Below are positions 1 through 64,000 of a stretch of DNA of 64,000 nucleotides, in pieces (the stretch's first letter is position 1; each line of letters opens with the position of its first letter). The notes beneath the pieces were generated by a model. It did not search any database and had not been told where the DNA came from. It worked only from the letters and a program-made list of their open reading frames with translations. Origin of the DNA: Halichondria panicea (taxonomy: Eukaryota; Porifera; Demospongiae; Suberitida; Halichondriidae); assembly GCF_963675165.1 (NCBI RefSeq), contig NC_087387.1, positions 1,849,501 to 1,913,500 of the forward strand, given 5' to 3'. Made by a program: the position numbers and the translations under genes.

Positions 1-553
1 TTGAGGTGGGGAAGGTATGCATGACGCAGTAGTGGCTGTACATAAACTATAGCCTCAAAGCATTACAAGTTAGCTGCCACTCGAGACCATAGTGGAATTT
101 TAGTACCAAAGTATGTGAAAATCTTAATATTCCACGAGAAGCCTACACATTGTAGTGACGTAGCAGAGGCCCAATGTCATCTCCAGTGGCAGTTGTATAC
201 CGTGCTCTACCGAGATTACGCCCACGTCCGAAATTACGCCCACCCCCACTTTTGAGTGAAAGTTCCTGCATAGGCGAGAATACGCCCACCAGGAAGTGAT
301 ACATTTGTCAGTGCAGTTTATTGTGTAAGCTGGTTAGCTCTGAATATAGCGCTAGATTACTCAGAGACCGAGACAAGAACAATCTTTTCTAAATCTCTGT
401 TGAAGAGCATCGAGGTGCCTAATGGTGCTTAATCGGTCAGATTTTCTGCATGACCAATCAAAATTCACACTGGATCATACTTGCAAGTATTATTAGCTAG
501 GAACCTCTAATATAGTGCGAGCAAGGTAGATTTTGTTACTGAGTGCGTGTGCA
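1..553. other. Intergenic, no gene seen
   Basis: I see no supported coding exon here. A short motif containing TACGCCCAC occurs three times between about 213 and 290, a degenerate local repeat. From about 465 onward the sequence resembles the flank upstream of the second hammerhead copy near 9487 (shared CACACTGGATCATAC), so the repeat that carries the ribozyme probably starts at or before this point. Confidence 0.5.
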
Positions 554-614
554 GTCCACTGATGAGTCCCGGCACAATAAACATTAGGGACGAAAAGGTC
601 TAGACCTTCTGGGC
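554..614 (+). ncRNA. Hammerhead ribozyme motif, copy 1
   Basis: All conserved core pieces are present in order. Stem I 5' strand is GTCCA (554-558), then CTGATGA (559-565). Stem II is GTCCC/GGGAC (566-570 with 587-591, five perfect pairs), followed by GAAA (592-595). Stem III is very short: AGGTC/GACCT (596-600 with 603-607) closed by a 2-nt loop, plus the A595-T608 pair. The predicted cleavage site is after C609, and the stem I 3' strand TGGGC (610-614) pairs back to GTCCA with one G-U. Hammerheads with minimal stem III are known from Penelope-like elements, retrozymes and satellite repeats and often work as dimers. Activity here is inferred, not shown. Confidence 0.87.
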
Positions 615-639
615 TATACCAATGATGGATGATCGACAT

Positions 640-905
640 GATCAATCTCCGTTCTGTAAGTGTATGGCTTTTTGTCACAGCCTTTTCTGCAGCTCAAGCA
701 CACCTGTCCAGTAAATGTTTCTCCATAGCAATGCCTTCTCATGGATCTGACCAATCAGGTTGCGTAACACCAGGTAGAGGTAGCAGGAGTATGGCTGCCC
801 AGTTTTCCCAGATTGAGAGCGACAAATGTCGAGAGAGAAGACTTATAAGAGAGAGTGCGTCAATGTGTTCTACATGTACGTATGGTAAGTACTTACTGTA
901 AGTAC
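640..905. repeat. Dispersed repeat, related copy at 3090-3235
   Basis: The stretch shares an ordered series of motifs with 3090-3235: TTTT-TCACAGC, TTTCT(C)TATAGCAA, CATGGATCT, GGCTGCCC, and TTGAGA(G/A)CGACA followed by an AGA-rich run. The 3' part holds an open frame but nothing I recognise, and splice-like sites are not convincing. It may be an old gene fragment or a transposon piece. Confidence 0.45.
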
Positions 906-1430
906 AAAACTAAACTTTACATGCTCATCTACATGTATGTTCAGATAATTTTACTCCCTCACTGTAAAAATTTAGTCTACAGTAAGTACAAAACTATGTC
1001 CAGAACAGTGCAAGCTAGGATAATTAACATGCCCTATTAACATGCCGATTTACCTTAGGTTTTTGTTTCTCACATACATTTCACTTGGTCCATTTGCCTA
1101 TTCGTTCTGCAGGTGATGTACAGTTTGGATTCATTGAGAATGACGCTATTTTGATGTGAGGAACTGAACTGGCAGTATTTAAACAGTTACAGTCAAGAGA
1201 TGTGAGTCGTGGTGGTGATGTGTATTCTGATCTAAATAGCAGCTGTTGTATATGCCCCCCCCCCCCCCGCTCCATTAGACTATAACTTTCACTTTCAGCA
1301 TTAACACACACACACAAACGGACTACCGTATACCTCGCTTGCGCATGCGCACCGAGAGCATAATTATTCTCGGCCACAGCAATTATGTCTGCATGCAGTC
1401 ACATGGTATTCCTCTGATCTGTTCCTATAG

Positions 1431-1524
1431 GACCATAGAGGCCTCTCTTCCAATCGAACGCTACCAAGGTCACACACAGGAGGTGTGCAGGCTCAGATGG
1501 TCACCTGACGGTCAGCTCCTATGA
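1431..1524 (+). pseudogene. CDC20/Fizzy-family WD40 exon relic
   Basis: A plausible acceptor (CTATAG, ending 1430) is followed by an open frame containing RYQGHTQEVCRLRWSPDGQ, which matches the WD40 blade of APC/C activators (the GHxQEVCGL+W+xDxxxLASGGND region of CDC20 and FZR1). The frame stops at TGA 1522-1524, exactly where the family continues with LASGGND, and no donor or downstream blade is visible nearby. I read it as a single stranded exon or pseudogene fragment. It could be the live 5' end of something only if a cryptic donor lies in the exon. Confidence 0.6.
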
Positions 1525-1826
1525 TGTTTTCAGAGTACGAAGCTTGCACGTACATGTACGTGTACTTTAGATCGAGTCATCCAATGCAAATGTTCCTACA
1601 CAAAGATGCCTCTCAATCAGCAAATAAGCAAATAAAGCCTCTCTATAGAAAACCCGTTTTCAGGTGCACCTGCACAGCATGTATATCTCCCACTCACTTT
1701 TGGTCGCATCATTTATAATAGGGTCACAGGCCAATGTTACGTGCTCAATTAGACACTAACGTACTTTTTGTTAAACCATGCATAGATACAGGAAGAGAGG
1801 GATTGGCAACAAAAGCGCCTCGAATA

Positions 1827-2210
1827 GCCATCCGTGTTTCCCTGCGGTTTAATTGAGGCCGCCTACTTTCAACGTTGGGAAAAATGGCCAGACACAAAAT
1901 AAGAGACAAACGATTGTTTTACTGTCAGTATAAGCATTTTGCTGCTTAACTTTCAGTTCAATGCAGCTAGTGCTTTAGGCCATATATGCTACACAGTACA
2001 CTACTTAGTTAGGCAGCTCTAGCTATATTATAGTAGCAGGAGGTACATAGTGTCGCATGTACCTCTAGCTACTTCACAACAATCGAAATTATGTTTTTGT
2101 CATCTCTAAATGATGCCTACAAGCAAGGGGCATCGAATAGAAGTGTTTTGGGGGCTTGGAAAGGTTCGTAAAAGTTGTTCTACCGCGTTGGGGAGGGAAA
2201 CACGGATGGC
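1827..2210. mobile_element. MITE-like inverted-repeat element (CCATCCGTGTT family)
   Basis: GCCATCCGTGTTTCCCT at the left end is mirrored by AGGGAAACACGGATGGC at the right end. There is no coding capacity inside. The interior (AGAGACAAACGATTG, and CTACTTAGTTAGGCAG) recurs in opposite orientation in the larger element at 27867-28705, so both belong to one family. A target-site duplication was not evident. Confidence 0.6.
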
Positions 2211-2479
2211 TTGTCAAGCTCTGTATTGATTTCATGTAATTTTATATGTGGCTTATGGGCGCACGTGATCCGTTGCCAATCCCTCTCTTCCTGTATCTAT
2301 GGTTAAACAAGCTGTTGCATACGCTGTGCCCCCCCCCCCCCTGTGTTCCATTAGACTATTATAATAACGTACTTTTTGTATGTTGTATACGCTGTGCCCC
2401 CCCCCCCGTGTTTCGTTAGACTTTTTATGTGTTGTATATGCTCTGCCCCCCCTGTGTTCCATTATAGTGTTATAATAAT

Positions 2480-2780
2480 GTATGATCGACCCTTCAGAGA
2501 TAGGACCTCCGTCTCACATAGTGTTTATTGTCTAGTGGGTGGGTCTTTACCGGCTGTTTTGGCTCATTGTGACTGTTACTTATCCATTCTAAAGTCTTTA
2601 CCCACTAATCGAGGCACGCATGTCGTATACCTCCTCTGCTCTTGAACTGTGACATACATTCGAGAATAATGGTATAACAAGTGCAAAAAACATTTTTGGG
2701 AGAGTAGGGTTGGAGGAGCATGTGCTCTTGAACTGTAACATACATTCGAGAATAATAGGTATAACAAGTGCAAAAAACAA
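2480..2780. repeat. Local duplications and half transposon end
   Basis: A segment of about 50 bp containing CTCTTGAACTGTRACATACA and a GTATAACAAGTGCAAAAAAC tail occurs twice (about 2637-2687 and 2726-2778). The sequence ending CCTCCTCTG at about 2635 resembles the right terminal repeat of the CAGAGGAGG element at 59584-59704, with a degenerate left partner. 2470-2620 is also related to 4489-4610 through TGTTTATTGTCTAGTGGGT. Confidence 0.5.
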
Positions 2781-2784
2781 AAAT

Positions 2785-5200
2785 GGGGAAGAGTTATTGG
2801 ACAGAGTTCAGATAACAATAGAGATCACAGAAAGACGCACAAACATGAGTGAAATAAGCTTCATCATAGGCAGATAATTATACAATGTGACTTATATGCA
2901 GGAAGCGGCTTGTTTGCCAAGGTGGTTTGAACACCAATACTCGCTGGGGAAATCTGCACTTTATTGTGTCCACATCATCATGCTATATGTAGGTGGTTCC
3001 ACCCAATTTCATAGCTCCGTGGAGGGTCACAGCGATCCCTACTCAACTGGTAGTCAGTGACCGCCTACGACGTTAGTATTTAGCTTTTTTTCACAGCAAT
3101 ATTTTCTTTTTTGCAGCTCTAGTGAGTTTCTCTATAGCAACACTTTCATGGATCTAATTACCAACCAGGAATTTGGCTGCCCGATTCACTCACATTGAGA
3201 ACGACAGAGACAAGACTCGATCAGAGTAAGTCAACGTGTTATACGGTACCCTCTTCGATGTGGGTCATTTGTTTCTCACGTTTAATTCTTAAGTTTCACC
3301 CCAAAAGCACTCTATATGTGTAACTATACACGACAATGTATAGTTACGTCCCAAAGTTAGCTACTTGCTTGCACCATAATCATCAAGGTGAGATGTATTG
3401 GCCTACAGTATTGCCCAGCAGTGACAGTTATTGTAGCCTTTAAGGAATGGATGCATGTAAAGTACTTAGTACGTACAATTAATCCTTAATTCGAACCGTT
3501 GCCAATATCATAAACAGCATTAGTCATTAATCTTTGTATGCATGTACATTATTATTGTCTTTGTGCAAAAGCACAAAGATATACTGTAACATGCAGCCTA
3601 TAAGCATGTGTCATATACACACACACAGCACATACACCACTCCAGGTATGGCAAAGACCAACTCGTTTTTTTGGGATGATTGTACATATTGCTAGGTTGT
3701 ACAAAGACGTTATCTCCTCCGCAGTGGGAGCCTAGGGTTTGGGATCACCAAGCACCTCCAGTGACTGGCTGTAAAAGGTGAGGGTTACAAAGTAATGTGT
3801 TAAACCAGCATGTATGTAAATTTATAATGCAATACTAGCCATGCGTACGTACATTTTATCTCCAAATTATCCCTCTGTCATAATCCATGTACATGCATGT
3901 ACCTAAAGTGTCTGTTTCGTTATATACGTTATATACGGTGTCCATTACAAATGGTTGTGATCCTCCAACTGTGTACCTCTAACTCTAAACCATTGGTTAT
4001 CACCATCCCCTCATGTCCTTCTACCCACGCATTTTTTCTGCATGTGTCTTACATGTAGCTAGCCAGACCAAGAAACCTGGTTCAGAGCTAGCCTCTTTAT
4101 ATATACATGTCGTCGTGTGTGCTAACAGTAGTACTGCTTTTAGTGTTATGTATTGCATCTCTTGTCCTTGCAGAGAACAAATTAGCTTGTGAAAGCGTGA
4201 CCCTATATACCCATTTGCAGATGAAGCCAATTTATTGTGTAGGGGGTATTTACCGTATTTTTTGTCTCAGTGTGTTGTGATTCGTGTCCCAACGACAGTG
4301 CTGGCTGCTTGACAGAAGTGATTGACCAATGGATGAAGGGTTGGTCTAGACGATCAATTAACATGGAGTGAGCTGGCCAATCTCGTCTCAGTAACATAGG
4401 AGAGGAGCAAGTACATGTAGCAAAGGAACGTGTGACCAGCTACGAGTCTGGTGAGTATACAGTGATAATAATTGTGTTAGGTTGTACAATCAACCCTTTA
4501 TCAGAGCTACGTAGGACTCGTGTGTCGCTTAATGTTTATTGTCTAGTGGGTCTTTACTGGCTCAGTGTGACTGCTGCTTTTACCCAAGTGCTCTAAAGTA
4601 TTACCCACTCTGAGTAGAGAGGATGTGTTTATTGGTTGACTGATGCTTCCATTTACAGCCCCTTTGTATACTTTATTGTTTCTTGAGGTGGAGAATGGTA
4701 TGGCAAAAGCTTGTCAATTGCTGTACCATCAGGAAGCAGCAGATAGCTAGATTGTTTGTTGCTGAAGCTACTACATGTTTGGCCCGAGGGTTGTTGATAG
4801 ATTTCAATTCACTGGAGATGTGTCGCTGCTTATAAAGCCAGCCCAAGGTCTAGATGATCTCACGATGAATTGAAATTATTTGTGAAAAGCCGACTACCTA
4901 AAATTCAGATCCAATTGCTTCAGAAGTTCAGAGATCTAAAGTGCTGCCACATTATGCTGTCTACTTAAATGCCTAGGATTCACTCAAAGAAGGCTAAACA
5001 CATCAATACATGCTCTAAAAATAGATGTAGGTCTTGCACAACCTTTACAATTTGAAACTATGAGCATCCAGCTCTGACCATTACTATATGTACACATACC
5101 TGAGGTCAATTAGTGGTAGTTTCTTTTTATTTCAAGTGAGGTGAAAAGGTTGTACTTGAAAAGCTTTGCAGGTTATACTGCAAAAGCACTGCAACCACAA
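2785..5200. other. Intergenic, repeat-derived, no gene seen
   Basis: No exon could be recognised. The stretch contains the second copies of repeats noted at 640-905 (3090-3235) and 2470-2620 (4489-4610), and a short hairpin around 3317-3350. All open frames are under 70 codons and lack recognisable protein content. Confidence 0.5.
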
Positions 5201-5227
5201 TGTAGTAAATACAGTTGGCTTCTGTTA

Positions 5228-5600
5228 TAATGTCAGCAAGCCAACAAAATAATTTGGAATTGCATAATTATAGCTATTGCCAGTGGCTGCCTCTATGCCC
5301 CAAGTCATAGCTGTTGCCTGCAATTCATATAGGTAAAGTTTCACAAAATGAAAAGCAGCAGTAGCAGCATTAGTCCTTGATTCATTGTCTGTGTGAAATG
5401 TGAATTAATCAAAACCAGGAGGCCTTTATTAAGAGAACAAGCTGAATCTTGTCTTAGCCACATGATATCTTGTATACCAATTAAGGGTATGAAGAGAAGC
5501 ATAATTATGTCCTTGCTAGTACCACATAACAAACTAGTGCTGCAAGCTGAATCTTGCCTTTTAGCAGGCCACAGATTCATTGTCTGTCAACAAGGTGACA
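5228..5600. repeat. Direct repeat, left copy (partner 7204-7560)
   Basis: From AGCCAACAAAATAATTT to AAGCTGAATCTTGCCTT the sequence is nearly the same as 7204-7500, including TGAAAAGCAGCAGTAGCAGC and CATAATTATGTCCTTGCTAG. The two copies point the same way about 1.97 kb apart and enclose inverted-repeat DNA. They resemble terminal repeats of a composite non-coding element, but no coding part was found between them. Confidence 0.7.
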
Positions 5601-6244
5601 TGACTTGACAGCCTCAAGAATTCATCCAGTGGTAGTAGTATGGTGTATCACACTGGGCAGACAATGAAATCAACACCCCTATCTGACCATCTACCAAGGC
5701 AACAAGGCTCACTTGGAATCAACACCTCTATCTGACCATCTACAGCAAGGCAACAAGCTGAACAAGCTGAAGCTTGCCCAGATTGCCACCTAACCACACC
5801 TGACTGAGTGGCTCCACAGTTCCACTACAATTAGTGGTTTTCCAAACCTTGCAAGGCTATGCACAATGTAGTGTATGTAGTCCACCCACACATCACAAAA
5901 CTCAAAGTGAAGTAAAAAAATACAGACTACTGCTGACTTTCCACACAACTCAGTACATTTACTACTCTACTTTCACAGCATTCAATTCCTTCTATATATC
6001 ATTTATGCTTGATTGATGCTCAAGGTCAACAAGCTGCTGAGCCTATAATAGTGTGGATAGTAAATACAGGCCCTCAGCTCCAATACATACAAGTTTTAGC
6101 TCCCATCATTTTGCCAAAATGAACCGAGCAACAAGTTAGCTGAGCACATTCAGACAAAATGTGAGGAAAGTTGATGTACCTACACCTGGAAAATTTAATT
6201 ATAATTACTTGGGAATGAGCTATTTGAACTTGGGGGTTTTAAAT

Positions 6245-6400
6245 AATAGTTAGACACTGTTTTGTCATGTCCATGTGATTTAGAAGCCCTTAACCACTTT
6301 AGTACCCTGCTATGCTCAGGATACTAAATCAGCCTTTGGGCTTCTAAATCCCCATAGACCACCTCCAAAACAGTGTCTATCTAGACACTAGATCTACATG
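6245..6400. repeat. Fold-back repeat
   Basis: AGACACTGTTTTG near 6250 is mirrored by CAAAACAGTGTCT near 6368, and GATTTAGAAGCCC by GGGCTTCTAAATC. The flank AAATAATAGTTAGA is shared with the fold-back at 36840-36950, suggesting one family. No coding content. Confidence 0.6.
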
Positions 6401-6464
6401 GGAAGTACTACTACACTACATCACAAGCCCAAATTTTACAGTTAAAATTTTAGTGTGCATTCAT

Positions 6465-7095
6465 TTACAGGGTTTTGCAGAATTCTTGCAACAGGGCTAA
6501 ACAGACACAGCAATGACTTCCATATATGGAAGTCACCTGCTGACTTATAATAATATTATTATGCAATGGTTATCCTGAAATGTTGATGAGACAGGAGCTG
6601 ACAAAAGAAATTGCCAGAGGAGATTTGGTTACAAGACCTTCTGTCTTCACGCTTATCAATATCAGCCAATACCACTGTTTGGAGGGTGTTTCGTTTATCA
6701 ACCTTATGAATGCTTACAACCTTATGAGCTGACGCTCTCTGGACATCTTTCAATTCAAATAACTATACACATACCAGGGTGTCATACAGGATTTTGAATT
6801 AGAGGGGATTTTAAAAAGTCACCAGAACATTTAAAAAAAGGTCAACAGTTATTTAAATACCCTGCCGGCTATGGACACTCAGTCTTACGACTGAGTACGG
6901 AGGGGGGGGAGGGGGTTGGAGCCAGAGGGGGATAATCATGTATCCCTGTATGCTGCATATACAATACATGTACACAAAATACATGTACACAAAATATTAT
7001 AGTCAGCAGTTGACTTCCATATATGGAAGTCATTGCAGTGTCTGTTTAGCCCTGTTGCAAGGATTTTACAAAACCCTGTAGGTTGGACTTATCTG
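6465..7095. repeat. Inverted repeat with arms of about 90 bp
   Basis: The arm at about 6468-6560 (TGCAACAGGGCTAAACAGAC, then GACTTCCATATATGGAAGTC) is repeated in reverse complement at about 6985-7085. Each arm contains its own 18-bp palindrome ACTTCCATATATGGAAGT. The spacer holds a G-rich run near 6900 and no recognisable protein. It has the shape of a non-autonomous fold-back element. Confidence 0.7.
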
Positions 7096-7203
7096 GTTTG
7101 TGGATACAATATGTAAGCAAATCAGTAGCTACACCTATATGTTATGTTCTGGACCCCAATTAATTGTCTATATTTTGCACATCAGGAGTGCATGAATTCC
7201 AGG

Positions 7204-7560
7204 CAAGCCAACAAAATAATTTTGTAATTGCATAATTATAGCTAATGCCAGTGGCTGCCTCTATAGCTGTTGCCTGCAATTCAAGTTTCACAAAATGAAA
7301 AGCAGCAGTAGCAGCATTAGTCCTTGATTCATTGTCTGTGTGAATTAATCAAAACCAGGAGGCCTTGATCAAGAGAACAAGCTGAATCTTGCCTTAGCCA
7401 CATATTCATCTGATATCTTGTATACCAAGGGTATGAAGCATAATTATGTCCTTGCTAGTACCACATAACAAACTAGTGCTGCAAGCTGAATCTTGCCTTA
7501 TTGTGGCATGACTTGTGGCATGAGTTGAGCAGGCCACAGATTCATTGTCTGTCCACAAGG
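7204..7560. repeat. Direct repeat, right copy (partner 5228-5600)
   Basis: See the left copy: same order of motifs with small indels. It runs straight into the 335-bp tandem repeat that starts at 7501. Confidence 0.7.
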
Positions 7561-8170
7561 TGGCTCATTAGCTTATCTATTGACAGCCTCAAGAATTCTT
7601 GTATGGTGTATCACACAACACCTCTATCTGACCATCTACCATGCAAGGCAACACAGTTTGTTGGATGTGGTAGATGTCAGATAGAGGTGTTGATTCATTG
7701 TCTGCCCAGTGTGAATCCAGGCAAGATCCAGCTTGTTGCCAGCTTGTTGCCATGTGGTAGATGTCAGATAGAGTGTGGGGAGCTAATGAGCACCTTGTGG
7801 CTAAGGCAAGATTCAGCAGCACCTCTCTTGCCTTATTGTGGCATGACTTGTGGCATGAGTTGAGCAGGCCACAGATTCATTGTCTGTCCACAAGGTGGCT
7901 CATTAGCTTATCTATTGACAGCCTCAAGAATTCATCTAGTGCTTGTATGGTGTATCACACAACACCTCTATCTGACCATCTACCATGCAAGGCAACACAG
8001 TTTGTTGGATGTGGTAGATGTCAGATAGAGGTGTTGATTCATTGTCTGCCCAGTGTGAATCCAGGCAAGATCCAGCTTGTTGCCAGCTTATTGCCATGTG
8101 GTAGATGTCAGATAGAGTGTGGGGAGCTAATGAGCACCTTGTGGCTAAGGTAAGATTCAGCAGCACCTCT
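7501..8170. repeat. Two-copy 335-bp tandem repeat
   Basis: 7501-7835 and 7836-8170 are near-identical (TTGTGGCATGACTTGTGGCA at both starts), differing by a few substitutions and small indels. Each unit contains inverted motifs (CACCTCTATCTGACCATC against ATGTCAGATAGAGGTG), so it can fold. The long open frames across it simply follow from the duplication and match no known protein. Confidence 0.85.
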
Positions 8171-8179
8171 CAAACCTGC

Positions 8180-9540
8180 CTGGTTATGATTAATTCCAGA
8201 CAATGAATGTAACATTAAAAGGAGCAGTGGTGTGCTGCACAGAACCATAGATTGAAAAGGAAGGGGATTGGAAGTGACCAGGCCTCCCTGTGTAAATGGT
8301 TGAAACACTCCACGTTATGATTTCGCGCTCGCGATTATTTTTGTTTTGACCGTACTCTGGTTGTATTTCAACTGTTTCTAGCTCTCCTATCCGCTGGGAG
8401 GTTACTCTAGAGAAGTAAGTTTACACCACTGACAAGCTCTAACTTGTCTAAGTCCGCTGTCTTTACTCTGTTTTTAGTTTTTGTTGAGTATAGTTGAATT
8501 ACTCCATGTCAACTTTTCTCTTTCCCTGCTGCGAAGCCTAAACAGCAAAAGACATTGCTTGACTTGGTTATTATGTATCTATATAAGTGCTATATAGAAT
8601 GGTTTCATGCCATGGATAAGCTTTACTGTTCATAAACGTTTGCAGTATAGTCTATACTTTTAGACACACCACAGGCCTTGACCTCTCACGACTTCATAGT
8701 AAGGGCTATTCCTTCTTTTATAACATTTATTTGTTTAGTGATAGTGGTTGCGTTGCTTAGTCGACCTTTTAGAGCTATATTTTCTTTACTTTAGAATATT
8801 CAACATTAAAAGTGATCAATTTCACCATTTCTGTGTACAGCACATTGTATGGCAGCCAAGACCTTACACCACATACACCACATACATGTTACCATTGACA
8901 TTCACCGTTTCACATACAGTTTGCCCAATATCCCTCACTCTAGATCTCCACTTGTTCCCCTACTATCCCCCAACTCCTCCCCACTTTACTCATGTGATGT
9001 GATAGACCTCCTTTAGAGCTACTGAATGTATGTGTTAATGACATACAGTACACATCAACCCCACCCCCTCACACAGATCCACCCCTCTCTTGTCTCACGC
9101 ACGACTGACCAGAGACGAACCTCTCGGATTGACGCCTCTTTACACTCTTCATCATTCATGGATTACTTCGCCCACCCACCAGTGGTCCCTATATTGACTA
9201 TAGTTACGCTAGAGAAGCTGGCTGTTGTTACAACGACTGCTACACGTACATGTAACAGTGTGTTTCTGCACTCAAGAATTTCAACGGACAAGTAAGTGTT
9301 AGAGCGACAGTCACATTGCTGGATTATTGTGTTCATTGAACATTACTAACCCTCCTCTCAGGTACATGTACCATGTGGCTGAGGGTGTGGGCTCTACTCT
9401 TAGGAGACCTGGGGAGGGTGGTCACACAGACCAGTGGGCACTTGTCAAAAGGTCAAGGGTAATTACGATTAATCAGAGGAACCACACTGGATCATACGTA
9501 CGTGCTCGTAATGATAGACTGCAAACTAGATTTAGTTGTG
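8180..9540. other. Intergenic, no gene seen
   Basis: No exon with recognisable protein content or good splice sites on either strand. The last ~60 bp before 9543 resemble the flank of the first hammerhead copy. Confidence 0.4.
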
Positions 9541-9542
9541 CA

Positions 9543-9603
9543 GTCCACTGATGACTCCCGGCACAATAAACATAGGGGAAGAAAAGGTCTAGACCTTCTG
9601 GGC
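9543..9603 (+). ncRNA. Hammerhead ribozyme motif, copy 2
   Basis: Same architecture as the copy at 554. GTCCA is at 9543-9547, CTGATGA at 9548-9554, GAAA at 9581-9584, the short stem III AGGTC/GACCT closes on a 2-nt loop, predicted cleavage is after C9598, and TGGGC starts at 9599. Stem II is CTCCC against GGGAA: four pairs remain, but the pair next to the core is C-A instead of G-C. Similarity to copy 1 covers roughly 60-100 bp and ends soon after the motif. Confidence 0.8.
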
Positions 9604-9619
9604 CACATGCGCCATCTAC

Positions 9620-10900
9620 AGGGGATTTTGCTATAAAACCAATTTGCACATGGCGTGATGCACATTATTTTTTCACTAACTGTGCATATCTTATTGCTAG
9701 AATGTTTTGTGAGCCATATGTGAACTTTGTGAGTGTTGATCAATTCCCAAAATAAAATCCCAAAACCTCAATTAGTATTATTAGTGTCAATTACACACAA
9801 TCCGTAGGTCAATTTTTCTGCTGATTTGGCTTGCAAAATAATTATTCTAGTAATACGAATAACTATTTTGCGGAATTCATGTGTACGTCTGTTATAGCTT
9901 ACTTTATTTTCTGGGCTAGTTAGATCCTGTCGGTGTGTATTGTGTGCATGCATGCTATAGCTCTATACCCCAATACACTTACTAACACACAGCTTCACTC
10001 TCTCAGCCCCCCCCTGCACACGCACACACACACACACACAGCTAACACTTGGCCTGAGGTGCACGCTCGAACTCGTGCATAGTTATTGCTCACTACCCCC
10101 TGCGTCTTGTTCATTATTCAGCTCGGACTTCAAAGGTGAGTACATTGAGAAAGTTCAAGTTTTTGGGTGAGAATTATGCTGGTATAAAGGGGTAACTATA
10201 TACAGGCTTTGGAAACACATGTCTGTACGGAAACATTAGTTATGGGTGATTCCTCAGACTACATGGCTATAGTGTAAACAGAATCTCTGTTATGTGCCCA
10301 TTATAAAGTTTGTGAGGTTGCTTGTGTGATGGCAATGATGTGGTCTATGTTGTGCTCGTGGTTTACATGAGGGCTGTTATTTTGAGAATAAAATACAGGT
10401 CAAAATTTTCTTGAACATAACTACTTTGGAGTGCAACATAACATGTACAATGTAGCTGTCAAGAAGGGCTTCACTAAACCCGGGTTTGTAATTGCACACC
10501 TTGCACGTAGGGGTTTAATCGAGTGACCCCTGTGGCTAGCCGTCAGTCGTGTCTAAGGTGGCCGGGTGCCCTCACCAGGAGCTGGGGGGGGGGGGTATAG
10601 CTCTAAGAATCGCGATCATTATGTATAAACATTGTACGTATTTTAAGCAGTACATTAGCTATAAGCCTGTGTGTGTAGGGGGGAAGGTTGTGTATAGTAT
10701 ATTAACTATGAGCTTGTGTGTGTGTGTGTGAATGAGGGGGTTGTACATGCATGTCATTTGAGAAGATGAGATGAGGAGGTGAACAATGTTTTAAAATAAT
10801 TATTTTGATTACAGTTTTTGTTGACACTCTATGAGTAAAAGTACTGCAGTCGCGTATGAGCACAGACCACAAACCACATATAGTTCATTAGGTGAGTGGG
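9620..10900. other. Intergenic, no gene seen
   Basis: Contains a CA microsatellite near 10020-10040, G-runs near 10585 and 10680 and a short TG run near 10718. I see no exon. Confidence 0.45.
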
Positions 10901-10908
10901 CTAAATAA

Positions 10909-11530
10909 ACAGGGTTTACATGAGGTTTGGTTTGATGGCGTCTTTCATTAGAACAGCCAGTGCTCACCGGTTGCTACTTTGCAAGGTTATTAGTGTGAAA
11001 GGCTCACGTATAGTACTGGCCATAGAGATATCAAACAGGGTCTGAGGGTTATAGGGGGAATGGTGATTGGTGCTCAAGACAAATCACCAATAAGTGACCA
11101 CTATATGTGGTATACAATTTTTCTTGCACTGCACAACTTTTTAATAGTGAGAACAAAATAATAATGATCTCATTTCATCATTCAGGATGATAAATACGAT
11201 GTATAAATGACTTTTTGTTAACAATTAATCATAGCTTGGTTGACTCAGAGGGTTGGCTACCTGGAACCAGGCTAAAGTGGTACTTGAGGTATCCTGTATT
11301 GATAAATGGTGGTACTGAAAGACAAACTGTGGGTTGTGTGTATAAACTTGTGGTATGCTGGTAAGATGATATCCACGCACCTCTCTGCAGTCTTGCTTTT
11401 GACCGATTGTGATCTTACTTTGCAAGGTTATTAGTGTGAAAGGCTCCCATATAGTACTGGCCATAGAGATATCAAACAGGGTATGAGGGTTTAAATTAGG
11501 GGGAGGAATGGTGATTGGTGCTCAAGACAT
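10909..11530 (-). pseudogene. MTHFD1 exon 13 relics (two) and exon 12 sliver
   Basis: 10909-11115 matches the functional exon 13 region (25236-25480): TGAGGTTTGGTTTGATGGCG, CAGCCAGTGCTC, ATAGAGATATCAAACAGGGT and the flank ATGGTGATTGGTG, with large internal losses. 11416-11530 repeats the 3' part a second time. 11230-11420 matches the intron and splice region of exon 12 (26000-26110). The coding frames are destroyed, so these are dead duplicates of the live gene about 14 kb away. Confidence 0.8.
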
Positions 11531-11599
11531 CCATCACCAATTAAGTTAAGGCTATAGCAAGTATGTTCACAGTGTATATAGAGCACACTTTTTCTTGCA

Positions 11600-11880
11600 C
11601 TGCACACTGTTTTTAAAGTGGTACTAGGGTATCCTGTATTGAAAATGGTGGGTACTGAAAGACAAACTGTGGGTTGTGTGTAGGGGTATGCTAGTAAGAT
11701 GATATCCACTTACCTCTCTGCTGTGACCTTTCTCAGCTTGCTCTGACTGATTGTGATCTTACAGAGATAGCGATCGTTGTTATCCATGCATGAGCCTGTT
11801 CCAGGTGATGGTGGAGGGGTCAATGTCGACAGCACTGCTCAGATCACCAGAGTTCCTGCATTTAAGGGAATTCTACAACA
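11600..11880 (-). pseudogene. MTHFD1 exon 12 relic
   Basis: 11713-11880 follows functional exon 12 (26072-26231): CCTCTCTGCTGTGACCTTTC, GAGATAGCGATCGTTG, GGTGATGGTGGAGGGGTCAA, ACTGCTCAGATCACCAG. Small deletions break the frame, for example the block corresponding to CGGGAGAACTGACCAATC is missing. The preceding 110 bp match the downstream intron of exon 12. Confidence 0.85.
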
Positions 11881-12439
11881 CATACCATAATAATTTAACG
11901 TATCTTGCACCAGTTCATTTATATGCCGGTTCTCTAAAACTGCGTGTGTGGGAAATGCGTGCAATTTCAATGGTACTTGTGTTGAGTTTGACCTTCATAT
12001 CGTTGTCATAACTGTTACTTCACTGAAATTCAACCATTGGATTTCTTGCTAAAACACGCTTCTTCAGCTAAAAGTTGGCATTTTCCGTATATAGTTGACC
12101 ACATAACTTTCGGGGCCGAACTCAACACAAATACCTTAAGGTGACATATTTTCACATGTTTGACATATTTTCACATATTGACATATTTGATATAATTAGG
12201 TAGATTTGTTTGCTGTTTAACTCATTTTGCTGGTATTAAATTCTTGCTCAAGTTGTGAAATTAATGTTATTCATACTCGCAAGTGGTTTTAGATATCTGC
12301 GAGTACAGAGATTTTACTCTCATTCACAGAAATAGCAGAAATTAATACTCGAAAATATAATAATACCTTTTTTTTATTTTGGCTACTGCTACTACATTGC
12401 ATGTGGATAGGAGGCAACCTGTCACATGCAGAGATATGA

Positions 12440-12590
12440 ACCACTGTCTTGTTTTGGTGCATTTTTGTGGGACAATTTTCAGATAACTTTAGGCGGGTTG
12501 TAATTGAACAGTATACGTATCCACCTACTCACAAAATACGATTCCACCCCCTTTTATATCAACTATATATAGTCCCAAAGAACACATGCG
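12440..12590 (+). promoter_or_regulatory. Displaced promoter/5' flank homologous to caspase B
   Basis: GAACAGT, TATCCACC-ACTCAC and CGATTCCACCC-CTTTTATATC follow the sequence directly upstream of the second caspase gene (about 26960-27030). In this copy the homology breaks at AGTCCCAAAGAACAC and resumes at about 14262, just before the Death-domain exon, so about 1.7 kb separates it from the gene it once served. AGTCCCAAAGAACAC occurs at both edges of the interruption. Confidence 0.6.
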
Positions 12591-12965
12591 TTCCCAATCC
12601 CTTTCCTTTACTATCTATGGGTATACTTTAAAGTGCAGCAAATGATCTCTTGACTAAATCATGAAAATCGTAAGTAGGATTGTACCACCCAGACTCAATT
12701 GAAAACATTGGCGCACGTGATGCATTTCCAATCCCTTTCCTATGGGCAGGGTTTAATCTATAGGATTAAATGTTTGGGGGGTAAGATTTGGCGCGCGTAA
12801 ATACACCGCAAATGTTCCCTTTTTACATGCTAGTGCATCACAGTAGATGTATTTACATATTGCACATCACAGACAGTACTAGTGTGATGAATGTCATTGT
12901 TCTACAACATTTGGGGGGTGGAGGTTCACTCCTGCCCCCCATTAGAGGGTAGGTATACTACTATA

Positions 12966-13240
12966 CTATAAAGTGGTACCTGCATGGGGTATCCTGTATT
13001 GATAATGGTGGGGTACTGAAACGGCCAGACAAACTGTGGGTTGTACGTACATGTGTGGATAAGATATGAACATAATTAATATGACTCATGTATATATAGT
13101 TACCTCTCCGTTTTGACCTTTGACTGTTGGTGTCCATGACTCTGCATGGTGATGATGCATGGAAGGGTTAATATCTAGTTGGGAGAACTGACCAATCAGC
13201 AATGCTCAGATCTCCCGGGTTCCTGCAGCATGTGAGAAAT
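12966..13240 (-). pseudogene. MTHFD1 exon 12 relic, third copy
   Basis: This is the most diverged copy: GGTATCCTGTATTGATAATG, GACAAACTGTGGGTTG, GTTGGGAGAACTGACCAATC and CAGATC-CC-GGGTTCCTG match 25970-26231 in order. It lies inside the DNA that separates the displaced promoter from the caspase A exon. Confidence 0.75.
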
Positions 13241-13249
13241 TAATCACAT

Positions 13250-14345
13250 GCACCAGCAAACATCACACTTCCTGACTGAACCGAGAACTATGCATGCATG
13301 CACAATAAATTAGTATCACAAAGTGTCATCAGAGTTTTGCAATATATATTCCTATAAAAATTATACTTTCATCCGATTTGGTGTCTTTCATTAGAGGTTC
13401 CACCAAACTGTAATGCTGCATGCTGATGATTAACCTTGTTGACTATTATATAAATTTAAAAGGGTTTCTGACAGACTATGGCAAGTCTTTGACTTTGTGC
13501 TTCCAACTGCAACCATAGGACCATCGTAGAGAGCCTCTTTTGGCTTTAGACAAGTGTGTAAGCCTTCTTGACAACACAATAGAGGGCATAAAGCCACAGG
13601 AGACAAGTATTTGTTAAAAATAATACGGAAAGAAACTAGTAAACAAACTAGTTTACGGTATAATTTTACAAAGGTTTACTAACGTGAACGAATTCCCCAG
13701 ATTCTGGGGAACTCAGTTCGCGCATGTGCACTATCACCCATGTAATAGAGACCAGGCCGTATTTTAATCTATCTATGCTCAGATCAAGACGGCCGATGGA
13801 ACCTACACTCGTCCCATTACCAAGCTCACGGTAATACTACCGATTGACAAACAATGAGTAACTGTTGAACAATGGCAATGTACCTAAGACCATCCGGTCT
13901 TGGCCGGCCGGCGGTATGTTGATGTGTACAAGCTAGGTGTTTAATTACTTAATGTTATGCAATATTTACTAGGTTCATAGTTTAATGAGTTTGTGGTAAA
14001 TGTGTTGTTTTGTTCAATTTTCTTTGTTGTGCGCAGGGCCCCTTGCTCTGGCCCTGCCCCCTTTGTTTTTATATTTGCCATCACCCACTATCTTCCTCAG
14101 TTGTTGTTGTTATTTGTCTAAACTCACTAAGAATTGTTGTAAAGGGTCAAGTCAACTTGTACTCTAGGATAAGTAGGAGCCTGTCTCCCAACAATAGCTA
14201 ACTCTGAAACTAAACTAGCCTGTCTAGTTCTTAGTCTATACAAGAAAGAGCTCAACAACTATAGTCCCAAAGAACACCTGCCAACAAAGTGAGTAACCTA
14301 GTACAGTAGCACTAATTAGCGAACAAGTACTAATTACTTTGATAT
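13250..14345. other. 5' flank of caspase A
   Basis: I recognise no exon. 14262-14350 matches the immediate upstream region of the second caspase gene (AAAGAACAC-TGCCAACAAAG, then GTGAGT and a CTAG context), so it is probably the 5' UTR and proximal promoter of the gene starting at 14352. Confidence 0.5.
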
Positions 14346-14351
14346 ATACAG

Positions 14352-17300
14352 ATGTCCAGCAAACTGACAATTACAGATCTTCAGTGGATAGCAACAGAGC
14401 TGCTACTAGCTAAAAACAAATGGCAGGATATAGGATTGGCACTAGGTCTTGCAGATCACGACATAGAGGGAATAGACGGCATAAACCCCCAAAAAGGACT
14501 AACAAAAATGCTGTCTACTGTTCTCCAAAGGAGAGCTGATCTCACCTGGGAAAAAATTATTGCCGTCTTAAAAACCCCATTAGTATCACAAGATGCTCTA
14601 GCAGACAAACTAGGTAAGTTTTTTTTCTCAATGCCATGCCAGCTGGCACATAAATTGTTATCTGCAAAACAAACCTAAAAGGCGATGAGATAAAAACAAA
14701 TGTTCTTGAATATGCATGGTAGAGTAATGTGTGGTTGACGCAAATATGCGGCATCCGCGGTTACCAGCAGCTTATTCCGTAATGCGTCAACCGCGGGAAT
14801 CGGAATAAGGTAATTACATGTTTCACGGATGCAACTGGGTCTCTTTAAAAACAAAAACAAAAAACCCCATGCGTTACCCTTATAAGTTTATTTTGTTACC
14901 ACAACTTACCAGTGTGGTTTAGGGAAGCCTAACAATTTCTTTCAGTGGCAGAAACTATCTAAAAACTCCTTCTCTCCCTTAATATTTTTACTGGTCTGCA
15001 TGGTCCCCACAATGGTTATGGAAGTCCGTGAAACATGTTCATTTTCGCTTAGCCTAAGTATTGCACTGAAACAAAAAATAGCACTTGATCGAAGCAGTAC
15101 CATGGTCCTACACTACTATAATTATTTGTGTCTCTGTGCACCTGCAGAATTAAACCCAAAAATAGGCAAGCCAAAGGGTCAAGGTAAGTGATTACGTTTA
15201 TTGAAACACACACCTTGACTATATCCTTCTCTCGTAGGAGCCTCAAAGAAGCCAGAACTGATTCAAAAAGGTATAACATTATAAAAAGTTAGTGCACACC
15301 ATTCATACTATCCTATACACTATAGACTCAAGCTCTAAAGCTAAATATGACTCCATTGATGGTGTACCAAACAAAGACCCTGGTAAGTACATGCATGTAA
15401 TGTATTGTAAGCCTTCCATACTATGTCAGCATGGATATATAGGTCTACCCAAATTGAATGCTACGCAAAAGCAATGGTGGAATACATGCAGGGTTCTATT
15501 TAATTAATGATTTGGGGGGAAGAATATGAATTAAGTGAGGGGGGTGAGGGGGTTCTCCCTGGAAAGAAAAAATATTTTAGCCTTCTCACAATGCAGTTAT
15601 AAAGTAAGACTAGTGAAGGGGGAAGTGTACCATCGGCCAATTTCCGTGCAATTAACACAAATGACCTAGCAAAAGAGCACACGGTCAGCCCTTGTGACGA
15701 CCGATCGATAATTGGGGTGTGGCTCAATTTATCCAAGCATGCGCAGAAGAGTTAGCAAACACATGCTAAAAATTGCTAGTCCGAGATTAGCCTCTGTTGT
15801 GTGTAGCTATGTAGATCTAGCTACATGTTTAAACAGCTAGTAAAGGGGACGTAGTTCAAGTTCTCTAGCTCTAGTCTTATAAGTCTAACCTCTAGGAAAA
15901 GAAAAGTATATTTAGTTGATGATTAAAATTGCAAATTTATATAAACAAGAAAGACTCGTACACAGTTTAAAGAGTATACTTACGTGCATGTATAGTGCTG
16001 TGCACGTCCTAGCAAATTAGTAATTATGTCCAAACAATATGTTGCTTGGTCTGACAAATAGCCAAATAGCCAAGCAAACTTTAAAAGTTATTTTGTACAC
16101 TGGGGGGGGAGCTAGGGATAGAACCCTGGTGGAATGGGCTTATTTTTGAAAAACAGTAGATTTGTCTTGAATTTTCGTCCACTAATTGAGAAACAATGGG
16201 CTACATGCCAGCGCTTGAAATTCAGTTATACAATGAATGCAATATTTTAATAGTCAATATACAACGAAGGGTAATACAACTTTTTACTGTCTGAAATAAA
16301 TTATACACATGCAGATATAGGTAGTCCACAACCATATGCAATGAAAAATCGACAAGCTCTGATCATCAACATCATCCGGTACAATGATCCAAAATTTAAA
16401 GATCGACGCGGCTCAGACAAAGACCAAGATGCATTGGTCGAAACGTTGTGTGCATGTCCAAACAAACCTAAAAGACGATGAGATAAAAACAAATGTTCTT
16501 GAATATGCATGGTAGAGTAATGTGTGGTTGACGCAAATATGCGGCATCCGCGGTTACCAGCAGCTTATTCCGTAATGCGTCAACCGCGGGAATCGGAATA
16601 AGGTAATTACATGTTTCACGGATGCAACTGGGTCTCTTTAAAAACAAAAACAAAAAACCCCATGCGTTACCCTTATAAGGTTATTTTGTTACCACAACTT
16701 ACCAGTGTGGTTTAGGGAAGCCTAACAATTTCTTTCAGTGGCAGAAACTATCTAAAAACTCCTTCTCTCCCTTAATATTTTTACTGGTCTGCATGGTCCC
16801 CACAATGGTTATGGAAGTCCGTGAAACATGTTCATTTTCGCTTAGCCTAAGTATTGCACTGAAACAAAAAATAGCACTTGATCGAAGCAGTACCATGGTC
16901 CTACACTACTATAATTATTTGTCTCTGTGCACCTGCAGAATTAAACCCAAAAATAGGCAAGCCAAAGGGTCAAGGTAAGTGATTACGTTTGTTGAAACAC
17001 ACCTTGACTATATCCTTCTCTCGTAGGAGCCTCAAAGATGCCAGAACTGATTCAAAAAGGTATAACATTATAAAAAGTTAGTGCACACCATTTATACACT
17101 ATAGACTCAAGCTCTAAAGCTAAATATGACTCCATTGATGGTGTACCAAACAAAGACCCTGGTAAGTACATGCATGTAATGTATTGTAAGCCTTCCATAC
17201 TATGTCAGCATGGATATATAGGTCTACCCAAATTGAATGCTATGCAAAAGCAATGGTGGAATGCAGGGTTCTATTTAATTAATGATTTGGGGGGAAGAAT

Positions 17301-19235
17301 ATGAATTAAGTGAGGGGGGGTGAGGGGGTTCTCCCTGGAAAGAAAAAATATTTTAGCCTTCTCACAATGCAATTTAAATGCCTTAAATACCATTTATCGT
17401 TAAGACTAGTGAAGAGGGAAGTGTACCATCGGCCAATTTCCGTGCAATTAACACAAATGATCTAGCAGAAGAGCACATGGTCAGCCCTTGTAACGACCGA
17501 TCAATAATTGGGGTGTGGCTCAATTTATCCAAGCATGCGCAGAAGAGTTAGCAAACACATGCTAAAAATTGCTAGTCTGTGATTAGCCTCTGTTGTGTAT
17601 AGCTATCTAGCTACATGTTTAAACAGCTAGTAAAGGGGACACAGTTCAAGTTCTCTAGCTCTAGTCTTAAGTCTAACCTAAGAAATGATATGATATTGAT
17701 GATTAAAATTGCAAATTTATAAACAAGAAAGACTCGTACACAGTTTAAAGAGTATACTTACATGCATGTATAGTGCTGTGAACGTCCTAGCAAATTAGTA
17801 ATACCGTATATGCTCGATCAGAGGCCGCTCTTGTATAAAGGCCGCACTCAAATAGTAGCCTCCCTTGCTAGTAAAATGAAACATTTAGTAGCCGCTCTCA
17901 AATAGTAGCCTCAGTAAAATTTAACTCTAGGATTTCTGCACGTGGCAGCCAAAAAAATTAATACTAGCAGCTAGCTACATGTACGTAGCTACAAGTAGCA
18001 GCTTGTTAGTGCTTCACAAAGACTTTCTCATGACAGTGTTCAAGTTTATGCAGGTGAACACAACTTTTGATGACAAACTAAATTATCTGGAGCTTAATAA
18101 ATGCCGCTCTTGAACAGTGGCCTCTCTTGAATTGTAGCCTCCTCTTCCATATCAGCAAAATGAAACATTTAATTAGCCGCGGCTCCTGATCAAGCATATA
18201 CGGTATGTCCAACCAATATGTTGCTTGGTCTGGCAAATAGCCAAGCAAAAATTAATTTTAAAAGTTATTTTGTACACGGGGGGGGGGAGCTAGGGATAGA
18301 ACCCTGGTGGAATGGGCTTATTTTTGAAAAACAGTAGATTTGTCTCAAATTTTCGTCCACTAATTGAGAAACAATGGGCTACATGCCAGCGCTTGAAATT
18401 CAGTTATACAATGAATGTAATATTTTAATAGTCAATATACAACGAAGGGTAATACAACTTTTTACTGTCTGAAACAAATTATACACATGCAGATATGAGT
18501 CCACAACCATATGCAATGAAAAATCGACAAGCTCTGATCATCAACATCATCCAGTACAATGAAGAAATGAAAACGAGACTCGGCTCAAACAAAGACAAAG
18601 ATGCACTGGAAGAAACGTTAAAAATGCTGGGATACACTGTGCATATTGAAACAGACCTAAAACGCGATGAGATAATTCCAAAAGTTCTCGAACATGCAGA
18701 AAAAGACAAACACTGCGACAGTTTTATCTGCTGCATCTTGGCACACGGTAATCAGGGTGTGGTATATGGGTCCGATGGAGAGAAATTAGAGATAAAAGAC
18801 ATTTCAAAGGCACTTAACGAGGTAACACAATTGAGAGGAAACCCGAAAATATTTTTCTTTCAAGCTTGTCAGGGAAGTGATATTCCAATAGCTCTGGCCG
18901 AGGTTGATGATTGGTCCAGTACAAGCAGTGCTAAGCCTATAGAAATAGATGCAGCCATTCCGAAACTGCCTCGAGATAGCGATTTCTTCTACGGCTGTGC
19001 ATCGTCTTTTGAAACTGCCTCCATGCGAGACACTAACGAAGGCTCACTGTACATACAGGCCCTTTGCCGAGTCTTGAAGAGCAAGTACCAAGAAGAAGAT
19101 CTTCTAACCATGGTTACCAGGGCCCACTATCTAGTTGCTGAGGATGAACGACAACTTAAAAAAGGGAAAAAATATGTCTACTACCAACAGCAACCACAGC
19201 TAGTATCCACCTTAAGGAAGCAAGTGCACTTTTAG
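14352..19235 (+). CDS. Death-domain caspase, gene A
   Basis: Predicted cysteine protease of the caspase family with an N-terminal Death domain, an initiator-type layout for apoptosis or immune signalling in the cytosol. Exons: Death domain 14352-14613; linkers 15148-15183, 15238-15270, 15326-15382; second linker set 16939-16974, 17027-17059, 17105-17161; catalytic exon 18493-19235. With one linker set the product is about 376 residues. The catalytic exon has the His in LAHGNQG (about residue 214), the Cys in QACQG (about 255, the form used by caspase-8/10) and the small-subunit motif ending in GSLYIQALC. Asp-rich stretches between Cys and small subunit (AEVDD, IEID) are likely cleavage sites. 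Every internal exon is phase 1 at both ends, so any linker set keeps frame. Which set is used is unknown. Its sister gene is at 27098. Confidence 0.85.
14672..14732 (+). pseudogene. Caspase catalytic-exon sliver in intron 1
   Basis: Translates as NLKGDEIKTNVLEYAW, matching [16 protein letters not shown] of the live catalytic exons, then runs into a stop. The same sliver occurs at 16465-16525, where it is fused to the truncated exon. It marks an older caspase exon lost by recombination. Confidence 0.75.
15488..16135. repeat. Inverted-end repeat in caspase A intron
   Basis: GCAGGGTTCTATTTAATTAA at the left and a run ending GGGATAGAACCCTGG at the right form an imperfect terminal inverted repeat, each followed inward by a G- or C-run. 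The second copy lies in the duplicated unit (about 17265-18310). Related ends are seen near 12755, 32875 and 33760. Likely an old non-autonomous transposon family. Confidence 0.5.
16315..16481 (+). pseudogene. Truncated caspase catalytic exon
   Basis: After a normal acceptor (GCAG to 16314) the exon reads correctly for about 47 residues ([16 protein letters not shown] and on to QDALVETL). It then jumps about a dozen residues short, frame-shifted into the sliver sequence, and stops at TGA 16479-16481. It lacks both catalytic His and Cys. If spliced to the upstream Death domain it would give a protease-dead Death-domain protein; if skipped it is silent. Confidence 0.85.
17804..18203. mobile_element. 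TA-flanked MITE (CCGTATATGCTYGATCA family)
   Basis: CCGTATATGCTCGATCA at the left end is mirrored by TGATCAAGCATATACGG at the right, with TA on both sides. The unduplicated left unit (about 16018) shows the empty site (AGTAATTATGTCC against AGTAATA-element-TATGTCC), so this is a real insertion after the tandem duplication. The interior has repeated GCCGCTCTCAAATAGTAGCC motifs and no protein. Confidence 0.88.
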
Positions 19236-19334
19236 TACGTATAGAACACACAGATGTAGCAACGTAAGAAATGCTTAGCACATGTATATACATGCATGTA
19301 CAGTAATATAATTATAGTTTTATAATTACACTCA

Positions 19335-19920
19335 CATTTGTTAATTTGTACATGTAGTTTCCTTCTCAATCAAATTACTGAAAATCTTCTCTTTCCATTT
19401 TGTGGGCACCAATCAATTCAAGACAGCCTGAGGGCACATTTAAAGCATTATACTTACATAAATAGTGATGGCAGGTTTGGGGTAAGCGAGAAAAGCTATC
19501 ATCACTGATTGAGTACGCACAATATTTTAAAGTGTCATGCATGTGTAGTATACTATATAAGTGGTTATGCTATAAACAGCTTAGGAGGTTGCACAAGGGT
19601 TTGATTGATCTTTTTACCCTTTGATTGGCCTTTCAAGGTCTTAGAGGAAACTGGAGTAGATTTAGCTTTGGTGCTCATCTTCAAGAAAGGAATCATAATC
19701 ATGATCGATGCAGACGACTATATACAGTAATAATTTTGTACTTTATTCGAAAGAGTATATTCTTGTGGAAGATCCGGGTGTCAATATAAGCGGCTAGGAG
19801 GTTATTGGCAGCTGTGATTGCGTGGATGTCACCCATCAGGTGGAGATTGAAGTCTTCCACTGATGGGGATCACCTGAGAGTATCCCCCACCGGCAGCACC
19901 CCCTGTGATGATAGTGTGTG
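19335..19920 (-). pseudogene. MTHFD1 exon 11 and exon 10 relics
   Basis: 19345-19432 matches exon 11 (29951-30045): GGAAAGAGAA, the TTCAGTAATT remnant, and a lost splice end. 19755-19910 matches exon 10 (30256-30410): GGTGCTGCCGGTGGGGGATA, TCAGGTGATCCCCAT, CACAGCTGCCAATAACCTCC, with small insertions that break the frame. Order and strand are the same as in the live gene. Confidence 0.88.
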
Positions 19921-20069
19921 TGTGACTGCATTATAGTTAAATTATAAGGCTTACTTTTAATATAGAGAAAGAAAATTAGGAGTCACATATACATGTATAT
20001 ACCATTAGATCGCGTGATTTCCTCAAGCATGTGTATATACAGTGAAACAGGGAAACATAATACAGAAAA

Positions 20070-20950
20070 AAAAATGAAAGCACCGCTGGTGCTGATGCCT
20101 CGGTGGAGGTGCCAAAGCTACATAACATAAATCTACTAATAGCTAGCTTTTATACACATTATAATTATCATGATGAACATTTTTAATTTTGCTGCATCTA
20201 TAGAATCACAGATCGAGAGTGGGTAATGATTGATGATGATGATTGTTGTTAAAAACGATCGATGCCAAAAGTTTTAAAGTCTAAATTAATGGCTGCAAGT
20301 CAGCAGAGCCTAGACGGGAACCAAGCCTATCTACAGTACAGTTTTGTTCTGGCTGTTACGCAATAGCATTATGAATCTCATTATTTTTAAGTGGGTTTTA
20401 GCCAATAGCGATGAATATCACTTGTGTTGCCCACGCCTCTCAGTCAATCCAGCGTGTGCAAAATTCACACGTGGTAAAGTTAAGTGGGTGTGATCAAATA
20501 CTGCAATCTGATTGGAGCCGGTGGAATTTCACTGGCAGAATAAAACTGTAGATAAGCTTGGATCCCGTCCTCCTTCCGTACAACGGTCGAGGGCGGCGAC
20601 GCCCGTCTAAGCAGAACCTTGCAGCTAGCTCTCTGCTCACTTAGTGCAGAGCTAACTACTAAGTAGAGTATAGCAACACTCGGTGAACAAGTTTTGCTAT
20701 GGACTCTTCTGAAAAGGCTGCAATGGCATTCCAAGTAAGCAAAACTAAGCATAACTCGAGAACGAAGCTTTATTTTGCAAATCCATGAATTAAAATCCAA
20801 GATAACATGACTAGAAGCCTATATAGAAACTCTTACTTGCACTTCATTGATCCTTGAACAGCTGTAGCAGTCTACACACACACGTACACACGCGTGCGCA
20901 CGCACACCTCGCTTGCACATGCGCACTGAGGCATAATTATTAGATCATGC
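20070..20950. repeat. Dispersed repeat, inverse partner at 38320-38890
   Basis: The reverse complement of 38320-38890: it shares CTGATGCCTCGGTGGAGGT, the GTTGTTAAAAACGAT block, GCAGAGCTAACTACTAAGTA, CATAACTCGAGAACGAAGCT and the terminal CGCATGCGC-GAGGCATAATTAT. The copy here carries about 290 extra bp (about 20310-20610) bounded by inverted TAGACGGG/CCCGTCTA. A third partial copy lies at about 42050-42300, and isolated ends at 1325-1372 and 40622-40670. Confidence 0.75.
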
Positions 20951-21010
20951 AGAGAATATATTACACACATACATGCAGTGAACAACAGATAAAGGACCTC
21001 GGTTACTTCT

Positions 21011-21270
21011 TATATGTACACACATTGAAGAGTGCACACCCAAAGGTAGTCTCATGAATCAGCCGCACCTTTGGTGTCCCCAAAGGTGCGGCTGATTCAT
21101 GAGACTAACCCAAAGGTTGGTCCCTGTATGGTTGCCTCACACAAAACACATTGAGCTAGCTTGAGGTGAGCTCCCAATGCCTGCGTCAGACCAATGGTAG
21201 AGATTGAAATCCTCCATGGGGATCACCTGAGAAGACCCACTAGCACACCCCCTGTGATGATATATATAGG
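21011..21270 (-). pseudogene. MTHFD1 exon 9 relic fused to exon 10 piece
   Basis: GAAGAGTGCACACC, CAAAGGTTGGTCCCTG, GCCTCACACA, GGTGAGCTCCCAA-GCCTG and AGACCAATGGT follow exon 9 (30698-30852). The sequence then jumps to GAGATTGAA-TCCTCCATGGGGATCACCTGAGA from exon 10. It is the leftmost-in-gene part of the decayed MTHFD1 copy. Confidence 0.85.
21047..21107. mobile_element. 61-bp perfect fold-back with 9-bp target duplication
   Basis: Two 28-nt arms (21047-21074 and 21080-21107, starting TAGTCTCATGAATCAGCCGC) are exact reverse complements with a 5-nt loop. ACCCAAAGG directly flanks it on both sides (21038-21046 and 21108-21116). The live MTHFD1 exon 9 near 30700 gives the empty site. A related TGATTCATGAGAC motif occurs at about 22752. 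Confidence 0.9.
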
Positions 21271-21479
21271 GAAGGTGACTGTTTTATCAGGGGAAGTATA
21301 CCGTATAGCGAATAACTTTCAAACTGAGGTTCGCAAAAATGTATGTTCAATATACAAGTACGTGTACTAAAAAAATGCTATCCTCGAAAATATTACATGC
21401 AAAATTTACAAATACAGCTGTTTCTCGAAAAATTAGACCCTCAAACATTACCTGCTATATAGAATACGATGCTAAATTA

Positions 21480-22290
21480 CGTACATGTATATTGAACTAC
21501 TCTGTCTGTGCACTTGGTTATGCTGACAATATAGCCCTTCTGGCCCCCTCACCATCTGCCATGCGTATCTTAGTGAAGTATTTGCCTCTGAATTCGATAT
21601 AACTTTTAATGCCAGCAAAACTCAACTTATTTGTTTCAGCAATCGTCCGATGACACTACCTAACGGAGTATTCAGGTTCAATGGAGTTGCTCTTCAATTT
21701 ACAGACATAGTGACCCACCTTGGCCACACTCTTCATCGCAAGTTGGATGACGGAGTTGATATTGCACAAGTAACTTCCGCTATGTGCAGGAAAGCTAACT
21801 ACCTGCTCCATACATTTAGTGGGTGTGATATGAGAGTGAAAACTAAGCTAATTGTGACCCACTGCCTCTCACTATATGGTTGTGTTTTGTGGAGAATTGA
21901 CAGTAAGAAAATTCGTACTCTTGAAACTGCTTTTAACAATATTTTAAGAAAAATTTGGAGATTGCCTCGTCAATGTCACACAAGAATTCTCCACTGTGTT
22001 GCTGGAGTTCAGAGTTTGTTTAATAGAATACCAGATCTTTTTTCTAACTTCATTTCACGTGCTTTAGCATCGAAATCCACCCTCATTAGATCGGTTTTCT
22101 CGTGGGCGTCTAGCCATGCATTCACAGCAGTCGGGGCTAACAACCTGATCAAACGGAATTTTATAAAAGTTTATAGCAGTGACGACATGGTTTGTGCGGA
22201 CTTTGTTCGGGATGTCAGGCTTGGCCGCATTTCATTCAACTCGCGTGAAGATACATCAATGATAATTAACTCTATCTGCTGCGATTGACT
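21480..22290 (+). mobile_element. 5'-truncated LINE fragment (reverse transcriptase end)
   Basis: The first part reads GYADNIALLAPS, the non-LTR reverse-transcriptase motif with the second catalytic Asp replaced by Asn. A small deletion near 21570 shifts the frame. The next part (21575-22288) has the usual downstream RT/thumb sequence (LGHTLHRKL, then SLYGCVLW and RIRTLETAFNNILRKIWRLP-like residues). It ends in an (ATA)n-like tract around 22388, typical of a LINE 3' end. No endonuclease or full palm is present, so it is dead. Confidence 0.85.
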
Positions 22291-22599
22291 TTAAGTTGGA
22301 CTAACTATTCTTGCACTATAGCTATAGTACTATACTATTACTATACATGTAATATAATATGTACACCTATTCTGGTGTGTTCAATGATAATAATAATAAT
22401 AATTATTATTATTATAAGGCATAATTCTATACTGAACAAAAGTGTAGCCTCAATTCCAAGCCGCATTTAATCAGCCTAGTATATATCCATGCATCAATGC
22501 AGTGCGCTTAGTTGAGGTCAAAGTTCAATTGCATTCCAGCAATACTTGCTTGTACATCCTCTGGCCACTCCAAATTTATTTTTTTTGGCCACTCCAAAT

Positions 22600-22995
22600 C
22601 AGAGGAGGTCGGACATCACTTGAACTTTGCACTGTGTCTGTTCCAGCTGCTTTTCTTTTTTGCTGACTCAGCAGTAGCGTCTACTGTACTTATTATTTTT
22701 TTTTATTACTTCTGCTAGTCTCTATTAATTTTTAGCCGCCCTATAAAAGTGACTGATTCATGAGACAATATTTCTGCACGGTTTCTGTCACTGAATCTGT
22801 TGACAGCTAGTTGTGCTTGGTGTCTATGATGGTTACTGGACCTAACCCTATCAGTACATAATACCCATCTAGCTAGATCCGCCTAGATCCAGTCATGTTC
22901 TATTGCTGAGTCAGCAAAAACGAAAAGCAATTTGACCGGAATGTCATTAAAAGGTCATAATTAGTGAAAGTTCAAGTGATGTCCGACCTCCTCTG
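22600..22995. mobile_element. CAGAGGAGG-family element, 9-bp target duplication
   Basis: It begins CAGAGGAGGTCGGACATCAC and ends with the reverse complement GTGATGTCCGACCTCCTCTG. It is flanked by ACTCCAAAT at 22591-22599 and again at 22996-23004. The insertion is nested in another repeat whose GGCCACTCCAAATGAGACT end is mirrored near 23245-23263. No coding capacity. Confidence 0.92.
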
Positions 22996-23358
22996 ACTCC
23001 AAATGAGACTCGCTACCTCTAGTCATTATGGCCATTATTTCTCTAATTATCCAATGAAATATTGAAATCATTTTTTTTCTTGTTCTTTGTTGCCTCTATT
23101 GGGCTCTAAGCACATGGTTGGCTGAATTTTTGTAGCTAATTCATTGATGACGTAACAATTTATATGATTTCATAGTAATGAATAATGATAATACTGCTCA
23201 CATCCGTTTATAATTTACTGGAGTCTCTGACGGAAAACTACAGTCTCATTTGGAGTGGCCTAACCAACTGAGTCTCAAAAATATATACTGGGTATTGTAT
23301 GCAACAATTAACATGCACGCACTATACTTAAAAATCTAAAATGTTGTCCCCATACTAT

Positions 23359-26300
23359 CTAAAACAATCCATCAATCTCTTCAGTAACAGGGTCAATGTC
23401 TATATCAAAGAAGCATGGTCGAGTGGGTAGCCCAGGCATAGTACTGATATCTCCCACCAGGGGGTATATAAACCCCGCCCCTACACTCGCACGGATATCT
23501 CGTATCGGGACCACGAAATCTGACGGTCGACCTTTGAGTGACGGGTCATGTGACAGAGAGAGGTGTGTCTTTGCCATACAAATAGGGAGTCCACCGAACC
23601 CTAGTTGCTCATAGCGATCCAGTTTGATCTTGGCTTCTTCAGCAAGGGTAATGTCAGATGCTCCGTAGATCTTGCAAGCGATAGTGCGTATCTTCTCCTC
23701 GAGGGACAGAGAGAGGTCGTAGAGGAACTTGAAATTACTGGAAGAAACGGATGCTTTCCTCACGGCCTCGGCCAAGTCCACCGCACCAGCACCTGTGTGT
23801 GTGTGTGTGTGTGGGGGGGGGGGGGGTGAGGGTAGCATGGTAGGTATAGGTACTTTGTATACAGGCAAATACAAGTTGATACACTGTACCGTACTACATG
23901 TACATGTATGAGTATATGTACACGTGTAATGATAACATGTTTAGAGACTCACGTATACGTATATACGTCGGTACTGAAGGAAGACTATACACCCAGAGAG
24001 TCAATAGACCAGAGTAATTATGTCCCTAAATATTAGAGTTAAGAGCTAGGCTCATATAAGTCACGCTCCAGTTGATTTACACTATCTCACCTCCTGTTGC
24101 CCAGTGACTGCAGATGATGGCATCGAATGCTCCAGAAGCTCGACTGAGCCTCTGTACTAGCTCCTGCTCAGCTAGACTATCTGTAATAAATCCATTGATT
24201 GCCACGACAACAGGGACACCAAATAATAGAACATTCTCAATGTGTTTCTGAAGATTTTGGAACCCAGCCTCGACCAGCGGCAGGTTCTCCTGTGAGGGTG
24301 TGCGTAGTGTGAGGGCGGCTAGACACTGTGACCATAAGGCATAATTTAATTACACATGTGTGTATTATCAAAAGTTCATTAGAAAGGGTACGCAACTCCA
24401 CTTAAAACCGTAGTAGGCGTTTCTTCTAACCTACGTCACAACCACATGCTATGAACTGTGAAATCAAATTTGCAAGAGCATTTTACACAGTCATATCAAG
24501 ACAACTAGACTTTGTACTTTCTGTAAATGGAGTGTTTCGGTAGGTAATAACTGACCTGAGAGTAGACAGGGTCTAGCGGCTGCCCTGAGGTGACAGTTGG
24601 CCCACCACCATGCATCTTGAGAGACCTCACTGTTGTTACCAGGACAGCACAGTTGGGAGCCAGATCTGCACAAGGAGGGAAGGTAGTCTGTGCCATTGTG
24701 TTCATTCATTTATCATGCAACCATGCACATACTCTTTACACATGCAACACAGTTATGTAAGCAATCCCTGTACGTGTGCTAATCTTTATGCGTACACAAT
24801 ACATTTTTATGATCAAAATATGAATGTACACACTTGTATAGGCAAGGACCATTAACATGCAATACAGTACTACCATGCACAATACACTACATTTTCCCAC
24901 CCACCACTGTATCTGCACTTGATGTTGAAGAATTTCTCCATGCCAATGTCCGCTCCAAACCCCGCCTCTGTGACCACAAAACCCTCCTCTCCCACTAGCT
25001 TCAACGCTATTTTGTCTGCCAGTATGGACGAGTTGCCGTGGGCGATGTTGGCAAATGGTCCAGCGTGCACAAATACAGGTGTGCCCTCTGAAAGTAAAAA
25101 GACTTAGGACATGGTATGCAGTTTTGTTTAAGTTATTTACCACACAGAATTCACATCACATAACCACAAGTAAATCTCATTAGTAGCTAAACAATGTTAG
25201 GGGTAAGTGGTTAAACATCATAAGTAAATTCTCACCCAGGGTTTGCATGAGGTTTGGTTTGATGGCGTCTTTCATTAAAACAGCCAGTGCTCCTGTTACT
25301 CCAAGATCATCTGCCGTTATTGTATTGCCCTGGCTGCTACTGGCAACCACAATCCGTCCAATCCGCTCCTTCATATCCGCGAGGTCATTAGTGAGAGCGA
25401 GTATTGCCATCAGCTCGCTGGCCACAGAGATATCAAACTGGGTCTGTGCATGGGGTTAGGGTGAATGGTGATTGGTGTCTACCACTGAGTTAAAGGCTAT
25501 ATAATTGGGGCGTCGCCCGATTTCTGTGTAAGTTTGTTTCATTCGTTTCACGGAAACCGGGCGTTGTGTTATTCACAGTTCGGTACAAAACATATCAAAT
25601 TTTCTTGCACTGCACAACTATTTTCCAGCCTTAATACCGTATAGCGGGTAATTTTCGGGGGACAAAATATTTGTGGTTCAGACATTTCATGGGTAATATC
25701 GAGCTTGCACTGCAGGTAAAGGTAAGCAAGGTCGTGGGTAAAATATTCGTGGTCAGACTTTCAACCACAAAAACCACGAATATTTTGCCCCACGAAAATT
25801 ACCCTCTATACAATAGTGAGAACAAAAATAATGGTCTCAAAATAATTATGGCTGTAAACGTTAAGAATAAATCATATGTTGGTTGAAGGGTTGGCGAGCA
25901 GTGTATAATTATACTTGGAATTCAGGCTAAGTTTAAGGGATGCAAGTTAGCCCTATACTATGAAGTGGTGCTTGGGGTTCCTGTATTGATAATGGTGGGT
26001 ATATACTGAAAGATAAACTGTGGGCTGTGTGTATAAACTTGTGGTATCCTGGTAAGATATGATCCCCTCACCTCTCTGCTGTGACCTTTCTCAGTCTTGC
26101 TCTGACCGATGGTGATTTTACGGAGATAGCGATCGTTGGTATCCATGACTCTGTTCCATGTGATGGTGGAGGGGTCAATGTCCAGTCGGGAGAACTGACC
26201 AATCTCAGCACTGCTCAGATCACCAGGGTTCCTGTATTTAAAGGAAATTATGCAACAATTAGCATTATAATTATAGTGCATGCATAATTATGTAAAGAGT

Positions 26301-29300
26301 CTTGAATACGTACACAAGTTCATTTACAAGTTCTCTTAATTATTATGTCATAAAAATGTGTGAGGGTATAATTATAGCTAGAAATATGCAATTGTTATGT
26401 TATCATCTTGGGTATACATGCACATGCTAGTCTCGCGGGCCATACTCAAGTATCAGATTGTGGAGTATGGGACTATACATATGCTGGCTGCTACAGAGTA
26501 CATGCATAATTGTAATTTGCTAGCAGCCTTGACATCAAACTCAAAGTGCACAAAATGTATAATTATAATTATTGGCAAAATAATTATAGTGCAATGTACT
26601 ATTATACACCGTATAACAGGAAAATTTGCTGGGTATTATATTTGGTGAATGAACCATTTGAACTGACTTGGTGTTTCTTAATTTGGCGTCTCAGGCGTGG
26701 CTACTACAGCAATGACGTTGTATCCACCGGAAAACTTTAATTTTAGGTTTTAAATTTGGTGGTCTTCTGTAAAATTTGCCAAATCACCAAATTAAAACAG
26801 CCACCAAATATTTTCAGTTATACGGTTATACCCAATTTAGGGCAGACACATATAGTGGACAGCAGCTGTCACAACACAGAGATAATAAATAAACCATAGT
26901 GTGCATATTGTGGGCGGGGATCATTTATTCAGACAAATAGGCAAGTTGTGTGTGTAATATTGAACAGTGTGTTTATCCACCCACTAACAACGATTCCACC
27001 CACTTTTATATCAACTAGCCACAAAGAACACTGCCAACAAAGTGAGTGATCTAGCACATTAAGCAATAATTAACAGTATAACTATAAACATACACAGATG
27101 TCCAGCAAACTGACCATTGATGATCTCCATGAGATAACAACAGAGCTGCTACCAGCTAGAAACGAATGGCAGGAAATAGGAACGGCTCTAGGTCTTAAAG
27201 CATCCGACATACAAGGAATAAACAGCACAAAACCGCAACGAGCACTTTCAACAGTGTTGACTACTGCCCTCCAAAGGAGATCAGATCTCACCTGGGGAAA
27301 ACTTATTGACGTCTTAAGAGAACCATTAGTATCACAAGATGCTCTAGCAAACAAACTAGCAAAAAAATATGGTGGGTTGTTTTTTTAATTCCCCGTGCCA
27401 GCTGACACAATGTTACTTTGAAATTCTATAAAATGGCTACCTTCTCTCGTAGGAGCTTCAACGATGCCAGACAGTCGAACACTCCCAAAAAGTATAACAT
27501 TATGAACAGTTAGTGCACACCATTCATACTATCCTATACATTACAGACTTAAGCTCTAAAGAAGACTCCATTGATGGTGTACCACCACCAGACGAAGACC
27601 CTGGTAAGTGCATGCAATTAAGCCTTCTGTGCCAATCCATACTACGTATATCTGTATGGGCAATACACGATATACTATACACACTCTACCGAGATTACAC
27701 CTACTCAAATTGAACGCTACGCAAAAGCAATGGGTGCATGGAATATGAAGAGTTCTATCTTAATGGTTTGGAATTAAGCATAGATATAACTATATAGAGG
27801 ATATGGATTGAAAACAAAAGTCAAAATGTCTACTTTTACACAGGGTGTGTGGCTTAATTCTGAAACCATCCGTGTTGCCGGCCAAACCCCGGGAACCACT
27901 ATTATATTTTGAAGGCCTTATGCAGAACTTTTTAAGCCTCGCACCCCTTGATGGTGGGTATATTATGTGGAATTATCAATCAAATTCTCGATTGTTGGGA
28001 AATAAGCTACAGGTACACAGCGTTTTGTTCACACTTCTGAGATACTTCTGTATCAGAGGAAGTCCGACATGCGTGCACGAATCACTACAAGTTCAGTGCA
28101 TTGATGTCATTGCGGTGTCATGTGATAATGCCTGGCCACAATGCACTGAACTTGTAGTGATTCGTGCACGCATGTCGGACCTCCTCTGCTTCTGTATATA
28201 TACCATACTGGAAACCACTCCCCTTCTCTTGAAGAGAAAGGGACTGGAAAGCTGCAGTGTTGAGAGTTGTCCCTTTGTAATGCAATTGCACGTAATGCGT
28301 AAAGTATGGGTGATATTGCTTCAGCCTCGAGAACAGACCATCAGTGACGTACTTATACTCGAGGCCGATATATTTTGTGCCAGCGCGTGGGCGGTGGCAC
28401 ATGACTATTTGTGACGTTTGCATTCTTGTGGGAGTGTGACATTCTTCATGCAGCACTGAGACACTCTCAACATGACAGCTTACCAGTCTCTTTCTCCCCA
28501 AGAGAATAAGGGACTAGTAAGCTGCCAGTATATAAGTATTATAGTATAGCTAAGACTGCCTAACTAAGTAGTGTACTAGCTGTATGACTTCAACAATGGA
28601 AAAAAAGTGCACGTTCAGCAGCAGGATTGTTGTACTGACAGTAAGCCAATCGTTTGTCTCCTAGCCTGAATATATAGGCCTCGAAAAACCGGGGCAACAC
28701 GGATGACAATTAGAGACCGAATCCATTCCCACTCCATCTTTTCTTAATCTACGAATGAAGCAAGGGAAATTTTTCTTTTAGTTTCTCAGAATCAATTTAA
28801 ATGCCTTGAATACCCCCATTAAATAAATTTAGTGTTTTAAATTTTTAGACTAGTGAAGGGGGAAGCTGAATTGTTTGGGGGGAAAGCTTCCTCCCTGGTG
28901 GAATAGGCTTATTTTCGAAAAACGGTCGATTGGTCGAATTTTCACCACCTATAATTGGGTTACATATCAGTGCTTGAAATTCGCATATAATTATAGTCAA
29001 TATACAACAATGGTAATCGAAGTGTATTTACATGCAGATAGTCCACAACTATATTCAATGAAGAATCGACAAGCTCTGATCATCAACATCGTCAAGCACC
29101 CAACGAAAGAGAGACACGGCTCAGACAAAGACAAAGATGCACTGGAAGAAACGTTAAAAATGCTGGGATACACTGTGCATATTGAAACAGACCTAAAACG
29201 CGATGAGATAATTCCAAAAGTTCTCGAACATGCAGAAAAAGACAAACACTGCGACAGTTTTATCTGCTGCATCTTGGCACACGGTAATCAGGGTGTGGTA

Positions 29301-32300
29301 TTTGGGTCAGATGGAAAGGAAGTCGAGATAAAAAAAATTTCAAAGGAACTTAACACGATAAAACAGTTGAGAGGGAACCCGAAAATATTTTTTTTCCAAG
29401 CTTGTCAGGGAAGTGATGCTCCAAAAGGTATAGCTGCGACTGATAATGTGTCCAGTGTAAGTGGTGCTAAGCCTATAGAGATAGATGTAGCCATTCCGAA
29501 ACTGCCTCGAGATAGCGACTTCTTCTACGGCTGTGCATCGTCTTTTGAAACTGTTTCCATGCGAGACCACAACGAAGGCTCACTGTACATACAGGCCCTT
29601 TGCCGAGTCTTAAAGAGAAAGTACAAAAAAGAAGATCTTATAACCATGGTTACCAGGGTCCACTATCAAGTTGCTGGGGATGAACGACAACTACCAACGG
29701 GCGAGTCCTACCAACAGCAACCACAGCTAGTGTCCACTTTAAGGAAACTAGTGAAGTTTTAGTTCGTAGAACATGCATACAGACGTAGCAACATCCAGTT
29801 AGTTTTAACAAGAAATGTACGTATATAAGGCAATTTAGCACAAGGTTAGTGTAGGTAGGAGATAGTATCATTATAATTATACATGTACATGCATGCACAT
29901 GTATAATTATAACGATACTGACATGTATAGTACTACATACACACACTTACGTTTTGTTAATTCCCAGTTTTTTTAGCCTCCTCAATTGAATTGCTGAAAA
30001 TGTTCTCTTTCCATTTTTTGTGGGCACCAGTCGATTGAAGAGAGCCTGAGGGCAAGACAGTCACTAATTATAGTAGGAAAAGAAATTCAAAGCATTATAA
30101 TTATACAATTGTGCCGACAGGTTTGGGTAAGCGAGAAAAAGCTATCACTGATTGGGCACAATACTTTAAAGCTTCATACTAGGTGGTTACGCTGTGAACA
30201 GCTTATAGTGATCATAATTATTGAAGCGGACTACATGTAAAATATTATTATGTACTTTGTTCGACTGGGTGTTCTCGTGGAAGATCCTGGTGTCAATCTG
30301 AGCAGCTAAGAGATTATTAGCAGCTGTGATAGCGTGGATATCACCCGTCAGGTGGAGATTGAAGTCCTCCATGGGGATCACCTGAGAGTATCCCCCACCG
30401 GCAGCACCCCCTGTGATGATAGGGTGTGTGTGACTGCGTTATAGAAAAAATGAGGAGGAACGGTATCTATAATTTTATAATGTAATTTGATGAAAGGTCA
30501 CATATATACCATTAGATCGCGTGACGTCCCCAAGTATGAAAATATTATATCAAGAACAACAGATAAAGGACCTCTGAATAAGGGACACTGTATCCCATCT
30601 ATAAAGGACAGAACTTCTGTCCCAGTTTACATACATAATAATACCTGAGGCTACATAATAGTTATTATAGTACACGCATTGAAGAGTGCACACCTACCTT
30701 TAATCCCAAAGGTTGGTCCCTGCGATGGCTGCCTCACACAAGCAAACACATTAAGCTTAAGGTGAGCTCCCAAAGCCTGGGCCAGACCAATGGTGGTGGT
30801 GCTCTTGCCCTCGCCAAGGGGGGTGGGCGTCACTCCAGTCACAACCACGTACCTGTGACAGTGTGAGGTGCATGTGTGGGGTGAGGATGCATACGAAGTG
30901 ACGATGCAAGAATGGCTACTAGAGAAAAAGTGTGCAAAATGAAAGGCAGAATGAAATGAGCTCATGCAATAATTATGCTTAGCCAGTTCGCTTGCATGTA
31001 CATGCACAGTAGATAGTAGAGTAGAGCACTGAAGTGCTAACCCCCCTTGGCAGTCAGTAAAGTCAGCAAAAAAGCCTGGAGTTTTAGAAATATATGGCTC
31101 CTATAGTATATGTTTTGGCAACAACCCCACATCATAATTATAGCTCTAGAGATCCTTCCATTGTTCCTGGTACGGGATCACTTCAAAAAAAGTAAAGACT
31201 GCATGCGTGTAGCTAAACCCTCGGCTGTTGACATGAATAAGAAAAGTAATAAGACCTATAGAAACCAGAAGAGTGTTATATGAACCTATATATGTGAACA
31301 ACATACACATAATATACATGCATGTACTGTGACAGTGTATCTATATATATAGATAGTCACCTTCCATTGGGCCTTTCTTTGAGTCTTTCCAGCACAGAGA
31401 GTGAGACCTTCGCTTTGTGTGTGCCATACAGCTCCGTCTGCAGGAGGGAGGAGATAAAATATAGCCGAGTCTTGGGCAATGTCTACTTAAATTGCTCGAA
31501 TTGTGTCCTAGGTAGACTTCATGTATTATATGTCATGTACAGTACACGTCAATAGAAGCATTGCATGGCCATATGTTGTAAAACGAGGAATACGGAATGG
31601 AATGCATGCATGGAATATGGAATGGAATATATGGAATGACGTAATGAAGAGTAAAAACATATTTTTAGCGGACACATGCTAGCAGAGCTGCATGTATAAA
31701 AGAATTAAGAGAGGGCATGCAACAGCAAAACAGCAGAATCCACGATGAAGGTTTCTATAAACTTCTCTGTCGTTATAACATGACTGAGCCGTGGCTATGA
31801 CTGGTGGCTAAACCATGTTTTTAGTCTCTCATTAGGGGAGCATTAGAAATGCCTAATTATTATTTAACTAGCGGAGTTGAGGGCTAATTAACAGTCATCA
31901 GTCATAGTCCGGCTCACCCTCCAAGGAGCGTTGCGGTAATTATGGGTATGTATAGTTGTACTTTATGAACTGCCTCATGTTCTTGAATGTGTAGTTAGGG
32001 TTAAGTGCAAGGCATGCACTTAGCTATGTTTCTCGGAGCATCGAGAATTAAATGTGCATAAAGTGCTAAAAATAGAATTTTTTCTTTTTAGTACTTTTTT
32101 ATTTTTAACACTTCATGCAAATGCACAATCATTCATCCGCACATTGGCACCCTAAACGCTAGTGGTAGGATTTAACTTCAAAATGATACCAAGATTGCTA
32201 AATGCGTGTTAATTCCCAGCTTGAGATATAGTATGAAACGATATTTTGATTTCTCCATACAAAAGATGATCATTCAGTATGTCTCTTCAACACTGAGGTA

Positions 32301-35300
32301 TAACTTGTTTATAGCATATATCACCAATGGTTAAAAAAGCAAATAAATGTAGGAGAAAGATTAATATAAGCTTTGGAGCCTAGACTTTCACTCCACCTAT
32401 TTGGGGGGACTAAGCCCTATCACGTATGTGTAATTGCAGAAATTTTATGTTGGACTATGTAGCTAACTAGTGTTAGACAATAGACGTTTTTATTCTCGTC
32501 TATAAAAGCTTTTGTAACACTTTTACTTGTAAGTCATACATACTGCACTATAATGATGAAATGAATGCTCTATAATAACAAGTACTGAAAGCTGCGCTGT
32601 GCTAATGCCTCTCGAAGAAACAGATCAAGGTCAGAATACATGTAGGTTGTAATGTGCGTGCACGTGCACTTAGGGCATTGAACTGTGACACGTATTGTAT
32701 GTACATAGGCCGGGAAAAAACCTCAAAATTGCTAAGCTCTCGCAGATACCCATGCATTTTTGATGATTTGTACCCATAAACCAATTAGTGACTGTAATTA
32801 GCTAAGGTCAAGTGGTTCCAGCCTCCTCTGTGCCAGGCCCACACGATTGTTTCTTATCAATCAACAGTCAGGGTTTCATCTAGTGGGGGGCTGGGGTGAA
32901 CCTTCCCCCCAAAATATTCGTATAATAATAACATCATCACATGAGTACTGTCTATGATGTGGAATCAGAGGAGGGAGGACACGATTAACCTTTAGCTCTA
33001 ATTAGCTAATTATCGCGACCTTTTAATGAAATTCTTTGAACGATTCATCTTTTCTTTCTTTATAACCTCTACACATTGGGACACACAGAACAGTACTGTA
33101 GTATGAGTGACAGGCAATTCTTGCAGGCACAGAGCAAACTATAAACATAAAGGGGTGCTAGAAGCTGAGACTGTTAGTGTCATTGATGTTCTTCATGTTG
33201 GAGACACTCTGAACTAAACAATTCCATGTTGCAGCTTTATCACAAAGACAGGAGTGCCTGGGGTGCTTCTCACAGGGATCTTGGAGACAGGAGTGCTCCT
33301 CATAGGGATCCTGGAGACAGGATCAAGAGTGCTTCTCACAGAGACAAGATCAGAGTGCCTGGGATGCTTCTCACAGGGATCTTAGAGATAGAAGTACTTG
33401 AGGTGCTTCTTATAGGGGTCCTATTACCTTCAGGTCGTGACAACTTGGCCATAGGGGTACCTCCAGTAGGAGAAAAGGCTTACTTTGCTCTAGCTCTTGT
33501 GTCCAATATGTAGAGGTTATAAAGAAAGAAAAGATGAATTGTTCAAAGAATGTAATTAAAAGGTCGCGATAATTAGCTAATTAGAGCTAAGGTTAATCGT
33601 GTCCTCCCTCCTCTGATGTGGAATATGTAACTAGATCTACTGTGATGCACTAGCATGTAATAGGGGTGTGGTCAACAAATGTGGGAGTGGCCAAACATTT
33701 TGCAGCGTGCGTAAACCTTCCCCCCAAAACTTTTAATCCTATAGATGAGAAACCCTGACAGTCTATTGTATAGAACACAACCAGAGACAGTCAGGCTGCC
33801 TCTTCTTTATTATGGATCAGGGGGACTCACCAAGGACTTCCCTAATTGTATATCATAGGAGGTTTTCCAGGAAAAATTAATTACTGTTATAGTACATACA
33901 GCGCAATACAATAGTAATTATATGCATGAGTAACTTGCATTCCCTCAACCTACCTACCTGAAAACCTGTTATTATACTCAGCAATCATCTTTGCCCTATA
34001 GAAAGATGACTATAATGTCACTTTTAGCTGCTATGCTAGTGTGTGGACTGTTCAATCAAATTGGATTAGCTCAAGGTAAGAAAATTATTCATGGAGTACA
34101 CTGAAGAGCAGGAAAGTCTTTTGGAAGGGCTTTTGCTGAATGACTATAAAAGACCATGCATTAGCAACTCTATTCATTTACCTATAATTATAATAGCTAT
34201 GTATGTATATTATGTGTATGCCAGACCATTGTATTAATCCTACGTACCCTAACCCAACCCCCCTATTAAATGACATTGACAATAACAATTAAATTGTCTC
34301 CCTAGTTGCTACGAACCTTCAATGCTTACAGTTTCGTTACTAGTACGAGATGAAAGTTCAAAGTCATTGTCAGATTGAAATATTTGCTTGCCTACCGGGT
34401 CCAAAATGTTGACTAAAAATCAGTGAAACAGTCAATTTGGTCTGACCTTGTTATGACAAACGAGTTAGTCATTTTATTCTATGCAGAATCAACTCAAGAT
34501 CATCAGAAGCCCATATGTGTTATACATGGCTATACCATACAGGGTGATTTCATATACGTATGCGAGGCTGTACAATCTAATGTACAGATTATGCACGTAA
34601 CAGTGGGCGGTGGACAGCAGTATCGAAACTTAACACAGCTAGTCGATTATGTTCGACTGTCTAAAGGAAAAAATTGTCTATACGTTGATTCATATACTGA
34701 GCGATGCACCAGACTCCGCGTTGAGTTAGGAAAAGAACTAAAAGGGGCCAATGTATCGGTGTGTGTACTACATGGACCCAAGAATGATACTAAAAACGAC
34801 TGCAGCACCCAACTTGATCTGACCAGTATAACAGGTTAGTAATAATGTGTCAGGGGAGTATATAATTATACGTAAGTGGACCAAGGGAAGCAAGGGGGTA
34901 GTTGGAGCTAGGGAAGGAAATGGATAATTGGAGGGAAGTAGGTGGATAGTTGGAGGGGTTTATAAACCGGAAGTTAAATATATATACACAGATTTATACA
35001 AGTGCATTTTTCTTCTCAGATGAACCAACACAAACTAATTTAAATAACAGCAATACAGACTCAGGTAAGTAGTACAGCTTAATACTATACGGACACAGAA
35101 TAAGACACAATCCATCACAGGAGTACCCGGGGAAGACTGTGCAAGGAATTTAACTATCACTGGTGTTTTACTAGGAGCTGCAATTGTCGTCCTCTTCATT
35201 ATTATTAGTGCTCTATGTATCATCTACGTTTATAAGAAGCGTGTGGCTCTACTACACAAACACAGCCAAATCGCAAGAGAGGTAAATAAATTGTACCTAC

Positions 35301-38300
35301 TAACTAAACAGTTAAAGTTAAAACAACCTGTTGGTGGGTGGAGTTTAAAAGTGGAGCTTAAAAATGACTATAATTTATAGTCTGAGCCTCAATTATCTGA
35401 AACCACATGCATGCATGGTTCATTTTGGTATCCGAATGAGCTCAGATAATTGAGTATGTGTACAAGAGTCTACTTTTTTATACTCAATAATGTGTGTATA
35501 GACTACTGGGGTATACACGTATGCATGATCACATTCACTACTCGCATTTCCCCCGTACAGGAGATGTGCAACATGTATGAGGATGAACCTATTATGGATG
35601 TTAACTCTTGACACAACAGTAATTGCTCGAATTGTGTCCTTGGTAGACTTAATGTAATTGATGTCATGTACAGTAAAAGTGTGATCGTGTACACAAATGC
35701 CTAGCTGGGTTTAATCTAAAAATTTATTTTTTATTCATAAAAGCACTGCATGGCACTGCATGGCAATTATTTGACAATACTTTATAATTATATAGGCCCA
35801 GAAAAAACAAGCTGGTCAAATACACCTGTATAGTGGAAAATGACTCGTACGTTTTTCTCGTTCAAACTGTATATTCAACTGTACAGGACGAGCTCAAGAA
35901 GTGGTGGTTTGAATAATAGCTATAGCCAATAACTCTTCCTATTACCCTATAATTATGTTATAGATAGTACATGGGCATGAGGTATCTCTATGTGTTATAG
36001 TGTCCCATATCACGAGGGCTTTGCCCGAGGGATGAGGGACACTATAACCATAGATACCGAATGCACATGTGCTAACTGATTTAGATCCCACTTTTAATTG
36101 GCTGCCTCAGGCAAGAAGTGTATCTATAAAAGCAGCAAGCCTTAGCTAACAACAGCTTTATATTTTCGAAAATGTCCTGTTCTGACAAGCTAGATGATTT
36201 CTGCTTCTCTGCTAAAAAACCTTGCATTGGCCTTGCTTCAACATTGGAATGGACAAATTAGTGACTCCACCTTGTGCAGGAAGCGCTCTGCAACGAATGA
36301 GCCCAGCCTCCTCTTTTCTCTGCACTCAAGCCCCACCCCAGCTCAAGCTTCTCAGTAAACTGTTCTGATCTGTACGGCTAGCTAGCAAGGAACAGCTTGC
36401 AGCAATGCTACAGTGCACTATCGTTCCCAAAAAGACACAAGAGTCTACTGAAGTAAACAATTTTGAAACATGGCTGCAGGATAGAAAAACAGAAGTCAGG
36501 AGGACGAAGTTGACAAATGCTACATGTAGAAGACATGCTTTCATGCTTGTGACAATGGACCCAGAACTATTAAAATCATTGGCTCTTAGCGTTCCTCGTA
36601 GAGACAAGAAAAGATACTGATGAACCCTACCATCAACCCAGCAAACGCTATAAAAACTGGTAGTGAAAAAACTGAACAGCCATAGCTATTTATCATGCAG
36701 CTACAGCTTTATTTATCAATTCTGTACATTCAAAAAATTATACTTGCACTTTATACCCTCAAGCTTATAATTCCCTGGGAAACTATGAGATTATGGCTCA
36801 TAATTCCCTGCTAAAAAACACACAAGTGGGATCTAAATAATAGTTAGAGTACAGTGTAGAGGGGTTTATGACAGTAAACCTCCCGACTACGAGGGCGTGA
36901 GCCCGAGGGGGGTGTGTGGTTTACTGTCATAAACCCCGAGGCACTGTGCATTAATTGATATATGTCCCATCTGATTGGCTGACTGGTTGCTATGCATCAA
37001 GCTGCATGACTACCACATAGCAACACTATTCAAACAAGAAGACAACTAGGAAAAGAGAACTCGTCCACACACCAGGGCTGCTGTCCACACTCAAATCCTT
37101 GCGCAGCCTGGACAGAATATGAGCAGCCAGCCCCTCCCTCAAAGCGAACGTACAGAGCCACTCCCCCTCTCTGTTCAATTAGTCAGCCCCTCCCTCCACT
37201 TACTGCGCAGCAACCAAACAACACAGCTAGCTCTAGACGGTGTCTAGACCAGCTCTCTTCAGCTATGCCAGGCTAGTAGGCAAGCAAAGGTAAGCTTAAA
37301 ATAGCCACTCCTATATTATTACTAAACTGGCTTCTTTTTATTTAAATACAGAAGCTGAACAGGCCTAGTGCAGTGCGTGGTGCTAGTGAGCAAGGCTCAG
37401 CCTGAGCCCTAGCCCTCTCCCAGAGTGTCTCTAAAGCAGCCCCTTAATTCTGCAAGCACACAGCAGAATTTTTGATGAACTAGTATAGTCTACAGACTAC
37501 ACCCTCTGTCTCTATGTTTTCATTTATGACATTTTGTTTCTCATGCAAGACATTTTCATTCATCGAAAACACAATTAATTTATTTTTAGTTGCATATGCT
37601 TGAGTAGCCTCGATTCCAGGCCGCTCTTGCTCGAAGAGCGAAGAGAGGGCCTGGTATCGACTGTTTGCGCATGCGCCACCTATTACCCAGAAAGTGGGTA
37701 ATTCGGATACCATTGTATTTGCTCAGTAAAACAATGACGTCACAACAAACGGAAGTGGATTGAAGAAAGTGGATAGAAGAAGGTTTCTAGCCCGTGTTAT
37801 AGCATTCTAATAGCTACCCTTAGCCTACTATGTTAACAAAGGACTCACAGCCTGCAATAGTGTGGATAACAATCCTCTGAACGGAGGGGAAGGCTGACCA
37901 ATAGCCTATATGGATAGGCCACGCCCATCTGACACTAACCTTGGTGAAATTCGACTCTATCAGAAAGAAATTGCTGCTGTAACCAATACAGCTCTGTCTC
38001 TAGCTAGCTAGCTATATAGCTCTGTGTCTGACTTTTAATATGAAGAGTATTCTTTGTCTGTATAATAATTATGTTATTCAGGATATAATTCGGGTAAAAA
38101 TTCAGTTTAATGGAAAACATTACGGGAATATTATCCAATAATTTTGCGCATGCGCAAGCAGTCAGTAGCAGGCCTAATAATTAGGCCTTGTGAAGGAGGC
38201 TAATGCTTGAGGTGCCAATTTATGAGCCATTTTTCCCTTGTAGCCCTGAGGTGCCAATTTATGACAGTTAAACCCCACTAGACTACATAGCAAAAGTGTA

Positions 38301-41300
38301 GTAGGTGGGAAATATATAATTATAATTATGCCTCAGTGCGCATGCACTAGCGAGGTATACGGTAGTGTGTTTGTGTGTGTGTTGACTGCTACAGCTGCTC
38401 AAGGATCAATCAAGTGCAATTAAGTAAGAGTTTCTATACGCTTCTAGTCATGTTTACTTGGATTTTAATTCGTGGATTTGTAAAATAATGCTTCGTTCTC
38501 GAGTTATGCCTAGTTTTGCTCACTTGGAATGCCTTTTTAGAAGAGTGCGTAGCCAAACTTGTTCACTGAGTGTTGCTACTCTACTTAGTAGTTAGCTCTG
38601 CACTAGAACGCTAGCTATTGGTAGCTGCAAGAGTGAGAAGAGAGGTGCAAGGCTCTGCCGATGCAGCCATTAATCTTAGGCTTGAACTTTTGAAATCAAT
38701 CGTTTTTAACAACAATCATGGTCGATCATTACCCACTCTTTGAGTTTCCCTTAAGATTCTGGACTCTGCCTGCATGCAGCAAAATTAATCAATGCAAAAT
38801 GATATAATGTGTGTATAAAAGCCATTAGTAGCTTTATGTTATGTAGCTTTGGAACCTCCACCGAGGCATCAGCACCCGCGGTACTTTCATTTAAGGACAT
38901 TGTAGAGGTGCATGTGTATATATGTAATAGCAGGAGCAGATTACAGAAGGAGCGTCTAACTCTACATGGGTGTGGGAATCACATCTCGTGTGTTTTCCTA
39001 ACGCCGCATTGCCTTATAAGGAAAGTGTATATAAATTACAGACCGCGGTCAGCCTGTGAATATCATTATGAACGGATTTTGTATGTAGTGCAGCAGCAGG
39101 AGAGCTAGGTTGAGCCAGAAAGAGCTAAAACGAATAGCTAGGTCCTTGATGGATGTTGGTATACATCATGAAAGAGACTGTCATTGGTGAGGTACAGAAA
39201 ATTCTGAAATAGGAGCATATCCAGTCACTTCGTACAGAGAAAGTTTGCTAGACTTAGACTAACACGTCATATACTAGGCGTTTTGTTTTTGCAGTAGGGA
39301 GTCTTACTGGGGTTCTTAGAAGAGAGAGCTTACTACCAGGCCTATAGCTAGCTAGCTAGCTAGCTGTAGCTTTTCACTTTTATTGACCTATGCCAAAGGA
39401 GGTTGGTCACAATTAAGCGGAGGAATATGCGTGCATGGAGAAAAAAGAAAAGATATACGGAAACCTACAGAGAAAAGCATGAAAAGTAGCTATCCTAGCT
39501 AAAGCCAGAAGGCTGCAAACGATTGTAACACTCTATACTAGTAGCAGATGATGCTAACAATACCCAGTAAGTGAGTAGCATAGTCACACTCGAAGCAATG
39601 AGCCAGAAACTAAGTTAACCACAAACTTCCAGTTGTTGCTGCACTTTCCTTGGTTCTTTGACTCCTGTCTTAGTGTAGCAGGTATAGCTGATAGGTTTAC
39701 ACTACTACAATTTTTAAACTAACAAACAAGAGAGATAACATAAGATAAATGCTCAGGAATGCAAGAATGAGACAAAAGTGCTGACTCAGCGGATTGAAGA
39801 ATGGTTAAAGGTGAATTCGAGGCCAAACACTGTTTGCATAGCATGTCTCGCCGCGGTTTAAATCGTGACCAACCTCCTCTGTACCTATGCTTGGTAAAAG
39901 TGCACCGTCAGCTCAATTAGCACTCGCCCGCAGATGATTATCACCCACTTAGAGGTTTTGCATATAAGGTCATGCTTTACAAACTTGCACGAGATGCGAT
40001 TCCCAACGTAAGACGCTCCTTCTGTAATCTGCTCCTGGTAATAGTTATTACATGTTACATGGCTATGAGTGCCACAACTGGAAAATTTCCTTTGGAGGTT
40101 GGTACCTATGCAGACTGGTACTATGTGTCTGCTTTGGATGCACTCAACCAGTATTTGGCTGGTAGTAGATGTAGTCCAGGGCCATCACTACATATACATG
40201 GCCAATAATCCGTTTGTGCAGGCAGAAAGTGACTACTTCCTTGCCTTGAAGCCATTTGCTGCATAGAAACTAGCTGGGTGTGGCCTGACCTCCCGTCAGG
40301 TTTCAAGCTAATGTCAAGACTTATCTTTGCCAATCAGATCACAGCATTTCTAATGTGGTCGGTGTCACTTCCAGTTGCGCAACCACAAGCAAGGTAAAAT
40401 TGGTTAACACCCACTTAGAAAAATAATTTATAACTGCTATCAGCGTGTTACATAATGCAGCAAGACAAATCCTGACATTAGCTTAAAACCCGACCTCCCG
40501 TCAGGCCACACCCAACTACATAGAAACCAGAGGAGGCTGGACACGCGTCATCAGTATAGTCATTAATAGTCAATAATCACATGAATAGGCTTAAAGTTGA
40601 TCCACTACTAAGTTTCTGGCTCATTATGCCTTGGTGCGCATGCGCAAACGAGGCATACGGTAGTGTGTGTGAAGATTGTTGTAATCTAATTGAACAACCA
40701 CAGACAGCTGGCCTCACGCCACGCCACGCCAGGGAGATCACCTGGGACTTTCCCCACCCTCCCACTCCATTAACTAAGTGCATGCTACATATTATACACT
40801 CTATTCAGCATTCACTCAAAGATGTCTACAATGTCTATAAGGTCACTGTTAGTTGCTTTCCTAGTGTGTGGACTGTTCAATTTGATTGTAATTGGACTAG
40901 AACCAGGTAAGAAAATGTGTGGAGTACATGCAGTATTATACAGTGAATTAGAGCTTGTTTTGAAATTTGCTGATTGACTATAATTATTATATATAAGACC
41001 ATGCATTAATAACTCTATTCATATTCACCTAATATCTGTATATTATGTGTATGATCATAATTATGACCAATTGTGTTAAGTTACGGTGAACCGTTTGCTC
41101 ATTATTCATGAGCTAGATCTATATTAGCCTTGGTCCCAGGCCGGTTTTGTTTTAATAGAACGAAGTTGAAAAATACGGCCTGGTATTGATTGTATCCGGG
41201 CGTGGCAGGAACCGGAAACCAAAGCAGAGATTCTTCACACTTTGTTTCCTTCAGTTTAATACCGTAATTTAGCTCCGTGTATGCTCTTAAGTAACTGAAA

Positions 41301-44300
41301 TCTAGCCATAGATAATCTACCTAGCTAGCTACTGCAAGTTTAAGTTGTTCAGATTAACGTATACATTGTTTGATTCACAAGAAGGCCCCACTCTCATTGC
41401 AGAACAGGCCCAGCTCTTGTCAGAAGGAAGAAAAGTCTTTGCCATGGTTTTCAACATGGTATGGCAAGTCTCTTGCTTTCACTCACTGCCCTTTGTGATG
41501 GACTACAAACTAGTAGGTAGGACCAACACTGCCGGCCCTTGTCGACAGGTGTGTTGTTCTTGCAAATCTCTCTGCTTCTTGTTTTTTGGTTCTTAACCAC
41601 GCCCAGATACAATCAACACCATGCCTAGTTGTCGGCCTAGCTAGAAACAACTCGGCCTGGAATCGAGGCTAGATCTATATAAGCACAGCTAGAACGAGTG
41701 TTGCAAGCTGCGCTGTGCTAATGCCTCTCGCCGTGTTATGCTTTCGCTCAAAAAGTATTAGAGTGTTATAGTAGGGAGAATAATCTATAATGAACTTTAC
41801 TAGCAGAAGTGATTATATCTATAGGTTGTGTACATGTACATGAATCTACTTGAGGTCCTGGTAATTAAGCTACAAAACACTACAAGGATACCATAACAGG
41901 AAAGATGAAAATTTATTCTCTGCCAGGATTGTGGATGAGTGCGTATGCGGATTAGAATAAGGGGTGTGTCTGCAAGAGGTCAAGTTCACACAAAGTTAAT
42001 GGCTACTAAATAGCTAGCTGCTTTAGCAGCTCTTTTCTGACTCTTGTAGCTAGGCTAGCGCTTTAGTGCAAGGCTAACTAATAAGTTGAATAGAAACTTT
42101 GTGCGGACAGATGATGCTATGAAAGATTCTGAAGAGACTGCAACAGCCTTCAATATGAGTCAAACTAGCTATAACTCGAGAAAGAAGCTTTAATTTGCTA
42201 ATCCACGAATCAAAATCTAAGAGAACGTGGTTAGAAGCCTATAGAAGCTGTTAGTTTTCGTCGCATTGTAACCGTTGAGCAGTTATAAAATACAGCTGGA
42301 ACAGACACACAGACATTATAATACACTAGAGCTTATAGCAGTTAATATTGTCTTGAAAGATGTCACTGTTTATAGCTGTTATACTAGTGTTTGGACTGCT
42401 CTATTGCAATCAATTTGCTTCATTGAAACAGCATGGGCGTGGTTAATCTCTATAAGTGTATCTGGATAATAGGCGCATAGAGGCCTGCTCTTTTCCCTAT
42501 AGGCTAACCGGTATATACACTGAAGAGCAGCAAAGCCATGCAGCTCTTGTTTTTTGTTTTGAAAAGGCTTTTACTGATTGACTATATAAGACCATGCATT
42601 AATAACTCTATTCATGACCATAACAATCCCACCTAGCCCCCTGCTCACGATGCTAATAACTATATTGTCCCTAGTTGCTAAGCACCCTAATACCGTATAG
42701 CAGGTAATTTTCGTGGGTTGAACGCAGTGATTTTCGTGAGTAAAAGATTCATTTAACTCTGCGTTTATTTGTTGAGGTCAGCTTACCCACGAAAATAACA
42801 AATTTTACCATTACCCGTTATATGGTAGTCTATTCCACACAACGGTGCTGCGGAATTTAATTACCTTTTCCAGCTATCTGGGGGACAGAGACGCCCTCCT
42901 GAGCCCTAACAATCACTCATGCATTATTCAATAGCTAAAAACTTCACAATTGGTTATGCAGTCTGTTATAATAGATCAAGCACATGACAGTACAGAATGC
43001 AATTGCAACTAAAGTGATCATTTTCATGCACAGTTGGTAGTAAAATGGGCGTGGCAGAGGCACTTTGCAATGTCAGCACATTCTATCGCGTTAAGCAAGA
43101 AGGTCATTGCTTACAGACAAACGAGTTAACCATTAATTTTTATTCTATGTAGAATTGACTCAAGACTATCAAAAGCCGATCTGCACTGTACATTGCCAAA
43201 GCATACCGCTCATAATATGCGAGGCCAAGCAACCCAATGTACAGGATATGTACGTAACAGTGAACAATGAACTGCAGTATCTGAACTCATCACAGCTAGT
43301 AGATTATGACATCTTCATGGGGAAAAAATGTGTTATCGATTGTGGCGATTCATGTCCTGAACGATGTACAAGATTTATATTAGAGTTAAAAAATCAAGTA
43401 CTACTAAAAGGGGCCAATGTATCGGTGTGTGTACTACATGGAGACGGGAACGACACTAAAAATGACTGTACCCAACTTGATCTGACCAGTACAACAGGTT
43501 AGTAATAATGAGGCAGGGGAGTATAAATACGTAAGTGGAGGGATTGAAGCAAGGAAATACTTGGAGGGAAGTAGGGGGATAGTTGACCGGAAGTAAAAGT
43601 GGATAGTTGGAGGGATAGTTGGAGGGGAAGTAGGTGGATAGTTGGAGGTGTTTACAAACCAAAGTTTAATTGTATACAAGTCTACTTTTCTTCTCAGATA
43701 AACCAACACGAACTTGTAATAATAACAGCAATTCAGACTCAGGTAAGTATATAATACTATGCATACCGAATTAAGACACAATCCATCACAGGAGTACCTT
43801 CTACAACAAATTTAGCTGTTCCTGTTATTGTAACTGTTATTCTAACTGTTATTATTGGAACTGTTTATAATTGTCATGATCTGCGTTTATAAGTGGAAAA
43901 AACACAGCAGAAAAAACACAGCAGAATTTAAGGTACACTTTATACTCACTATACACATTAAACATACTGTGTTGGTGGGTAGGACTTAATGTGCGTATAC
44001 TGATTAATGCATGCATGATTACATTCACTACTCGCATTTCCCCCTTACAGGATAAATGAGGATTAACCTATATAGCTAGCTGTCAGCTCATAACACAACA
44101 GTAACATCTATCCCTTAACTGTCACATCAAACATCAATAGCATACAGTGGCTAATATAATTATAATCACAGATATTAGAAAATGATATTTGTTGCTAATT
44201 CATAAAGATACCATTATTATTCAGCGTGATAAGCTCATGATAATACATGTACTTAGTTACAATGCATATAATTGTACTCACATTGCAATCTTTGAGCAGT

Positions 44301-47300
44301 CACAACTGTAATACACAGACACACACAAGCAGCTACCTCATGCAAGTCTATACTGAGGCATAGTGAATGGGTGTGGGGAATAGTGCCTACACATTAGACT
44401 CTGGCATCTTATGCTCTTTTTTTCTCCCTTTTATGCTTTTAAGCACGGCCCCAAATTTAGCCAGAATCCAGTATCCCCCACATTGAAGTCATAATTTTTT
44501 CAGTAGTATCAAAAACTTTTGTTGCATTGTAAGATTCAACATAATGTTCTACATGTAAAAGAGGGGAAAAACACGTTCAGCAGCAGCAGCAGAGGACTAT
44601 TTGCAGCAAACTGACCACAATCACAATTATATATTACGGCCCAATGCAATTATGACAACATAATGACCTAACCTATTATGCCATAAATTATGACCGCATA
44701 ATGACCCGGCCATGTGACCTATTATATGCCAGCATAATTTCCAGGGCCTATTATTAATCTCACCTCTGAGGCAAGTAGACCGACTTCACTGGCCACGTCT
44801 CTCACGTGTTTGGGGGTTTGATTACGAGCGACCTCTATGTCCGAGGGTACGGGAGACAGGGGAGAGAGGGGGAGGTACCGGATGGGCCACTGACCACACC
44901 CAATCATCTATAGATAGCAAGAGGTAATGAGCCATTTAGCAAGTCAACTGTAATGTCTTTAAAAATACTTCGATGAAGTTGATGAAAATTTCAACATTGC
45001 ACTCAATCATCAAATCACCGAAAATTCTGGGCACAAATCATTTAAAGTTATAATATCACAGTCAAAAATGAGTATCTATGAGAGCTTAGCAATTTTGAGA
45101 TAGTTTTCCCGGCCTATGTACATACAATACAATACATGTCACAGTTCAATGCCCTAAGTGCACATCACAAGTCTACCTACATGTACCCTGACCTTGATCT
45201 GTTTCTTGGCACACGTGAGTGTGTTTCTCATGAGCATGGCAACAGTCATTGGCCCCACCCCTCCAGGGACGGGGGTCACCCAACCCGCCACCTGACACAC
45301 CCCCTCAGTGTCCACATCTCCCACTAGTCGATGACCAGACTTCTTACTCGCATCTGGACGTGTGTGCGTGTATGAGGGGGGAGCTAATGCAGCTATACGG
45401 TTGACTATATTAATAACAATAAAACTGTGGTCCTATATCATACATGAGTAAAGTACTGTAAGTCAATAAAAAAGTAGAGTCAATCATATTTCGCCACCAC
45501 ATCAGAAATACAGTGTACACTAAATTGAACTCTGAAATTCTACAAAGCAATAAATCAATCCTGGCGAAATAGAGTTGAGCGCTCAATTGAATAGATAACT
45601 TTTCTCCTTTCTAAACACCACAATCTATATTGATGCAACGTATATAATTATACTAAGCTCAATTCTTCGAGCCACCAAACTTCCTAGAGCCCCGCCTACC
45701 TGGTATGGAGTTGATCCCAACGTCAATGACCACTGCTCCTTGTTTTACCCACTCCTTCTTCACCATCCTCGGCTGTCTAATGGCTACCACCAGAATATCA
45801 GCACTCCTAACCTCACCCTCCATGTCAGTTGTTCGTGAGTGGCATACTGTTACCGTAGCATTGTGGGCACGGAGAAGGTCCGATATGGGAGCACCCTGTG
45901 CGGGGTGTGTGTGACAAGTGTGAGGAGTGGAGTGCCATCATGTGACATTGGAGAGTCAACTACTAGTAAGGAGACATGAAGTATATTGTAGGTTGTTATG
46001 AGATATGGCCAAGGGCGTATAAAAAGAAAGAGGGCATGCAATAGTTTGCGAGTAAAAACTAAAGTGGGCGGCGGAAAAGTACAAAAATCTATTTTTGTGT
46101 ACAGTACATAGTCTGTGGTTTTTGTTTTTGCTCACACGTAGGGTTGATAAGTCAGTTGCATGCATGCCTTCTCTCTTTTTATACGCCCTTGATATGGATT
46201 ATGTCTAATTTTCAGGGAGGGGCATGTGGCTAGAATAAATGCAGCAGCGAGACTAATCAATCACAACTCACCACAATCTTGCTGCGACCCAGCACTATAG
46301 CCTTTTTCCCACTTAGCTCCAGTCCAGTGTGTCGGATCAGCTCCAGACAGCCGAGGGGGGTACAGGGGACCATGGCCTCGTCCAGGGACCCCCTGGCCAG
46401 ACGACCAGCACTCACATCAGTCAGACCATCGACATCCTGAGAGGGGGTGGGGTTATTTATCCAAGAACAGCATTTTGTAAAAGTGATGGAGTGTTGCTTC
46501 AATGGTGATGGCTGACTATATATAATGCAATTATCTAAACTATTCTATACGTATGTACATCCATTAATTAGAAGCATTTTGGAGTGTGATGATCTATAAA
46601 ATTCTTGTTTGAGCCTATAATTATACTGTATGTACTATAAGTAATACCTTATTGACTGCTATGGTGTTGGTACAGCGGTCGGCATCAATCTGATTGGTTG
46701 AATCCAGTGGTAGTTGCAAGAGGATAGCATTGACTCGAGGGTCCTCATTCAGCCGCTGAATAGTCCCCACCACCTCCTCCTCTGTCACCTGGGTCGACAT
46801 GGCCGTATGGGGTATGAGGTGTACACAGTTGATAATTCCCAGAATGTCTAAGGCCATAATATTTACAGCTAGTGGAGCCTCTGAACGAGATTAATTTTGG
46901 ATATGGGAGCAATTTCAGCATTGCACACAGTGGTCAATCTTCAAGGAATCTAAGTGCACTATACGTATACCTATAATGCATGAACAACCAAACACGGTGT
47001 GATACTATGTACATGCAGCAATAGCATTCAATGGACACGTGATTTTTACATTCATCTGACGTTGTATACACGCCCACTAACTGACGTACCTCCCTCTGCA
47101 GCTTGATATGATCCACTGCAATACCACACTGAGTAGCCGCCTTACTCTTCATGCGGATATACACATTAGAATCTTCATTACCCCCAACCTGCAACAGACA
47201 CACAAATCAAGGACCTTAGTCATATTAAAATAGCTGTCAAGCCACGTACGTAACGTACATACCTGTACAATGGTGAGATGAGGCTTGAATTTGGAGTTAC

Positions 47301-47382
47301 TCTGTTGAAGATCCTTCAGTTCTTTGGCTACTTCACTCCTCACTTTTGCTGCAAGAGCCTTGCCGTCCAAGATACGAGCCAT
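23359..47382 (-). CDS. MTHFD1: C-1-tetrahydrofolate synthase, trifunctional
   Basis: Cytosolic one-carbon enzyme: methylene-THF dehydrogenase, methenyl-THF cyclohydrolase and formate-THF ligase. Exons (minus): 47382-47263, 47188-47090, 46788-46648, 46436-46272, 45895-45700, 45353-45193, 44907-44764, 31437-31361, 30852-30698, 30410-30256, 30045-29951, 26231-26072, 25437-25236, 25087-24905, 24665-24556, 24289-24091, 23792-23359. All splice phases agree and give 931 residues (human about 935). Dehydrogenase/cyclohydrolase residues are present: YIRMK with Tyr50 and Lys54, [13 protein letters not shown]. The ligase P-loop TPLGEGKST starts near residue 378, and the protein ends in the family's CFFDID-to-GLF terminus. 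The intact Lys separates it from mitochondrial MTHFD1L. Introns 7 (13.3 kb) and 11 (3.7 kb) contain genes on the other strand. It starts 201 bp from a divergent gene. Confidence 0.97.
25637..25812. mobile_element. TA-flanked MITE (CCGTATAGCGGGTA family), MTHFD1 intron 12
   Basis: Starts TA-CCGTATAGCGGGTAATTTTCG. The right end CGAAAATTACCCTCTATA is a diverged reverse complement. The interior has a hairpin (AATATTCGTGGT against ACCACGAATATT). Same family as 42693-42825 and 49209-49430; a left end alone is at about 21300. Confidence 0.75.
26870..27097 (+). promoter_or_regulatory. Promoter and 5' UTR of caspase B
   Basis: This is the segment conserved with the flank of caspase A (about 12440-12590 plus 14262-14350): CCACCCACTAACAACGATTC, CACTTTTATATCAACTA, AAAGAACACTGCCAACAAAG. 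Conservation across decayed surroundings suggests it is functional. It lies inside an MTHFD1 intron, so the caspase has its own promoter on the opposite strand. The exact start site is unknown. Confidence 0.55.
27098..29762 (+). CDS. Death-domain caspase, gene B (nested in MTHFD1 intron 11)
   Basis: Exons 27098-27371 (Death domain), 27453-27491, 27547-27603 (linkers) and 29038-29762 (catalytic) join in phase 1 throughout to give about 364 residues. The Death domain (residues 1-91) shows the WxxIGxxLGL, DI and W-x2-LIDVL pattern. Caspase residues: His205 in LAHGNQG, Cys246 in QACQG, and the small-subunit SMRD and GSLYIQALC motifs. Likely processing Asps lie in IAATDN and IEIDVA. It lacks the first linker exon of gene A but is otherwise closely similar, with the catalytic centre nearly identical. 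It is transcribed opposite to MTHFD1, between its exons 11 and 12. Role in apoptosis or immune signalling is inferred from family. Confidence 0.9.
27867..28705. mobile_element. MITE-like element in caspase B intron 3
   Basis: CATCCGTGTTGCC at the left and GGCAACACGGATG at the right form the terminal inverted repeat; the interior is shared with the element at 1827-2210. It contains a nested CAGAGGAGG element (28054-28188). Caspase A lacks it at the matching place (GGTGTGGCTCAATTTATCC near 15715), so it arrived after the duplication or was lost there. Confidence 0.75.
28054..28188. mobile_element. CAGAGGAGG-family fold-back, 9-bp target duplication
   Basis: Arms of about 49 bp (CAGAGGAAGTCCGACATGCG at the left, CGCATGTCGGACCTCCTCTG at the right) with a spacer of about 37 bp. 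CTTCTGTAT flanks both sides (28045-28053 and 28189-28197). It sits inside the larger MITE. Confidence 0.92.
31490..31570 (+). repeat. Copy of the 3' flank of the membrane-protein gene
   Basis: TTGCTCGAATTGTGTCC, TAGGTAGACTT, and ATGTCATGTACAGTA match 35625-35680, directly after the stop of the membrane-protein gene at 34006-35611. No coding exon is attached here. It suggests a lost member of that family or local duplication. Confidence 0.55.
31580..32600. other. MTHFD1 intron 7, no gene seen
   Basis: A GGAATGGAATATATGGAATG satellite-like run lies near 31595-31640. I recognise no exon. Confidence 0.45.
32608..32790 (+). pseudogene. Inverted relic of MTHFD1 exon 6 end plus intron
   Basis: GAAACAGATCAAGGTCAG (exon 6 3' end and donor), ACATGTAGGT, GTGCACTTAGGGCATTGAAC, GTATGTACATAGGCCGGGAA and TTGCTAAGCTCTC are the reverse complement of 45050-45210. 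It lies 12.4 kb away inside intron 7, in the opposite orientation to the gene, so the MTHFD1 pre-mRNA can pair with itself here. Confidence 0.85.
32966..33615. mobile_element. CAGAGGAGG-family element with ~112-bp arms
   Basis: Left arm 32966-33077 (CAGAGGAGGGAGGACACGAT at its start) is mirrored by 33504-33615. ATGTGGAAT flanks both sides (32957-32965, 33616-33624), a perfect 9-bp duplication. The centre (33230-33420) is a degenerate tandem of about 30-bp units around TCTCACAGGGATCTTGGAGA that happens to stay open for 95 codons. It is nested in an older element with TCAGGGTTTC ends (about 32869-33762). Confidence 0.93.
34006..35611 (+). CDS. Single-pass membrane protein, Ig-like-looking ectodomain, gene 1
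   Basis: Exons 34006-34075, 34487-34834, 35020-35064, 35121-35281 and 35561-35611 join in frame to 224 residues. Residues 1-22 are a signal peptide. The ectodomain of about 115 residues has a Cys in YVCEA, more Cys in the middle, and a Cys in NVSVCVLHG near the end, followed by DLTSI. The spacing is reminiscent of an Ig-like fold but the core Trp is missing. After an Asn-rich stalk comes a hydrophobic helix (about residues 167-190, ending IIYVYKKR) and a tail of about 35 residues with one Tyr (NMYEDEP). It lies antisense inside MTHFD1 intron 7. I do not recognise the family; a cell-surface receptor is inference. Confidence 0.8.
35940..36065. repeat. Fold-back repeat (CGAGGGC-GCCCGAGGG type)
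   Basis: GGTATCTCTATG, GTTATAGTGTCCC and CGAGGGC are mirrored by GCCCGAGGG, GGGACACTATAAC and CATAGATACC. A second member is at 36858-36950; both are followed by a TCCCA-x-ATTGGCTG motif. Confidence 0.65.
36080..36842. other. Interval with inverted TTAGATCCCACTT ends and a 71-codon frame
   Basis: TTAGATCCCACTT (about 36083) and AAGTGGGATCTAAA (about 36825) face each other. An open frame at 36405-36620 reads like a coding fragment rich in Lys/Arg ([20 protein letters not shown]) but matches no family I know. It may be a fragment of a transposon-encoded protein. Confidence 0.4.
36858..36950. repeat. Fold-back repeat, second member
   Basis: GGGGTTTATGACAGTAAACC and ACGAGGGC are mirrored by GCCCGAGG and GGTTTACTGTCATAAACCCC, a strong hairpin with a 4-nt loop region (GTGA). 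Confidence 0.75.
36960..37595. other. Intronic, no gene seen
   Basis: MTHFD1 intron 7. It has CCCTCC-rich stretches (37130-37200) and splice-like signals but no protein I can support. Confidence 0.4.
37605..38202. mobile_element. TAGCCTCGATTCCAGGCCG-family element, 9-bp target duplication
   Basis: Left end TAGCCTCGATTCCAGGCCG, right end GGCCTTGTGAAGGAGGCTA (its diverged reverse complement). ATGCTTGAG flanks both sides (37596-37604 and 38203-38211). The 598-bp interior has no protein. Confidence 0.9.
38320..38890. repeat. Dispersed repeat, inverse partner of 20070-20950
   Basis: Starts with TAATTATGCCTCAGTGCGCATGC and ends with CTCCACCGAGGCATCAGCACC. It lacks the extra 290 bp present in the 20.1-kb copy. 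Confidence 0.75.
39394..39881. mobile_element. CAGAGGAGG-family element, 9-bp target duplication
   Basis: Left end CAAAGGAGGTTGGTCAC, right end GTGACCAACCTCCTCTG. Flanks are GACCTATGC (39385-39393) and TACCTATGC (39882-39890), eight of nine identical. No coding content. Confidence 0.85.
40271..40518. mobile_element. TAGYTGGGTGTGG-family element, 9-bp target duplication
   Basis: Left end TAGCTGGGTGTGGCCTGAC, right end GTCAGGCCACACCCAACTA; arms extend about 60 bp with small differences. CATAGAAAC flanks both sides (40262-40270, 40519-40527). A lone CAGAGGAGGCTGGACACG end begins immediately after, at 40528. Confidence 0.9.
40822..43892 (+). CDS. Single-pass membrane protein, gene 2 (paralogue, probably frameshifted)
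   Basis: Exons 40822-40906 (signal peptide), 43153-43497 (ectodomain), 43698-43742 (stalk) and 43792 onward (membrane helix). The ectodomain is clearly related to gene 1 ([29 protein letters not shown] and QLDLTS shared). The exon 4 frame runs into TAA at 43890-43892 just after the hydrophobic stretch, giving about 191 residues. One base out of frame the sequence continues with basic residues typical of a stop-transfer and tail to a donor at 43932, so a single-base indel has probably removed the cytoplasmic tail. A second signal-peptide exon lies at 42360. Intron 1 holds several transposons. Confidence 0.65.
41125..41671. mobile_element. TAGCCTCGATTCCAGGCCG-family element, 9-bp target duplication
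   Basis: Left end TAGCCTTGGTCCCAGGCCG, right end CGGCCTGGAATCGAGGCTA. GATCTATAT flanks both sides (41116-41124, 41672-41680), a perfect duplication. It lies in intron 1 of membrane-protein gene 2. Confidence 0.92.
42360..42480 (+). pseudogene. Extra signal-peptide exon of the membrane-protein family
   Basis: ATG at 42360 opens [19 protein letters not shown], matching the first exons at 34006 and 40822. The following ~120 bp resemble their first introns (ACTGAAGAGCAG, GACCATGCATTAATAACTC). No good donor is seen at the expected place. It is either an alternative first exon of gene 2 or what is left of a third gene. Confidence 0.6.
42693..42825. mobile_element. TA-flanked MITE (CCGTATAGCGGGTA family)
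   Basis: CCGTATAGCAGGTAATTTTCG at the left; TTACCCGTTATATGG at the right as its diverged reverse complement, with TA on both sides. 133 bp, non-coding. Confidence 0.75.
46011..46190. mobile_element. Inverted-repeat element in MTHFD1 intron 4
   Basis: AAGGGCGTATAAAAAGA and AGGGCATGCA at the left are mirrored by TGCATGCCT and TCTTTTTATACGCCCTT at the right. Flanks GATATGGCC and GATATGGAT agree at seven of nine bases, compatible with another 9-bp duplication. Confidence 0.75.
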
Positions 47383-47583
47383 AGTACCTAGTTTATATCT
47401 CCTCTGATCTAGCTATCATGTCAAAGGTCGATCAGCAGAGATTAACCCACGTGGCCTGTGGATACACGACCTACAGTTACAAAGAGGGGCGTGTCTCAAC
47501 GTTGGCAACCAGCACAAAGCCCAAGTTTGAAGACAAGTAGTACTCTTCTTGGCAGTACAAAGCAGTACAAATCATCGTCAGAC
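47383..47583. promoter_or_regulatory. Divergent promoter region, MTHFD1 / coiled-coil gene
   Basis: Only 201 bp separate the two start codons. No TATA box stands out. An in-frame ATG at 47458 could extend the coiled-coil protein by 42 residues; I prefer 47584 because the longer form would leave only 75 bp for both promoters. Confidence 0.6.
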
Positions 47584-48798
47584 ATGGCATCCACCGATGT
47601 TCAGCAGCCAGTGTCACTTGAGCCTTCTGATCACTCTGCTTTGGATGGAATCCTGAGGCATCATCTCACATTAGAAGCTCCTCCAAGAACTGGTTAGAGT
47701 CGAAAACACTACTATTATAAAGCTAGCTAGCTAGCTTGACTAGCTATAATCAATTTGGCTTTTATTAATTACCCCCTAAATTATTTGCAGGTGATAGTGA
47801 TCAACAGGCCGACAGTCAAACTAATCTGAAGACGAGCCAAAACAAAGTGATCCTTCAAACACAATCATCAACATCGTCAGGGCACAAAGCAACACGTCAG
47901 GTATAATTTAGCTAAATTTGTGTGAGTTCAAACTCTCAGTATAGTACTGTACTGTGTCCTTTCACTGATTTCCTTACAGTTCTCCAGACCCACTGTTCAT
48001 CAGAACACACTGGAGTCAGATAACAAGCGACGACCAATTGTGCTCAAAAGAAACTCGTCTCGCTACCGACCCCCCTCTCCTGAACCCCCTGACCCCAACT
48101 CTGAGGCAAAGTCTGTGACCATTAGACGCATGCAGAGTAACTTACTCGAGTGGGATAAGAAACTGGACGACATAAATGCCAAAAAACTAAAGGATGGTAG
48201 GGCAAGAGTATATAATGTTTACTATAATATGATATTGGTAGTTGTAAGTAGATCGAGTGCATGTGCGCTCTTTGTGGTATAGTATAATGGAGGGGAAGGG
48301 TTGATGCATAGTAGTTTGCACAGCTATGAAAAATATGGGGACATTACATTCAACCTATCGTTAAAGTTATAATATTATAGCAAGTTCATGATACTGCTAT
48401 TTATCTCAGAGGCGATTCAGCAAGCTGAGATGAGGGAGAGGGATGATCAGATCAAAGAGCTAACGGAGAAGCTGGCCAATGAAACTGAGGGTAGGAAAAC
48501 TGCTGAGGAACATAGGGATGACCTTGAACAACGACTGGTGAGAGACTTAATAAATTGTCAGTTGTGTTTGTAATGTTTTGCACTGCAGGCAAGTACCGAG
48601 GATGAGTTAGGAAACACTAAAGATCAGGTGAATCATAAATACATGCAAATACACAGTTACAAATTTAGCGTTGTTGTACCCCCACACACACACACACACG
48701 CAGTTCACTCAAATACTGTACTCTCTGCTATCTTTTGATACACTCACAACTGCTACTCATACAGCACACACACCTACACCTCTCCTCATTCCCACCCA

Positions 48799-48832
<34 letters not shown>

Positions 48833-49049
48833 ACAGTGCGACCAGCTCCAGAGCGACCTAACCCAATACGAAGCAGCCTATGAGGAGATAAGTGCACAGA
48901 GGATGGAGCTAGAGGAACAGCTGTCGGGGAATAGCCAGCTGCTACAGCAGAGTGAGTCTATGAGGAGGCGACTGGATGACACTGTCATTGAGCTACAAGG
49001 ACAGCTGGCTATAGAGGAGCAACGTTCCAAGTTCTGCTCTATCATGTGA
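47584..49049 (+). CDS. Coiled-coil protein with CaaX prenylation motif
   Basis: Six exons (47584-47692, 47791-47900, 47980-48196, 48410-48537, 48589-48627, 48837-49049) join in frame to 271 residues. The N-terminal 75 residues are polar and disordered. A basic and Pro-rich patch follows (RRPIVLKRNSSRYRPPSPEP). From about residue 120 to the end there is a long Glu/Lys/Gln/Leu heptad pattern typical of a dimeric coiled coil. The protein ends Cys-Ser-Ile-Met, a CaaX box favoured by farnesyltransferase, so it is probably membrane-anchored. CSIM is also the prelamin A terminus, but no lamin rod head or Ig tail is visible. I do not recognise the gene. Confidence 0.85.
48788..48836. repeat. CA microsatellite at an intron 3' end
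   Basis: About 18 CA units end in GTACAG, which is the acceptor of the last exon of the coiled-coil gene, so the repeat replaces the usual pyrimidine tract. Confidence 0.85.
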
Positions 49050-49208
49050 CAATGTTTTTAGTATTATAATTATTGTCTGTCAGGTTTCCCGTTCACTTTT
49101 CTGCTCTGTAATTATATGACATGGATATATGGATCAAAAATTTATAACCCTTTGTGTATACATTATACGTATTATTATTTTACATACCATAATTATAAGA
49201 TTTCACTA

Positions 49209-49430
49209 CCGTATATAGCGGGTATATTTCAAGGGTATAAATGTTCGTGGTTTTTGCGGATTAGGCATGAGCCGCAAACATTTATAACCGCGAATTTAAT
49301 ATTGCCTGCATCAGGAGTGCATGCATGCAGTAAAAAGGCGCTATTCCACGAAAATTTAATCCGTGAAAACCTTTCTAAAGGCATTTCCGCAAAAATGTAT
49401 ACCCTCGAAATAATTATACCCGCTATACGG
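49209..49430. mobile_element. TA-flanked MITE (CCGTATAGCGGGTA family)
   Basis: CCGTATATAGCGGGTA at the left, TACCCGCTATACGG at the right, TA on both sides. 222 bp, the best-preserved member in the window. It lies between two convergent genes. Confidence 0.85.
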
Positions 49431-49596
49431 TATTCAAGTGAAGTTGTGTTTTGTGCCAGTGTTTTAAAGAGATTTCATGCTCAAAAATAATATATGAGTA
49501 ATAATTATTATGGTCGTACAAATAAAGAGTTGATGGTCAATACAAATAAATGCGAACAGTAGAAATAGAAATGAAGCACCCATACGTACATGTAGA

Positions 49597-49795
49597 TTAA
49601 TTGTCCAAGCCTAAAAAACTGGAGAATAGCGATGTGGTCCTCTTTCGTGGTGATTGATCGGATTGTTCTTCAGAGGATTGGCCATTTGACGTCGACACTG
49701 AGCTCACTGCTCTGTGAGAGGCCCTCAGCTCAGTTTGCAGGGAGGTGCTGTGTGCATGGAAAAATTTAATAGTGAATCAGAAGGATATCAAATGA

Positions 49796-49840
<45 letters not shown>

Positions 49841-52099
49841 GGGGAGGCTCTGTACAGTGTTCCCTATGTGATACAGGGGGAGGTGGGAGTAAACCCTAAG
49901 TCTACAGTATATTATAACCATGTCAGGGCTGTTACACAGTACACGCATTACCTACCCCAACACTAGTCATACAACTTCAACACACTCACATTTGTTTTTG
50001 GAGCTCCAGGACAACATCCTCCAACTCTCTCTTCTGTTTCTCACTCTCCCGAGAGAGGGAGGTCAACTCGGAGCGAACACTAGACAGCTGCTTGTCCCTC
50101 ACTGACACCAGCTCCTCAAAGTAGTTCTATATAGGGTGGTTAAGTAATCACTATAGTGCATGTGTCACACTGATTTTGAGCTAAAAATGTATGGATGCTA
50201 TAATTATACATGTAAAGTATAATTACAGGAACAAAGCCAAAATGGGGCAATCAGAAGTGAACATATAGGCAGTCTCAAGCTCACTGTTTTGGATATAGAA
50301 AAATGCTCTTACATGTAATACTACAACAGCTAGTAAGGTACGTATATAACATGCATATTTGTAAGTGCATGCAGTAATAGCGTTGTTGGTTCAAGTTCTG
50401 GACTGACTAGCTCAACAAGAAGGTATACTGTTACCTTCTGATCTCGTTCAGCGATGAATGACTCCCTCAGCTGTGACACTGACTCATCCTCCCCCACATC
50501 CTCGTCCTCCTCGCTGATGACCTTTGACCCCAGCTTCCTTGCTTCTCTAGTGTCATCAGCAATGCTTGAAGAACTGCAAGTAAATATAATGCTGTCACTG
50601 ATACCATCATAGACATATAGAACAAAGCTACATGTGTGCCTAAGACAAGTTAATGTCACTATTAAAAGGTACAGGTCGACCACAGAATCGGCAATACATG
50701 GCATGCTATACAGAACACTCAAACCTACATGTACACGTAGTACATGCAGGTTGAACTAATTTACATTGTACTATATAAGTACTGCACTATAGACCATTAC
50801 CTTTGACGGAATCTCAGATAGGGAGTATAGCAGATCTCTTTCCGACTGCCAAAATCGAAGTCTTGTCCTCTTAAACAGAGACTGTAGTTCAGAGAATTGA
50901 TATACACAACTTACAATAAGTTAACCCTAACAGAGAGAAGTAACATGTAACTGATACTTCCATACTCCATTAGCGAACACAGTTAGTTGTGGCCGGAGGT
51001 TAGGTAGCAATTAGCATACTCACTTAAAGTCAATGGCATCCAAACACTTTAGTGTACCCGAGAGCTCTGTCATGAGGTCAGAGGTCAGGAACGCCCCAGG
51101 GAGGTAGAAGCTCTCCAGTTGGGCCCTCTTGGGAAGAAGGGAGGCAACAAACGACGATAGCTTCTTCTGTACAAGAGCCAGTCGTATCCACGCTCTCCCC
51201 TGCATAGAGTTACGTAGACTGTTATTGGGGAGTGCTGTAGAAATGTGTTCAGTACATTTGCTACACAATAGAGCATTCTATAATCTCATTCTCATCTTTA
51301 AGACAAACAGCAATAATACGCAGCTCATTGAAAGATACAATGAATATACAATGATCACCTATACATCACTTATGAGGTGAACAGTCTTTACATGTATGTA
51401 AATAAGTTTGACTTTAAGGTGACTAGCTTAGATCCTACAATAAATCAACAGAGAACCACCTCTCTCCTATCAATATTAACTGTTCGTAAACACAGTGCTT
51501 CTCAACCACCTGCAGCCTTAAGGACATTGCAGTTAGCAATTTTGATGCTACACTTCAATAGAAACAGATTATCGTTATCTCTGCCCACCTTCCCCAGTTC
51601 CGAGTGTATCTCCTCCATGTCCTGAATGCTCGTGATAGTGATTCGGGGAGCAACCCGACACAACACTAGCCAGAACGAAATGGGCTCTCCGCCACTGAAC
51701 AGGCCTCTGCGAACTGTGGTGTATAATTAATTATGGTGCGGTATACTTATGTTGGCTGGGCCGGATGTATAATTTATACTCTTTGTAGAACAGTGTGCTT
51801 GTACGTACAGAGCTGTAGCTAAAATATCATATACTCTTTGGGGCAGGGTACAGTATGTACTACAGCTTATCACTGAGGGTCAACTTACGCTCTATTCTGT
51901 GTGTGAATAGGTGTTCCACTATGGTGCAGAAGTTGAGTAGGTGAGGGCATGTGTCTGTGATGGGTTCAAAGGCTGCCTTGTCCACCAAACTCTTGACACA
52001 CATCCTGCATATCCCCAGCAGGTTGCCACGTTGAACTGACCACTGCTCGCTGATGAACACCGCCGTAGAGGAGCCAGTAGAAGTTACCTCACCCTCCAT
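49597..52099 (-). CDS. RUN-domain protein, RUNDC3-like
   Basis: Exons (minus) 52099-51889, 51713-51589, 51199-51024, 50869-50801, 50573-50435, 50126-49990 and 49747-49597 join in frame to 335 residues. The N-terminal RUN domain (about 20-190) has family marks: RGNLLGICRMCVKSL, then EEIHSEL, GRAWIRLALVQKKLSSF, LDAIDFK and YTPYLRF. RUN domains bind small GTPases such as Rap or Rab and link to vesicle transport or signalling. An acidic segment (EEDEDVGEDE) and a coiled coil (about 245-290) follow, then a Ser-rich tail. Human RUNDC3A/B are longer (about 446-473). Order and motifs fit RUNDC3 better than RUFY, which would have a FYVE domain. It follows RSU1 by 212 bp on the same strand. Confidence 0.85.
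49795..49841. repeat. TG microsatellite
   Basis: About 20 TG units in an intron of the RUNDC3-like gene. Confidence 0.9.
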
Positions 52100-52311
52100 T
52101 GATTCTGTGCCAGAACAAAACTACTCACCACGCCCACTTTTCTTGTTTGTCTCAGTTCACACCGCCCTCATTATGAGACCAATGAATAACATAAAATTTA
52201 TAATGGAGTCAAAATACTTCTCAGTTCACTAATCTAAAAGAAATCCATACGACGCTAGAACAGAGAATGATGATGAATAGTTCGTTGTATCATGTATGAG
52301 CTATATAGATA

Positions 52312-53940
52312 CTACTTTGAGTCCACTGGCAGTTTGTGATGAACAACTTTTCTGCTCTTCTTAGCCGACCTGTCTCGCTTTGCCTTGCTCATGTGACCAG
52401 ACTCATAGAAACGAGTGTAGATCCTACAGTAATAGTATATATACCTTCATAGGAACACATTGCTACAGCTACAAACCAATACTGAAATAGTGCTTCCGAA
52501 AATGATGAAATATGAGCAAACAATCTTATGCCAGAAGTTAATTATTATGCCTTTGGAGATTAAGACAGTGGCCTGGATATTGGGTACATGTACATGCAGT
52601 GAAAGTTAGAAAGCCTAGCTACAAGGACGTACAAACTGTTGACTCACTCTTTGTACTCCTCAGTCTTGAGATAGTCAAAAAGTAGTTTGGTGGAGGAGGT
52701 CTTGGCAGCCTGCAGCTTATCCTCAATGGCGTGGATTAGGGGGTTGTCTTGGATGTAGAAAGAACACCCCTCTCCAGTAAAGTTCAGGCGAGCTGGAGGG
52801 GGGGGGGTGTATGTTTGCATAAGTAATAGTACTTTATAACCCTAAAAGTACATGCACAAGTGGGCACAACAGAGTTATAGCTAATTTGCATGCACCATGA
52901 AAGATACTGCATGAAAACGAGTGTACGAGGGCAGTTCCATACGAAATAGTAGCAGACGTTACAGGGTGACTTCATTAGACTGGTACATGCATACACATTA
53001 CACGTACAGTACGTACATCATAATTATGGTGTTATAATGGGATTTAGATGTGCACAGATTATACTGCTATACATTCACATAATGTACTGTCTCGTGTCGA
53101 GTTGTGACTTACTGATCTCTGGAGGGAGAACATTGATCTGATTGACCTGAAGGTGGAGCGTCACCAGTCGAGTGCACCTATGGAGATCCTTAGGAATAGT
53201 CTGAATATCATTGTCCCTCAGGACCAACTGGGCAAGGTGAGGAGAGAGCACAAAATGAACAGCAATGGCTGATGTACTTGATAATTATTATGCAGTACAT
53301 GTACACAGTACTGTTGTAGCCACAGCAAAGCTCAATGTACACAAATTCAAAGAATTTGGGCCATAGACTTGAGCCATTTTAGCAGCTTGATGAAGAACTG
53401 AATAGCTGAATATTGAAGCAAACCGTGCACGAGTAGTAGAGTACATTCTAGAGTGTACATTGTAGGTAGTTTATGGCAGCTAGTACTCACAATCTGAAGG
53501 AAGACAAACTTCTCGATGTTGGGTGGGAAATCAGTCAGGTCGTTGTCGCCCATGTACAAGGCCCTGAGGCACTCCCCAAGGTAGGCAAAGTTGGCAGAGA
53601 AGGAAGAGCTGGTGAGATTGTTGTATGTTAGGTCCAGGATCTCCAGGGCAGGGAAGGAGCCAAAACCACGAGGCAACTCACAAAGTCGGTTGACCCTGTG
53701 GAATTGTAATAATTAATAAGTGCTTGGACCATTACAATAAAAGGAGATACATGTACACACATGCTAGCATGCATATAAATATATATTATATATATTATGC
53801 TAGCATGCATATTATTTAATTATTCCTCAATAAAATTCTGTTTGCATTCACACAGACACATACATATATATATAGTAAGCTTACGCTAGGTTTAGTTCTC
53901 TGAGACGAGGGAGAGCACTTATGGTACTGGGTAGTTCCTG

Positions 53941-54002
<62 letters not shown>

Positions 54003-54697
54003 ACGTGAGGGTTGGGTGGGGGTTTCAGTTAAGTGGGTGTGAATGGTGTGGGTAGAGGATATACAGACACTCTTGCTCACCTCTAGATGGTTGTTGAAAA
54101 GGTTGAGATATTCGAGGCTTCTCAGCTCAGCAATCTCTGGGGGGAGCTTGTCAATGCGATTGTTACTGAGCACTAGACGAGTAATGTTTCCAAGTTGGAC
54201 TGTATGTGTGTGTGTGGAATGCCATGGCCATATTAGGTAAAGACCACTGCATTGTAAACAATGCACAGATTACATGCCAACTACTTCACACCAGCTTACA
54301 ACCCAATAATACAATGCTCAATGCACGTTCATGGAAATGGATAAAGAAACACTCACACCTACACGTATATGTACGTATATAAAACGGGTGACACGTACGT
54401 ACATGTATAGTACATTTAAAATGACATCTATATCTGTAGTGGGCTGACACAATTTCACCTCAGAATGAATTGAGTTTGTCACAACGCATAATGTCTACTA
54501 GAACATCATTTCTTGAAGGATGTCATAGTTTACAGCTCAGTGCTAGTGTACAATAATTATACTGAGTAGTCTAATTACACAGGCTTACAGAGCTCTGGGA
54601 CGTCCTCAAGGTTGGCCACTCCTTCATCAGGCAGGTTTAGCTCAGTCTCCTTCCTCTGTTTGGCCGCCTCCACAGCTTTTCGCAGAGTACGACTCAT
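52312..54697 (-). CDS. RSU1: Ras suppressor protein 1, leucine-rich repeat protein
   Basis: Exons (minus) 54697-54589, 54199-54081, 53937-53885, 53695-53491, 53227-53113, 52792-52648 and 52423-52312 join in frame to 285 residues (human RSU1 277). RSU1 binds PINCH in the ILK-PINCH-parvin complex at integrin adhesions. Residues 37-175 are seven-odd 23-residue leucine-rich repeats (LVLSNNRIDKLPPEIAEL, LPRGFGSFPALEILDLTYN, ALYMGDNDLTDFPPNI). The cap has DNPLIHAIEDKL and the C-terminus is basic (AKRDRSAKKSRKVV) as in other RSU1 proteins. PRGFGS-x-PALE-x-LDLTYNNL is diagnostic. It starts 205 bp from YME1L on the other strand. Confidence 0.95.
53941..53999. repeat. TG microsatellite at RSU1 intron 2 end
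   Basis: About 29 TG units (CA on the gene strand) directly abut the acceptor of the small exon 53937-53885, again serving as the pre-acceptor tract. Confidence 0.9.
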
Positions 54698-54902
54698 TTT
54701 CGACCAGCTTCCAAAAACACACAACTTGGAAGTCTTGGGGTCAAAGGGTCAACTCCGCCTATGTACAATAATATTTTATGCAATGTCAGCACTATAAAAA
54801 TATAAAACTGAGAAGCCGCAACTGAGAAATACTGGTAGTCTTTTATACTTACTATCTACGTACCTACCTGTATATCATCTGTAGCAGGTTCTTTTTCTTG
54901 CT
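54698..54902. promoter_or_regulatory. Divergent promoter region, RSU1 / YME1L
   Basis: 205 bp between opposite start codons. No TATA box or other clear motif is seen. A shared promoter is inferred from spacing. Confidence 0.55.
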
Positions 54903-60376
<5,474 letters not shown>

Positions 60377-60604
60377 CCCAACTTAATGTATGTATTTATG
60401 TTGCTGCAAATCATTATTTCAATTTGATCATGTATTTATTGAGGAGTGTCGTACTGCAGAGGTTATTCACTTGAGGTACAGCACTGCTACATGTAATACA
60501 GAACTCGAGGAAAGTAGGTGTGTCTTTTAATCAAATTTAACCGCGTCTATTAATAGAGGGTGATATGGCTGCTTGCAGAAAGTGTAATTCATTGAGCTGC
60601 TGCC

Positions 60605-62072
60605 ATGGATATGACTGGCATAGAGACGTTGCTAGGTCCTATTGGAGCATCTCCACTAGACATGGAGCCCATCTCGTCAGGGGTGACCAGCACTCGTCTT
60701 TCTGCTGATGATGATGGGAACACTCTCTTTCTCCTACCTCTGTTTTGGACTACAAGAAAATGGGGTCAGTTTCTTGCTCTCTTGCATTCTGGGGGTTCCA
60801 CTGTATTAATTAAATGCCATAGCTAGGCTCCTAAGTGTGGTGAGCTCCAGAAACATCTCGTTCTGTATAAGTGTGGTCAACCAAAATATTGTTTTGTAGG
60901 ATTTTAGTCTGTAGTGAAGGGTGCTACTGCTGTAGCTGTGTGTGCAGTGGCACTGCTGGCTTTGAGGAGGTGTCTCAGACAGAGGAGAAGCGTTGCAGCA
61001 CAACAAGCACTGGTAAGCTAACCTTCATGTGTACCGGTAGTGCATCACGGGGAGCTGAAGGCCTAGGCATGTAGTGTTGTAGTGCACCGCATTTCAGAGT
61101 CCACCACTTAGTAGGTATGTAGTGTCAAATGAGAAATTATTAGAACTCTTTTCATGTATGTACATGTGCTTACCGACTGAAACCCTGAAAATACTGTTTT
61201 TTATTAGCCAGGATTTGAATTGAATGACTATTACAAGTCACCATACTAAAGGATTTGCACTTATAGTTTAATGTACACATAATACATGCAGACAGAGCCA
61301 GTGAGCCCCGCCCCCCTCCGTAGTGGCAAATGGATGGTTGTGCCGGCAGTCTCACCCCCACCCCCTCCGGTTGAGGAGAGAGCTGATGTCACTGAGCATG
61401 ACAAGCAAGGTATGTACTCTTCCTACAGTGCATGTTTGGTTGTCAGGGATACCATGATCTGCACAGTGTCTCTATAGCAACCACTATAGGTTAGTGAATA
61501 TTGTGGTTAGACTTCAGTCACTTCATTATACACATGCAACGAATATTGTCTAAAAGAGAGGCTGTGAAGTTATGGAATGTGGGGGGGTATTGTGTGACAA
61601 AATGTTGGCACTGCAATGTGTACACACGTCATTACTCCCGTATACTGTAATCAAATGTTTAATAAGGTATTGTGTTACAACTGAAACCACAGTAATCTTA
61701 CTGTGTACACAGGCTAATTATAATGATAACCACTGCATGTAGCTTCATAAAATCAATTTTATGATACTCTTACCCACCCACCCACATGTACACACAGAGG
61801 AGCTCCCACTGACAGAGCAGCCTCCCATAGAGACCATCCCCCACCAAGCTCCGGCCTCTACACTTCAAGTGAACACACAAACAGCCGGTCAAGCCTCGGA
61901 AGAATTCAACCTATCCTTTGCTGCTGATTCCAGTTCTGATTCGGAACCAGATGGTGATAAATGGAATGGGGAGGACGAGCCCAGTGGGGACGTCCCTAGC
62001 CATCAAGCTGAGATAAGTGATGAGGACAGTCCTAGAATGGTCACTAGTAGAGCAACTATTAGTGTGTCATGA
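60605..62072 (+). CDS. Small single-pass membrane protein, unknown
   Basis: Exons 60605-60764, 60915-61012, 61292-61409 and 61798-62072 join in phase to 216 residues. The first 55 residues are polar. A hydrophobic stretch (about 57-70, ATAVAVCAVALLAL) is followed directly by a strongly basic cluster (RRCLRQRRS). The rest is Pro-rich (VSPPPPPVEER) then Ser/Asp/Glu-rich (AADSSSDSEPDGD). A short helix with basic flank could be a mitochondrial or ER anchor, but this is inference. I do not recognise the family. It starts 228 bp after YME1L on the same strand. Confidence 0.7.
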
Positions 62073-62228
62073 ACACAAGTATCATTCTAGCTTGCAATTG
62101 GAAGTTTTGTCTCTTTTGTGTTCTTATTAATAATGTACTATAATAGCAGTATGTAATTATTGAATAGAAAATAAATTGGATTGTTCTTATGAAATTTATT
62201 GAATGAGTCTAAAAAAATTGTTTGAGAG
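62073..62228. terminator. Shared 3' region of two convergent genes
   Basis: AATAAA at 62170-62175 serves the plus-strand membrane-protein gene. TTTATT at 62195-62200 (AATAAA on the minus strand) serves the FERM-like gene. Only 156 bp lie between the two stop codons, so the 3' UTRs probably overlap. Confidence 0.65.
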
Positions 62229-64000
62229 TTACAGGTCATACGTTGTAGGAGTGGAGATGGACGACCGCTTCGGCTGGTCTGGAATGGAATCATTCAGTGG
62301 GCTCATAACGGGGGTTGTGGGCGAGGTACTGAGGGAACTATGATTCGGTTGGTCCAGGTCAGAGCCATTCAGTGAACTCCTGATCATGAGGGGAGTTGTG
62401 GGTGGAGTACTATGCTCCGGCTGGTCCAGGTCAAAGCCATTCAATGAACTTCTCACGGGGGTTGTGGGTGGAGTGCCAAGGGGGTACTGTGTGTGTGTGT
62501 GTGTGTGTGTGTGGTTGGGGTGGCGTTATTTATAGTGTGCATAAAAATAAAAAGTGTATTGGTTAATATTTCAAGCCTTTAGAGATGACATAGAGGCTTA
62601 GAGCTTTAATTGTAAGCTTTTAATAGAGTATATAGAGTATCATAACACTCCATGGCCATATATACACAGGGCCTCTGCAACATATAGCATGAGTAGAGTC
62701 AGAGAAATAGGTGGCCTGAAATAGCTATAGATCCACTCACCCCGGTATCAGGCCCAGAGCTGATGCTGGGAGGTTTAGAGGGGGCCTGATCAATTCTCCC
62801 TCGGATGGTCATCTGGATGTAGAGCTCCAGTGTGTTGAGGATCTCTTTTGTCTGGTACGTGTATCCATGGAAATCCTCTGCCCACTCTTTGAAGTTCTGC
62901 ATGTGAGGGGAGGGGAGGGGGCACTGACAGACAGTATGAGCAACGACTACTTTGCTGTCGCTATACTGTACATGTACTAACCAATGTTGAATGCCAACTC
63001 TAGATCTACTAGAAAACCAATTACGGAAATTTATACTGCAGAATAAAAAGAGCAGCTGACTGGCTCACCAGCTTAAAGCTGTTCTCTGTAGAGGTCCACT
63101 TGTATATGTCAGAGAACCGATGAGTGAAAAGCACCTGTGGTTGGTGGAGCAATTGAAGTAACCATGCATGTGTAGCCTACGATTAAAGATATTTACAGTA
63201 GATACAACAACTACGCGTACCTTCAATATAACACAAACGCAATTTACACAATATGCCCAAGGGCGTGTTAAATTGCCTATCAATGCAGTGTGTGTGGTCA
63301 CCTTGCCAGTGTCTTGCTCAACACTGCAGATGCCGTGCTGGTTGATACCAAACCAGCGATGTTCCATCTTCCTCCAGGGAATCACCGCCAATATCTCACG
63401 ACGAACAGGGACCTGTACAGTGATGCCAACATAATTCTCACTCAAATTACAACTGCTAACAAAGAGATACCTTTTTTACTGTAATTAGCGTTTCAGGGTA
63501 CTAATTTTGGTGGATTTGTAGCAAATTCATTAGCACAATATTTGTCAAAAGATGTACATAAAAGTATGAGGAATGGAAAGTTTAGAGTCAGATACAGATG
63601 AAAAAAGGGCTAACTTGCTTAGCATACTCTCAACAGTACAGAAAAAAAGAAACATTTTATAAATGCGTTTTATTATTAGCGCGGACTTAATTTAGCGTTA
63701 ATTACAAATTCGCTAAAATTAGTACCCATTTATAATAGGGTAATTTGTTTGTTGGCAACATTTAAAGTGTTTCTTACAACCAGATCTACGATCATCTCAA
63801 GAATAATGTTTATCCTTCGAAAAATCTTAATGATACGTACGTACTAGACTTATGGGAGTCAAAATGTCTATAATTGGTATAATTATAGGCATCTCGGTAC
63901 ACTTACTGTCACGTCAAAGAACACTCCTTGATGAGTGATCAGCTTCTGACAAGAATCAATGAGGTCGTTGATGCACTCATGCGTTGAGGCCCCACTCAAT
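62229..64000 (-). CDS. FERM F3 (PTB/PH-like) domain protein, 5' end outside window
   Basis: Exons (minus) beyond 64000 to 63907, 63412-63302, 63134-63069, 62896-62741 and 62486-62229 join in phase. The visible part begins with STHECINDLIDSCQKL and continues with VPVRREILAVIPWRKM, WFGINQHGICSV, RFSDIYKWTSTENSFKL and YTYQTKEILNTLELYIQM. Strand order and the closing helix look like the F3 lobe of a FERM domain, as in membrane-cytoskeleton adaptors. The tail has three imperfect 25-27-residue repeats built on SSLNG-x-DLDQP-x-HS and TPTTP, Ser/Thr-Pro-rich. The exact family is not certain: sorting nexin, KRIT1-type and MyTH4-FERM proteins are alternatives. Confidence 0.6.
62487..62513. repeat. TG microsatellite at an intron acceptor
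   Basis: About 12 TG units (CA on the gene strand) sit directly before the acceptor of the last FERM-like exon. Confidence 0.85.
63496..63727. mobile_element. Inverted-repeat element in FERM-like intron
   Basis: GGGTACTAATTTTGGTGGAT at the left is mirrored by TTCGCTAAAATTAGTACCC at the right (25-bp ends with a few mismatches). 232 bp, no protein, and no clear target duplication. Confidence 0.65.

Follow-up and report, generated by a model that had tools for sequence, protein, structure and literature searches.

Birth-and-death multigene families whose members undergo gene conversion are a known pattern. Nested genes that are carried along with their hosts offer a second point of comparison: in teleosts, omp lies antisense within capn5 and was duplicated with its host in the whole-genome duplication, as summarized in PMC13378369. 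A caspase expansion in the mussel Mytilus coruscus, outlined in PMC10967218, is a further parallel, to the extent that there, too, caspases have expanded in a lineage. The locus described here, in the sponge Halichondria panicea, resembles the omp/capn5 system, as summarized in PMC13378369, in that an antisense intronic passenger was co-duplicated with its host and the two then met unequal fates. A literature search that covered titles and the beginnings of abstracts for part of the results returned nothing on this locus.

Live MTHFD1 gene and the caspase in its intron

The stretch of DNA analyzed here (the window) spans 64,000 nucleotides, C11:1849501-1913500, of a genome that was searched as 131 Mb in 39 contigs; coordinates without a contig prefix refer to the window, and exon numbers (e8 to e17) are those of the original prediction. 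The minus strand of the window carries the live MTHFD1 gene. Its formate-THF ligase part consists of ten exons, e8-e17, that run from 31437 to 23359 in a single open spliced frame with canonical splice sites (AG acceptors at 10 of 10 exons, GT donors at 9, the last exon ending at the stop), and was assigned to the C-terminal formate-THF ligase region by its match to the Pfam family FTHFS (PF01268, E=6.7e-246). Upstream, on the same strand, five N-terminal stretches with open frames (n1-n5, 44740-46880, approximate limits) are presumably of the dehydrogenase/cyclohydrolase type; in a genome-wide protein search they retrieved, besides themselves, a paralogue on C4 (36-58%) and a weak row on C10 (E=0.776). 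The long MTHFD1 intron upstream of e8 also contains two copies (72%) of another sequence with open frames, at 34455-35127 and 43116-43798, possibly representing another nested, duplicated gene; a Pfam scan of the frame of the 34455-35127 copy gave no match at E≤0.01. A dispersed repeat with copies on many contigs is found at 25634-25817, in the live e12-e13 intron.

Between live e11 (30045-29951) and live e12 (26231-26072), both on the minus strand, lies caspase B (27098-29762, plus strand; PF00656, E=3.6e-47). The gene models confirm the earlier claim that this intron carries an antisense caspase, and, judged by the limits of its coding exons, caspase B is a nested gene, located inside the e11-e12 intron on the opposite strand. 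It comprises a death-domain exon (27098-27371), a linker exon (27547-27603), and a catalytic exon (29038-29762), all on the plus strand, and we infer a further linker exon at 27453-27491. The spliced frame is open with exons 1, 4, and 5 and is broken in a version with a 40-base third exon.

Caspase A (14352-19235, plus strand; PF00656, E=9.2e-46) has AG/GT exon sites and an open frame. Its death-domain exon (14352-14613) and catalytic exon (18493-19235) are accompanied by three linker exons (15148-15183, 15238-15270, and 15326-15382) and their duplicates (16939-16974, 17027-17059, and 17105-17161), all on the plus strand. Because the length of each of these linker exons is a multiple of three, both sets can be read in frame, and the frame of the gene is open with one set, both, or none. 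The linker exons are contained in a tandem duplication (14667-16024 and 16460-17802, 94%), and a truncated catalytic-exon relic of this internal duplication is found at 16315-16509 on the plus strand.

Caspases A, B, and C, the last encoded elsewhere on C11, have a caspase domain (Peptidase_C14), with scores of 156.8-161.6 bits against a curated cut-off of 21.4, and the best PDB match of caspase A is caspase-8 (E=4.4e-29). The motifs HG and QACQG, which we take to contain the catalytic His and Cys, respectively, are present in all six members of the family (caspases A-F). In caspase A, both align with caspase-8; its spliced frame is open and its catalytic residues are intact, as had been predicted. 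The death domain is harder to recognize: 4 of the 6 members matched PF00531 at E≤1 (best, 2.6e-4), caspase A gave no match, and the score of caspase C (16.5 bits) is below the cut-off of 22.6. In a PDB search with the death domain, metastasis suppressor 1 took the top row (E=0.014), followed by RIPK1 (0.27-0.32). Judged by their family, the proteins are probably initiator-type caspases recruited via the death domain. Death-domain-like exons are widespread in this genome, with at least 107 rows found with the exon of D at E≤0.1 and at least 112 with that of B at E≤1e-4 among the best 150 candidates scored in each search, false duplicates included; many of them are on C14 and C1.

Host relics around caspase A

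Block A (10910-21232) contains pieces of MTHFD1 exons e9-e13 on the host strand and in host order, with caspase A between e11 and e12. All of these pieces are on the minus strand. Exon e13 is represented by its 3' end (10910-10965) and 5' end (11016-11041), 96% and 92% identical to live e13, and the exon search revealed a second partial e12 (11379-11418) and a second e13 5' end (11457-11482). The main e12 relic of the block (11714-11827 plus 11830-11855) has an internal deletion and a 4-bp insertion, and a third e12 relic lies at 13126-13222 (80% over 102 columns). On the other side of caspase A are relics of e11 (19361-19427, 84% over 69 columns) and e10 (19760-19902, 89% over 143 columns), followed by an e9 fragment (21109-21198) that is fused, with a 3-bp overlap, to a second e10 fragment (21196-21232). 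This reversed e10|e9 fusion at the right edge of the block is a duplication junction. The expected frame-broken e9-e13 relics flanking a caspase in host order and strand were recovered except at this edge, where e10 is fused to e9 in reverse; e12 is indeed present in three copies and e13 in two, its 5' end twice and its 3' end once.

Four direct stops interrupt the 11 relic pieces of block A (703 aligned bp in total), along with 15 indels, of which 12 shift the frame by not being multiples of three. With its frames broken and its introns kept, block A has the makeup of a duplicated (unprocessed) pseudogene. The best relic matches, to e10 and e12, had E values of 3e-49 and 3e-37, respectively, far lower than chance would give; the identical exon search of five other loci (L016-L020) produced a single 24-bp match (E=0.002). 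Two other sequences lie in or next to this block: a repeat at 20072-20940, with other copies along C11 (e.g., at C11:1796298-1796858, beside the e12 of block C, and at window positions 38323-38892), and, at 21527-22288, a 253-aa open frame without a Pfam match, which in our judgment resembles the end of a reverse transcriptase encoded by a non-LTR retrotransposon.

Block A aligns collinearly, introns included, with live MTHFD1 e9-e13 and its antisense caspase B. The uncorrected divergence is 0.157 in the introns (898 bp; intron distances were computed from the alignable parts only) and 0.143 at the synonymous sites of the caspase domain (21.5/150.2); the death domains have 11 synonymous differences at 63 sites. 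The relic exons of block A differ from the live exons by 29 synonymous and 28 nonsynonymous changes in 703 bp, which translates into a synonymous divergence of ∼0.14 (29 per ∼204 synonymous-equivalent sites, at a neutral synonymous share of 0.29). The similar Ks values anticipated for caspase and relics were thus found, and the agreement of the intron, caspase synonymous, and relic synonymous divergences supports a joint duplication, as DNA, of the host segment and the passenger of block A.

Other host relics on C11

A genome-wide protein search with MTHFD1 e8-e17 returned 20 rows, which map without exception to C11 at 1.797-1.881 Mb: the 10 live exons and 10 relics, 3 of the latter in a false duplicate. 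The more sensitive exon search, which covered 144 kb around the window, gave 26 relic rows, 6 of them in the false duplicate; two additional plus-strand rows of 17 and 18 bp were taken as chance matches and dropped. The remaining 20 pieces are all on the minus (host) strand, all derive from e9-e15, and lie at C11 1.797-1.871 Mb: 11 in block A, 5 in block E (e14 once, e13 and e12 twice each), a pair of e12 pieces close to caspase D, a single e12 in block C, and one isolated e15 piece (C11:1819339-1819407), whose nearest caspase, D, is 9.8 kb away. Relics of e8, e16, e17, or n1-n5 (the limits of the latter being approximate) were found neither in the genome-wide protein search nor in the 144-kb exon search, and 10 kb at the caspase F locus (C11:2299786) contained no host relic at E≤0.05. 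A genome-wide DNA search with e12-e13, in which the best 40 of 1379 candidates were scored, is no evidence of absence, because it was filled by the dispersed repeat from that intron. No relatives were found in prokaryote and virus contig collections, which say nothing about other animals.

Beyond block A, the relics lie upstream on C11, next to caspases of the same clade; the locus is a decayed local array. A single segmental duplication, the simplest history initially proposed, does not account for the additional relics in block C, in block E, and near caspase D or for the isolated e15 piece. Nor do passengers always outlast their hosts: fragments of caspases occur past the intact C and E genes, and host pieces without an assignable caspase are found at C11:1827590 and 1828833 (both e12), along with the e15 piece.

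The false duplicate is located upstream of the window, where two 9500-bp stretches with the same sequence, C11:1827989-1837488 and 1837689-1847188, flank a 200-N gap (1837489-1837688); no other run of N occurs in the 144 kb covered. Because the 9500 bp are identical on both sides of the gap, this neighboring 9.5-kb duplicate is most likely a scaffolding overlap artefact, and the repeated D and E caspases, with their relics (C11:1838533-1847188), were not accepted as genuine copies. This likely false duplication adds two to the caspase count.

The e12 of block C (C11:1796870-1797032), ∼76 kb past the 3' end of the live gene, stands out among the relics. Its splice sites are intact, its only indel is a 3-bp insertion, and its identity to live e12 (95.6%) exceeds that of the flanking introns. 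Six of its seven differences, a small number, are synonymous (P=0.003 under the neutral share), and its synonymous divergence (∼6/46 sites) equals that of the C-B introns (0.124). Gene conversion was rejected as the cause of this conservation, given a synonymous divergence as high as that of the introns. For most of its history, the exon seems to have been under coding constraint, and the host copy of block C may therefore once have been a working gene.

Tests of selection on the caspases

A caspase Ka/Ks well below 1 had been predicted; for caspase A, this was not the case. The Ka/Ks of its caspase domain is 0.69 (95% interval, 0.41-1.28) against B and 0.70 (0.45-1.12) against C; the corresponding values are 1.15 (0.64-2.31) and 1.57 (0.86-3.35) for the death domain and 0.82 (0.54-1.24) and 0.89 (0.61-1.31) for both domains joined. 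The B-C comparison gave 0.51 (0.34-0.85) for the caspase domain, 1.05 (0.51-2.60) for the death domain, and 0.62 (0.42-0.91) for the two joined, and the caspase pairs among D, E, and F gave 0.41-0.45, with every upper limit below 1. Changes unique to A (16 synonymous and 61 nonsynonymous) fit neutrality (16/77, P=0.13); those unique to B (17 and 27, respectively) and to C (23 and 53) do not differ from neutral either.

The spliced frames of caspases A and B run open from exon to exon, and that of caspase C is open across the joined death-domain and catalytic exons. The 703 bp of block A relic contain 12 frameshifting indels, compared with none left in the 1005 bp of the A death-domain and catalytic frames (linker exons excluded), a difference with P=2e-5 if equal opportunity is assumed; Fisher tests used counts rebuilt from rounded rates. 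In the A-B BLASTN alignments, 2 of 5 indels in the catalytic exon, 2 of 2 in the death-domain exon, and 3 of 5 in the linker exons have lengths not divisible by three; the frames being open from end to end, these represent compensated frame changes or slips in the alignment. The original prediction of selection on the passenger independent of the host is, accordingly, not supported by the Ka/Ks test but is supported by the retention of the open A frame next to relic exons with 12 frameshifts in 703 bp. Frame retention argues that caspase A has been functional for most of its life; the combined pattern can be read as that of a functional caspase frame in which amino-acid change is relaxed or diversifying.

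Apparent exchange between caspase copies

Caspases A and B share a 177-bp identical tract, a length that was reached in 0 of 2000 permutations, and for A-B and for B-C, none of 5000 permutations produced a run of agreeing variable sites as long as the longest one observed. In the A-C pair, such a run is of ordinary length (P=0.25) and the identical run is mildly long (P=0.02). Low local divergence may contribute to the signal of conversion, given that caspase C, too, differs little within 33 codons of the tract shared by A and B (pS 0.054); with those codons removed, the A-B dS is 0.184 and dN is 0.131. Gene conversion among the caspase copies appears to have taken place.

In a 10-row tree (midpoint rooted and with a long-branch warning), A, B, and C group together (100/99), and the six members A-F make up a clade (100/100) to which four further caspases from this genome do not belong; within the clade, D, E, and F form a second group, whose internal branching is without support. 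As an unrooted topology cannot show exon exchange, synonymous distances were used for E and F. When B is compared with E and F, synonymous differences are saturated in the catalytic exon (pS 0.74 and 0.78, respectively) but not in the death-domain exon (0.34 and 0.32); the pattern is reversed between D and E or F. By these distances, E and F look like chimeras of a locus-type death-domain exon and another (D-type) catalytic exon. In a protein search with the death domain of B, F ranked 4th and E only 48th of at least 112 rows, so the locus-type origin of the E death domain rests on synonymous distance and position, whereas that of the F domain is clearer.

Block E combines e14-e13-e12 with a catalytic fragment that, over ∼100 bp (102 columns for B), is 80% identical to B and A, 76% to D and E, and 74% to C. 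A simple co-duplication of host and whole caspase was rejected for this block: the B-E caspase pS is 0.74, compared with a p of 0.241 in the block E introns and a pS of 0.34 in the death-domain exon, and co-duplication fails for the catalytic exon because it is far more diverged than the host relic. A broader and tentative idea, to which we give rather less than even credence, is that the e11-e12 intron might act as a source locus that repeatedly exports caspases with recombined death-domain and catalytic exons. The death domains would change at about the neutral amino-acid rate or faster, in a combinatorial, immune-like diversification, and the leftover host exons would date the exports.

Discussion

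The whole locus is very probably explained by local duplication of a nested caspase together with host exons, followed by decay of the host exons and retention of the passenger, within a birth-and-death family. The e11-e12 intron of MTHFD1 is the home of an antisense death-domain caspase, and segments with the caspase and its flanking host exons were copied locally several times to the 3' side of the host, as the collinear, intron-bearing blocks show. A single host gene remains whole; in the copies, its exons have decayed or been lost. Caspases A and B have kept open spliced frames, splice sites, and catalytic residues, and C has kept an open death-domain and catalytic frame; the frameshift excess in the neighboring host relics points to past selection on the caspase frame. 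The caspases themselves may be viewed as a birth-and-death family on account of their fragments, apparent conversion, fast death domains, and apparent exon exchange, a mechanism suggested by the divergence patterns.

Alternatively, caspase A could be recently dead or drifting, with no constraint on either the passenger or the host relics and its frame kept open by luck and by gene conversion from B. The A-B Ka/Ks of 0.69, not different from 1, the value of 1.15 for the death domain, and the neutral-like changes unique to A would all fit such a history, as would the 177-bp identical A-B tract; moreover, the chance of acquiring no stops from substitutions alone is 0.046 at the intron rate and 0.20 at half that rate. 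Indels are much harder to reconcile with drift: at the intron indel rate, the neutral expectation is ∼17 frameshifts in one lineage, and the probability of an open frame is 5e-8, rising to 0.015 at a quarter of that rate. Since the splice sites and catalytic motifs are also intact and the duplicated linker exons are in frame, this explanation is considered unlikely. That the relic exons were retro-inserted one by one, or that they reflect an artefact of the assembly, is highly improbable. The probable false duplicate next door, with its 9500 identical bp around a 200-N gap, shows why an artefact had to be considered, but the sole N run of the 144 kb lies outside the window, A and B differ by ∼16% in their introns, and the 20 relic pieces were counted without the false copy; retro-insertion is disfavored because the block A alignment includes introns.

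A far closer call concerns the host copies. It is only slightly less than an even chance that nothing but partial host segments, within e9-e15, was ever copied, so that the relics were nonfunctional from the start and there was never a redundant host gene to decay. In favor of this history, the genome-wide protein search and the 144-kb exon search gave no relics of e8, e16, e17, or n1-n5, even though e17 is the longest exon, and nonsynonymous changes are plentiful in the A relics (28/57). The e12 of block C points the other way, with its nearly all synonymous changes (6/7) at an intron-level synonymous divergence, intact splice sites, and one in-frame indel. Synonymous changes in the A relics (29/57) likewise exceed the neutral share (P=6e-4), although part of them belongs to the live gene.

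With local duplication and retention of the passenger as the preferred reading, this locus is an unusual case of birth-and-death evolution and not a categorically new one. Local duplication, fragments, conversion, and a fast-evolving recognition domain are all shared with birth-and-death families; the location in an intron of a housekeeping gene sets it apart from such families in general. Owing to that location, the caspase copies bear host exons as tags; with their order and frame known, these exons serve as internal yardsticks on the passenger's own branch and make selection on a young, fast-evolving caspase family testable without an outgroup. The locus also suggests that amplification of a nested gene can proceed independently of host function, the reverse of the outcome for omp and capn5 in teleosts, as summarized in PMC13378369. 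There, a whole-genome duplication was followed by repeated loss of the passenger ompb and retention of the host capn5 (PMC13378369), whereas here the duplications are local and repeated, the host copies decay, and several passengers remain intact.
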